Origin: Hygrophila difformis
Lineage: Eukaryota > Streptophyta > Magnoliopsida > Lamiales > Acanthaceae
NCBI GenBank assembly: GCA_030278955.1
Contig: JAOANR010000001.1
Span: 44,108,890-44,172,889, forward strand
Length of the DNA stretch: 64,000 bases
Direction: 5' to 3'
Shown: in pieces, positions 1 to 64,000 of the stretch
Layout: every line of letters begins with the position of its first letter
How positions within the stretch are numbered: the stretch's first letter is position 1
Notes under the pieces: model-generated
Database searches by the model: none
The model's input: the letters and a program-made list of their open reading frames with translations, nothing else
What the model was told of the DNA's origin: nothing
Translations under genes and position numbers: made by a program

Positions 1-3000
1 TTTTATATCAGAAATGGTCCAACCTATTTCATGTACATGTTTCTTAAGAACGACCACCAGAGCACTTTCTTGCTCTTGAGAGAGCTTAGCCGAAACAATC
101 ACAGGTAATTTTTTATGTTCAGCGAGAAACGCATACTTGAGATGATCGGGCAATGTTTTAAGTTCGGGCTCTGGTGGACATTCAACGGAAGGGAGTAGTT
201 TGCGAGAAATGGGTAGTGGAAGAACAAATTTACCTTCGGGATCCTGCATCAGTACAGGATCCTCTTCTTCCTCTTGGTTGTCATCATCATGGAATTCGAT
301 GCCGTCAAACTCCTCCAGATCCCCCGTTTCGGGATCGGCAAAGTGAACGGCTTTGCATCCTTTGTGCTCCATGCCAGCAGGCTTCAGTACCTGCTTTGAT
401 AGTTCATCCAGCATCATTTCACAATCAAGTTCAAAGTCCGGTTCTTCCCTAACTATTACATTTTCAAATGAAAAACAAGAACTGTCATCCGGAAATTTCT
501 ACAATTTCTCCATATCAAAGATGATCTCCTCGCCATCGACTCTTAAGGTGACCTTTCCAGATTTAGCGTCAATCAGTGCACCACCAGTGGCTAGAAATGG
601 GCGTCCAAGGATAAGTGGCATTTCAGAATCTTCTTCAATGTCGAGGATGATGAAGTCGACTGGGAAAAGAACCTGTCCAGTTTTGACTACAACATCCTTG
701 AGGATTCCTACGGGCTGAGTGATTGATCTGTCTGCAAGTTGCAGTCTCATCTTGATCGGTTGAATTTCTTCGAGCTTAAGGCGAATAGCCATAGCTAGTG
801 GCATCACATTGATGCTTGATCCTAGATCACAAAGCCCCATACTCACTTTGGCCTTCCCGAATTGTACTGGAAGTGTGCAGCATCCGGGGTCCTCTTTCTT
901 TTCGGGCAATCTTCTTTGAACTATGGCACTGCATGTGCTGTTGAGAATAATTACCTCCTCTTGCTCTACCTGCCTTTTTCCTGAAATCAATTCTTTCAAG
1001 AACTTAGCATAGATGGGCATTTCGGAAATCATTTCTGTGAAGGGAATGGTTATCTCTACAGACTTTAATCGTTCCAGAAATTTCTTGAATTTTAGATCAT
1101 GTTGTTTATTTTTAAGACGTGCAGGATAAGGAATCCTAGGCATGTACTTGTTATTAGCAATTTTTGGCGGTGAAGGAAAGGAAGTTGTACCTTCACCTGT
1201 ACCCTTATCTGTTTCAGCCGTTTCAGGCGCAGCGTCAGTCTGCAATTCGGCTATCTCTTTTTCAGCTTCGTTCTCATTATCAGCTTCCTTACCAGCAGTG
1301 TCAACAACATCATCTTCTTCACATTCCGCTCCAGCATCCGCTCCTTTCGGTCCAGCAAGTACTCTTCCAGATTTCAAGGTTATTGCCTTGCATTGCGGGT
1401 TCTTTTCCGCAGTGCTTGGTAATGTACCTTTGTCCCTTTTCTGCATCTCATTAGCCATTTGCGTCACTTGGGTCTCTACATTTCTGATAGAGGCCTGCAG
1501 CTGAGTGTTGATCTCCTTTTGGCTAGTGATAAAGTCAGTCATCAAATTCTCCAGCCTTGAAGGGGGCTTTTGATTTTGATGCTGATTTTGGTTCTGATTC
1601 TGATTCCATTGGCCTTGGTTTGGGACAAACTGAGGCTGGAAGTTCTGATTGGGCTGAAAATTCTGGAAGTTCTGATTGGGCTGTTGGAAATTCTGAGGAG
1701 GCCTCTGCTGGATCTGGGGTTGGAAGTTGGGATTCTGAAAATGTTGGCCCCTGTTCTGAATGAATCCATGATTTTGCTGAGGGTTGAATTGTTGCTGCTG
1801 TGGCTTGTTCAAGAGATGGGAATTCAGGGCGTTGTTGTTTGAGTAAGACAAATTTGGGTGTCTATTTGGAAAAGCTCCTGCATAGTTACAACTTTCAGTT
1901 GTGATCTGTTCGCATGTGTCAGTTGCATGAGCACCTTGACACAGTCCACAAATCACATTTGTTTGCTGCCCTTGAGCAGAGCTTCCAACTCCTTGATTTA
2001 CAGACAACGCTGCCACTTGCTCTTGATGCTTTTCAATGTCTGACTTTTCTACTGTACCTACAGCACATAAACCACGAGGGGAAGGGAGATTACCATCATC
2101 AGTCAGAACGGAACTGTTAACACTCATGGCTTCAATCTTTGCCCAGGCTTGGTCCATCGGTATGTAAAGCAAATGTTGACCGCCAGCAGCGTCGAGCATG
2201 GATTTCCATGCTGGGGTCAGACCACTGTAGAACTTTCTCAGTCTCTCCCAGTCATGGAAACCATGTTGAGGACATTTTCTGAGCAGATTGAAGAATCTCT
2301 CCTTTGCATCGTACAAGGACTCGTCCGGTTTCATTTTGAATTCCGCGATTTTGGAATGGCACTCATCCACCTTGGACTCCGGGAAGTATTTTGCTAAGAA
2401 GTTTCTGATCACATCTTCCCATGTAGACTTCTGATTAACGGGCAGTGACTTGTACCATGTTCGTGCTCCGCTTGTCAGAGAGAAGGGAAATAGCCTCAGT
2501 CGAATAGTGTTTGCAGATACATCACGATTCTTGATCGTGTCACACAATTCTAGGAAGGTTTGCAGGTGATCATGGGGGTCCTCATGGCTTGCTCGAGCAA
2601 ACTGGTTGCTCTGGACTAGATTGATTAGGGCCGGCTTCAATTCGAAATTCCTGGCTAAGAATGGAGCTTGTCCAGGAATATTCAGATATGGCTCTAAGAT
2701 CGGCTGCATGTAATCAGCAGCGGCTGCTGCTTGATGGTTGTTCTCGGGCCCGCCTTGGTACTGCTGTGGGTAGTAGTTCTGAGGCATGAAATAGTTCCTC
2801 GGATCATTGAAATCATTCGGATTTAGGGGGTTCTGATGGGGGTTATGGTATTGCTGATTTTTCTGGTTTGGGTGGTTTTGGTTGTTTGGTGGATTTTGAT
2901 GGTTCGGGTTAGGAGGGGGTGCCTCGAAGTGTTGTTGTTCCATGTTTGGTGGGTTCCCACCTCCTTGTATGATTTAGGGAGGGGGATCATCCAAATCATC

Positions 3001-3234
3001 GTTATCAGCATCTTCGGGGTCTTCCTCAATGTTGTGAAGTTGAGGGTTGGGTTGAATGATAGGTGGGATGTCGGGGTTTGCCATCTCGGAAATGTCGCTG
3101 CTGGTGCTTGGTGAAAGTAGTGCCTGTCGTTCCCGTTCCCTTCTTCGTCTAGTCTCCGCCCTAAGACGTCGAGCTGTCTTCTCTATTTCTGAGTTGAACG
3201 GGATTTCGGCTGGCGTCTGCTTCCTCCTTTGCAT
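1..3234 (-). pseudogene. gag-pol: Copy A: Athila-like Ty3/gypsy gag-pol, 5' part, broken by stops
   Basis: Minus-strand retrotransposon polyprotein that leaves the window at base 1. From the ATG at 3234 the frame has a basic, Arg-rich leader of about 85 codons, then an in-frame TAA at 2974-2976, and stays open from the ATG at 2943. The second segment (814 codons) holds a retrotransposon gag domain (about residues 100-260, with LRLFPFSLTSGARTW), a Gln/Asn/Pro-rich linker, and an aspartic protease region near its end ([32 protein letters not shown]). A TAG at 499-501 ends it; copy C has CAG at the same codon. The frame beyond (498 to 1) stays open and matches C's linker before reverse transcriptase. 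The gag and protease match C closely, and C's RT and integrase are Athila-like. Two stops with no frameshift make this a young pseudogene; readthrough at one site cannot be excluded. Confidence 0.9.
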
Positions 3235-3375
3235 AGAACAACGGCTTCACTAATGACAGTACCTGTACAATCCCCAGGTTAGCATTGGTTCTGAAGGTGA
3301 ATATTTACAATTATATGTATAAACTAACTAGGAACAATGAGGAATGTAATTCTCTAATAAAACGGCGCTGCATCC

Positions 3376-3393
3376 TCCCCGGCAACGGCGCCA
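3376..3393 (-). promoter_or_regulatory. Primer-binding site of copy A (tRNA-Asp type)
   Basis: Read on the minus strand, TGGCGCCGTTGCCGGGGA directly follows the LTR end. It is complementary to the 3' end of plant tRNA-Asp (CCCCGGCAACGGCGCCA), the primer commonly used by Athila-type elements. Its position fixes the LTR boundary at 3393/3394 and shows that gag-pol A begins here. Confidence 0.9.
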
Positions 3394-6289
3394 TGAAACT
3401 TTTGACAATTTCCTACCACGAGTATTTTTAAGAAAATATCCCAAGTTAAATTTATTAAATGAAAAGAGTTAAGATTCACGGGAAAGGGGTTTAAGGATAC
3501 ATCAAGGTTGCTACTCATGTGAGGGGCGTTAATTTCAAATGGCGCTGTGGTCCTCTCTGCCATGAAACTTTTGACAAATCTCATGGTACAACCGGGATAG
3601 GTTGACCTTCAGCCTGTCACACTGATGATCCCCGGCGTATGTACCATGATATTTCTCAGCATTTCATGTCATGAGATTCCCTACCATGAAACGTTTGCAG
3701 ATTCCCACTACATGAGTATTTTCCAAAGAACATGATCCTGGTTTTAGGTTTTATTTAATGAAACCAATTTATGAGAATGGAGTTCGGATTAAGGATATAT
3801 TTATAGGTTGTCATGTTTTTATTACTCGTGCTACGAAACTGTGCCCCCGAAAGCGCACGGTGTCAAAAATTGCAGTAATTTATAGTAAGACCGGATCGTT
3901 CACTGGAGGATGTGCGATAGAAGCAGGGCCCACGTTGTTTTACTAGATTTTCCATTCGTATTGCTCAATCAGTTGCAAAAGGATTACTAACATCTACAGA
4001 CAGAATTTAAACTAAGCTACGAGGGCAATTAATTAAAGCAAATAGAATTATTCTAGAAAGCGGAATAAAATTAATCTAAGAAAGCAATAAAGCTAGTCTA
4101 AGAAAACAGTTAAAAACTATTCTATGCTATCTATGAAGCTGAGTCATAGTCCAGACAGAAGGGACGGAAAGAAAAGAATAAAGATTGGACAAGATTTAGA
4201 TAAGGCCTGATTAAACTTCCATTTTAATACTCAGATCTTTGTTTGGGATAATCCTGTCAGATAGCTAATTCTCATGCTCTCAGTATTGATTTCCCTTTAA
4301 AGACAGGTACTCACAATATGAGTTTACATGTTCTTAAGAATGCAAATTCTAAGATACCACAGATTCATAACTGCCCTGGCCTGGGTGTGTTATTTCATCT
4401 GTGGTGGATAAGCAACACCTGACAAATCATTTATTGAGATGCCAAGTACTGCTATCATACCCCCATGTCACACCCGAAGATTCTAATCAAGCTCTGAACT
4501 ATCCCTTAACTGTCAATCCTAGTAGCAGTTACACTACTCTCAATACAACCGAGTGACCTCTAAAGAAAGCAGTGAAAAGAAAGCAGTAAAGAAAGCATTT
4601 TAAAATCCTATCACTCGGAGGTTTTGAAAATCTGACCCTGGTAGTGAAAGACAGCACCTAGTCAAGATGACAAGGTATGGATCAAGAATTCCCGACTCTC
4701 GGTGAAATGCTTGCAGTGTTCACCTCCTTCCGGGTGGTTATGAGATGCAAACTAATGAAACAAACTAACAATTTAGTTCGTTCCGGATGCACTCACTCAG
4801 GACTCAATAATAGGCTTTGGTGGAGGAGAATAGCAGTTGAAAGAATACTCAACCCTATCTTAGAAAATAACCAAGGCCTGAGTGTTGTTCTTCCAGGATT
4901 ATGCAGTACACTGTATTTGAATCCAAGTGGACCCCATCTCGGTGCAATGCATAATCACAGATTCCCAACGCACAGCAGTTTTTGGAAAATAATGGGTGTG
5001 AAAATCATTCCCTGACTGGTACTAGATTCTCAGTTAAAATACAGACCCTTTCAGTCTAGATGAGACCTAATCGCTGACTCTGCTTCTAATTTCCCAAATC
5101 ACAACCCTTGATGGAATATGAGTTAGTCATAACTGAGGAATTTATCCCTTACGCAGATCTGGATTTTATAAAGGAGTTTTTGTTGGAAATTCAATATGCA
5201 ATATCTGTTTAAATCTAGACTTCTAATGTCCAAGGGAAGGATCCCAAAATATTACAAACCACAATATCTATGTAATATTAGCATGCATACAGGTATATGA
5301 GAATGGAAAATAAAATGACCCAAAATATATCACGGGTCTAGACAGAAGGTGAAACACAATCATGAAGTGGCCAGAGGACCAAAACAATGGCAGAGCTATC
5401 AGGTGATTTGCAAATATCTGCAATTCAGTTTCCCAATAACTCGGATGGGTCGAATGTAGACAGTTTAAACCCTATAATGATAGTGTCAATATCAGTTGGG
5501 CCTCCACTGTCTGTGAATTCTGAATAAAAACCTACATGCTTCGTCCCCATAATGATCATCAGTTAGCATTGACGGATGTCAACTGATTCCCATTACAGAT
5601 TGGAATTTGGGTTTGGAGATTAAGGTAAGGAAAAGAATACTGTATCTGGATAGGAGTCAGCTGAGCAGCTATCATAATCCCGGATGGACAAACCGCCAAG
5701 GCATCCTCTACCTGCTATCCAGACCATGCAAAATAACCTTGAGTAAGCTATACCCAGATCACGAGCTAGTTATCCGTAAGGGAATACCCGCCAACAGTAA
5801 TCTGGTGTAAGCTTACTTAATGTTACACACAACACGCAAAGACAAAATCAGAAAGACAAATAAAAGGAAATGCTTTGTATGAGAGACATTGGTTTCTTAT
5901 GCAAGATTGTGGATAGGGTCCACATTTGATGGTCTTAAATAATCCCTCCTACCATAATTAATTACAGTCCGGATTATCTATTTAAGTCATCAAGGTTTTG
6001 TTTATAGAGGAATGTTTTAATGGCAATCGAACAAAGGTCCTCTAATCATGATGATCATTGATGTTAATTATTGCTAATCTCGATCTATAATCATTGATGA
6101 CTTGAGGGTTCAATTAGTTAAGTGTGGAAATGGAGAATCAAAATTTGGGCAGCATAACACCCTATATTGCATTTCAAGAGTATTACACCTTGACCCGTGG
6201 GGTTGAGATGTGAGTTATGCAATATAATATAGAAGGGGAATCAAAGAATGTTTGAAAATAGGGAAGGGAGTCCTTGTCGTGATACCATA

Positions 6290-6835
6290 AGTTTTGTCGC
6301 GGACCGAGATCCGTGACATGGGTGTCTCAACAAGGTTTTTAGAAATTTTGGCAGCATAACGCCTCTTTGTCGCTAAGCAAGGTTTTGTCGCGGAACGTGG
6401 TTCCGCGACAAGAGTGTTTTTCGACAAAGGATTTTCATAAAATTTAAAGAGTTTGGGTCCTTGTCGCTATGCATGGAAAGTTTTGTCGCGGAACGTGGTT
6501 CCGCGACAAAGTGTTCCGCGACAAAGGTTTTTCAGAAAAATGAGGGTCATGGCATAATTTTTCTGTCTCAGAATGAGATTTTGTCGCGGAACGTGGTTCC
6601 GCGACAAGAATTTTCCTCGACAAAAAGCCATGCATACAAAGTGCAAGAGTTTGGCTCCTTTTGTCGCCAAACAGGGTTGTGTCGCGGAACGTGGTTCCGC
6701 GACAAGGGTGTTCCGCGACAAAAGGGTTTTAAAATATGAAAACCAGTGTCTGTAGACACCTTGGTCGCGGAATGACCATTTTGTCGCGGAACGTGGTTCC
6801 GCGACAAGGTGTTCCGCGACAAAGGCGGTTCAGGA
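6290..6835. repeat. Palindrome array in LTR A
   Basis: About six units spaced 90-100 bases apart, near 6297, 6386, 6483, 6582, 6672 and 6781. Each is centred on a perfect inverted repeat: arm TTGTCGCGGAAC, a three-base spacer GTG, and the complementary arm. Most units are followed by an extra half-site such as TTCCGCGACAA. The first unit is degenerate. RNA from either strand would fold into stable hairpins, and every unit is rich in CG sites. Confidence 0.9.
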
Positions 6836-7461
6836 CAAAAGTCTGAAAAAGCAGAAATGAACAGTGGCATGCAAACAGCCTGATCTCACCCTATTTCAGA
6901 TCAAAAAGCTATTCTAAGCTAAAAATAAGCAAACAACATTCAAAATATGGAAGAACATGCTTAAACAAAAATAAAGAACTGGGCAGAACTTAAAATAAAG
7001 CATACATCCTAATCTAGGGTTTGGCCACACATTCACACAACATTATCCATGTAATACATACAGTAAGCTAAATAAAAGCATAATGGGGGTCAAATGACCC
7101 CAAAATGAAAAAGAAAGCATAAATCCATGGGGTGTGAGACCCATTTCATGATTTGGGACACAAATGATGAATGTTTTCCCATTTTATTAAGTGGGTGTTG
7201 TTAATACCCATGATTTGGGTATTACAAACCCTAAAACAAGAGTTTAGAAACCAAAACATGTTATGAAAGTGGCTATCTAAGCTACTGAAGACAATAAAAC
7301 ACTAAAATGAACACTAATCTAGACTAAACTAGGGACAAAAATTAAATAATACAAAAAAAATTAAACCTAAACTAAGACTACCTAAAGAGAGCTCACTGCC
7401 TTGTCTTCAAGAGAGCTCTATTCAACAAAATTCCAACCTCTAGCTCATGGGAGACACCTCA

Positions 7462-7470
7462 TATTTATAG
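7462..7470 (-). promoter_or_regulatory. Putative LTR promoter TATA box (LTR A)
   Basis: Minus strand CTATAAATA, conserved in LTR B (19591-19599) and LTR C (29468-29476), always about 65-90 bases after the first palindrome array. The surrounding bases are also conserved (GAGGTGTCTCC downstream on the sense strand in A and C). Promoter function is inferred. Confidence 0.5.
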
Positions 7471-7657
7471 AAGTGTAACCCTAAGCCCATGGGCCTTGAT
7501 TTGAGCCCATTGTGTCTCAAGACTTCACACACATCACAACTTGGTCTCGAAGCGTCAAGTTTGGTCGCGGAACACACTGCATGTGGCAAAGCTTCTCGAC
7601 TGGGTCTTGTGTCTCTAATCGGGTGCCTCTTGGTCGCGGATCATGCCTTTGTCGCGG

Positions 7658-8157
7658 NNNNNNNNNNNNNNNNNNNNNNNNNNNNNNNNNNNNNNNNNNN
7701 NNNNNNNNNNNNNNNNNNNNNNNNNNNNNNNNNNNNNNNNNNNNNNNNNNNNNNNNNNNNNNNNNNNNNNNNNNNNNNNNNNNNNNNNNNNNNNNNNNNN
7801 NNNNNNNNNNNNNNNNNNNNNNNNNNNNNNNNNNNNNNNNNNNNNNNNNNNNNNNNNNNNNNNNNNNNNNNNNNNNNNNNNNNNNNNNNNNNNNNNNNNN
7901 NNNNNNNNNNNNNNNNNNNNNNNNNNNNNNNNNNNNNNNNNNNNNNNNNNNNNNNNNNNNNNNNNNNNNNNNNNNNNNNNNNNNNNNNNNNNNNNNNNNN
8001 NNNNNNNNNNNNNNNNNNNNNNNNNNNNNNNNNNNNNNNNNNNNNNNNNNNNNNNNNNNNNNNNNNNNNNNNNNNNNNNNNNNNNNNNNNNNNNNNNNNN
8101 NNNNNNNNNNNNNNNNNNNNNNNNNNNNNNNNNNNNNNNNNNNNNNNNNNNNNNNNN
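7658..8157. other. Assembly gap of 500 N
   Basis: Exactly 500 N. The left edge stops inside a palindrome unit (TTTGTCGCGG), the right edge is inside the 3' region of element B. By comparison with LTR B and copy C, the missing DNA should hold about 430 bases of LTR plus up to 1.1 kb of 3' internal sequence. The gap length is therefore probably a placeholder, not a measurement. Confidence 0.95.
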
Positions 8158-8697
8158 GTTGATCCATGTCATGCAATATTCTCAAATTTAATCGAAGCTT
8201 AATTCTAACAATTTATTCAATCGAAATCTCTAACATGCAGATTTATTACCCAATAAGCTGATCGCATCATTAAATTTTTATAGCTCAAAATCTCAGGATT
8301 TCATGTCATGCATGTTCTCAATTATATTATCCCAATTTAAAAGTTTGAAAATTTAATCATAAGCCTAAATTCAACATGTGAATTTAGAGCAATTTTATGC
8401 ATACTTTTGCTGGTTATTTAATTGAAAGCAGTAAAGAGGCACTGCTGACATACTGAGTATGTCAACAGCATATTTTTGGCCTGACAGTCACTTATTCATC
8501 TTGGACTGTCAGACATCTTTTCAGAAATAAAAGAACCAAATAAAAACAAAGATTGTTGTTGGGGTTGCAAAATCCCAATCTGAAAGCAGTAATTATATCA
8601 ATTACAAGAGATTTCCTTTGCAATCAAATCTATCTTGCATGGATGAATTGAAATTCTCTTATATGATATTTACAATTTAAGCTCAGAAATGAAGGAG
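8158..8697 (-). other. Element B 3' internal region with two conserved stem-loops
   Basis: Non-coding. The part 8158-8515 is the inverted counterpart of 27379-27740 in copy C. It holds two adjacent inverted repeats conserved in both copies: 8442-8468 (CTGCTGACATAC, loop, GTATGTCAACAG) and 8479-8514 (CCTGACAGTC, a spacer of about 14 bases, GGACTGTCAG). On the sense (minus) strand they lie just downstream of the cargo reading frame, so they would be in its 3' UTR or in the genomic RNA 3' region. Confidence 0.75.
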
Positions 8698-10494
8698 TCA
8701 GGGATCGCCATCTTTCTTCTCGTCTGATTTCTTGGAGGAGCCAGCTTCATCAGGGATCTTCTTAAGTAAGGTTTGCAGGAGCTGAGTCTGACTAAGGATC
8801 AGTGATTCCACCATTTTTCGATTCTTCTCTTCTTTTTCCAGCATCATCATTCTGAATTCCTCGTCTCTCCTTTCCTTTTCCAACTTCTCTCTCCGTTTCT
8901 CTTCCTTTTCTCTCCTACGCTCCTCGCGTTCCTCTTCTCTCTCCCTCCTTCGCTCTTCACGCTCCTCTTCTGCCCTTTTCTGCTGTCCCTCTTGGCTTGC
9001 CAAAATTACATCAGTCATGGATTTCATTCCCTCGAGCATAGACTGACTCATTCTGCTCACCATCTCAATCGTTTGGGAATCAGCAGGGAACTGAGATACA
9101 TTTTGGCTTTGAGGAGGCATCTGAGGTAGAGGTTGAGTTGGAGGCGGGATTGGGATCTCAGTCCGTTCTTGGTCCGCAGGAGGCTCCTCTCGAACATTCG
9201 AAGGTCCTGCATCAGCACAGGTATTTTGTGTTCCCTTCTTTGTCTTCGGATACCTCTTTCGCTTCCTTGATGCCTGCTCACCCGATATGAAGGAGGATTG
9301 AGCGTCTGAATCTCCTCTGACGGACAGTTGGGGAAGGGAATACTTGATGCTCTCACCTAAAGGAAGTCTTGGCACACTGATAGGTGGGTTCACTTTCACC
9401 ACTGTGTCGCCCTCAAAAGCGCTCAAATCAACTCCCTGAGCTATGCAGATTCTCCTAATCAGATTCGGATAACACAACACCTGTCTATCCTTTATGCGGG
9501 TTATCATCACCTCAAATACATGCCTCCCTACATTAAGTTTTGCTCCGCTCCACATTCTTGCAAATCCCATTAGCACATTTCCAGATGTGGTGTGCGGATG
9601 CGAGTTGGGCCGGATCTTAGACATGTAGAACTCGTAGGTTGGCATGAATTGTATCCGCAGCCATTTTGCGTTGAATGTATGTCCAGGGGCGGTCACGCTT
9701 GTCATGCTGTTAGCCAGTGTTGCATACTTTGCATATTCAGTCGTTTTGGCTCTTTTTGTCATGATCTCACCAGGGGGGAATTCGCTTTGAATCTCTGGGG
9801 TCCCGAAGAACTGGTTCAGCCAATCAGGCGCAATATTGATCACTTGTCCCCGGATCCATGTTGTTCTGGCAGCTTCATTGATGTTGCAGAAGAATTCTTT
9901 TGTCAGCTCCACGAAGCCATCTTCGTCATGATGCAACATGAAGTTACCCCACTCTTGATTTCTATAGAAAGTTTCAACAGTGGGGTGTGACAACGCATCA
10001 GGCCTGAACCCTTTGTCTGGCACTATCATCTTTTGCAGCTTCTTATACTTCTCTGCACTCTCTTTGCTGCCATTGAACTTGATCTGGATCTGTTCTTCGC
10101 TTAGCTTTTTCTTCTCATATCCCTTCGCAACGCCCATTCTTTGCCTCACAGTATTCTCAGACCAGAACTCGACTGGCCGAATGGATCCGACAGATTCGTC
10201 GTCGCTTGAGTGCCAGTCTGTTTGCTCGTCTCCCTCCTGTGGCTGATCATTCCTTGGTTCAGCCTCATCTCCCCTCTGACTCGGCTCTCGCTCTCCTTGG
10301 GCTGCTTCATCTCCGACTGCCTCCTCAACCTGTTTAATTACATGTTTCATCGTATTGAGTTCACAGTTTACAGGTGAAAAAGATGCAGTTACATGAAAAT
10401 TACGGTCATCAACATCAGTTGATACCTCCTCCTCCTCCCTAACTCTTGCAGCTCGTCCAACTGGACGTTGGAAAATAGGCGCCATTTGATTCAT
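8698..10494 (-). CDS. Element B cargo, distal part: plant-transposon-domain protein with charged tail
   Basis: 598 codons from an ATG at 10494. Residues about 150-360 (MIVPDKGFRPDALSHPTVET to YPNLIRRICIAQGV) resemble the 'putative plant transposon protein' domain (PF20167 type) found in 3' or stand-alone ORFs of plant retroelements: a WxxxGxxINIxPxxLNxFFG-like block, then a long alpha region and an INVGR-like block (KLNVGRHVF). A proline-rich linker with a basic patch (SRKRKRYPKTKKG) could be a nuclear signal. The C-terminus is a long charged coiled coil of Glu/Arg repeats. It shows no transmembrane segment and no RT, protease or integrase motif. The frame is also open upstream of the ATG back into the end of the proximal part, in the +1 frame, so it is probably the second half of one longer protein split by a one-base indel. 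Function unknown. Confidence 0.7.
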   Translation of the reverse strand: MNQMAPIFQRPVGRAARVREEEEVSTDVDDRNFHVTASFSPVNCELNTMKHVIKQVEEAVGDEAAQGEREPSQRGDEAEPRNDQPQEGDEQTDWHSSDDESVGSIRPVEFWSENTVRQRMGVAKGYEKKKLSEEQIQIKFNGSKESAEKYKKLQKMIVPDKGFRPDALSHPTVETFYRNQEWGNFMLHHDEDGFVELTKEFFCNINEAARTTWIRGQVINIAPDWLNQFFGTPEIQSEFPPGEIMTKRAKTTEYAKYATLANSMTSVTAPGHTFNAKWLRIQFMPTYEFYMSKIRPNSHPHTTSGNVLMGFARMWSGAKLNVGRHVFEVMITRIKDRQVLCYPNLIRRICIAQGVDLSAFEGDTVVKVNPPISVPRLPLGESIKYSLPQLSVRGDSDAQSSFISGEQASRKRKRYPKTKKGTQNTCADAGPSNVREEPPADQERTEIPIPPPTQPLPQMPPQSQNVSQFPADSQTIEMVSRMSQSMLEGMKSMTDVILASQEGQQKRAEEEREERRREREEEREERRREKEEKRREKLEKERRDEEFRMMMLEKEEKNRKMVESLILSQTQLLQTLLKKIPDEAGSSKKSDEKKDGDP

Positions 10495-10564
10495 GAATTC
10501 TTGTTCCTCCTGCTGAGCTTCTTCTTCCGAATCATTCCCATCTGCAGCTTCAGTCAGAATTCCT

Positions 10565-13500
10565 TTAAACCTTTTCTTTAAGTGCAGAGGTCATGAGAGG
10601 GTCGTCTGGCTGCTTTTCCAAGGTTTTGGCCAGTGCCACCGGGTCTATGGAGTCTTGTGGCCCTTCTGACTGTTCGGGTTGGTGCGACGGGCCTCCTTGC
10701 GTGATGAATTCTTCAATTCTGGCTGTGCCCACGAGAGGATCGATCACTTGACCTACTTTTGTCTGATATTCGATTTGATGTGGCTTTTCTCCAGCATCGA
10801 TTCTCGTTTCGATTTGTTCATTAAGCCTCTTCCTTATGTCCCCTCGGATGGTCTCAGCATCATGTGCAGTGGGGCCAGTCCATGCAGGAGGTTGTTCTTT
10901 TTTAATTTTCAAACCTCGCCCTTGCACTTCTCCAGTGATCTTTAGCTCAAAGTCCTCCTCATTACCCCGCTCAACCTCTGCAGATTTCCTGCTTTCCAGC
11001 TCAGCCTGCATCTTCCTGGCAGTTTCTTCATCCTTTGTCTGCTGGATATTCTTTCGGATTTGCTCTTCCTCTGCAGCCTTCCTTTCCATTTCCAGGCGTT
11101 CTTCCTCAGTTAATTTTTCTATTCCCGAACCACCTGTCACTTGATCCAGCAAACCAGCTGATGCGAGCTCTTCATTGTACATCTTCATGGCTAGCTCAGC
11201 ATCGGACATCACCTGGTGCTTCTTTTTCGGGGGTGGCGGCGGCATTGGCTGTTTACCTTTGTCCTTAGGATCAGTGGGCTCTGCCACTCTCCTAACAGTT
11301 GGTTCCGGTTCCTTGATTTCTACTTTCTTTTCCGGAGCCCTTGCTGGCTTGTCCTTATCAGCGGACCTTATTAACCTTCTCCTCGTTCCCGGTTGACCTT
11401 CAGATGTAGCAGCAGCAGTGGAAGGTTTCTCGGGCTGTGTGGGTGCCTTAGTGGTGGCAGGTGCTACAACAGATGTTGTCGTTTCAGTCTGAGCTGACTG
11501 CACCACTGGCTCGGGCGTAACAACTTTTTGTTCTTCAGTTTGCCCTCTAGGCGGCAGAGCTGAAGCTTGTATTGCTGGCTGGGTAGGCTGTGGGTTGGCC
11601 TCAGGGGGAGTGGAGAAGTATGCATCAATTTCAGCGTCAGGATCTTCTTCCCTGTTCGGCTCACCCTCGTAGCCTAGTTGCTTCTCGGCGCGCTGCAAAT
11701 AATCCTCAATAAAGCTCCTTTGAGATATTCTCCTCAGTTGGTCCTCCCAGTCCTTCTTGATCTTGGAGCAGAACTTACTCCGAACATTATTGTTATAGTG
11801 CAGGACCTTCTTTCCATTAGCAGTACTGTTGCAGTATTCCAGTGCAAACTTGTCCATCTCCATGATCAAGTCCCAGTAGGAGTCTCTGTATTGATCTATC
11901 ATGCCTCCCACCAGATCCTTTTGAATCCCTTCCAGGTAGGACATGTCTTCTGCTGAATCATACGTGAGGTACATCCCAGCCTCAGCTTTTGATAGCAAAT
12001 TGAATTGCCTTTCATTTTTCCTTTTGGGTTTCCAGCCACCTTTGCGTATATCCACTTGTAGCTGATCCCTGAGTACTGCTATGTGCTGGGGAAATTCATC
12101 ATCTTTGTTCGTCCCGTACTGTCCATACTTTCTGTGTGTGAAGATGGTTTCAAGTACCTCATCTGCAGGTAGTACTACTCCTTCTTCCAGAAAGGACCCA
12201 GTGATACTTGGATTGCCTTTTCCCCAGACAGTAGTCAGGTCATCCCATTGTTCGCGTGCATCCTTGATCATCTTCCTCATGGTGTTCAACAGTGAGGTGT
12301 TACGGCTTTGCTCAAACTTCTCAGCATTTTTGAGGCGCTTGTATAGGTTGAAGGTCAGCTCTCGATGCCTGGCCCGAGCTAGATCTGTAATCCACCTCTG
12401 CTCCACTGGTCCTTTTGCTTCGAACAGATACGGGTTCCATTTAAATGGAAATGCTTCATACATCATGATGGCCCCACTGTTGATAACCCTACTTATATCC
12501 ATGTATTTGTGTTCGAAGGCCATCCGAACTTGAGGATCTACGATCTGGTTCGGGATGATGATGTCGAAGTCAGCTATATTCGGATCTTTTGTTCCCTTTT
12601 CTACATGCCGATTCCACACAGCCCTGTGCTCTCTGAACCTCAGTTGGATGCGCTCATGATGGACTTCTGGAGTTGTCTTTTCGTCTTGAGGGGCATACCC
12701 CATCATCCTTACCCAAAACTTCTTCAGGAAGTGGTAGTAGTCCCTTTCTATCGACGCAGCGACTATTGACCTTTCCTGTGGAGGGATATGCACATCCCAT
12801 CCCGGAGACAGTTTCAACTTTTCGTCCGTAGTGTGGTCCAGAGGCACTTTATAGACTGATTTGATGGCCTCTCTTGTGTCCTTAATCTCTGTTCGATCAA
12901 TTGAGGCCTGGTTGCCAGCTTCCTCATATGTGCAGTCAGGCAATCCGATGCCTGAGTGCACTACCAATGCGTTCCTGAAAAAGGTCAAAGTGCTTAGATG
13001 CATCCAACAATTTTATGAGTTTTCAAAGACTACTCAGGTGTGAAAACCAACATCCTCACATTTTGAGCTTTGCTAAGCTCGAAATGTGATTTAATTGATT
13101 TAATCTGAGTTTATTTAAAGGATCCAATTGTAAGGTATTATGCCTTAGGACCTAGAAGGAGATAACTTAATTGGGCTATTGAGTCCAATCAAAAGGGAGG
13201 AATAAAATAAAATAAAAATAAATATAAAAATAAAAGTGAAGTGGTCATTGGACCAAAAATTCCTTTTTTAGTGGGCCATTGGGCCCAAAAGTTTGTTTTT
13301 CCAATTTTATTAAACAAGTTCAAGGCACTTGTTGAAAAATGGAATGAGTTGATGATGAAGATGGAACGGATGGCTCGAAAATGGAATGTGCAGTGGAGGC
13401 GTGGCGGGATGGATTCGCTATCTCCGGATTGTTTGGACTGTCATTGGACAGTTAAAACGCTCAAGAAAATGCAAACACTATTTTTAATTTTGAAAAGGTT

Positions 13501-14472
13501 GACTTGTTTTTATTTAATGAAAAGTGGGATGTGTGTGGTCCCATTTTTGGATTTTTGTAAAAAGGTAGCAGTTGAGGTGGCAAAACACTGCTACTTAACT
13601 CACACTCTTTAATTCCATTGGGAACAAAAACACATTGTCAACCAAAATTCCTAGTACTATTTTTGTCTTTTAGTGAAAAAGTGCACTGCTGAAAAGGAAT
13701 TGGTGTGCACTAACATGCCAAAAACAATGCAAACACTCACTTTCCTCCATTTGCTGCACACAAACACAGACACACCAAAATGGGAAAGAGCATTAAATGA
13801 TCATCTTAGCATGCAATACTTATGAACACAGCAAGTTAAAAACACAAGATCATGCCTCCACTCGAGCCAACACATGGGACTAAAAGCATTTTCATCCCTC
13901 ACAAGTTCAAAAACCACAAGACCATTCATGCTCTACAATCAAGAAAATCAACAGCATATTGATACTCATGCAGTATTCCTATGTTCATCAAGTTTCACTT
14001 TTTCAAGATTTTTCAACAATCCAGGAGGGATCAAGATCAAGCAGACAAGACATGAGCATAATAGTCTAGAACACACAAAAGCAAAAGAAACTCAAAACTC
14101 AAAACCCACAACCATGGCGGAATCTACCACTGCCAAACCCTAGCCTTCATGAAATCAAAATTTCCACAACCCCCAACACTACCATCTGTGCTCCTCCATC
14201 AACCAACCAAAGTACCAAACCCCAACACCACATTCGGCCATTACGATAAAAACAGGGAATCACAGTCCAAACATGCCCAATACACAGAACCACTAAAATC
14301 GAACTCGAGACTCCACAAAAGAATGAAACAGAAGCCTATTTACACACGATAAAACAAAAAGAACGAAAATCACAAAAACAGGGGCCTGCGCTAACTCGCG
14401 AAATGCGTGGGAGAGAGGTTACCATGGCTCGGTCTTCTGAGGAGATGATGACGAGGGTTCTGATGGCTCCAT
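10565..14472 (-). CDS. Element B cargo, proximal part: spliced large ORF of unknown function
   Basis: Proposed join of exon 1 (14472-14423) and exon 2 (12974-10565), giving 819 residues. Exon 1 starts with ATG and ends at a GTAACC donor in phase 2. Exon 2 follows a pyrimidine-rich acceptor (TGACCTTTTTCAG) and restores the frame exactly. An unspliced reading from an ATG at 13003 is possible but would begin inside the apparent intron. I do not recognise the N-terminal 400 residues: they are mostly helical and rich in Trp, Tyr and charge (for example RWITDLARARHRELTF). The middle is Pro/Thr/Gln-rich and low complexity; the C-terminal third has a charged coiled coil (about residues 630-690). It has no signal peptide or obvious membrane segment, so it does not look like an envelope protein. 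It ends with TAA at a TTT run, where the distal part opens in another frame. Sits in the same slot as the F-box gene of copy C. Confidence 0.65.
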
Positions 14473-14630
14473 AAGGGTTGTGAAAATTTGGGCAGAGTTT
14501 CCCTTGGGGTTGGCGTTCGAAAGGTGCGAAGAACACAGTGGTGTGCTTCGGGAGGAATTTCGTGTGTGCGAGAGTGTTTTCGAAAATTTTCTAAGTCCGA
14601 ATGCGTGGGGAAGAAGAGGGAGGCGGAGAG

Positions 14631-14640
14631 GTTTAAATAG
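14631..14640 (-). promoter_or_regulatory. TATA-like box of element B cargo promoter
   Basis: Minus strand CTATTTAAAC, directly after the internal palindrome array and 159 bases before the exon 1 ATG at 14472. Copy C has TATTTATA at 25177-25184, 155 bases before its exon 1 ATG, so the spacing is conserved. Promoter role inferred. Confidence 0.45.
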
Positions 14641-14644
14641 TAAT

Positions 14645-15160
14645 GGGCCGGTCGCGGAACCCTAGCCCATGGTCGCGGAACAGGATTACGCGACCAGGCT
14701 CAGCGACATTAGAGGTGTCGCGGAGTGTGGGACTTTGTCGCGGAGTCATGCACCGCGACAAAGTGTACCGCGACAAGATGGCGAGAAGGAATGGAGTGGT
14801 GTGTCCGTGTCGCGGAATAGGAACTCTGTCGCGGAGTCATGCTCCGCGACAAAATGTTCCGCGACAAGGACAAGCAGAGTTTAGGGATGAGTATAACTTT
14901 GTCGCGGAGTTTGCACATGGGCGCGATGCTGGGCATCGCGACAAAATGATCATTCCGCGACAAAGACAAACAAGGGTTCAGAGGTGAGTGAGATTTTGTC
15001 GCGGAATTGCACCTGGTCGCGGAACGTTGTTCCGCGACAAAATGGTCAGTCCGCGACAAAGACAAACAAGGGTTGCCGATAAGGGGTGTTTTGTCGCGGA
15101 GTTGTACTTGGTCGCGGAACGTTGTTCCGCGACAAAATGGTCAGTCCGCGACAAACTTTT
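14645..15160. repeat. Palindrome array upstream of element B cargo
   Basis: Units of the TTGTCGCGG type near 14733, 14826, 14900, 14995, 15025, 15090 and 15120, several with perfect complementary arms (for example GGAACGTTGTTCC cores). It occupies the same place as 24855-25165 in copy C. The units have diverged from those in the LTRs (GGAGTCATGCTCC variants), so this array has evolved separately. Confidence 0.85.
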
Positions 15161-15540
15161 TGAATTTTCAAATTTCCAACGGATTGGGCTCGAGTGTGAT
15201 ATTGGGCCTGCATCCGTTTTATTTGTGTTGGACCTGAATGAATTCAGTCCAAGTAAATTCAAATCATTGGGCCATTATTTAAAATAATCTACTTGCATAA
15301 AATTAGGTCGGGTCAGTTCCATTTATCTGCAAGATTTATTCCGGATCTTAAATTTCTTTAAATTCCGAAAATAATTTCTCAGATTTGTGGAATTTTCCCA
15401 ACCAAGAACCTGGTTTTCCTTGCTTTTTCTGCTCCTTCTTTTTGGTTGGTTCCGAATTTCCTGCAAGACAGATAAATACCCATTAGGTTAGGGTTTTCTC
15501 CTCAGTTCAACATCCTCACATTTAGAGTCTTGGTACTCTA

Positions 15541-15685
15541 AATGTTCAATTGATCTTGAGGGTACTTTTTCTGTTCTGAATTAAATATATTACATTAAAC
15601 TAGACTACTCTAAGCTAATCTAGGAGTAATCAGGAGTGTAATCCTCTTAATAAATGACGCTGCATCCTCCCCGGCAACGGCGCCA
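15541..15685 (-). other. Element B leader, deletion junction and tRNA-Asp primer site
   Basis: The primer site lies at 15668-15685 (identical 18 bases to copy A). The sense-strand leader matches A's leader to about 15575, then switches to sequence that in copy C lies after the pol stop (GATCAATT-AACATTTAGAG block at about 24460-24480). Element B therefore has lost the whole of gag-pol between these points. Downstream at 15505-15530 the sense strand has a good splice acceptor (ATCTGTCTTGCAG) shared with C. Confidence 0.8.
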
Positions 15686-18494
15686 TGAAACTTTTGACAA
15701 GTTTCGTTAACTCGAGCTCTTTCTAAAACTATACCAGGTTAAATTTATTAAATGAGAAGAGTTATGATTTACGGGAAAGGGTTTAGGGATATGTCAAGAT
15801 TATCACTTTATTGCTCATGTGAGGGGCTTTAATTTCAAATGGCAATGTGGTCCTCTCTGTCATGAAATGCTGACAAATCTCATGGCATAGCCGGGATAAG
15901 TTGATCTTCAGCCTGTCACACTGAGGATCCCCGGCAAATATGCCATGATACTTCTCATCAAGCCTTGCCATAAGATTTCCTGCCATGAAACTTTTGACTA
16001 GTTCCCACTACATGAGTATTTTCTGAAAAGTCGTGATCCTGGTTTAGGTTTTATTTAATGAAACCAATTTATGATGGCGGTGTTGTGATTAAGGATATAT
16101 TTATATGTAGTCATGTTTTTATTGCTCGTAGCTAAGAAACTGTGCTCCCGAAAGCGCACGGTGTCAAAAATTGCAGTAATTTATAGTAAGACCGGATCGT
16201 TCACTGGAGGATGTGCGATAGAAGCAGGTCCCACGTCATTGACTAAGATTTTCCACTCGGTTACTCGAATCAAGTGTGTGATTTGGCTAACAACTACTTG
16301 ACAGAATCTAAATCAGATTAAGAAAGCATTTAAAATAAAGCAGATAAAAGTATTCTAGAAAGCGAATTAAATTTAATCTAAGGAAGCAATAAAATTAATC
16401 TAAGAAAGCGGTTAAGATTATTCTATGAAAGCAGATTTAAATGAGACAGAAGGGATAGGAAGAAAAGAATAAAGATTGGACAAGATTCAGATGAAACATA
16501 GTTAAACTTCCATTTTGTTACACAGGTCTTAGCTGGGGATAATCCGTTCAGTTAGCTAATTCTCATGCTCTCTGTACCATGTTCCCTTTAACAGACAGGT
16601 ACTTATAGTAAGAGTTTACATGCTCTTAAGAAAATAAATTCTAAAATACCACAGACGCATAACCACCCTCGCAATGCATTGCTAAGGTATGTTAATTATC
16701 CGTGGTGGACAAGCAACACCTGACAAATCATTTATTGAGGTGCCAAGTACTGTTATCATTCCCCCATGTCACGCCCAAAGATTCTAATTAAGCCCTGAAC
16801 TATCCCTTAACTCTCAGTCCTAGTAGCAGTTACACAACTCTCAATACAACCGAGTGACCTCTAAAGGAAGCAGTTAAAAGAAAGCAGTAAAGAAAGCATT
16901 TAAAGTCCTATCACTCGGAGGTTTCTGAAAGTTTGACCCTGGTAGTAAAAGAAAGCCCCCAGTCAGGATGACCGGATGTGGATCAAGAATTCCCTATTCT
17001 CAGTGAACCGCTCGCAGTGTTCACTTCCCGTCGGGTGATCATGAGATACAAACTAATGAAACGAACTAATAACTTAGTTCGTTCCGGATGCACTCACTCA
17101 GGACTCAAAAATAGGCTTTGGCAGAAGAAGATAGCAGTTGAAAGAATACTCAACCCTACCTTAGAAAATAACCAAGGCCCGAATGTTGTTCCTCTAGTAT
17201 TATCTATCACACCTTATCGGAGTCCAAGTGGAATCTGACTCGGTGTAATATTTAATACAGGATTTCCAACAAACAGCAATTTTGGAAAATAATAAATCTG
17301 AAAATCATTCCCTATCAGGTACTAGACTCTCAATAAGAACACAGACCCTTTCAGTCTAGGTGAGACCTAATCGCTGACTCTGCTTCTAATTTCCCAAAAT
17401 CAACCCCCAGTCGGATGTGAATTAGTCATAACTGTCGAATTTATCCCTTACTCAGATCCGGATTTTATAAAGGAATTTTTGTTGGAAATTTATTATGAAA
17501 CATCTGATTTAAAATCAAGACTCCTGTGTCCAAGGGAAGGATCCCAAAATAATATCGACCACAATATCTACATAATAATATCATGCATAATTTTATAGAG
17601 AAGGGTAAAATAAAATAACCCAAAATATAAGGTGGGTTTAGACAGAAGTGAAACACAGAGATGAAATAGCCGGAGATGAGAAGAATTTTGGCTAAAGAGA
17701 GTGCCAGAAATAACTGGGGTGATCTGGACTGCAAACACCTGCTATCCAGTTCCCAATTATTCCAGATGGAAAGATTTTAGATAGCAGAATAATCTTAACA
17801 ACAGTGATCGCTATCATCAAGACCCCTACTATCTGTGAAACGAGAAAAAAACCTACATGTTTTCTTGCTGTAATACTATTCAAGCAATGTTGATCGACAT
17901 CATTTGATACTATTACAGCTCAAAATTCGGGTTTGAAATTAAGATAAAGAAAAAGAAACTGTATCCGGATAGGAGTCAGCTGAGCAGCTATTATAATCCC
18001 GGATGGACGAACCGCCAAGGCGTCCACCGACCACTATCCGGACCATGCAAAATAACATCTAATAATTAATATACAGAATACGAGCTAGTTATCCATGAGG
18101 GAATACCCGCCAACATTAATCTGATATATTCCTTATTAGTTGTTTCACACATCACGGAAAAGACAAAATAAGTAAAAAAAAATATTTTTGGGTCATCTTG
18201 CATGAGAGACATTGGTTTCTCATGCAAAGTATGGAAATCATTCCATAGTTACTCTTCATGTCTAAATAATCACTCATTCCATAATTAACTAATCAATTAC
18301 AGTCCAGATTATATACTTAGATCATTAGAGTTTAATCATTTGTATAAGAATCTTTTAATAGGGAATTGAACAAAGTTCTTTATATCAAATTAATCATGGG
18401 TTGAGATCATTGGATTTCAACCTCAAAATATTAATATAAAGGTCCAATTAATTAATGGAGTGAAATGGAGAATGAGAATTTGGCAAAAGGTACC

Positions 18495-18966
18495 ACCTCG
18501 TCGCGATACAGGATTCGTGTCGCGGAGCATGGCTCCGCGACAAAGATTTCGCGACAAAGGGGTGGGAAATAGGAGAAATGGAATTTTGAAAGTTTGGGGT
18601 TTGTTTTGTCGCTAAGTAAAGAAAATTTTGTCGCGGAACGTGGCTCCGCGACAAGGGCATAGCGACAAGAAGGTAGAAAATTGGACAGGGCATAATTCTT
18701 GTCGCGGAACAAGAAGTTTGGCGCGGAACGTGGTTCCGCGACAAGGTTGCTTCGCGACAAAGCCCTACCAGAATAAAATTACAAGTATTTGGGTCCTTGG
18801 TCGCTAATCAAGATTTTGTCGCGGAACGTGGTTCCGCGCCAAGGGATGTTTCGCGACCAAGGGTTTTAAAATAGTGGCCAACAATTGTTCTGTGGCACCT
18901 TTGTCGCCAAAGCACCATTTTGTCGCGGAACGTGGTTCCGCGACAAGAGTTATTCCGCGACAAAGG
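18495..18966. repeat. Palindrome array, inner, LTR B
   Basis: Five units near 18512, 18627, 18698-18745, 18815 and 18920, mostly with complete arms and variant centres (CATGG, GTGGCT). It corresponds to 6290-6835 in LTR A and 30112-30655 in LTR C. Several units carry a change in one arm only (GCGCCAAGG for GCGACAAGG). Confidence 0.85.
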
Positions 18967-19689
18967 TGTGCCCAGGACACATGTCAGAAAAGTAAAGTGG
19001 AACAGTGGCATGCATTATGTGTGATCTCACCCATTTCAGATTCAAAAGCTAAACTAAGCTCAAAATAACAAGACAGAATTTGAATCTAGCTAGAACATGC
19101 TTGCACAAAATAGAAATAAAGCAAACTTAAAACTTAAGAAACCCTAATCTAAGCTTAATCATCCATAAACATGCAACATTATCCCAAGAGAAAGTCACCA
19201 AGCAGCGACATTAAAATGCAAAAACAGGGGTCAAATGACCCAAGGAAAATGAAAACAGTACAGATCCATGGGGTGTGAAGCCCATTTCATGATTTTGGGA
19301 CACAAATGGAGACTGTTTTCCCATTTTATTAAATGGTGTTGTTCATACTCATGGTTTGAGTATCACAAACCCTTAAACAAAAGTTTAGGACAAAAACACG
19401 GTATAAAAACTGGCTATCTAACCAAAGTGCAGTAAACTACATCTAACTAGTGCATAAATTAAATAATACAAAAGAAAACCTAACTAAACTACCCTAAACT
19501 ACACTAAACTACTGAACTCCCCAACTTGTCTTCAAGAAGGTGTAGTTTTTCTAAAATTCTTCCAACCTTTTGCTCAAAGGAAACACCTCATATTTATAGA
19601 GGGGAAACCCTAAGCTCATGGGCCTTGATTTGAGCCCATTGTGTCTCAAGACATCACACACATCACAGCTTTGTCTCGGAGCACCAAGT

Positions 19690-19915
19690 TTGGTCGCGGA
19701 ACACACTGCATGTGGCAAAGCTTCTCGACTGGGTCTTGTGTCTCTAAAAATGTACCTTGGTCGCGGAATGGACCTTTGTCGCGGAACAACACATCGCGAC
19801 GAAGGTATCGCGCCAAGGGGCTTTGGCTGGTCTCTTCTTCATCTGGGCTACTTGGTCGCGGAGTGCTCCTTTGTCGCGGAATCATGCATCGCGCCAAGGG
19901 GCTTCCGCGACAAAG
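19690..19915. repeat. Palindrome array, outer, LTR B
   Basis: Diverged TTGGTCGCGGAA / TTCCGCGACAAAGG units within the 530 bases nearest the LTR's sense start, just upstream of the TATA box at 19591-19599 on the minus strand. It corresponds to 29155-29400 in LTR C and to the stretch that runs into the N gap in LTR A. Confidence 0.8.
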
Positions 19916-20219
19916 GTCTTCTTGGGCCTGCTGGATTGGGCCAGATGGGCCGAGAATATTCTTTTTGTGGGCTTTTCTATCTTTTTCCCATCTTTTTGTT
20001 TCCTTTTCTTTTTCTCATGTTTATGGATTTTTCTAACATAAATATGCAATAAAATTACATATTTATGTCTTTTTCACACCAGCTTATTATTTTTACAATT
20101 ATGCATAAATCAGTCCAATTCGACTGCTTTCTTACTTAATGTAAGACCGGAATGCGATCAAATGCCCGTTTAAGACACGGAAATGGATTGAAAATAATGG
20201 TCATTTTTGGCCATTATCA

Positions 20220-23200
20220 CCTAGCACTGCGGAAAAGAACCCGCAATGCAAGGCAATAACCTTGAAATCTGGGAGAGTACTAGCTGGACCAAAGGGAGCA
20301 GATACTGGAGCGGAATTTGAAGAAGATGGTATTGTTGACAATGCTGGTAAGGAAGCTGACAATGGGAACGAAGCAGAAAAGGAGACAGCCGAATTACAGA
20401 CTGAAGCTGCACCTGAAACGGCTGAACCAGATAAGGGTACAGGTGAAGGTACAACTTCCTTCCCTTCACCACCAAAAATTGCTAATAACAAGTACATGCC
20501 CAGGATTCCTTATCCTGCGCGGCTTAAAAATAAAGAACATGATCTTAAATTCAAGAAATTTCTGCAACGATTAAAGTCTGTAGAGATAACCATTCCTCTC
20601 ACAGAAATGATTTCCGAAATGCCCATCTATGCTAAGTTCTTGAAAGAATTGATTTCAGGAAAAAGGCAGGTTGAGCAGGAAGAGGTAATTATTCTCAACA
20701 GCACATGCAGTGCCATCGTTCAGAGGAGAATGCCTGAAAAGAAAGAGGACCCCGGATGTTGCACACTTCCAGTACAATTCGGAAAGGCCAAAGTGAGTAT
20801 GGGGCTTTGTGATTTAGGATCAAGCATCAATGTGATGCCACTAGCTATGGTTGTTCGCCTCAAGCTTGGAGAAATTCAACCGGTCAAGATGAGACTGCAA
20901 CTTGCAGACAGATCGATCACTCAGCCCGTAGGAATCCTTAAGGATGTTGTAGTCAAAACCGGGCAAGTTCTTTTCCCGGTCGACTTCATCGTCCTCGACA
21001 TTGAAGAGGATTCTGAAATGCCACTTATCCTTGGACGCCCATTTCTAGCCACTGGTGGTGCACTGATTGACGCCAAATCCGGCAAAGTTACCTTAAGGGT
21101 CGATGGCGAGGAGATCATCTTTGATATGGAGAAATTGCAGAAATTTCCGAATGACAGTTCTTGTTTTTCTTTTGAAAATGTAATAGTTAGGGAAGAGCTT
21201 GACTCTGAACTTAAGTGTGAAATGATGCTGGATGAACCATCAAAGCAGGTACTGAAGCCTGCTGGCGTGGAGCACAAGGAATGCAAAGCCGTTCACTTCG
21301 CCGATCCCGAAACAGGGGATTTGGAGGAATTTGATGGCATGGACTTTCATGAGGACGCCAACCAAGAGGAGGAAGAGGATCCTGTACTGATGCAGGATCC
21401 CGAAGGTAAATCTGTTCTCCCACTACCCAATTCTCGCAAACTACTCCCTTCCGTTGAATGTCCACCAGAGCTTGAACTTAAAACACTACCCGATCATCTC
21501 AAGTACGCGTTTCTCGCAGAACATAAAAAGTTACCTGTGATTGTTTCGGCTAAGCTCTCCCAAGAGCAAGAAAATGCTCTGGTGGTCGTTCTTAAGAAAC
21601 ATGTACATGCAATAGGTTGGACCATTTCTGATATAAAAGGAATAAGCCCTTCTATTTGCATGCACAGGATTCTAATGGAAGAAGAGTTTAAACCCTCCCG
21701 TCAACCTCAGAGGCGATTGAACCCCCTTATGCAAGAAGTGGTAAGGAAAGAAGTTATCAAGCTCTTAGATGCTGGTATAATCTATCCTATCTCTGATAGC
21801 AAATGGGTTAGCCCAGTGCAGGTCGTACCCAAACGAGGAGGGATGTGCATAACCAAGAATGAGCAAGGAGAAGAGGTTGCAACCAGGCCAGTGACCGGAT
21901 GGAGAGTTTGTATCGATTACCGGAAGCTGAATGAGGCCACACGCAAGGACCATTTTCCATTGCCATTCATTGATCAGATGCTTGAGAGGTTGGCAGGGAG
22001 AGAGTTTTATTGCTTTTTGGATGGTTATTCTGGTTATAATCAGATTGTTATTTCCAGTGAAGACCATGATAAAACCACTTTTACTTGCCCGTACGGCACT
22101 TTTGCCTATCGACGGATGCCTTTTGGTTTGTGCAATGCACCTGCTACTTTTCAAAGATGCATGATGTCTATTTTCTCTGAATTTATCGAAAAATGCATTG
22201 AGGTCTTTATGGATGACTTCTCTGTATATGGAGATACGTTCGAAGATTGTTTGACCAATCTTGCTAAGATTTTAAAGAGGTGTGAGGACACTAACTTGGT
22301 TTTAAATTGGGAAAAGTGCCATTTTATGGTCACTGAGGGCATAGTGTTAGGTCATCGCATTTCTCGTGCAGGCATTGAAGTTGATCCAGCCAAAGTTTCC
22401 ATCATTTCCAATCTCCCTCTCCCTAACTCGATCAAATCAGTTAGGAGCTTCTTAGGGCATGCCGGTTTTTACCGGCGATTCATTAAGGACTTCTCTAAAA
22501 TTGCCAAGCCGCTCACTAATCTGCTTTGTAAAGAAAATCCTTTCTTAATAAATGAAGCGTGTGTCCAAGCCTTTGACACGCTCAAGAAGATGTTGGTTTC
22601 TGCACCGATAGTGCAACCACCCGATTGGTCAATACCTTTCGAGGTAATGTGCGATGCTAGTGGTCTCGCTGTAGGCGCAGTTCTTGGACAACATAAGGAT
22701 GGGAGACATTGCGTAATTCATTACGCAAGTCATGCCCTGAATGAAGCCCAAGTTAACTACACCACAACGGAGAAAGAGATGTATGTTGTAGTCTTCACGT
22801 TCGACAAGTTCAGACAGTACCTAATAGGTACAAAGACCATAGTATACACCGATCATACAGCATTGAGATACTTGTTTAGCAAACAAGATGCAAAACCTCG
22901 ATTAATCAGGTGGGTACTTCTGTTGCAAGAATTCGACATCATAATAAAAGATAGGCGAGGTCGAGATAATGGTGCTGCTGACCACTTATCTCGATTAGAT
23001 AATGATAAAAAGGAAAAAGCCGTCAATGAGGATTTCCCGGACGAACAGTTGTTCGCGTTGCATCTGCATAATCAAGCTTGTCCATGGTTTTCCGACATCG
23101 CTAACTTCTTGGCATGCGGAGTAACCCCCCAGTTTTCGAACTATCATCAGAGGAATAAGTTCAAGCGAGATGTATTAAGTTACTTCTGGGAAGAACCTTA

Positions 23201-24371
23201 CCTTTTCAAACACTGCCCTGATTTAATAATCAGGCGATGTGTGACCGAGCATGAAGCTTATCAAATTGTCAGAAAATGCCATGAATCAGAATATGGAGGT
23301 CACCATGGTCCCGCTCGAACGGCCCACAAGGTCCTCGAATGTGGATTTTATTGGCCTCACATCTATGAGGATTGCAGGACATTTGTTAAGGGCTGTGACA
23401 GATGCCAAAGATTAGGAAACATTTCCAAGAGGGATGAGATGCCTCAAAAGGGGATTCTCACGCTTGAGATCTTTGATGTATGGGGCATTGACTTCATGGG
23501 ACCGTTTCCACCATCTGGTGGAAACTACTACATCTTGGTAGCTGTCGATTACGTATCCAAATGGGTCGAGGCTGTCGCATTACCGACCAATGATGGTAGC
23601 CAAGTCATCAAGTTCCTCAAGAACAACATTTTCAGTCGATTTGGCGTACCTAGGGTGGTGATATCTGATGGAGGAACACACTTTATTAATAAAGGTTTTG
23701 AAACTTTAATGAGTAAAAATGGAATCCTCCATAAGATAGGCACGCCTTATCATCCCCAGACTAGTGGTCAAGTCGAAGTATCCAATCGCGAAATCAAACA
23801 CATACTCGAAGCCACTGTCGGGATAACCCGTAAGGATTGGGCACGTAAGCTCAATGATGCTCTATGGGCATACCGCACAGCATATAAGACTCCCATCGGG
23901 ATGTCTCCATATAGGCTGGTCTTCGGAAAAGCCTGTCATTTGCCCGTAGAGCTAGAGCATAAAGCTTACTGGGCCGTTAAAACGCTTAACTTCGATCCGA
24001 AAGTTGCTCAGAGCAAACGTAAGTTGGACCTCAATGAAATTGAGGAAATACGAGCGCAAGCTTATGAAAGCTCTCGAATTTACAAGGAGCGGACCCAGAA
24101 GTTGCACGATCGCCGGATCAAACCTAAGTATTTTTATGTTGGTCAACATGTGTTATTGTTCAATACTAGGTTGAAGCTGTTCCCCGGAAAGCTCAAATCT
24201 AGATGGGAAGGACCACATGAAGTACTAGAGGTGTTCAAAAATGGAGCTGTCAGGATTCGAACTGGCAGGGGCGATATAGTGGTGAATGGACAACGATTGA
24301 AGGAGTACCTCGGACAGTTCGATCCGGAGAAAGAAAGCCAAGCAGTGGCAGACCCGGCTTACACTCAATAA
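20220..24371 (+). CDS. gag-pol: Copy C: Athila-like Ty3/gypsy gag-pol, 5'-truncated by insertion
   Basis: Open for 1,383 codons from the junction at 20220 with no internal stop. It lacks the gag N-terminus, which is separated by the inserted LTR B. Domains in order (residues counted from 20220): aspartic protease (CDLGSSIN near 197, LILGRPFL), reverse transcriptase (VCIDYRKLN near 563, [20 protein letters not shown] near 662), RNase H (MCDASG near 810, YTDHTALRY near 876), integrase with an HHCC finger (GGHHGPART to CDRCQR), and a DDE core (GIDFMG near 1089, SDGGTHF near 1149, GQVEVSN near 1183). RT and integrase motifs are those of the Athila lineage. It ends before a 4.4-kb cargo region and its LTR. 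In structure it was probably functional until interrupted. Confidence 0.93.
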
Positions 24372-24854
24372 GAAACAGCATTTAAAAATACAAAAATTTC
24401 AGTCTATATATATAGTATATATTTGCAGTATTTATTTCATGGCAAGAAAGTACCCAAAGATCAATTAAACATTTAGAGTACTAAGACTCTAAATGTGAGG
24501 ATGTTGATATTTGGAGAAAATCTAATGCGTCTTATTTGTCTGTCTTGCAGAAGTTCGGAACCACTAAAAAGAGGAGCAGATGACAGTAACATGGAAAACC
24601 AGGTTCTTGGTTGGATTAGTTCTATAAATCTGAGAAAACGTTCTCGGGAATTGAAGAAATTCAAGACCCGAAACAAAATTCACAGATAAAATGGAACTGA
24701 CCCAACCTAATTTTATGCAAGTGGATTATTTAATTTTCAGCCCAGCATTTTGAATTTACTTGGACTAAATTTATTCAGCCCAAGTCAAATAAAATGGACG
24801 CAGGCCCAATACCACACTCGGGCCCAGTCCAAGAATATTTGAAAATTCAAAATC
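24372..24854 (+). other. Copy C post-pol spacer with hairpin, repeated motif and splice acceptor
   Basis: Non-coding. Holds a small inverted repeat (TTTAGAGT ... ACTCTAAA, 24474-24495), the motif AAATGTGAGGATGTTG (24493-24508), and a strong 3' splice site (TTTGTCTGTCTTGCAG, ending about 24550) with homologous sequence in element B. This suggests that a spliced subgenomic RNA skips gag-pol, as known for envelope-like ORFs of some plant gypsy elements; here it is inferred from sequence only. Confidence 0.6.
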
Positions 24855-25165
24855 CTTTGTCGCGGAAGGACCTTTGTCGCGATGTCATGCATCGCGACCA
24901 GGCCCTGCTCCGCGACAAACTCCCTCTCTCCTTCTTAACCCTTCCCCACATCCTGTCGCGATGCACCTTGTCGCGGAGCATGACTCCGCGACCAACCCCT
25001 GCTCTGCGACACGATTTGCGTTGACTGTCTCCATACTGAACTTTGTCGTGATGGCCTTGTCGCGGAGCATGACTCCGCGACCAACCCTCAACTCCGCGAC
25101 CACTCTAATGTCGCTATGCCTTGTCGCGGAACCGTGTTCCGCGACAAAATCTCGGATTCCGCGAC
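24855..25165. repeat. Palindrome array upstream of copy C cargo promoter
   Basis: Units near 24860-24900, 24955-24990, 25055-25085 and 25120-25165: TTGTCGCGG, a short centre, then its complement (CGCGACAA or CGCGACCA). It is followed within about 15 bases by a TATA-like box and then a run of 19 C (25185-25203). Confidence 0.85.
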
Positions 25166-25176
25166 AAAAGTTCAAG

Positions 25177-25184
25177 TATTTATA
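25177..25184 (+). promoter_or_regulatory. TATA-like box of copy C cargo promoter
   Basis: TATTTATA followed by a C19 run and a CT-rich tract, 155 bases before the ATG of the leader exon. Element B has the same arrangement. Promoter role inferred. Confidence 0.45.
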
Positions 25185-25338
25185 CCCCCCCCCCCCCCCC
25201 CCCTCCAGTTTCTTTTCACCTTCCTTCTGTCATTTCAACTTCTTTCAGTTTCTTCATCTTCTTTTCCCCCATTTTTCTCTCATCCGAACGAACACCACGT
25301 GTTCTTCGCACTCTTGCATGCCATTTCTAAGGGAAACT

Positions 25339-27152
25339 ATGGACCGATTTCATGGACCCCTCCCAATCCTTGGACCCGTGCCTAGACCCGAGCCAAGGAG
25401 GAGAGGGTAAACCCTATTTTTACCATGGTCATAGCCCCCCTTCGGACCCCTTAGTTCTTTTATTTATTTTATTTTGTTGTGTTCGTGGTGTGGTGTTGTT
25501 AGTGTGCATATCCAACTTCAGATTTTTGGAGGTTTTGAGTGCCCTCGGCTTTGAGCACCATTTTGAAGTTTTTGAGAACTTGCTTTGAAAACTGCTAAAG
25601 GGTGTTAAAACTGTTAATGGATAAGGTTTTTGAAGTTTAAAAATTGGAAAGAACAAACTGATAAACATTTGGGTATTGTTTTGAATATCTTGATGTTATT
25701 AGTTTGATTGATCCTGATGTGATGTGCGCAGTGTGGGTGGTGTAATAAAGATGGAAGATCTTTTTGGGCACATTTGTTCTCATGTTAGAAATCTCATGGG
25801 AATAAATGTTTGATTGTTTATGGAAACATAGTACAAACACCCAATAGGAAGCTTCCACTTTTAATAAAAGCAACCTTTTAGAAAAAGACAAAAAGAGTTA
25901 TTTTTGTTTAATGTTTGACTTGAGTTTTGTTCCCAATGGAACACTAGTGTGAGTAAGATAGCAGTATTTTGCCACCCAACTGCTATCCTTTTCAAAAATC
26001 AAAAATGGGACCACTCACATCCCACTTTTATTAAATAAAACAAGTCAACCATTTGTAAAATCAAAAACAGTGTTTGCAAATTTTTGGATGCTAAAACTGT
26101 CCAAACAGTCCAAGCTATTCAGAAACAGCAAATCCGTTCCGCCACGTCTCCATTGCACATTCCAATATTCGAGCATTCCATTTCCACCTATTCATCTCAT
26201 TCCACTTCCAACAAGTGTCTCGGACTTGTTTAATAAACTGAAAACTTTTGGGCCCTATGGCCCATTAAAAAGATTTCAGGCCCAATGGCCAATTTTATTT
26301 TATTTTGGGCTCTCTAGCCCATTTAAAACCAAATATTATTTACATATGCTTTAAATAAAAATTCAAGTCAGAAATTTAATAATCTCACATCTAGAGCAAA
26401 GCTCTAAATGTGAGGATGTTGGTTTCTAAACTTGAATAATTTCCGAAAATTATATAAAAATTGGATTCATCACTTCTTATCTTTTCAGGGACAATCTTCC
26501 AAACCCAGACCCTGCACCCGAAGAAACCCATCTGCTGGACTTACCCCTCGAGCTCCTGGGTGAAATCCTCTCTCGTGTAGGAGAGAATGACATCAGTGAA
26601 GCCTTCAAAGCACAGCAAACCTGCAAGAAATTCAGGGATGCCGGAAACCTCTCCATCGTCTACAAACGATGCGAGGTCAACACATCCACTATAAAGAGAG
26701 GACGGGAGTACTATCGTTGGGAGAAGCGGAGATTCCTTCGGACATGCGACCAGGCTGGAAACCACAATCTCCAAATCATTCCAGCAATGTTGGCATTTGC
26801 AGAGGGGAATGAAGAGCAAGCCTATGAACTGCTACGCCTGGGGATCGAGGACAATCATAAAGCGACAATCTTTGCCTACGGGTTGATGCTCATGAGCAAG
26901 GAGGACCCAGGGCAGATCGAGCAGGGAATCAGGATGATTGACAGGATAGTGACAAGATGGTCAGTCTTCCAAGGCACATCCGTCAATGTCCTCGAATGGA
27001 TGGTTGACCAACCAGACACCCCATTCCTATGGGCTGATCAGGAAGGCAGAGTTTACTGCCCCAGGGATCACGAGGCCATAACAGATCCCAATGATTGGTG
27101 TCTGCGGTGTGAGCTATCCAGCTATCTCCACTGGGCTAGTTACATGTTCTGA
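25339..27152 (+). CDS. F-box protein carried inside copy C (retrotransposon cargo)
   Basis: Proposed join of exon 1 (25339-25406) and exon 2 (26489-27152), giving 243 residues. Exon 1 starts with ATG and encodes a short Pro/Arg-rich leader; the donor is GAGAGG/GTAAAC. Exon 2 follows CTTATCTTTTCAG and joins in phase 2, the same phase as in element B. Residues about 38-80 form an F-box (LPLELLGEILSRVGENDISE, then CKKFRD). The remainder is helical with an AYELLRLGIEDNHKATIFAYG-type repeat and a C-terminal C-x...-CLRC cysteine cluster, as in the plant F-box family of At2g35280 type. Known F-box proteins bind SKP1 and pick substrates for SCF ubiquitin ligases; the target here is unknown. It lies between pol and the 3' LTR, in the orientation of the element, and is uninterrupted, which suggests selection or recent capture. 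Confidence 0.75.
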
Positions 27153-27378
27153 AAGAAAGGAAGAAGCATGAATCCGAATTTACCCTGCTTTATTTGATTT
27201 CCAGTCTAGTAGTAGTAATCTGCAAGGGATTTCCTCCTTTTGTGTGTGCAGGTTCGTATTAACTGCACGAGAATCCCTTGCCTCGGATGTATTTAATTGC
27301 TTTCCCTAAAATTGGAACTCAACCTTTGAGACCACTGAACAGATCTTTACTTGCTTTCCTTTTGAAAAAAAAAAAGAT

Positions 27379-27452
27379 GTCTGTACAGTCCGAGATGAAT
27401 AAGTGACTGTCAGACCAAAAATATGCTGTTGACATACTCAGTATGTCAGCAG
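27379..27452 (+). other. Two conserved stem-loops downstream of the cargo (copy C)
   Basis: Inverted repeats at 27379-27415 (GTCTGTACAGTC ... GACTGTCAGAC) and 27426-27452 (CTGTTGACATAC, loop TCA, GTATGTCAGCAG). Both exist in element B at 8442-8514 although the cargo in front differs, so they belong to the backbone of the element. They may be RNA structures for 3' processing, export or packaging; this is inference. Confidence 0.7.
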
Positions 27453-28849
27453 TGACTCTTTACTGCTTTCAATTAAATAACCAGCAAAAATATGCATAAA
27501 CTTGCTCTAAATTCACATGTTGAATTTAGGCTTGTGATTAAATTTTCAAACTTTTAAATTGGGATAATATAATTGAGAACATGCATGAAATAAATTTCTG
27601 AGGTTTTGAGCTATAAAAATTTAATGATGCGATCAGCTTATTGGGTAATAAATCTGCATGTTAGAGATTTTGATTGAATAAATTGTTAGAATTAAGCTTT
27701 GATTGAATTTGCGAATATTGTATGACATGAATCAATCCAACCTTGTGAGATTTGAGCCATGAGTCACTTTTACTCATTCATTTTCTTTGATGTGTGAATC
27801 ATTTTGATTAAAGGAAACTAGAACTTGCGATTGGGACCGATTCAAGACCATGCCATATTCCCGAAATCGAGAATATGATCGAGGCACTTAGAAAAACCCA
27901 AAATTTTTGGCCTTCGTTTGAAATCCAAACCCAAAAATATTTTCCCTTTAGGATTAACCAAGTTGAGCCTTTAAGCCTAATTTTTCTTTGAAACCCTCTA
28001 TATTATTCCTAGCCTTGCAAAAAGACCAAGAAATTCAAACCCAAGTGTGCAAGGATAAATTCGATCAAGGCATTACAGTTTGTGATCATCATGAAAACTA
28101 TAAATCGGTATTCTATAAACCGATTCAAAAAAAAAAAAAAAAAAAAAAGAGAGATGTTGAATTTCAGTCAACAACAATAAATTGCAAATGACAAAGCAAA
28201 TTAGACATAGTCTAATGTCAATGCAATATGAAAAGAGAAAAGCAAAAAGAAAGAAACAATGATGATCATAAATTTTAAATAAAAATGCCAAGTTATGATG
28301 GAATTAAATTCTTGCCACTACTTAGCCTAATAATTTCCCTTTCCTACCTAATGTTACAACCGTACGCCCCGTTATAACCCTTAAATAAGACCTCGTGATC
28401 TCGATTTGAAGAAATGAGCCGGTGGCGAGTTGGTCTGATTGCAAGCATATGGGAGAATTTAATTAAATTTGATTTTGAGCGTTCATGATTAAACCCCAAC
28501 TGAGAGTGAGTGAGTTTTCCGATTCTCTTATAAGTGAGGCCTTTTCTCTTTACACATGTTCGTGTCACACCTTAATTCTAATTTTTAATCTTTGCATCTT
28601 TCAAACATGACATTCATGAAGGATTGATAATAATGTTTGATTTGTAGGCCTGATATAGTGAGCAAGTATCATTTCATTAAACACTGCAATCAAGGGAATT
28701 CAACACTTGTAGTTTTTGATTGTCTTATCCCAATTCAAAAAGGATGTGATTTATGAAGCCACGAAAATGAATTGAATATGTAGAGTCCGTGTTCCTAGGA
28801 ACATTGACTCTGACTGCTCGGGGACGATCAGTATTAAATGTGAGGATGT
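27453..28849 (+). other. Copy C 3' internal non-coding region and plus-strand priming site
   Basis: AT-rich, no convincing reading frame. The first 290 bases match element B. There is an A run at 28126-28149. The last 15 bases before the LTR are AAATGTGAGGATGT, partly purine-rich, in the place of the polypurine tract. The same motif occurs at 24493 and 26409. Confidence 0.6.
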
Positions 28850-29154
28850 TGATAATGGCCAAAAATGACCATTATTTTCAATCCATTTCCGTGTCTTAAA
28901 CGGGCATTTGATCGCATTCCGGTCTTACATTAAGTAAGAAAGCAGTCGAATTGGACTGATTTATGCATAATTGTAAAAATAATAAGCTGGTGTGAAAAAG
29001 ACATAAATATGTAATTTTATTACATATTTATGTTAGAAAAATCCAAAAACATGAGAAAAAGAAAAGGAAACAAAAAGATGGGAAAAAGATAGAAAAGCCC
29101 ACAAAAAGAATATTTTCGGCCCATCTGGCCCAATCCAGCAGGCCCAGGTAGACC

Positions 29155-29400
29155 TTTGTCGCGGAAGCCCTTGGCGCGATGCAGTGTTCCGCGACAAAGG
29201 CATACTCCGCGACCAACTGATCCCGAATGAAGAGGAGACCAGCCAAGCCCCTGGCGCGATGACCCTTGTCGCGATAGCATGACTCCGCGACAAAAGCCCA
29301 TTCTGCGACCAAGATGCACAAATAGAGACACAAGACCCAGTCGAGAAGCCTTGCCACATGCAGTGTGTTCCGCGACCAACTTGATGTTCCGAGACAAGCT
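29155..29400. repeat. Palindrome array, outer, LTR C
   Basis: Units of CTTTGTCGCGGAAG / GTTCCGCGACAAAGG type, diverged, ending about 65 bases before the TATA box at 29468-29476. Confidence 0.8.
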
Positions 29401-30111
29401 GTGATGTGTGTGATGTCTTAAGACACAATGGGCTAGAATCAAGGCCCATGGGCTTAGGGTTACACTTCTATAAATATGAGGTGTCTCCCATGAGCTAAGG
29501 GTTGGTTGATTGGAAGTTTGAAAATTAGGAGTTCTTGAAGGCAAGCAGTAGGAGTTCTCTCTTAGGTAGAGTAGTTAGGTTTATTTTTATGTATTATTTA
29601 ATTTTTGCACTTAGTTTAGTTTAGATTAGTGTTTTACTGTTCACAGTGCTTAGATAGCCATTTTTATACTATGTTTTGGTTTCTAAACTCTTGTTTTAGG
29701 GTTTGTAATACCCAAATCATGGGTATTAACAACACCTCTTCAATAATATGGGAAAACATTCATCATTTGTGTCCCAAATCATGAAATGGGTCTCACACCC
29801 CATGGATTTATGCTTTCTTTTTCATTTTGGGGTCATTTGACCCCCATTTTGTCATTTTCATGTTTACTGTTAGCATATTATGGATAATGTTGTGTGGATG
29901 TGTGATCAAACCCTAGATTAGGATTCCTGCTTTATTTTAATATCCTGCCCAGTCTTGTTATTTTTGTTTAAGCATGTTCTTCCTTATTTTGAATGTTTCT
30001 TGTCATTTTTAGCTTAGAATAGCTTTTTGATCTGAAATAGGGTGAGATCACGCTGTTTGCATGCCACTGTTCATTTCTGCTTTTTCTGACTTTTGTCCTG
30101 AACCACCTTGG

Positions 30112-30655
30112 GCGCCAACCGCCTTCTGGCGCGGAGCCACGTTCCGCGACAGAGTGGCTGTTCCGCGACCAAGGTGTTTCAAGACACTTGTCTCTATAAT
30201 TTAAAACCCCTTGTCGCGGAATACCTTGTCGCGGAGCCACGTTCCGCGACAAAACTATCCATGCATAGCGACAAAGGAGCCAAACTCTTGCATTTTGTCT
30301 TCATGGCTTCTTGTCGCGGAATCACCCTGTCGCGGAGCCACGTTCCGCGACAAAACCCCATTCCGAGACAGAAAAATTATGCCATGTTTCTTAATCTTTG
30401 GACACTTTGTCGCGGAACACCTTGTCGCGGAACCACGTTCCGCGACAAAATCTCCATGCATAGCGACAAAGTTTCAAAAGCCTTAGAATTTTCTGAAAAC
30501 ACTTTGTCGCGATGTCACCCTTGTCGCGGAGCCACGTTCCGCGACAAAACCTTGCATAGCGACAAAGAGGCGTTATGCTGCCAAAAATTCTAAAAACTTG
30601 TCGGGATGTCCATGTCGCGGATCTCGGTCCGCGACAACATTTATGATATAGCGAC
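30112..30655. repeat. Palindrome array, inner, LTR C
   Basis: About six units near 30125, 30228, 30328, 30420, 30520 and 30612, spaced 95-105 bases. Most have the GTCGCGGAGCC / CGTTCCGCGAC form, so one or two bases of an arm differ from those in LTR A but pairing is largely kept. Confidence 0.85.
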
Positions 30656-33558
30656 AAGGGTTTCTCTCTCTATTTGATCTCAAACAAATTTCATTCTCTT
30701 TCCATTTTATATTGCAACACTCACATCATAGCCCCACGGGTTAGGATGTAACATTCTGGAATTGCAATATAGGGTGTTATGCTGCCCAAATTTTGATTCT
30801 CCATTGGCATCACTTAACTGATTGAACCCTTGATTCATCAATGATTAAAGATTGAGATTAGCAATAATCAAACTTCAATAATCATCATGATTAAAGGACC
30901 TTTGTTCAATTGCCATTAAAACACTCTTGTATAAACAAAATCCTGATGGCTTAAACAGATAATCTGGACTGTAATTAATTATGGTAGGAAGGATTATTTA
31001 AGACCATTACATGTGGATCCGATCCACAACCTTGCATGAGAAACCAATGTCTCTCATACAATGGATCTTCTTTTGCTTCTTATTTATTTTGTCTTTGTGT
31101 ATTGTGTGGAACCATTAGTAAAGAATACATCAGAATAATGTTGGCGGGTACTCCCTCATGGACAACTAGCTCGTATTCTGGGTATTAGTTACTAATCGTT
31201 ATTTTGCATGATCTGAATGGCTGTCAGTGGAAGCCTTGGCGGTTCGCCCATCCGGGGTTATAATAGCTGCTCAACTGACTCCCATCCAGATACAGTTTTA
31301 TTTTTGTTATCTTAATTTCCAAACCCAAATTCCAATCTGTAATAGGAACCAGTTGGCATCAGTCAATGCCAACTGATGATCATTATAGAAAGGAAGCATG
31401 TAGGTTTTTATCCGAATTCACAGACAGTGGAGGCCCAACTGGTGTTGACACCACCATTACAGGGTCTAAACTGTCTAAATTCGCTCCATCCGAGTGATTG
31501 GGAAATTGGACAGTAGATGTTTACAGTCCACCTGATTATTCTGCCATTACTTTGGTACCCTGACCATTCCAATCTGTGTTTCACTTTCTGTCTAGACCCG
31601 CTTCTATATTTTGGGTAAATTAATTTTACACTCCCATATATCCTTATGCATGATAATATTATGTACTGCTGTGGTCTATAATTATTTTGGGATCCTTCCC
31701 TTGGACAATAGAAGTCTAGATCTTAAACAGATATTGCTTTATAAACTTCCAACAAAAACCTCTTTATAAAATCCGGATCTGAGTAAGGGATAAATTCCTC
31801 AGTTATGACTAATTCATATTCTATCAAGGGTTATATTTTGGGAATTAAGAAGCAGATTCAGCGATTAGGTCTCGTCTAGACTGAAAGGGTCTGTGTTTTA
31901 ACTGAGAGTCTAGTACCTGACAGGGAATGATTTTCAAATCCATTATTTTCCAAAATTGCTGGTTAATGGAAATGTAAGATTAAGTGCTACACCGAGATGG
32001 GGTCCACTTGGATTCAAATACAGTGTAGTAAATAACCTTAGAGGAACATCATCCAGGCCTTGGTTATTTTCCAAGATAGGGTTGAGTTTTCTTTCAACTG
32101 CTATCCTCTTCTGCCAAAGCCTACTTTTGAGTCCTGAGTGAGTGCATCCGGAACGAACTAATTTATTAGTTCGTTTCATTAGTTTGTATCTCATAATCAC
32201 CCGGAAGAAAGTGAACACACTAGTGGTTCACTGAGAGCCGGGAATTCTTGATCCATCCTCCTTCATTCTGACGGGGAGCTGTCTTTTACTACCAGGGTCA
32301 GATTTTCAAAACCTCCGAGTGATAGGTTTTAAATGCTTTCTTTACCGCTTTCTCTTAACCGCTTTCATTAGAGGTCACTCGGTTGTATTGAGAGTTGTGT
32401 AACTGCTACTAGGATTGACAGTTAAGGGATAGTTTAGGGCTTGATTCAAACCTTTGGGTGTGACATGGGAGAATGATAGTGGTACTTGGCATTTCAATAA
32501 ATGATGTGTCGGGTGTTGCTTATCCACCACAGATGAAGTAACATACCCAGGCCAGGGCAGTTACGAATTTGTGGTATCTTAGAATTTGTGGTCTTAAGAA
32601 CATGTAAACTCATATTGCAAGTACCTGTCTGCTAAAAGGGAAAGCCTTATTGAGAGCATGAGAATTAGCTATCTGAAAGAATTACCCCAAACAAAGATCT
32701 GCGTATAAAAATGGAAGTTTAATATTGCTGTATCTCGCTCTTGTCCAATCTTCATTCTTTTCTTCCTGTCCTTTCTGTCCACATTGTGACTCAACTTCAC
32801 GGTTGGCACAATGCTCCTTTTCCCTGCTTTCGTAGATAATGTTTGCTGCATTCTTAGAATAATCCTTATCCGCTTTCTAGAATAGATTTATTTGCTTTGT
32901 AGATTAATTTAATTGCTTTCTAAATCTAATTTACATTCATGTCAGTAGTTATTAATCACCTTCCAAACCTATTGAGCAATACGAATGGAAAATCTAGTAA
33001 AACGACGTGGGACCTGCTTCTATCGCACATCCTCCAGTGAACGATCCGGTCTTACTATAAATTACTGCAATTTTTGACACCGTGCGCTTTCGGGGGCACA
33101 GTTTCTTAAACACGAGCAATAAAAATATGACTACTTATAAATATATCCCTAATCACAACCCCGCCATCATAAATTGGTTTCATTAAATAAAACTTGAACC
33201 AGGATCATGATTTTTCGGAAAATACTCATGTAGTGGGAACTTGCCAAAAGTTTCATGGCAGGAACTCTCATGGCAAGAATGGATGAGAAGTATCATGGCA
33301 TACTTGCCGGGGATCCTCAGTGTGACAGGCTGAAGGTCAACCTATCCCGGCTATGCCATGAGATTTGTCAACATTTCATGACAAAGAGGACCACAGCGCC
33401 ATTTGAAATAGAAGCACCACACTTGAGTAATAAAAAGACTAATAACTTTGATATATCCCTAAACCCTTTCCCGTGAATCATAACTCTTTTCATTTAATAA
33501 ATCTAACCTGGTATAATCTTAGCAAAAGCTCGTGGGACGGAAATTGTCAAAAGTTTCA

Positions 33559-35170
33559 GTCTTTCTGGGAACTTCAACTTCCCGTCATCTACATGATTTT
33601 GGATCAGCTTTCTAAAATGTCCACAAATCGCTGTAGAATGAGTAGCCGATCCGTGGAATCTACACCATCCAGCTTCCAGTTGCTCCTTGGTGGGCTGTGG
33701 ATGATTCCCTTTAAACTTCAATAGCCCATTTTTCTGGCAATAATCGAATATCTCGTCCATCTGAGATAAGTCGAACGAATAAAACCTCTGAGATTCGTCC
33801 CTAACCTCTCCTTCTTTCTGCTTGCCTCTGACTGGCCGAAGAGCTGGACATGTCATAGGTTTTTTGATCACTAACTCGGCCCTTGCTACTTCGGCTAAGG
33901 CAGGAACATCATCCATGTTGTACTCTTCTTCAACTTCGCATCTATCCAAAGACTCTGCAAAGGAAGCAGCTGATTGGATAGGTTGCGATCTTCCACTTTG
34001 GCTTCGGCTTGACTTAAAAGCCGCTTGTTCCGCCAAATAAGTCTCCATTCTAATGGCTTCGGCCGTTAATTCGGCCACAGTCCTGGGTCTGGTAACCATC
34101 AATCTGTCTTTGATGGCAAATTTCAAATTCTGCTTCAAGATTTGAATATATTCATGCTCTGGCAGCATTGTCTTCAGTTGAGCCTTGACTGCATAAAATC
34201 GCTCAATAAACTCGGTAACCGATTCCGTTGGCTTCTGTTTGGTTGATGTAAGATCAACCACCGATATTTCGGGACTGGTATTATAAAATCGGTCATGGAA
34301 TAACCGCTCCATTTCAGCCCAAGTATTGACTGATCCTGCCGGCAAATTAATGTACCATTCGAATGCTGGGCCAGTGAGCGACAAACTGAACAATATCAGC
34401 TTATGGAAGTCTTTTTGAGCGATCCTGGTACATTGAGCCGTAAATCGGCCGATATGTTCGATCGTAGATCGACCGACTTCCCCTGAGAATGTGTTAAAAT
34501 CGGGAACCTTCACTCCTCTAGGCAGTGGATACTGCTCTTCAATATAATCCGGATAAGGCTTCCGGTACATCGGCCTATTCTCCTGGCCGATGAGATTCCC
34601 AAATTGTGTGCGAATAATCTCAGCAATAAGCTCTCGATCAACTAGCTGTGGCGGATTCGGCTGCTGTGTCACATACTGTTGCTGTACCACTGGAGCAGGT
34701 GGTTGCACTGCCGGTTGATGAGGTTGATTTTGTTGCTGATCAAACCTCTAAGGTGGAGGAGCGAAAGGACGTGGTCCTTGCCCTCCTAGCGGCCGGTAGG
34801 CCTGCTGCTGGAAATTATGGGGATTTTGCATCGCAGGTGTCTGATTTTGCGCCATCTGTGCTTGCTGCGTTCCCATCGGATACATATTCCTTGCCAATTC
34901 GGCTCTAAATAATGCCGGCATTGCTGCCAGGATATTGCCTTCTATTTGTCGGACCGAATTGGTAACCGCCGCTTCAACCATAAATTGGACTTGATCACGG
35001 AACCGCGGGGTTAAATCATCGTTTGAAAACTCCTGATTGTGGAAGCCTGAAGGTCCGGGGAATCCTGGGGGGAATTCTCCGGTCTCTGCCGTGCGCTCTT
35101 CCTGGATCGGCGGCAAATCAGTCCTCGCCGCCGTATTGACTGCTGGAGTTGCTTGTGTCTCAAACGTCAT
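33559..35170 (-). pseudogene. gag: Element D: Ty3/gypsy gag, split by copy C and one stop
   Basis: Minus-strand gag starting at the ATG at 35170, six bases after the primer site. An in-frame TAG at 34748-34750 interrupts it; the frame then continues to 33559, where the LTR of copy C begins. It has a Gln/Pro-rich N-terminus, a retrotransposon gag domain (TFSGEVGRSTIEHIGRFTAQ, LSLTGPAFEWYINLP), and near the break a CxxH-type finger (WCRFHGSATHSTAICGHF). It is unlike the gag of family X; the lineage is not assigned. The rest of D should lie beyond copy C's 5' LTR, outside the window. Confidence 0.85.
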
Positions 35171-35175
35171 TCTTA

Positions 35176-35193
35176 GTCCCACTGGGCGTGCCA
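35176..35193 (-). promoter_or_regulatory. Primer-binding site of element D
   Basis: Minus strand TGGCACGCCCAGTGGGAC follows the LTR end (AAGCCAAACA) after one base. It has the TGG start of a primer site. I am not certain which tRNA it matches. Confidence 0.65.
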
Positions 35194-35194
35194 C

Positions 35195-35854
35195 TGTTTG
35201 GCTTGGGGGTTAAGCCAAGGACCTTTTTCTCCTCAAGGGAGGCTATCGGAAAAGATCAAACCGATTACGGGTCCGGATTAACAATAATGCGCCCAAATTG
35301 ACTGAATCTTCTTCAAATTGATCGGAAAAACAACGTTACAACGGAGAATCTACCGGTTGTTAAGAAACAACGGCGAATTCACCAGGAACAAGGAACCAAA
35401 CTATCAGTTGCTAAGAAACAACGGTAGATTTGGAAAAAGTAACCGCTACAAGCTAAGCTAGAGTCTAGGAAAAACTGTAAAGGAAAGCTGTAAAGAAAGC
35501 AGTAAAAATAACAAAGAATTAAATTTGATAAAAGGAATTTGGGGGTTGGATTGATCTCTCTGATTCTGTGTGTGACATCCCCTATTTATAGCCGGAGCTG
35601 GAGTAACCGCTCTCCGGCCGATTCCTCTGAGCCGAGTTCTCCCTTCTTCATTTCGGTTATTTTGGTTTCGGCTCTTCTCTTCCCATTTCGGCCGAAATCC
35701 CTATCAATATTGGCTCCCTTCTTTCGACCCCTTTATGCTATGGATCAACGGCCTTACTGATTTTAAGCCCATTCTCTTCTGAATTTCTCTTCTGGCCCAT
35801 ATCTTATGGCCCAATGGTTTCCTGCGCGGCCCATTATTTCGTATGGCCCCAACA
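35195..35854 (-). mobile_element. Element D 5' LTR
   Basis: A 660-base LTR in minus orientation: sense start TGTTGGGGCC (35854), sense end CCAAGCCAAACA (35195). A TATA box (CTATAAATAGG on the minus strand, about 35581-35591) supports the orientation. CTAGT (35855-35859) is the expected target duplication; the other copy would be outside the window. Its outer edge cuts a copia reading frame. Confidence 0.75.
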
Positions 35855-36314
35855 CTAGTCAAGAATGTGTTTGGTTGAGGTCAATAACTAATTACATGTT
35901 GAAAAATTGTGGTTTCGTCACTAAACCAAAAATTCCCCCAACAATTTTACTTGAAGATAATTCGGCTTGTATAGCCCAATTGAAAGGGGGTTATATTAAA
36001 GGAGATAAGACTAAACACATTTCACCAAAATTTTCTATACACATGATCTTCAAAAGAATGGTGAAATTGATGTGCAATAAATTCGATCACAAGGAAATCT
36101 AGCGTATCTATTGCCGACTGCAATGTTCGAGAAGCCCGTGAAGAAAATTGAATGTGGCGGCTTCGGGATATAAAGTGATGTTCAAATCAGGAGGAGAAAT
36201 AAATACAAGAATACTATACTCTTCTTCCTTCACTATGATTCTTTTCCCACATGGTTTTTTCTTAGTAAGGTTTTAAAAAGGCATATTTTTTGTATACAAG
36301 CATCCAAAGGGGAG
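35855..36314 (+). pseudogene. Element E: Ty1/copia RNase H C-terminal remnant and polypurine tract
   Basis: The plus-strand frame reads a copia RNase H tail: ECVWLRSITNYM, LLEDNSACIAQLKGGYIKGD, KTKHISPKF. Stops follow at about 36101. A typical polypurine tract (CCAAAGGGGAG, 36304-36314) then leads into TGTTAC at 36315. It is old, 5'-truncated by element D. Confidence 0.8.
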
Positions 36315-36410
36315 TGTTACAGCACACTGTCAACGTAGACATTAACACACTGTCGACGTAGACATTGTGTAGACGGAATGTGGATGCTTATTCACTTATT
36401 GCTATTATTA
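36315..36410 (+). mobile_element. Element E 3' LTR, left piece
   Basis: Begins TGTTACAGCAC after the polypurine tract. Contains two near-copies of CACACTGTCRACGTAGACATT. It is cut at a TTA (36408-36410) by the PIF/Harbinger element and continues at 40491, possibly ending near 40602 (GCAACA), though that end is not firm. Confidence 0.65.
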
Positions 36411-36870
36411 GACCACCTCCAACGCACCGCCAAAAATGGCGTTGGAGGGTAAAATGCCGCTTGCGGGCGCTCCAACGCGCCCGCAAAGATTGCGGCCGGG
36501 AACGCCATTTTTGGCGTTCCCGCACAGTGCACCGCAATTTTTTGCGGTGCACTGTTCATCCCCCGGTATCCCCTTTATTTTTTTTTTTTTTTTTTTCTCT
36601 TTTTTTATTTACTTTGTTATTATATCTTTTTTTTTCATTTTTGTTTTATTTTTTTTATAATTTTTTTTTTTATTTTTCTTTTATTTTAATTATTTTCTTT
36701 CTTATCTATTTTTTTAAAATTTAAGTTCATCTTTTTTTTAATATATTAAATTTAATACAAATATAATAAAATAGAAATTATTAAATTAAAAGACCATAAC
36801 ATTAAATTTAAATTGAAATGAGATACAAAAGTAGTGAAAAATTAATTAAAACATAATACAGTAAACTAAA

Positions 36871-37876
36871 TTAATAATCTCCCAAATCATGGCCAGATCC
36901 AGAACCCCCGATGTCTCCAAAATAATTTTGAAAGCCAAAATTAGTGTTGGGAGTGAATGAAGACTGCTGACGCATTCTCTCCATTATTTCAGCTTGTGAT
37001 TGTTGGATAAACATACGTCGCATGGGATCGGAAATTGTCATTGGATCAATCAACATGGTTTCTTGATCTTGCTTCTTCCTGGCCAACTCATTCGCCTCTT
37101 CAATAGCGGCAATCCTCCGGTCTTGGGCTTTCTTTGTCTCCTCATAATATGCCTGCATTTGTTTATTACTTTCCAACAATGTATTAACAAAAACAGACAT
37201 ATCTTCACCTTTCTTCTTTTTCAGTTTAGATTTTTTAACACCCAAAGGGCGTTGAGATCCAGATCCAGATCCACTGCCGCTACCATCACTTAAATTGACA
37301 GAAAAAGGAATTGAGGGAGGTGACATAGGAGATTCCGGCATCGGGGTATTTGAACTGAGTGATTGAGTTGAAAAATCTTCACATCGTGATTTTTGGGCCT
37401 TGCAAGAGAACTTTTCGAAATCCTTCAATATATCCCACACATGCTCAAATTTGAATCCTTTTTCATACTTCTTTTCCATCATCATCAGCTCCTTTGCTCG
37501 TTTCATCTGCATATTTACTAAAGTTTTAGAATATCTATTGACATACATGAAAACAGATTGTCAAATGCATAGCTAAACTTACCAAATCACTTGTGGAGAT
37601 ACCACTTGGTTTCATATACTCGACTTGTTGGATGCAAGATTTAAGCTTTGCCGTGGCCGCCAAGATGGTCTGCATTCGGCTCTCAACGGAACGCCAAGTT
37701 CTATCCGGAACAGATTGATTGGGTTTTTGTAGGTTCAATGCATCAGTAACACGTTGCCAGAACATTTCTTTTTTTTGGGATATGCCAATTTCAGGATCTT
37801 GGGAAATTTCGATGTATGCATGACAAAGTTGTTTATCTTCATCAATGCTGTAATTGGCATTTCTTGAGCTTGCCAT
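36871..37876 (-). CDS. PIF/Harbinger ORF1: Myb/SANT-like DNA-binding protein
   Basis: Two exons: 37876-37583 and 37506-36871, giving 309 residues, with a consensus donor (TTG/GTAAGTTT) and acceptor (AAATATGCAG), phase 0. The N-terminal half is a trihelix/Myb-like domain (YSIDEDKQLCHAYIEISQDP, then FWQRVTDALN and RTWRSVESRMQ). The C-terminal half resembles the NAM-associated domain (FKFEHVWDILKD, then a coiled coil with EETKKAQDRRIAAIEEANE). A Ser/Gly run and a basic patch (KKSKLKKKKG) lie between. In this superfamily ORF1 works with the transposase in DNA binding and nuclear import. Confidence 0.88.
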
Positions 37877-37995
37877 AGAGAATAAATGAAAGAAAGGAGA
37901 GTATATAGTTGAATCCAATGTTGTAAATGGAATGTGGGAGGTGTAGAGTCTATTCCACTACAACTTATTTATAATTAAAGTTCTCACAAATCAAA

Positions 37996-38690
37996 CGGTC
38001 AAGATCCGACCGACAAATCTAATGGTTCGGATTTAAAGATTGAATCCAATGGCTCAAATCGAGTCGTTTGAATTGGATACCACATCAACGGTCTAGATCC
38101 TACCGACAAATCTAATGGTTCGGATTTAAAGATTGAATCCAATGGTTCAGATCGAGTCGTTTGAATTGGATGCCACATCAATGGTCTAGATCCTGCCGAC
38201 ACATCCAATGGTTCGGATTTAAAGAATGAATCCAATGGTTCAGATCGAGTCGTTTGAATTGGATGCCACATCAATGGTCTAGATCCTGCCGACACATCCA
38301 ATGGTTCGGATTTAAAGAATGAATCCAATGGTTCAGATCGAGTCGTTTGAATTGGATGCCACATCAATGGTCTAGATCCTGCCGACACATCCAATGGTTC
38401 GGATTTAAAGAATGAATCCAATGGTTCAGATCGAGTCGTTTGAATTGGATGCCACATCAATGGTCTAGATCCTGCCGACACATCCAATGGTTCGGATTTA
38501 AAGAATGAATCCAATGGTTCAGATCGAGTCGTTTGAATTGGATGCCACATCAATGGTCTAGATCCTGCCGACACATCCAATGGTTCGGATTTGGTCTTTT
38601 TAAATAATATTCTACATTAACGGTCAAGATTCCACCGACAAATCTAATGGTTCGGATTTAAAGCATGAATCCAATGGCTCGTATTCTTTC
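37996..38690. repeat. 93-bp minisatellite between the two PIF/Harbinger genes
   Basis: About six full units of 93 bases (exactly 31 codons, so a spurious open frame exists on the minus strand), with more diverged units at both edges and a spacer at 38592-38625. Each unit has two related half-sites, ATCCAATGGTTCGGAT and ATCCAATGGTTCAGAT. The central units are nearly identical. It lies in the 910-base divergent promoter region. Confidence 0.9.
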
Positions 38691-38786
38691 TAGGCCACAT
38701 TCAATTTATCTATTTAAAGTAGACATCTTGTTTAGAATAAATCACATCTTCCATTGTATTTTGATTATATAAAAGTCTTAGGAACG

Positions 38787-40076
38787 ATGAATCACATCTT
38801 CGGCGATGATGACGACCTTGAAGAGTTTCAACAAAGATTGTTTCAACAAATGCATAACAACAATCTTGCAATAGGGGCATTATTAGCATCCCAAAATTCA
38901 ACAAACGTTCATGGAGGTTCGGTTCGTGGGCGTAGAGTAGTCCATCGTGATCGAGAAGGAGCTGCCGAACGACTTTTCAATGACTACTTTTCTGAAACTC
39001 CAACCTTCAATGAAGAGATGTTTCGTAGACGTTTTCGGATGTCTCGAAATTTATTTCTTCGTATTGTTGAAGCGTTAAGAAGCCACGACGAGTACTTCGT
39101 TCAACGTATGGATGCACTTGGGAGACCGGGTTTGTCCACTCTACAAAAGGTTACAGCTGCCTTTCGGGTGTTGGCGTATGGAATGCCGGCGGATGCAGTC
39201 GATGAATACATAAATATTGGTGAGTCAACTACAATTGAATGTGTGAAAAGGTTTTGTCGTGCAATCGTTGAAATATTTTCCAACCAATATATGAGATCCC
39301 CTAATCCGAATGATGTTGCTAGACTACTGTATATTGGTAAACAACGTGGATTTCCAGGGATGTTAGGCTCTCTAGATTGCATGCATTGGAGGTGGAAAAA
39401 TTGTCCAACTGCTTGGGCAGGGCAATATGCGGGACGTAGTGGAAAACCGACAATAATCCTTGAAATTATTGCTGATTACGATCTTTGGATATGGCATGCG
39501 TACTTTGGTATGCCAGGGTCCAATAATGATATAAATGTTTTGGAAAGATCTCATCTTTTTGCAGATCTGGCTAGAGGCATCGCTCCACCGGCGCATTATG
39601 TCATCCAAGGAAAAGTGTACGATATGGGTTATTACCTCGCGGATGGAATATATCCAAAGTGGGCAACACTTGTTCAAACTATTCACGATCCTCGCACAGA
39701 AAAAAAGAGGTATTTTGCAATGAAACAAGAGTCGTGTAGGAAGGATGTCGAGCGGGCGTTTGGAGTTCTTCAAAGCCGGTTTGCAATTGTTGCAAATCCT
39801 TCCCGGTATTGGAGCAAGGATGATTTGCATGATATTATGTCTGCGTGTATTATCATGCACAATATGATAATTGAGGATGAACGAGATCTTAATATACCCA
39901 TCGATGAAGCAAGAGAAGTTTCTATCCCAGACGTTGAAATTGTGAATGAAGGACTCGATCAATTCCAGACATTTCTTGCCCGATTTAAGAAAATTAAGGA
40001 CAAAGATGCACATATATCACTTCGTAATGCTTTGATTGAACATTTGTGGGAAGAACGCATGAGTTATGATGTTTAA
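38787..40076 (+). CDS. PIF/Harbinger DDE transposase (HARBI1-like)
   Basis: 429 residues from ATG at 38787; a TATA-like ATTATATAAAAG lies about 20 bases upstream. It has an N-terminal helix-turn-helix-like region (RMSRNLFLRIVEAL) and a DDE_Tnp_4 catalytic domain: first Asp in GSLDCMHWRWKN, second in GSNNDINVL, and the Glu in KDVERAFGVLQSRF. The C-terminus has HNMIIEDERD, typical of plant family members. No stop or frameshift. It would cut and paste this element with ORF1's help. Confidence 0.95.
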   Translation: MNHIFGDDDDLEEFQQRLFQQMHNNNLAIGALLASQNSTNVHGGSVRGRRVVHRDREGAAERLFNDYFSETPTFNEEMFRRRFRMSRNLFLRIVEALRSHDEYFVQRMDALGRPGLSTLQKVTAAFRVLAYGMPADAVDEYINIGESTTIECVKRFCRAIVEIFSNQYMRSPNPNDVARLLYIGKQRGFPGMLGSLDCMHWRWKNCPTAWAGQYAGRSGKPTIILEIIADYDLWIWHAYFGMPGSNNDINVLERSHLFADLARGIAPPAHYVIQGKVYDMGYYLADGIYPKWATLVQTIHDPRTEKKRYFAMKQESCRKDVERAFGVLQSRFAIVANPSRYWSKDDLHDIMSACIIMHNMIIEDERDLNIPIDEAREVSIPDVEIVNEGLDQFQTFLARFKKIKDKDAHISLRNALIEHLWEERMSYDV

Positions 40077-40490
40077 TGTATTATGAGTTATGAAATGTGT
40101 TTAATAAATTGTTTGTTTTTAAAATTACTTTTTTGTAATATAGTTTTAAATTTTATTCATTATTAAAAAATTAAATTAAATATTAAGAAAATAATTTTAA
40201 TATGATAATTATTAATGTACATAAATATAAATACAAAGTAATTATTATTTTTAATTAAATTATATAAATATAAATATTTAATATATTATATATATTAATA
40301 CAAATATGTATTAATATAATTGATAAATGTAATATTATATGAATAGTAAAGGGAATCAAAATGGAATATTCTATTGTAGAGGGAAATTTAGAGTTGTGGG
40401 TTGGAGAAGGATAGTGGAAAACTGTAAATCTGACTGTAAAATAGAGATAGTGTAACTGTAAAATAGAGGTGTGGGTTGGAGATGGCCTTA

Positions 40491-40779
40491 GCAATGAGCT
40501 TACTTATCATTAAAGTATTTTTGTACGATAAATCTTATGGTTAATGTATACGGATCCCATCTCTGTCAATTCTACAATCTAGTGTGGTATAATACAGCAA
40601 CAATTCCCGTTTATCTCTAGCTTTCTGTTTCCAATTTTTGCTCAACCAAATAATCAAACAAATATACACATATATTCCTTATACATATTTTACATATATT
40701 ATATAGAGCTAATAGGTAAATTTGTTATATTATATAACAGTGTTGATAATATTTTTTTATTTTTTCTTTTTGAAAAAGT
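40491..40779 (+). mobile_element. Element E LTR, right piece, and AT-rich spacer
   Basis: Continues the LTR interrupted at 36410. No coding sequence. A T-rich tract at 40748-40777 may be the tail of the minus-strand LINE remnant that follows. Confidence 0.45.
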
Positions 40780-40927
40780 CGAAGCAAAGAACAATGAAAA
40801 AAGAAAAAAATCCAAAAGGAAAAAACAAGCAAACTAGAACAGGGAAACTAATAAGCCGAAGGAAACAGGATCAAACTGGAGGGAGCCATACGCTGAAAAA
40901 TCCGCCACAAATGCCCTACTAGCAAAA
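40780..40927 (-). pseudogene. LINE RNase H remnant, 3' part
   Basis: Joined to 59060-59200 by removing the copia F insertion, the minus strand reads part of a plant LINE RNase H domain (LREGNMVADCLDKHC, one stop, then AFPRILLVGHLWRIFQR). This is the same motif as at 60684-60983. The domain is interrupted by the F insertion and one stop. Confidence 0.6.
40923..40927. repeat. Target-site duplication of copia F (left)
   Basis: CAAAA, repeated at 59060-59064 immediately after the 3' LTR. Confidence 0.9.
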
Positions 40928-41749
40928 TGTTGGAAAAAGGGGATTTTGAGCTCCTTTTTGCGTAATGACGATATTTAATTTGGTTAATTAAATAGCGTAT
41001 ACGAATTCTACATTTCGCGTAGATTGTCGTAGTGTATTTATTTTCTCAAAACCATTGTCGGGTGAGTGAGAAATAAGTGGTCGAAGTGGGTCATTGAGTG
41101 CGGCTAGCGTTTGTGTGTTTGAATGGTTGTTAAAGAGTGGGTAAAGGTGACGCGTCCCACATTGCTTAAGCAGTGGGAGTTGAATTAGTTTATATTGTTC
41201 TGCGTGTTAGAATCAATTAAACTAATGCAGGTTGGTCAAGTGTGGGGGAAGCCCACACGCGCGCGCCCATCCCGTCCCGAGCCGAGCCGCGCCGTAGCCG
41301 TCGCCGTCGCCCGTGGACTTGGACTTGGTAATTGGGCTTTGGGTGGGCTTTGGGCCTGTCTATCTTTTTAGACAAAGTTTATTTGTCGAGCCCATGCGCC
41401 AAGCCCAAAGCCTACTTTGATTTCAACAGCTGTTGAAAACCATTTGAATTCCAGCTGAAACCGCCCCATCAATACCCGTCGGCGGTTTCGTCTCCTCCAA
41501 CTCCTATAAATGGCAGCATCAGGATTAGGGATTAGACACACCTTCTTCGACTCCCTCATCTCTTTGTTCTGTTCACCGGTCGTCGACGTTTGCGGTGCTG
41601 CTACGTTGAGACGTTCGTCGTTTTACCTTTGGGGACGTTCTGCCATTGCCGGAGCACTACCGGGCATAAAAGTCTTGCGGGAAGAGTTCCAAACTCGACT
41701 CGACGTTCCTACGTTCCTTTTGTATTGCTGTAACCGTTCATTTCTCACA
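40928..41749 (+). mobile_element. Copia F 5' LTR
   Basis: 822 bases, TGTTGG ... CTCACA. TATA box CTATAAATG at 41504-41512. A GC-rich, repeat-like stretch (41255-41310) differs in length from the 3' LTR. Confidence 0.9.
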
Positions 41750-41766
41750 ATCGCAAGACGTCTAAA

Positions 41767-44700
41767 ATGGACGGTTCCACTGCTGCCGCCACCGCCACCA
41801 CTGACGTTTCCTCCGCCGCTGCCGCCACCGCCTCCGTTCCCATGCCTGGGTCTGTCCAGGCATCCGTTGTCGTTACCCCAACCGCAGCGGTGCCATCAAT
41901 GCTGACCTCACCTACTGTCGTTCCTCCACCCGTAACGCTGCTGCTGCCGACAGCAGACCCAAACGGCTCTATCGATCAATATTTGCTTGATCCAACGACG
42001 GCCTTTTTGCCCCCGTCGCCGATGCCTGACACTGGCGGGTATGTTTTGCCCAATTCTGGGCAGTTTATCTCTGGCCACTCGTTTGGAACTGTTTCGTTCC
42101 AGCCCAACGCTTCGGTTGGGGCGTCTTTGCCTTTTTCTGGACAAACGGTCGGGATTACACCTGCAGGACTTAATAATAATATAAACACCGGTTTTCAACC
42201 GGGCGCTGGGCCGCTGAATACTAGTTTGCCAACTTATGTTCAGTCGGAGCCGGCCTTCGTCCCGGGCGTTGGGCCGTCAACAGGTTCCGTCCCTCTGGCG
42301 TTGCCAAGGTCATTTGGAGTGGCCGAGAAGCCGTCAAAGTTTGACGGGCGTGATTTCAAGACGTGGCAGCAGAAGATGTTGTTCTATCTGACCACTCTTG
42401 GTTTGGCCGGGTTTTTAAGGAGCAGCCGGTCGTCCCTGTCTGAGATGGAGACCGATCCTCAGAAGCTCTTCGCCAAAGAGCAATGGGTTCACGGTGATTT
42501 CATGTGTAAGAACTTCATTCTGAGTGCTCTCACGGATCCTTTGTATGCTGTGTACTCTTCTGTAAAAGGTGCAAAGGAATTGTGGATTCAGCTGGAACGG
42601 AAGTACAAAACGGAGGATGCTGGTACTAAAAAGCATGCCGTTTCCAAATATCTGGGTTTTCAGATGGTTGACAGGCGTTCAGTGGTTGAACAACTTCAAG
42701 AGTTTCAATTACTGATACATGGCGTTCACCCTGAGGGAATGCAATTGCCCGATGCGTTTAACGCTGCGGTTGTGATCGAGAAGTTGCCTCCTTCGTGGAA
42801 AGACTTCAAGAACTACTTGATGCACAAGCAAAAGGAAATGTCCCTTGAAGATCTTGTTAAACGGATCAGAATCGAGGAGGATAACCGCAAGGCCGTGTTA
42901 AGGAGCCATTCTGTGGAGGCTAAGGCCAACTTGACTGAAACGGCCGGTAAACGCAAGCAGCCGACCGCTGCGGGTAAAGGTAAAGCGGTTGTCGATGGCC
43001 AAAAGAGGAAGATGTTCTCTGGGAATTGCTACAACTGTGGCAAGGTTGGGCACTTTGCCAATCAGTGCCCAAAGCCGAAGAATAAGAAGCCTGCTAAGCC
43101 TGCCACTAATATGGTACAGGCTGAACCTGACGGTTGGGAAGACAACCTTTGTGCAGTGGTGTCTGAAGCAGTTATGCATATTGATGATGCTAAAGGTTGG
43201 TTTGTTGATACCGGGGCTTCGTGTCATGTGGCTGCCAACAGGGAGTTCTTTACTTCATACCGGACTGTTGAAGGCAGAAAGCTGCACATGGAAAACCAAG
43301 CATCATCTGATGTGGTTGGCGTTGGAAATGTGATACTGAGGCTAACTAGTGGCAAAAACTTGACTCTGAAGGATGTGCTGCATGTCCCTGATATCCGAAA
43401 GAATTAGGTTTCTGGTTCGCTGCTAGTTAGTAGTGGTTTTAAACTTGTTTTTGAGTCTGATAAGTTTATCATGACTAAGTTTGGAAAATTCCTTGGTAGG
43501 GGCTATCTCACCAATGGTCTTTTCAAGTTTAATGTATTGGCTAAACGCCAAGTTGTTGAGCAAGCTTCTGGTAATAAAGTTGAAGGTTCTTCTTACTTGC
43601 TTGAGTGTTTTAATTTATGACATTGTAGACTTGGACATGTAAATAAAAATGCTATAAAGAGATTGGTAAATTTAAATTTACTTAAAGAAATGGAATTCAA
43701 CGATAAAAACAAATGTGAAATTTGTGTTGAAGCGAAAATGACAAAACTTCCATTTCCAAGTGTTGAAAGAAATACTAAACCCCTGGATTTAATTCATACT
43801 GATGTATGTGATCTTAGATCTTTGCAAACTCGGGGTGGTAAAAAGTATTTTATTACTTTTATTGATGATAGCACTCGTTATTGCTATCTTTATTTGTTGA
43901 GAAGCAAAGATGAAGCTATTGAAGCTTTTAAAAACTTCAAGCTTGAGGCTGAAACTCAATTGAATAGCCGAATTAAGGTTATTCGGAGTGATCGAGAAGG
44001 AGAATACGTTGCTCCATTTGCTGAATTGTGTGCCGAATCCGGTATAATTCATCAAACTATAGCTCCATATTCACCGCAGTCCAATGGTGTTGCGGAACGT
44101 AAGAACCGTACTCTAAAGGATATGATGAATGACTTGTTGATCAGTTCAGGGTTACCCCAGAACTTGTGGGGGGAAGCTGTTTTAACAGCTAATTATATTT
44201 TAAATAAAATACCTCACAAAGGTAAGGAAGTAACACCTTAAAACTTATGGAAAGGTAGAAAACCTTCTTTCAAATACCTCAAAGTGTGGGGGTGCTTGGC
44301 TAAAGTTGAGGTGCCACCTCCTAAACAAGTTACAATCGGCCCTAAAACAGTTGACTGTATGTTTATAAGGTATGCCCTCAACAGTAGCGCGTATCGTTTC
44401 CTGGTACATAAGTCAGAAATATCTGGTATAAGTGAAGGAACGATAATTGAATCAAGGAACGCCGTGTTTTTTGAAGACATATATCCTTACAAGGATAAAG
44501 TGGAATGTTCAAATAAAAGAACGTTTGATGAAGCTACGAGTTCTGATCAGCCGAAGCAAACTGACAAGGGAAGTATTTCTCCTGAACCAGTTGAACTTCG
44601 TCGTAGCCATAGGGCCAAAGTGGCTAAAACGTTTGGTCCAGATTTCGTCACTTTTATGTTAGATAACGAGCCAAGAACTGTGAGTGAAGCTCTGGCTCGA

Positions 44701-46215
44701 CCAGATGCTGCGTTATTGCAAGAAGCTATAAACAGTGAGTTAGAATCCATTATGCAGAATCGCACTTGGGTTCTTACTGATCTACCGAAAGGTTGTAAAC
44801 CCTTAGGATGCCGTTGGGTCCTTAAAAGAAAGTATAAAGCCGATGCATCGATCGATAAATACAAGGCTCGCCTTGTAGTTCAGGGCTTTAGACAGAAGGA
44901 AGGAGATAATTATTTTGATACTTATTCTCCGGTGTCCAGAATCACCTCCATTCGAGTGTTTCTCTCGATTGCCGCACTTTACAATCTTGAGATACATCAA
45001 ATGGATGTTAAGACTGCGTTCTTAAATGGTGATCTAGATGAAGAGATTTATATGAATCAACCGGAAGGCTTTGTTGTTCAAGGACAAGAGCATAAAGTCT
45101 GCAAACTGGTTAAATCTCTGTATGGTCTGAAACAAGCGCCTAAGCAGTGGCACTTGAAGTTTGATAATGTGATGTTGTCAAACGGGTTCAAGTATAATGA
45201 ACGTGATAAATGCGTTTACTACAAGGGAACAACAGACAAATTTGTTATAGTTTGTCTGTATGTAGATGACGTGTTGATCATGGGCAGTGACTTGAATATA
45301 ATTACTCAGACCAAGAACATGTAAAAAAGGAATTTTGACATGAAAGACATGGGTGTAGCCGATGTCATATTAGGGATAAAAATTATAAGACATCCCGAAG
45401 GGATTGTTCTTTCTCAGTCTCATTACATTGAGAAAGTGTTGACAAAATTCAACGCTTATGATAGTCGTCCGGCAAAGACGCCTATGGATCCCAGTGATAA
45501 GTTGAGAGTAAACAGAGGTGAACCTGTTGCTCAAGAAGAGTATGCAAGAATCATTGGAAGTCTAATGTACTTGACTAATTGTACTCGCCCGGATCTTGCA
45601 TATTCAGTTAATAAACTGAGTAGATATACTAGCAATCCAAGTCGTGAGCATTGGAAGGCTATTATGAGAGTCTTAAGATATCTGAGATATACTCAAGAGT
45701 TGGGGTTACATTACACGAGATATCCTCCTGTTCTTAAAGGGTACTCTGATGCCGATTGGATATCAGAGAAAAGTGATTCACTATCCACAAGTGGTTATGT
45801 ATTCATGATTGCGGGAGGTGTTGTGTCTTGGAAGTCACAAAAACAAACGTGTATAGCCCGATCCACCATGGAATATGAATTCATAGCTTTAGATAAAGCT
45901 GGTGAAGAAGCCGAATGGCTTCGAAATTTCCTTGAGAAAATTCCATGTTGGAAGAAACCTGTGCCAACAGTAATGATACACTGTGATAGTCAAGCAGCTA
46001 TTGGCAGGGCACAAAATGAGATGTATAATGGTAAGTCGAGACATATCCGTCGTCGACATCATACCGTTAAGCAATTGATTTTTAGTGGGGTAATTTCTCT
46101 AACTCATGTGAAGTCTGGAGATAACCTAGCGGATCCGTTAACAAAAGCTGTCAACAGAGATCAATTTTGCAAATTGCGAGAGGGAATGGGGTTAAAACCC
46201 ACACCTAAAGAATGA
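41767..46215 (+). pseudogene. gag-pol: Copia F gag-pol with four in-frame stops
   Basis: A single frame of 1,483 codons, with no frameshift, interrupted by TAG at 43405-43407, TGA at 43618-43620, TAA at 44239-44241 and TAA at 45322-45324. Domains in order: gag (UBN2-like, about residues 185-320), CCHC knuckle ([14 protein letters not shown], near 420), protease ([10 protein letters not shown], near 480), integrase ([21 protein letters not shown]), reverse transcriptase (KTAFLNGDLDEEIYMNQP, YVDDVLIMGS) and RNase H ([31 protein letters not shown]). Each stop is one base from the expected sense codon. The ATG lies only 17 bases after the LTR, and no clear primer-binding site is seen there. Inactive as it stands. 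Confidence 0.92.
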
Positions 46216-46400
46216 TTACATTGGTAACCCAACAATGATGCGTGGAGATTTCACAAACTTGGTTCAAAGGGACAACTAAGATGTATGATTTCAAATATGA
46301 AAACACTTTTGAAGAATAATCTTCATCCTTTCCCTCAGAAGCAATGATGAAGTGTTTGATGCCTGTCTGTGGTAGAGGTTGAGTTTAATGACTCTTAATG
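46216..46400 (+). other. Copia F post-pol region, left of G
   Basis: Non-coding tail after the polyprotein stop. Its last five bases, TAATG, are the left target duplication of G. It continues at 57868. Confidence 0.75.
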
Positions 46401-49213
46401 TGTCACACCGCACATTTTACGAACTTTTATAAACTTTTGAACTACGTTATGGCTTGATCCCTTTATCGGGTACGTAGGCAGCTTAGAAGTTTGTTTCTAA
46501 GTTCAGTCACAAAATAATAAAATAAACAAAAGACCTTAGCACGGGAAAAGCCGAACGAGAAAAGCCGAAAAACAACTTCGAGGACGAAGTTGATTCTTAA
46601 GGAGGGTAGACTGTAATACCCGTGAATTTTATAACATAAATAAATAAATAAATAAATAAATACAATAAATACATAAATAAATAAATACAATAAAGAAATA
46701 AATAAATAAATAAGTAAATATATTAAAATGAAATAATTAAATATAGACGAAATGAGAAATGGAATTAATTAAATTAAACAAGGGAAATTAAACAAAGTCG
46801 TACACGGAAACCCGACATCAATAAACTCGAGAATTCGAGCCAAAATGTGAAATTAGATCCGAAAGAAATGACGACACGAAATAGGAACCCAAGGAGAGTC
46901 CGGAAATCGGAATCCGGGAACATAGGGGGATAGAAACCCGAAAGAGAGGAGGAAACGCACGACGGATCGCACGACCCGCCCGGACCGAAGTCCAGGCGAG
47001 TCTGGCGCGCTGGCCGCGCGCTAAAGGGGCAAATGGCGCGCCAACCCCGCGCCAGCTCCCAGATTTGCCCGTTGCGTGAATCTCTCGCCCGAACGCGGAT
47101 TTTCCGACTTCGGTTGGACGTCTTGCGGCTCAAGACCTTAGACTTGGTCTTTGGACGCCCTAGGACTCAGACCTCTATAAATAAACTCCTTCGGAGACCC
47201 GAAAACACTTTTTCAAAAACCCTACGATACCACACACAAAAGCGAAAACCCGGAGGCCACGAAGGCACCAAGAAGGCACCAAGGCAGCACCTTTTGGACG
47301 AAAGTCGACAGATCTCCAACGTTGGTAAGCCCCGAACTAATCTTTTTTCAATACATGATTCGAAAACGAATCCTAACCCCGTCTTTTCCTTTCTACACTA
47401 CGAATCGAATCTAGGACGTAGAACCCGGCGAACGGAGAGGAGAGGAGGTGAACTGGAAGCCACGCCTACGAAATAGACATCCCCCGACATCCGAAAATCT
47501 GTAAGTTAATACTTACATGGGTTTGGGTGATTAAAACATGTTGAACTAGTTTAAATTAATCAAGAACATAAAATCTGTCAACATGGAAAACCCTACCGGC
47601 GCAACAGTCTTGATGAATTTTTCCGAACCTTAAAACGACTTCAAACAGAAAAACTTAAAAGATGAAAAACATTCCTAAGGCGTAGATCTAGATACTGTAA
47701 AATTTTCAGAATTTTTAAGAACGTTTTGATATGTGAAATCCATCGAAAACCGAACTGTTAAAACTTAGATCTTGAATTTCTTGACAGAATTTAGGTTAGA
47801 TCTTTATCGCGTTTTTGAACATGTTTTTAGACTGAATTAGATCTTTTGCCGAACACGAAAGTTGTAGATAAACGTCTTAAGATGGTCTCTGTAAAATTTC
47901 ATCACATTTGGAGTTGAGTTGCGATGGTAGAATTCGAAATCTCTAAACTGTGGTCTGTGAAATCCGAACAGATTTAAGCTTCTGTAAAAATCTATGTTTT
48001 TTACCTGTTTCGGTGTCTCGGATTGAAAAAGTTAAAACACGAAAGTTGTAGATCTCGACGTTTCTGAGTCAGTCGTGAAATTTCGGAATTTTTGGAGTTA
48101 AACCTGATTTTTGACGAATTTCGGAATAAACTGTGATTTATCGGAAATCAAATCTTGAAATCTTGAAATCTTGTTGAAACGTGAGATTAACCTTTAGGGT
48201 TGAGACAAATTGAGATATTGTTTTTAAATTAATTAAAATTGAAATCAGATTTTGAAAGTAAAATCCCCTTACAAACTTGATAAATTAAAATTAGGGGTGA
48301 GTGCTCTGCAGAGTGCCCCCTAACGATTCACTTCGTGCCGTAATGGACGATGGTGACCCCGCGCGCTAAACTTGAAATATGATATTGCCAAAACGGCGAG
48401 ATATAGAGCCTACACTCTCGAGAATATCCACATGGGTTTCCCGAGGCTCCGGAGTGGTACTGGGTATGGCTGTTACGGCTGCGGCCGCCGGGCTACCGGC
48501 TAAACTTGTTGACATCGCGATGCTATCGTGAAACTTGAAATACCAAATCGGGAATGTAATGGGGATGTTAAAATTGGATTGATTAGATTAAATTAGGTTG
48601 TCCAATTAAATTATTTAAATGCTTTATTTAAATTATGGCTATTGTTCTAAATTATGTGAAATGTGTTGTGAAATAGAGCCTGGAATAAATTATTGTTACT
48701 TGGATTTAATTGGATATTATGTTATTATCATGTTTTGATAAAGTATTAAATTAATGGCTTTAAAACCCCAAGATCATGCATGTGTTAACTTACTCAGCAA
48801 GTGTGCTGATAAACCCGTTTTTATTCCTTTTTCTTACAGAGTATGTAGAATGAGCATGATCACTTCGTGCATGGGATTTTGGGAATATTTTGCTTTTGAT
48901 ATTTTGATACTGGACATTTGATTTTATTTCTGCATTAGACGTTAGAATAAACGGGCCTGTTTAACCCGTGTTTTGGCCATGTCGGCCCTATTTATATTTT
49001 CCGCTGCAATACTATACTTAAATATTATTTCCGCTGCGCTATGATATTATTATTTTCGAACTATATTATGTGGGTTGTTTCGAATACTTTAAATGTTTTA
49101 AATACTGAAACCACTAGCCTTGCATCTCTTTAGTAAGCCGGAGAAACCGTGTCTTACTAGGGAGGTGTGGCGGTGACACCCCGACCTGGGTGACCAAAAA
49201 CCGGGGTGTTACA
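46401..49213 (+). mobile_element. Element G 5' LTR
   Basis: 2813 bases. It contains an AAAT microsatellite (46636-46730), a TATA box CTATAAATA (47175-47183) followed by the likely transcription start, and a CG-rich stretch around 48340-48500. No genes. Confidence 0.93.
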
Positions 49214-49216
49214 GGT

Positions 49217-49228
49217 TGGTATCAGAGC
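49217..49228 (+). promoter_or_regulatory. Primer-binding site of G (initiator tRNA-Met)
   Basis: TGGTATCAGAGC, three bases after the LTR end; the standard primer of many plant copia and chromovirus elements. Confidence 0.93.
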
Positions 49229-49637
49229 CCGGCTATTTTTAAATTATTTTAAACTATTATTATTTTTAAACTACTATTATTATTTTTAAACCAAAACTAT
49301 TATTTCCTTTTTTTTTAAAGGAAAAAAAAAACAAAAAAAAACTATTATTATTTTTAAATTATCACTATTATTAGTATTAAGTGCACACTAGCATTTTGAC
49401 TATTATTTTAAATTTTTACAAGAATTATTCCCATGGCATGAAATTTTATTTTTAAAACCCATAGAAAAAATATATATATATATATATATATATAAGTACT
49501 CAGTGTATTAAATTATCTTTGGGGGGAATCATCATTTGCATGAGCATATTGCATTTCCCTTGCTTAGAGAACATAGAATCTTGGCGAATTTAACTTGGAA
49601 TCTTGGCGAAATTAACTTAGATCTTTGCTTGCGCTAG

Positions 49638-49973
49638 ATGGCTAGTCAAGATATGGTGAACCTAATGGTCAAGACGTTGAGCGCTCACTTTGACTCCCAG
49701 CTAACCATAGAACAAATGAAACGTTGTATGGCTCATTTGGAAGCAAATCTGCACCACATGGGCAACTTAAGAGAGGCGGATCATCATCGTATAAATCAAC
49801 TCGAACATCAAGTCCAAACCCTCACTACACAAAACTTAATATTGAGAGAGCACGTTGCGGCCCATGGCGAGGACCTGAACCACATCTTTGACGACCTGAT
49901 GCCGCCAAGTTCGGAGGAGGAGGACCCGGAGGAGCGTCCCGCTACCCCACCGGAGGACGTTTTGAGCCGTTAG
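49638..49973 (+). CDS. Small coiled-coil ORF upstream of gag in G
   Basis: 111 residues from ATG at 49638 to TAG. Heptad-like Leu/Ile/Met spacing over residues 10-80 (for example HRINQLEHQVQTLTTQNLIL) predicts a coiled coil. The tail is acidic and Pro-rich. It lies in the leader between primer site and gag, in the sense orientation, before a long low-complexity stretch. I do not recognise a family; it could be an accessory protein or a regulatory upstream ORF. Confidence 0.55.
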   Translation: MASQDMVNLMVKTLSAHFDSQLTIEQMKRCMAHLEANLHHMGNLREADHHRINQLEHQVQTLTTQNLILREHVAAHGEDLNHIFDDLMPPSSEEEDPEERPATPPEDVLSR

Positions 49974-50143
49974 AGATTCTATTAGTAGTAGTTACTAATT
50001 TTGCTAAGAAAACATTACTATTTTTGGTATATCCTATCACTTGTACTAAAAATTTTCTTTTGAGGAAAAAAAATACAAGATTTATTTAATTATATACTTA
50101 AATTCGAAAAAAAAAAATCTGGACAGAATGTCCGACCAGGACC

Positions 50144-50174
<31 letters not shown>

Positions 50175-50305
50175 AAAACTTAAAAACTTAATTTAAATTA
50201 TTAGCGTAATCGAGTTTTATGTGCAAGGATATGAACATATTAAAAAAAAATTACCGTGCTTAAACAAAACACTAATACACCCTAATCTACACCGTTTGTA
50301 ACAGA
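49974..50305 (+). other. G leader, low complexity
   Basis: AT-rich untranslated leader with an A run (50144-50172) and, further upstream, a TA dinucleotide repeat (49471-49494). No gene seen. Confidence 0.7.
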
Positions 50306-53300
50306 ATGGCACCCAGAGGAAGAGCGAGAGCCCAACCTATCCCCCAAACTCCTACTGAGACACCACCAAACGTTACGGAACCGAATCAACCTGAGGAGCA
50401 ACAACCTGGGGAACAACCCCAAGGTGCGCAGGACGCCCCCACACCGAACAATGTGGGCGATCGTCTTCGGACGATAGAAGAGGTGTTGATTGCGCTAGGA
50501 AACGCGCAAGTCAACCAGGGCCAAGTTGCGGCGGTACCTCCGCCCCAAGCTCGCCCTAACTACTTGGCGATGGTGAACCCTTACCAGCCGCCCCACTATG
50601 CTGGTGAGGAGGATCCAGCCAAACTGGAAGAGTGGATCCGGACCTTCGACAAGCTGCTGGGAGCAGTCAAGTGTCCGGAAGGAGAGAGAGTGCACGTCGC
50701 CTCATACTACTTGGGAGGCGAAGCTGATGACTGGTGGCAGGCTACACAAGCCAAACTGACGGAGGATGACGAGCCCTACTCATGGGCAGAAATGATGGAA
50801 CTGCTCAGGGACCGATTCTATCCCCTGAGTACCAAGTCGGCGATGTACGAAGAATTCTTGTCACTGAAGCAAGGAGGCCATACCGTACAGGAGTATTATA
50901 CTCGCTTCAAAGAGCTGGTGAGATTCGCACCAAGACTGGTGCCCACTGATGCGGAGAAAGCACAGAAGTTCGAGATGGGACTGAACCTGTCTGTTCGCGA
51001 GGTGATCGCGGGGGTACACTACCCCGACTTGCGAGCTGTGTATGACCGCGCGGTGGCAGTAGCGCGTGTGCAGCAACTGAAGAGAAGGGTGACTGGGGAG
51101 TCCAGCAGGGGTCCCCAAGACAAGAGGAATCGGGACTCGAGAAGCGAGAACAACACTGGAAGAAACGAACAGCGGAGAGGGCCGAATAGGCCCCAACAAA
51201 ACAACAATGGGAGGAGGTTTAATCAAGAAGATCCGGTACCACCCTGCCCAAGATGCGGACGACCCCATCTGGCGAGGGGATGCCCGCAACAGGGAGCTTG
51301 CTTCCGATGTGGTCGAATGGGCCACATTCGACGGGAATGCCGAACCAGGGTCGAGAACATAACGAAAAGGGACGATCTGGTCGCGGGACATGAACAACCT
51401 CAGAATCAAAACGGGCGGAATGGGAATAACCAAGGGTATAGACCCCCTCAAAATAGGCCGCAGAATCAGAACCAGAACCAACGACCTCCGCCCCCTCAAA
51501 ATCAAAACCAACAGCAAAACCAGCATCCGAATGCGAATCAGCAGGGCAATCAGGGACGCCCCATGGGGAGGCTTAACGTGGTAAATCAAGCGGACGTGCC
51601 TGCGCAAGGAGAAGTGATGGCAGGTACATTCTTTGTTTTGAATACGCCCCTTAGAGTTTTATTTGATTCGGGAGCTAGTTGCTCAATTATAGCATCAAGA
51701 GTAGTGCCTGAGTTAGATCTACCTAAGTGCGAGAGAATTAGCTTAGGAATTCAACTGCCTTCAGGAGAAGTAGTATCTTGCTCTAAACGATATAACGGAA
51801 TTCCTATAGTGATAAAGAACGTAGAATTCTTCGCGAACTTAGTAGAATTTAACTTAAGAGACTTTGACATTATACTGGGGATGGATTGGTTATCCCAGTA
51901 TAAGGCGGTGATCGAATGCCAGAAGCAAAAGATCACCTTGTCAAAAAGTAGGGGAAAGAGGGTAATCTTTTACTCTCAGCCCCCTAAGAAGAGTAACAAA
52001 ATCGTTAGCGCACTAAAACTAAGTAACTTGATGCGTAAGGGGTATGCGCTATATGCGTGCTATGTGAACAACCTTGAGGCGGAAGAGAGCAAGGTTGACA
52101 GCATCCCAGTGGTAAGAGAATACCCGGACGTGTTCCCCGAAGACGTCCCGGGCATGCCACCTGAGAGGGATCTTGAATTCACGATAGATCTCATTCCGGG
52201 AACAGAGCCTGTCTCGAAAGCTCCATACCGGATGGCACCACTGGAAATGAAGGAGTTAAAGGAACAACTCGAGGAGCTATTAGGGAAAGGTTACATAAGA
52301 CCGAGTACGTCCCCGTGGGGAGCACCGGTCTTATTTGTAAAGAAGAAAGACGGAGGACTACGTCTTTGCATAGATTACCGGGGATTGAACCAAGTAACCA
52401 TCAAGAATAAATACCCCCTGCCGAGAATTGAGGATCTATTTGATCAACTGAAGGGAGCTTCAGTATTCTCGAAGATCGATTTGCGATCTGGGTATCACCA
52501 GTTGAGGAACGCGGAGAAGGACATCCCGAAGACGGCGTTTCGAACACGTTATGGTCATTACGAGTTCACTGTGTTATCCTTCGGATTAACAAATGCTCCG
52601 GCCATGTTCATGAATCTCATGAACAACGTGTTCCGAGAATTGTTAGATCAGTGCGTCGTAGTGTTTATCGACGATATTCTGGTCTACTCGAAGAGCGAGG
52701 AGGAGCATGCCCAACACTTACACCAAGTGTTAGGGATCTTGCGAAAGAATCAATTATACGGCAAGTTGTCAAAATGTGACTTATGGTTAAAGGAAGTAGC
52801 ATTTCTCGGACACATAGTATCCGCTGATGGAGTATCAGTGGATCCGGCGAAAGTGTCTGCCGTAACTGAATGGGCAGCACCAACGAGTCCAACGGAAATT
52901 AGGAGTTTCCTTGGATTAGCTGGGTATTATAGGCGATTCGTGAAGGATTTCTCGAGAATCGCCCGTCCCTTGACCCAGCTACTGAAGAAAGGAGCAAAAT
53001 ACGAGTGGACCGAAGCATGTGAGACTGCGTTTCAAGAATTGAAGAAACGACTCACAACCACACCCGTATTAACACTACCATCAGAGAATGGTGACTTCGA
53101 AGTGTATAGCGATGCTTCGAAGGAGGGTCTAGGTTGTGTTTTGATGCAAGACTCGAGAGTCGTAGCGTATGCATCACGCCAACTTAAACCTCATGAAGAG
53201 AATTACCCGACACACGACCTGGAGTTGGCAGCGGTCGTTTTCGCTCTAAAGATATGGAGACATTATCTTTATGGGCGAAAGTGTCGAATGTTCACCGACC

Positions 53301-55030
53301 ACAAGAGTTTAAAGTATATATTCACTCAGAAGGAGTTGAATCTGAGACAACGAAGGTGGTTGGAACTCATCAAAGACTACGATTTAGAGATAGCTTACCA
53401 CGAAGGGAAGGCGAACGTGGTAGCCGATGCCTTAAGCCGGAAAACCCAACACGTGACAAACTCGTTGGTAATTCCGCCGGCATTGTACATGGACTTAGCA
53501 AGATTGGATTTAGAACTTGTGCACCCGGGCACTGTGAGTGAAACGATCAACGCAATGATCGTAGAAACCCCGATATTGGACGAGATTCGACTCGCTCAAC
53601 CGGGCGACGCGAAATTGGAGAAGATAAAGGGGTACATTGCCGAAGGAAAGGCAATCGGATTTGCTATCCACGAGGATGGAAGCATCCGTTTTAAAGGGAG
53701 ATGGTGTGTGCCTCAGAAGTGTGCCGAACTGAAGCAAAGGTTGATGGAGGAAGGGCACAACACGCCATATTCCGTACATCCCGGTGGCGACAAGCTATAC
53801 AAAGATCTGAAGAAGATCTATTGGTGGCCGGGAATGAAGAAGGAAGTGGCAAGCTTCGTAGCGAAATGTCTCACCTGCCAAAGGGTTAAGGCAGTGCGAC
53901 ATAAACCCCTAGGATTGATGCAACCGCTAGAAATCCCAAGTTGGAAATGGGATAGTATCTCGATGGACTTTGTCTCGGGATTACCACGATCACCTAAAGG
54001 CATGAACAAAATTTGGGTGATTGTGGATAGGCTAACGAAGACGGCCTTATTTATCCCAATGAAAGACACGTGGACTATGGACCAACTGGCCCGAGCCTAC
54101 GTTGATAATGTGGTACGACGACATGGAGTACCACATGATATCATTTCCGATAGAGACAGTAGATTTGTCTCTCATTTCTGGACGGAGCTACAAAAAGCTC
54201 TCGGTACTCAAATCAAAATGAGCACCGCATTCCACCCGATGACGGATGGACAAACCGAGAGGACAATCCAAACACTAGAAGACATGCTGAGAGCATGCGT
54301 GTTGGAATTTAAGGGAAATTGGGAATCCCATTTACCCTTAATTGAGTTCTCGTATAATAATAGCTACCATGCTAGCATTGGCATGGCACCGTTCGAGGCG
54401 TTGTACGGACGAAAGTGCCGAAGTCCGTTGAGCTGGGAAGAAAACGATAAGTCCGTGGTGGTGGGACCACAACTTATCGAAGACATGGCTCAACAAATCA
54501 AGGTGATTCAAGGAAAGATGAAAGCCGCACAGGATCGTCAAAAGAGTTATGCCGACGTGAGACGACGAGACCTAGAATTTCAAGTAGGAGATAGGGTCAT
54601 GCTAAAGATATCACCCATTAAGGGGGTGATGCGCTTTGGCAAAAGAGGAAAGTTGAGTCCTCGATACATAGGACCTTACGAAATTCTAGAACGAGTCGGA
54701 ACTCTAGCCTACCGACTGGCTTTACCGCCACAATTAGATCGAGTCCATAATGTCTTCCATGTTTCACAACTAAAGAAGTACGTGCCGGACCCGACACATG
54801 TACTTCAACCAGAGATAATCGAACTCGACGAAGATTTAACTTACGAGAAAGTTCCAGTGCGAATTTTAGACGTTAAGGAACGAGTTACGAGAAACAAGAC
54901 CGTCAAAATGGTCAAAGTTCTTTGGTCGAATCACGAGAGTGAGACGGCAACGTGGGAGGTAGAATCAGACATGAGAGAACGCTACCCGACCTTATTCCAA
55001 ACCGACCCCGACACAGTTATGGGGACATAA
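50306..55030 (+). CDS. gag-pol: Element G gag-pol polyprotein with chromodomain
   Basis: 1,574 residues in one uninterrupted frame. Gag domain ([20 protein letters not shown] onwards, about residues 90-260), two zinc knuckles ([13 protein letters not shown] near 313, [14 protein letters not shown] near 331), protease ([11 protein letters not shown] near 451), reverse transcriptase ([11 protein letters not shown] near 688, FIDDILVYS near 786), RNase H ([11 protein letters not shown] near 932), integrase with HHCC finger (HPGGDKL, CLTCQR) and DDE core (MDFVSG near 1220, SDRDSRF near 1281, GQTERT near 1315), and a C-terminal chromodomain ([20 protein letters not shown], about 1,511-1,565). The chromodomain places it among chromoviruses, probably Tekay/Del-like. 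Chromodomains can direct integration to marked chromatin. All catalytic residues that I can check are present; probably autonomous. Confidence 0.95.
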
Positions 55031-55040
55031 CTGCAATCTT

Positions 55041-55053
55041 AAGGGAGAGAGGA
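55041..55053 (+). promoter_or_regulatory. Polypurine tract of G
   Basis: AAGGGAGAGAGGA directly before the 3' LTR; primer for plus-strand synthesis. Confidence 0.85.
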
Positions 55054-57867
55054 TGTCACACCGCACATTTTACGAACTTTTATAAACTTTTGAACTACGT
55101 TATGGCTTGATTCCTTTATCGGGTACGTAGGCAGCTTAGAAGTTTGTTTCTAAGTTCAGTCACAAAATAATAAAATAAACAAAAGACCTTAGCACGGGAA
55201 AAGCCGAACGAGAAAAGCCGAAAAACAACTTCGAGGACGAAGTTGATTCTTAAGGAGGGTAGACTGTAATACCCGTGAATTTTATAACATAAATAAATAA
55301 ATAAATAAATACAATAAATACATAAATAAATAAATACAATAAAGAAATAAATAAATAAATAAGTAAATATATTAAAATGAAATAATTAAATATAGACGAA
55401 ATGAGAAATGGAATTAATTAAATTAAACAAGGGAAATTAAACAAAGTCGTACACGGAAACCCGACATCAATAAACTCGAGAATTCGAGCCAAAATGTGAA
55501 ATTAGATCCGAAAGAAATGACGACACGAAATAGGAACCCAAGGAGAGTCCGGAAATCGGAATCCGGGAACATAGGGGGATAGAAACCCAAAAGAGAGGAG
55601 GAAACGCACGACGGATCGCACGACCCGCCCGGACCGAAGTCCAGGCGAGTCTGGCGCGCTGGCCGCGCGCTAAAGGGGCAAATGGCGCGCCAACCCCGCG
55701 CCAGCTCCCAGATTTGCCCGTTGCGTGAATCTCTCGCCCGAACGCGGATTTTCCGACTTCGGTTGGACGTCTTGCGGCTCAAGACCTTAGACTTGGTCTT
55801 TGGACACCCTAGGACTCAGACCTCTATAAATAAACTCCTTCGGAGACCCGAAAACACTTTTTCAAAAACCCTACGATACCACACACAAAAGCGAAAGTCG
55901 ACAGATTGTTCACGAAGGCACCAAGAAGGCACCAAGGCAGCACCTTTTGGACGAAAGTCGACAGATCTCCAACGTTGGTAAGCCCCGAACTAATCTTTTT
56001 TCAATACATGATTCGAAAACGAATCCTAACCCCCGTCTTTTCCTTTCTACACTACGAATCGAATCTAGGACGTAGAACCCGGCGAACGGAGAGGAGAGGA
56101 GGTGAACTGGAAGCCACGCCTACGAAATAGACATCCCCCGACATCCGAAAATCTGTAAGTTAATACTTACATGGGTTTGGGTGGTTAAAACATGTTGAAC
56201 TAGTTTAAATTAATCAAGAACATAAAATCTGTCAACATGGAAAACCCTACCGGCGCAACAGTCTTGATGAATTTTTCCGAACCTTAAAACGACTTCAAAC
56301 AGAAAAACTTAAAAGACGAAAAACGTTCCTAAGGCGTAGATGTAGATACTGTAAAATTTTCAGAATTTTTAAGAACGTTTTGATATGTGAAATCCATCGA
56401 AAACCGAACTGTTAAAACTTAGATCTTGAATTTCTTGACAGAATTTAGGTTAGATCTTGATCGCGTTTTTGAACATGTTTTTAGACTGAATTAGATCTTT
56501 TTCTGAACACGAAAGTTGTAGATAAACGTCTTAAGATGGTCTCTGTAAAATTTCATCACATTTGGAGTTGAGTTGCCATGGTAGAATTCGAAATCTCTAA
56601 ACTGTGGTCTGTGAAATCCGAACAGATTTAAGCTTCTGTAAAAATCTATGTTTTTGACCTGTTTCGGTGTCTCGGATTGAAAAAGTTAAAACAAGAAAGT
56701 TGTAGATCTCGACGTTTCTGAGTCAGTCGTGAAATTTCGGAATTTTTGGAGTTAAACCTGATTTTTGACGAATTTCGGAATAAACTGTAATTTATCGGAA
56801 ATCAAATCTTGAAATCTTGAAATCTTGTTGAAACGTGAGATTAACCTTTAGGGTTGAGACAAATTGAGATATTGTTTTTAAATTAATTAAAATTGAAATC
56901 AGATTTTGAAAGTAAAATCCCCTTACAAACTTGATAAATTAAAATTAGGGGTGAGTGCTCTGCAGAGTGCCCCCTAACGATTCACTTCGTGCCGTAATGG
57001 ACGATGGTGACCCCGCGCGCTAAACTTGAAATATGATATTGCCAAAACGGCGAGATATAGAGCCTACACTCTCGAGAATATCCACATGGGTTTCCCGAGG
57101 CTCCGGAGTGGTACTGGATATGGCTGATACGGCTGCGGCCGCCGGGCTACCGGCTAAACTTGTTGACATCGCGATGCTATCGTGAAACTTGAAATACCAA
57201 ATCGGGAATGTAATGGGGATGTTAAAATTGGATTGATTAGATTAAATTAGGTTGTCCAATTAAATTATTTAAATGCTTTATTTAAATTATGGCTATTGTT
57301 CTAAATTATGTGGAATGTGTTGTGAAATAGAGCCTGGAATAAATTATAGTTACTTGGATTTAATTGGATATTATGTTATTATCAAGTTTTGATAAAGTAT
57401 TAAATTAATGGCTTTAAAACCCCAAGATCATGCATGTGTTAACTTACTCAGCAAGTGTGCTGATAAACCCGTTTTTATTCCTTTTTCTTACAGAGTATGT
57501 AGAATGAGCATGATCACTTCGTGCATGGGATTTTGGGAATATTTTGCTTTTGATATTTTGATACTGGACATTTGATTTTATTTCTGCATTAGACGTTAGA
57601 ATAAACGGGCCTGTTTAACCCGTGTTTTGGCCATGTCGGCCCTATTTATATTTTCCGCCGCAATACTATACTTAAATATTATTTCCGCTGCGCTATGATA
57701 TTATTATTTTCGAACTATATTATGTGGGCTGTTTTGAATGCTTTAAATGTTTTAAATACTGAAACCACTAGCCTTGCATCTCTTTAGTAAGCCGGAGAAA
57801 CCGTGTCTTACTAGGGAGGTGTGGCGGTGACACCCCGACCTGGGTGACCAAAAACCGGGGTGTTACA
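55054..57867 (+). mobile_element. Element G 3' LTR
   Basis: 2814 bases. TATA box at 55824-55832. Compared with the 5' LTR a block after 55892 is different (a second AAAGTCGACAGAT copy); otherwise differences are scattered single bases. Confidence 0.93.
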
Positions 57868-58249
57868 TAATGATTCTGGAACTGTGTGTTCATATAAGTA
57901 TGACAGGATACTTGTTTGAATCACCTATGTAAGTAGAAGTGTGGCCACTTCAGTAGAGACTTATGAATCCAAAGGGGGTTTCCATGGCCTGGAATGGAAC
58001 CAAACGTGAGAACGGATAAAGAGTCTGAAAAGTTACCGATTCTATATTATTGGACTAGTATACGATGTGGGGGATAGTTCAAGATTAAAATCACTACTCC
58101 GCCTGTATACTCGATAATATTGATATGGTTTAAGTTCAAAGCCAAAAACTACTTAAACCCGTGCAGTAACCTTTCTTTAAAGAGGGAGTCGGGGCATTTG
58201 CATTTGCATTGCATTCACTACTGTTGTTATTTCCACTCATGTGGGGGAT
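57868..58249 (+). other. Copia F post-pol region, right of G, with polypurine tract
   Basis: Begins with the duplicated TAATG. Non-coding and ends with GTGGGGGAT, the polypurine tract of F. Confidence 0.75.
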
Positions 58250-59059
58250 TGTTGGAAAAAGGGGGTTTTGAGCTCCTTTTTGCGTAATGACGATATTTAA
58301 TTTGGTTAATTAAATAGCGTAGACGAATTTTACATTTCAAGTAGATTGTCGTAGTGTATTTATTTTCTCAAAACTCGGGTGAGTGATAAATAAGTGGTCG
58401 AAGTGGGTCATTGAGTGCGGCTAGCGTTTATGTGTTTGAATGGTTGTTAAAAATTGGGTAAAGGTGGCGCGTCCCACATTGCTTAAGCAGTGGGAGTTGA
58501 ATTAGTTTATATTGTTCTGCGTGTTAGAATCAATTAAACTAATGCAGGTTGGTCAAGTGTGGGGGAAGCCCACACGCGTGCGCCCGTCCCGTCCCGTCCC
58601 GAGCCGAGCCGCGCCGAGCCGCGCCGCGCCGTCGCCCGCGCCCGCGCCCGTGCCCGTGGCCCATGCGCCATGCCCAGTCCTTGAAGCCCACTTTGATTTC
58701 AACAGCTGTTGAAAACCATTTGAATTCCAGCTGAAACCGCCCCATCAATACCCGTCGGCGGTTTCGTCTCCTCCAACTCCTATAAATGGCAGCGTCAGGA
58801 TTAGGGATTAGACACACCTTCTTCTGCATCTTTCTTCTGCATAAGTTTTCTCCTCCCGACTCCCTCATCTCTTTGTTCTGTTCGCCGGTCGTCGACGTTT
58901 GCGGTGCTGCTACGTCGAGACGTTTGTCGTTTTACCTTTGGGGACGTTCTGCCATTGCCGGAGCACTATCGGGGCATAAACGTCTAGCGGGAAGAGTTCC
59001 AAACTCGACTCGACGTTCCTACATTCCTTTTGTATTGCTGTAACCGTTCATTTCTCACA
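58250..59059 (+). mobile_element. Copia F 3' LTR
   Basis: 810 bases, ends TTTCTCACA before CAAAA. TATA box at 58780-58788. The GC-rich section 58575-58670 is a CCG/CGCC simple repeat, longer and purer than in the 5' LTR; an extra block around 58824-58858 is absent from the 5' LTR. Confidence 0.9.
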
Positions 59060-59200
59060 CAAAATTCGGGGGAAAGCCTACGTGGAGTAAAACTCCTCAT
59101 TTGAAGCACAATGCTTGTCTAAGCAATCTGCCACCATGTTACCCTCACGAAGCATACCACTATACTCCTGGGACCAGGGTATATCGACCCTCTCGTCAGT
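59060..59200 (-). pseudogene. LINE RNase H remnant, 5' part
   Basis: Right-hand half of the fragment described at 40780-40927; the minus strand reads LREGNMVADCLDKHC. It fades into the CACTA terminus. Confidence 0.55.
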
Positions 59201-59420
59201 CGGTCGCCCGTTCGGTGAGCTCCACCGACTCGTCCTCGGCCGATGCGCTGGTCGCCGCCCCTATCAACCGCATGGAGTTTGGTTGCTGGGCAGCCGCCTA
59301 CCAGCCTCCCACCGACCGACGGATAGGGTCGGACGGGAGGTCGGTAGACAATAAAACGACCCGTCTCTTTTGTGCGCCAACCGCATTTGTCGGTCGCTGC
59401 ACCGAATTTTTCTCGTAGTG
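59190..59420 (-). mobile_element. CACTA (En/Spm-type) transposon terminus
   Basis: The minus strand begins CACTACGAGAAAAATTCGG at 59420, a CACTA-type end. Subterminal GTCGGT / ACCGAC motifs recur in both orientations (59185-59400), as is usual for the transposase-binding region. TAA (59421-59423) could be the 3-bp duplication. The other end is not in the window, so this is a fragment. Confidence 0.7.
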
Positions 59421-60558
59421 TAAAAAATTATTAAATTTGTTATTTTGAATAAATTTTTTTAGATTTGACTTGATTTTGTTTAGTGGTCACTCCACTACAA
59501 AAATTTCACGGGAGCGGGGATGGTTGGTGACGGCAGCAAGGGAGTTGAAGATGTGGTGCTGCGGAATCATGAGCTTCTGGGTTCGCTTTGGTGGTGGTGA
59601 TGATGATGATGTCCGCGGCATGTGCAGGCGGTGATTGAGATAGCCGCCTTTCAGGTTGTTCGCCGGAGCAAGCTTGGGGATGGTCGATCTTTTTTCCTGG
59701 TGCTAAATATAGAGGCTATTCAAGTGTTTTTGTGCGGGCATCAAATTGGATATGGAGCAACAATGAGGATTGGGCCGGATTCGTTGAGAGGTGCAATCGG
59801 GCCGCAGCTGTAGTGGGCCGAAGATGTTGGCCTGGGCTTGGATTCTCTTTTAGTTGGGCTCTCATTTGTTTTGGGCCATGCTTGGTGTTTATGGAATTTG
59901 TTAGTCTAGGCCCCAACAATTCTACTCCATTCCTCCTTTCAACTGTTGTTGACCCATATTGGCCACAAGAATTCCGGCATGTTTCAGCAGTTTTCCGGCA
60001 ATGTTCCTCTTTGGTCGGGCAACATTCCAGTGGTGGCGGTAGTGGTTCCGGACCTCCTACAAGCGCAATTCCATAACCTACATCGACCACTTTAGGAATA
60101 CGTGCTGGGCATGTGTGTATACTACATACATGTCACTTAAGCATCACACTTTAAACTGTATACCAACATGTGTGTATACTACAGTCTACATATAGTGATC
60201 GATGTAATGCTTAAGTGAACTAGGAAGTAGGACCGTCTAGTAAAAAAAGAAGAGGGGAACATGTTTTACTACTTCTTATGATTAATAATAATGGAGAAGA
60301 ATCTCGTATCATGACATCTTGCTAGTTTTTAAGTTTGAAGTGTACATGTTTTAGACCCGCAACATTTCCTTCCCCGCTGGATGGGTTGGAGTATTCGAAT
60401 TCACTCAGCACAAAGTCAATTTTAATTTGTGAAACTGTAAAATAAGTATAGAATTTTTAAAAAATTGGATGAAGTATTTGACAAAATGTCTTGCGTTAGT
60501 GTGTATTTTAAAACGCCCCAAGGAATTACCATAGTGTAGTATGATATAGAGTTAGTAG
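59421..60558. other. Region without recognised gene
   Basis: I see no protein match. A second CACTACAAAAATTTC at 59492 could be an outward DNA-transposon end but lacks support. Around 60107-60235 there is a small imperfect inverted repeat (TCACTTAAGCAT ... ATGCTTAAGTGA) with direct repeats of ATGTGTGTATACTACA. Confidence 0.5.
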
Positions 60559-60574
60559 ATTATATAAGTACGTA

Positions 60575-61023
60575 CAAGTTAGTGTGTATTTAAAAACGCC
60601 CCAAGGAATTACGCCCCAAGGACGCACAAGCGTCAGAGAAAATAACAACCAATAAACTAAAACAAGTAAGAGAACACTCGAACTTAGAACCGGTAGAACC
60701 AAGTCCCTGCCATGTCCGCTGTTAGAAGCGGTCGAACGTCATCCAGTGGGAATGCCCATGTCGTAAAGAATTCCTCATAGCAAGAACCCCGCTTAGCCAA
60801 GGCGTCAGCAACAGAGTTCCCCTCCCGGAGGATGTGGAGCCATGTGTAACCCGGGTGAGCCTGGAGAATATCCTGTATACTCCTAAGTAGAGCAAAGTGG
60901 CTATGATCCTCTTGGGAATTTTGCCCGATAAGCCGAAGAGCCTCCTCAGAATCCGAATAGCAACACAACAACTCCATCCCCAAGCTCTGAGTCCTTTTGA
61001 GACCATTCCATATTGCATTCCAT
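60575..61023 (-). pseudogene. LINE-derived RNase H fragment flanked by a 16-bp duplication
   Basis: The minus strand, 60983-60684, reads the C-terminal part of a plant LINE RNase H domain (YSDSEEALRLIG, LHILREGNSVADALAKRG). ATTATATAAGTACGTA occurs at 60559-60574 and 61024-61039, like a LINE target duplication. The fragment's left edge also carries a second copy of a 34-base flank (60494-60528 and 60578-60612). No T run marks the LINE 3' end, so the insertion mechanism is uncertain. Confidence 0.65.
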
Positions 61024-61043
61024 ATTATATAAGTACGTAATTG

Positions 61044-61086
<43 letters not shown>
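61044..61086. repeat. A43 homopolymer
   Basis: Uninterrupted run of A next to the LINE fragment; its length may be an assembly estimate. Confidence 0.9.
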
Positions 61087-61089
<3 letters not shown>

Positions 61090-61359
61090 CCATTATATAT
61101 TTCCTCCGGTGCATCACACGTATGGATAACTCTAGTTACTCCGAAGAGGATATATGTGGGGAAAAAAAAGCAGAGAATATTTTACTAGACATTTATTATG
61201 AAGCAAAGTGCATGAATCACCAATCCATTCCCCAAATAGATATACACATACATTCATCAAACTAAAGCAAAGCATATACGCACAAGACACATGACAATTT
61301 TTTGCTTATAAGACACATGACAATTGAGAAGCACGTACGCATTCCACAATGAAATACGA

Positions 61360-61530
61360 TGGGAGTTCAAAATAAGCGATCGCATTCCACACAAAATGAA
61401 AAAACGGAGTTCAAATAAGTGAGCAAATGAAATATGGGAGTTCAAAATAAGTGATCAAATTCCACCCAAACTGAAAGATGTGAGTTCAGAATTAGTGATC
61501 AAATTCCACCCAAACTGAAAGATGGGAGTT
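61360..61530. repeat. Short tandem repeats downstream of the F-box gene
   Basis: Three to four imperfect units of about 50 bases (GGGAGTTCAAAATAAGTGAT, then CAAATTCCACCCAAACTGAAA) in the presumed 3' UTR of the minus-strand gene, ending just before its stop codon at 61555. Confidence 0.75.
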
Positions 61531-61554
61531 CAAAAGAGGCCGGTGATCAAATAT

Positions 61555-63130
61555 TCAAAATAGGAAGGGGTCTAAATATTCGACAACTGCTACGGAGGAT
61601 GCTTTCAGAAAGCCTTCCAAAGCTATTTTAACCTGAGATACTTGTGTAGGATCATGTCTGCGAGGAAATCTAATTCCCAATTCCCTAAGTAGCACTGATT
61701 TCAATAACATAACTTTCACAAACGCCAATTCAGCTTTCAGACCTCTGAACCAATTCATCGTGATCGTTTTTATGTGGCCGTGAGAAAATTCGCACGTCTC
61801 TTGTGCCTGGAGATACTCTATAACAGGCTCCTCTCCCTCCATTGGATTATGATTTGCGCCATCGTTTAAACGATCCTAAAATAGCATCAAGTGAATCATC
61901 AGTCTAGAGTTGGGAAATAGCTAGACATAAGTAGAAATATATAGTACATAGAAATGTGAAGGAGGAATTACGTACTGCTCCAATCTGAAGGCTTTGAAGA
62001 TTTGGCGAGCTTCTAATCAAGCATAGGAGACAAGTGACATGAACCATAGAGCCAAAATCAAAACAACTTAAGTCAAGAGTAGTCAGACGACTAAGGTAAT
62101 TGGGAAGCATGTTTGGCACAACACCTTTAGCCAACAACTTTGTATCAAAACAAAACAAACAAGAAAATCAAATAAGCATCAGAGTTTGAACAAGAAAAAT
62201 TAATAAACGGAAATGGAAAATGGAAATAGAACACATTTTTACCATTAGAAAATTTTTACCAATATCCAGTTTCCTCACAAATGGAAATTGATCAAAAAAC
62301 TTGACCAAGTTACTCCCATCCACAGGCAACAAACCATCACCATCACCGCCACCATTGCCATCACTAGTATTGACTGGCCAAATGGATAGTTCTTGAATGT
62401 TTTTACTTCCAACAAATGATTTGAACTTGCCCTGAAACTTGAACACCTTGAGATTTGGTGCGTCAAAGACAAGGATTCTTGCCTCATCGCAACAGTCAAA
62501 CAAAGAAAATACCTCAAGTGCGGGACATTTAGAAACAAAAATATTGAGGTCTTTAGAATCAATATCAATGCTATGAAGATAAATTTTGAGAAGGCGGGGA
62601 AATCCTCTGAACACAGGCGGAAGCCTGATGGCAACTGAAGAAAGATTCAATTTTTTGAGACGATCAAAGCTAAAGAAATGTTGAGGCAACAACTGTCTAG
62701 GCACCTCCTCTTGACCCTCTTCAGGATCTTGTATAAGTGTGAATTCCTCAATAGGATGGTATGACAATAATTTCAACCACAGTTGGATCGAAAAAGCATC
62801 TGCTGCTGCGGCTTCACAAGCGAATCTAAATTTGAGAATGGGTGCTTTGTGTCGTGTCATCAAGACTCGAGTGGCGAAGGACATTGGATTGAAGTGAAAA
62901 TTTTCATCATATAATAACTCTTCGAAACTCCAATTGAAATCAAGATTCGGAATGCTCAACCATTTATACCTCCAAGGCTTGGCAAGCAGGCTAGTCTTCG
63001 CTACTTCTCGAATTGGCAAACGGCAGAGAATTTTTTCTATAATACCTTCAGGAAGGTTGCTTATTCTATCAACATTAGAGTCACGCCGACGCACAGCAGC
63101 ATTCCCATTCCCCATGGAATTGGAAGACAT
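61555..63130 (-). CDS. Host F-box/LRR/FBD protein
   Basis: Three coding exons: 63130-62243, 62137-61976 and 61875-61555, all joined in phase 0, giving 456 residues. Splice sites are ATG/GTAAAA, GATACAAAG, GCA/GTACGTAATT and GCTATTTTAG. Residues about 22-62 are the F-box (ISNLPEGIIEKILCRLPIRE, then LLAKPWRYKW). The middle has Leu-rich repeats (LKKLNLSSVAIRLPP, ALEVFSLFDCC, LTTLDLSCFDFGS), and the C-terminal 80 residues match the FBD domain (LKAELAFVKVMLLKSVLLRE). Exon number and domain order are those of the large plant FBL/FBD family. F-box proteins bind SKP1 in SCF ubiquitin ligases; the target is unknown. It appears intact and is the only clear non-mobile gene here. Confidence 0.9.
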
Positions 63131-63147
63131 CGCAAGAATCCCCCAAT

Positions 63148-63387
63148 CTGACCAAAAATAAGCTTCAAATTACTGCAAATCACTGTAAAAGTTTTATGTT
63201 GTTTTTGTTTTCTTTTAAAAGTTCAGGGTGAAATTGAATCTTACATTCAAAACCCTACGAATGGAATGAAGAAAATGTTCACATTAAAGTTTAATACAGT
63301 AAGTACACCACACACAAAAGGAGAAAAACAGATCAGAAAACCTAGTTGACAAAAACATTGAAGGCAATGGCGGCGAAGAAACCTTAC
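63148..63387 (-). other. Probable 5' UTR intron of the F-box gene
   Basis: Minus strand donor CCG/GTAAGGTTT at 63388/63387 and acceptor TTTTTGGTCAG ending at 63148, 17 bases before the ATG at 63130. Such leader introns are common in this family. The promoter should lie upstream of about 63500. Inferred from splice signals only. Confidence 0.5.
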
Positions 63388-63695
63388 CGGAGTGAAGGAT
63401 TGATATGGCGAAACCACCCGAGTAAAAGGAAGAGGAAGAGCAAGAGACGGTAACGATTAACGCAGAACAAAATTCGAAAAGATGAACCCACTGACCATTG
63501 GGTTCCTATACTGGAGCAGCACCTTTTCGATGTACTAGCTTTTTCAACTTTTTGTAGAAATCTTTTCAAATTTTTTCTATTACTCATTTTTATTACTCGT
63601 AAATCTTTTCCAAATTTAAATTTTTAGAAGAAAAATCTTTTATAATCATGTTAGAAACTAAAGACAGAATATTACACAATTCAACACATAATGTT

Positions 63696-63833
63696 TTTTT
63701 TTTTTAGGTGAATACCAGGGTATCTCCAGGTCACATTGGGCCTAAGACTAATCCCTTGCATACACAAGACTCGAACCCGAGACCTTGCTTAAGCGACTAG
63801 AGCCCCCATCCACTCAAGCCAACTGCTGTTGGT
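63696..63833 (-). mobile_element. tRNA-derived SINE
   Basis: 138 bases on the minus strand with RNA polymerase III boxes: A box GGCTTGAGTGG (63810-63820) and B box GGTTCGAGTC (63768-63777), ending in an A run (T run on the plus strand, 63696-63705). It is flanked by an 18-bp perfect duplication AATTCAACACATAATGTT (63678-63695 and 63834-63851). About 550 bases upstream of the F-box gene start. Confidence 0.92.
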
Positions 63834-64000
63834 AATTCAACACATAATGTTAAACATATAAAGACATAATGTTATTATTAATGAAATACATGAACTAAAA
63901 TATAAGTGTATATTAGATAACTTAAGACATATCACTTCAGACAAAACATAATTTTAGATAATTCAAAACGGGTGTGGGTTGTGTGCTGTCAACAACACAT

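What the first reader, a model, noticed from the sequence alone, without database searches (positions are those of the whole stretch)
24372..28849. A retrotransposon 'cargo slot': F-box gene with its own promoter, leader exon and intron inside an Athila-like element
Seen: between pol and the 3' LTR of copy C lies a palindrome array, a TATA-like box, an ATG leader exon (25339-25406), an intron with good splice signals, and an open F-box exon (26489-27152), all in the element's orientation. The joined frame is exactly in phase. In element B the same flanks, intron and phase surround a different coding exon. Known: some Athila relatives carry an envelope-like ORF here, expressed by splicing. Inference: this family has replaced it with an exchangeable, independently promoted cassette, and in C it carries a host-type ubiquitin-ligase adaptor that could affect silencing or defence proteins.
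Basis: partly seen in the sequence, partly recalled or inferred. Interest (0 to 1): 0.93.

Follow-up and report, generated by a model that had tools for sequence, protein, structure and literature searches.

The report
Retrotransposon with a swappable F-box gene
A plant jumping gene carries an F-box gene in the very place where a related copy beside it carries an unrelated gene, both starting just past the same predicted splice site in a shared framework, so elements of this kind likely swap a spare gene as a unit, here one predicted to make an adaptor for protein disposal.

Summary
The observation mostly holds. Element C (20220-33558, 5' half missing) has pol, an array of GTCGCGGA/TCCGCGAC palindromes, a TATA-like box, an ATG leader, a predicted 1082-nt intron and an open exon (26489-27152). 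The joined product matches Pfam F-box and TPR_27 above their cut-offs. Element B (minus strand) has the same backbone, without gag-pol, around an unrelated cargo with PF20167, a domain reported for a sunflower Athila 3' ORF. B-C homology ends within about 6 nt after the predicted 3' splice site and resumes at 27372. Beyond the slot the flank is 95% and the LTR start 99% identical, against 78% in the two longest upstream pieces, so one 3' end seems to have been joined recently to two different genes. Corrections: the first ATG is 25318; the ATG aligning with B's (25352) is out of frame with the F-box; C is interrupted by B; no relative of the F-box protein was found. Transcription, splicing, SKP1 binding, copy number and any anti-silencing role are untested; the genome search did not complete. 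Extra 3' ORFs in such elements and an F-box gene between LTRs are known. New, as far as my searches go: an F-box in this slot and a swap bounded by the splice acceptor.

The parts
20220..24371 (+). C: pol (RT, RNase H, integrase), open frame; 5' half of the element missing because B's LTR abuts here
   Evidence: Pfam RVT_1, RT_RNaseH, Integrase_H2C2, rve; no RVT_3 or Chromo hit at E <= 0.5; B LTR start TG at 20219
24465..24510 (+). C: hairpin followed by TGTGAGGATGTTG (site 1), 44 nt before a second acceptor-like TGTCTTGCAG (ends 24550) shared with B
   Evidence: fold z -4.2, 0 of 200 shuffles as stable; alignment with B
24859..25165 (+). C: array of GTCGCGGA/TCCGCGAC palindromes, also found in the LTRs and upstream of B's leader
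   Evidence: motif positions
25177..25184 (+). C: TATA-like box TATTTATA, predicted internal promoter
   Evidence: pattern search and alignment with B's TATTTAAA at 14639
25318..25406 (+). C: leader exon, coding part; first ATG 25318, in frame with ATG 25339
25407..26488 (+). C: predicted intron, 65.7% A+T; leader exon 44.9% (from 25318), coding exon 48.9%
26375..26425 (+). C: hairpin plus TGTGAGGATGTTG (site 2), 67 nt before the acceptor
   Evidence: fold z -6.4, 0 of 200 shuffles as stable; distance
26489..27152 (+). C: F-box exon (F-box plus TPR_27), ends in TGA
   Evidence: Pfam; best of six frames by codon usage of C pol and A gag
26494..27371 (+). C: the slot, the stretch without BLAST-detectable homology to B between aligned flanks
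   Evidence: B-C BLAST and MAFFT
27372..28849 (+). C: 3' flank; first 364 bp 95% identical to B's; ends in AAATGTGAGGATGT at the LTR
28850..33558 (+). C: 3' LTR, TG...CA, 4709 bp, no PBS after it
15686..20219 (-). B: 5' LTR (first 200 bp 99% identical to C's LTR start), abutting C's pol
15668..15685 (-). B: primer-binding site TGGCGCCGTTGCCGGGGA, followed by a short leader and the post-pol flank without gag-pol
14423..14472 (-). B: leader exon, coding part (first ATG after the TATA-like box at 14639)
12975..14422 (-). B: predicted intron
8698..12974 (-). B: different cargo, two overlapping open frames (12974-10565 and 10590-8698); the second has PF20167 Transposase_32
8158..8521 (-). B: 3' flank shared with C at 95%, cut by the N gap 7658-8157

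Best explanation
Element C is a likely Athila-type plant LTR retrotransposon that carries an F-box gene in its post-pol slot, where sister element B carries an unrelated PF20167 gene, and this gene is likely transcribed from the element's internal promoter, likely spliced onto a shared leader exon that supplies its start codon, and likely arrived when reverse transcriptase switched templates between related element RNAs. Shown by sequence: both exons sit between the same flanks; homology ends within about 6 nt after the predicted 3' splice site and resumes at 27372; neither coding exon has an in-frame ATG near its start (first internal Met at residue 123 of C's 243-aa product and 107 of B's joined product); in each element the first ATG after the TATA-like box runs in frame through the predicted splice into the long frame. 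Shown: the shared 3' flank and LTR start are 95-99% identical while the two longest upstream pieces are 78% identical; that one 3' end was recently joined to two different genes is the reading I draw from this. Inferred: internal promoter activity, splicing, template switching, SKP1 binding. Most likely function, inferred and least certain: an SCF adaptor that helps the element by turning over a host protein that limits it.
For: Pfam hits above cut-off. B-C alignment of TATA-like box, leader, intron end and acceptor, with homology lost after the acceptor. Resumption at 27372/8521 and the jump in identity. In-frame joins in both elements and splice-site ranks. B's cargo domain occurs in other plant elements of this type. 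The family's pol evolves under purifying selection: dN/dS 0.14 between A and C over 474 codons, one stop codon in A left out.
Against: No RNA evidence. Only one F-box copy was seen: the own-genome search did not complete, so spread of the F-box form is unproven. C's 5' LTR is absent, so transposition after the swap cannot be shown. The in-frame join alone has a chance near 7% per element. The ATG in C that aligns with B's start is out of frame. B-C identity is patchy along the LTR: windows near its far end and middle also reach 88-91.5%, so part of the high identity at the LTR start could be constraint rather than recent exchange. The structure model was too poor to use (mean pLDDT 42.3). B's first cargo frame stops at 10565, so B's cargo may be broken.
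Confidence: 0.65

Rival explanations
1. One-off transduction: a single copy picked up a piece of a host F-box gene that was never used or spread.
For: Only one F-box copy is known here. Gene pick-up by LTR retrotransposons with few copies is described (PMC7264820, part 1 of 3 read), and an F-box gene flanked by LTRs is listed in Thlaspi arvense (PMC8764390, passages).
Against: The F-box lacks its own ATG yet is in frame with the element's leader and open over about 220 codons. No plant relative was found. The slot edge coincides with the element's predicted splice site.
Confidence: 0.22
2. A host F-box gene into which pieces of the element were inserted.
For: The exon's relation to host genes could not be traced; an F-box/LRR gene of another family lies at 62168-63169.
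Against: Flanks on both sides are element sequence in the right order and orientation, continuous with pol and the 3' LTR, and B repeats them around another exon.
Confidence: 0.04
3. Expression from the LTR instead of an internal promoter: a long RNA is spliced to the acceptor-like site at 24550 and then from 25406 to 26489, as for env-like genes.
For: A conserved TGTCTTGCAG acceptor-like site stands upstream in both elements. Spliced env-like messages are reported for barley Bagy2 (PMC7264820). The leader's frame is open upstream from 24793, with in-frame ATGs at 24961, 25051, 25069 and 25108.
Against: Such a message would carry 13 ATGs before 25318. The first seven are either in another frame or, at 24580, 24691 and 24715, cut off by a stop before 24793. 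The first ATG after the TATA-like box fits in both elements.
Confidence: 0.25
4. Chance or chimera: the join is coincidence and B or C is misassembled.
For: There is an N gap at 7658-8157, and the in-frame join alone is not rare.
Against: B's cargo and its 95% flank lie on one gap-free stretch, and the 99% match at B's 5' LTR start agrees with it, as reverse transcription would copy that end.
Confidence: 0.06

Closest known systems
Athila-lineage Ty3/gypsy elements with extra 3' ORFs
   Same: Post-pol sense ORF; partial PF20167 similarity in a sunflower Athila 3' ORF (PMC11728184, passages); no aRH hit in C's pol, the domain that distinguishes the Tat clade (PMC6317226, passages)
   Different: Cargo is an F-box gene; backbone with TATA-like box, leader exon and intron shared by two unrelated cargos
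F-box gene flanked by LTRs in Thlaspi arvense, 'LTR-gene' TaChr6G576 (PMC8764390, passages)
   Same: An F-box-family gene between LTRs
Athila-type elements with a LONELY GUY (LOGL4/YgdH) ORF (Steinbauerova 2011, recalled, not held; YgdH in Citrus elements in PMC9289625, section 12)
   Same: A host-like gene in an extra ORF
   Different: Different gene; no splice-bounded exchange in the text I saw
Orchid Ty3/gypsy elements with a 2-ODD ORF (PMC9289625, passages and section 12)
   Same: A host-type domain acquired as an extra ORF
   Different: Dual-RNase H (Tat-type) element; different domain. The paper's screen of 121 genomes does not mention F-box in its main text; its supplement was not seen
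Foamy virus internal promoter (PMC7828637, one figure legend)
   Same: A retroelement with an internal promoter besides the LTR
   Different: Animal virus; here the promoter is only predicted
Polerovirus P0 (PMC6593998, search listing with abstract start)
   Same: A parasite's F-box-like protein that binds SKP1 and suppresses silencing
   Different: Analogy only, no homology tested. That abstract start says AGO1 loss runs through autophagy and leaves the role of SKP1 open

Membership tests
Athila lineage (Ty3/gypsy) | Ty3/gypsy pol order RT-RNase H-integrase | tested here: met
   Pfam RVT_1 582-738, RT_RNaseH 827-929, Integrase_H2C2 1034-1088, rve 1110-1203 in C's pol
Athila lineage (Ty3/gypsy) | No aRH domain (the Tat clade has it) and no chromodomain | tested here: met
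   No RVT_3 or Chromo hit in C's pol at E <= 0.5; aRH criterion from PMC6317226
Athila lineage (Ty3/gypsy) | tRNA-Asp primer-binding site, as in Calypso and Diaspora | tested here: inconclusive
   TGGCGCCGTTGCCGGGGA directly after the LTR in A and B; that it pairs with tRNA-Asp is recalled; PMC1142308 reports tRNA-Asp for relatives, there 5 bp after the LTR
Athila lineage (Ty3/gypsy) | Position in an RT tree | not tested
   No reference RT set with lineage names was at hand; the listed pol relatives are unclassified plant proteins
F-box protein | F-box domain above Pfam cut-off | tested here: met
   PF00646 24.7 bits against cut-off 20.5
F-box protein | Binds SKP1 | not testable with these tools
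   No wet-lab data; structure model poor
env-like gene | Transmembrane segment and env similarity | not tested
   Only F-box and TPR_27 were above cut-off in the joined product; no transmembrane predictor was run

The most novel reading that the evidence does not exclude
Athila-type retrotransposons carry a true cargo bay: promoter, start-codon exon, intron and acceptor form a fixed expression cassette, and whole coding exons are exchanged at the splice site by recombination between element RNAs; in this lineage the bay holds an SCF ubiquitin-ligase adaptor that the element uses to remove a host silencing or restriction protein, a retrotransposon counterpart of polerovirus P0.
Probability: 0.2. 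Interest if true: 0.87.

Novelty: new variant of a known kind. Interest (0 to 1): 0.6.

Why it matters
Extra ORFs of such elements are highly diverse and are thought to come independently from several sources; the passages I saw give no mechanism (PMC6317226). An exchange whose edge falls at a splice acceptor, in a backbone that supplies promoter and start codon, would explain how unrelated genes become expressible at once, and it can be tested by searching genomes for the backbone. An F-box cargo would also make it directly testable whether plant retrotransposons fight back through protein degradation.

Tried and rejected
Splicing as the origin of B's gag-pol loss: where the alignment places B's departure from A's leader (TTCAGAAC), A has no GT, and the junction shows only short shared letters, so I prefer a deletion or template jump. 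Fresh host-gene copy: no relative among the plant-holding protein database; the tool needs shared 5-residue words and may leave out near genomes. Structure route: the single-sequence model is poor (pLDDT 42.3), so no fold search was run. Solved-structure search: 3 weak matches, best E 0.042 to a designed helical repeat, nothing usable. IMG/VR scans: none with pol; with the F-box protein 3 pattern matches, none confirmed. Literature, held open library only: no paper with F-box, Athila, retrotransposon and env-like; 10 with Athila, env-like, splic and retrotransposon; 2 with F-box, LTR retrotransposon, Athila and captured, of which I looked into one, the Thlaspi paper; 9 holding at least two of extra open reading frames, Athila and LOGL4; 0 with F-box, retrotransposon, additional ORF and LTR; 21 with F-box and Athila, judged by title and abstract start except the Thlaspi paper; 1 on internal promoters; 4 with F-box, LTR retrotransposon, gene capture and plant, judged by listing. 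In the codon test my printed z-scores for the F-box exon used the wrong frame; the correct frame is the third plus row (0.096), the best of six. On re-checking I lowered the main confidence from 0.68 to 0.65 because B-C identity is patchy along the LTR, and interest from 0.62 to 0.60 because of the Thlaspi precedent.
Full report
What is there. The window holds parts of three related Ty3/gypsy elements. A (minus strand, from the left edge) has an LTR ending at 3394, a primer site, and a frame with gag and a protease hit just below Pfam's cut-off. B (minus) has an LTR at 20219-15686, the same primer site and, after a short leader, the region that lies after pol in C. C (plus) has pol from 20220 to 24371, a post-pol region to 28849 and a 3' LTR at 28850-33558 with TG...CA ends and no primer site after it. 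B's LTR start abuts C's pol, so B most likely inserted into C; C's 5' half was not found in the window. A gap of 500 N lies at 7658-8157.

Element type. C's pol has RT, RNase H and integrase domains and no hit to RVT_3 (the aRH type) or a chromodomain at E <= 0.5. PMC6317226 (passages) separates the Tat clade from Athila by aRH. The RT-RNase H part of pol finds 7948 relatives, the most that the tool scored; the 120 listed bear plant names such as Rosa, Coffea and Tripterygium. Between A and C over 474 codons dS is 0.235 and dN 0.033 (ratio 0.14, one stop codon in A left out), so the family's pol has been under purifying selection. Athila membership is likely but was not tested on a tree.

The F-box gene. 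The joined 243-aa product has an F-box (residues 38-74) and a plant TPR_27 domain (100-178), both above Pfam cut-offs. Its coding exon has no in-frame ATG before residue 123, so it needs the leader. The leader's first ATG after the TATA-like box is 25318, and 25339 is in frame with it; both reach the donor at 25407 and continue in frame after the acceptor at 26488. B behaves alike: first ATG 14472, first internal Met of the joined product at residue 107. Mononucleotide shuffles of the leaders give such a result in 7.5% (C) and 7.2% (B, over 475 nt of its exon), each modest alone. The acceptors rank first of 15 and of 10 AGs by pyrimidine content; the donors rank first of 18 and tied first of 28 GTs. 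The exon's frame has the best codon score of six (0.096), close to B's cargo frame (0.122).

The slot. Aligned with MAFFT, B and C share the post-pol flank, the palindrome array, the TATA-like box, the leader, the 3' part of the intron and the acceptor; BLAST carries the last upstream piece to 26471. Homology ends within about 6 nt after the acceptor and returns at C 27372 / B 8521. In between lie 878 nt in C and about 4.4 kb in B. B's cargo consists of two overlapping frames, the second with PF20167. Partial PF20167 similarity is reported for a 3' ORF of an active sunflower Athila (PMC11728184, passages). Of the 120 listed pol relatives, 3 carry PF20167 in the precomputed Pfam column and none an F-box; few of these gene models need reach the slot, so the absence says little. 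I scanned 6 of the 120, those 3 included: PF20167 is above cut-off in 2 of the 3 (P0008, P0064; P0066 is below), and it comes next after an integrase domain in 2 of the 3 (P0008, P0066), while in P0064 another RT and RNase H lie between. So B's cargo looks like the usual occupant and the F-box like the substitute.

Evidence for exchange. Upstream of the slot the two longest B-C pieces are 78% identical (507 and 450 columns), two shorter ones 70%. Downstream the first 364 bp are 95% identical, and the first 200 bp of C's 3' LTR are 99% identical to B's 5' LTR start, falling to 92, 88 and 76.5% in the next windows. The two agreeing places in B lie about 11 kb apart, and reverse transcription copies the 3' end's U3 into the 5' LTR, so I read them as one recent donor segment. 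Against this, LTR windows further on also reach 88-91.5%, so part of the identity may be constraint. Template switching is the inferred mechanism.

Points against. The ATG in C that aligns with B's start codon (25352) is out of frame with the F-box, so 'same phase' is true only for ATGs that do not align. Nothing shows transcription. A message started in the LTR and spliced at 24550 would carry 13 ATGs before 25318, the first seven of no use to the F-box frame, four later ones (24961, 25051, 25069, 25108) in the open F-box frame; this favours the internal promoter but leaves the LTR rival open. The F-box protein found no relative in two searches, which argues against a recent copy of a conserved host gene but does not exclude a fast-evolving one. 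The own-genome search did not complete in 11 tries, so copy number is open.

Function. By its domains the product is predicted to be an SCF adaptor. Polerovirus P0 and crinivirus p22 are silencing suppressors with F-box-like motifs and SKP1 binding (search listing with abstract starts); for P0 the same listing says that AGO1 loss runs through autophagy and that the role of SKP1 was unclear. That a retrotransposon would use such a trick is inference by analogy only.

Verdict. A well-bounded variant of a known kind. Elements of this group with extra 3' ORFs are known, host-type domains in such ORFs too (LOGL4, recalled; YgdH and 2-ODD), and an F-box-family gene flanked by LTRs is listed in Thlaspi arvense (PMC8764390, passages). 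The F-box in this slot, the backbone shared by two unrelated cargos and the swap edge at the splice acceptor are what I did not find in print with the searches, most of whose papers I saw only as listings.

Noticed in passing
24465-24510, 26375-26425 (+); 15550-15505, 13095-13045 (-): A hairpin followed by TGTGAGGATGTTG recurs at two places in each element, in C 44 and 67 nt before an acceptor-like site. Folding z is -4.2 to -6.4, with 0 of 200 shuffles as stable in each of the four. The same motif without a stable hairpin (z -1.0) abuts the 3' LTR at 28839, so it may be an extra polypurine-tract-like site or a splicing signal.
   Followed up: partly
6296-7633, 18519-19904, 29158-30628: The GTCGCGGA/TCCGCGAC motifs upstream of the cassette recur in the LTRs and nowhere else in the window. 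In C's and A's LTRs a TATAT stretch follows the array, so the internal promoter may be a copy of the LTR promoter design.
   Followed up: partly
15560-15690 (-): B keeps LTR, primer site and cassette but no gag-pol: a non-autonomous derivative that consists of little but cargo. The junction does not look like splicing.
   Followed up: partly
62168-63169 (-): An F-box/LRR gene (PF00646, PF24758), probably a host gene, of another family than the element's F-box.
   Followed up: no
37997-38592: A 93-bp tandem array, 6.4 copies, 98% matches, with an open frame of 205 aa without Pfam match at E <= 0.001.
   Followed up: no
46401-49213 and 55054-57867: Two near-identical 2.8-kb repeats (98.7%) flank a Ty3/gypsy element with one 1583-aa frame and a chromodomain hit below Pfam's cut-off, probably a young insertion.
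   Followed up: no
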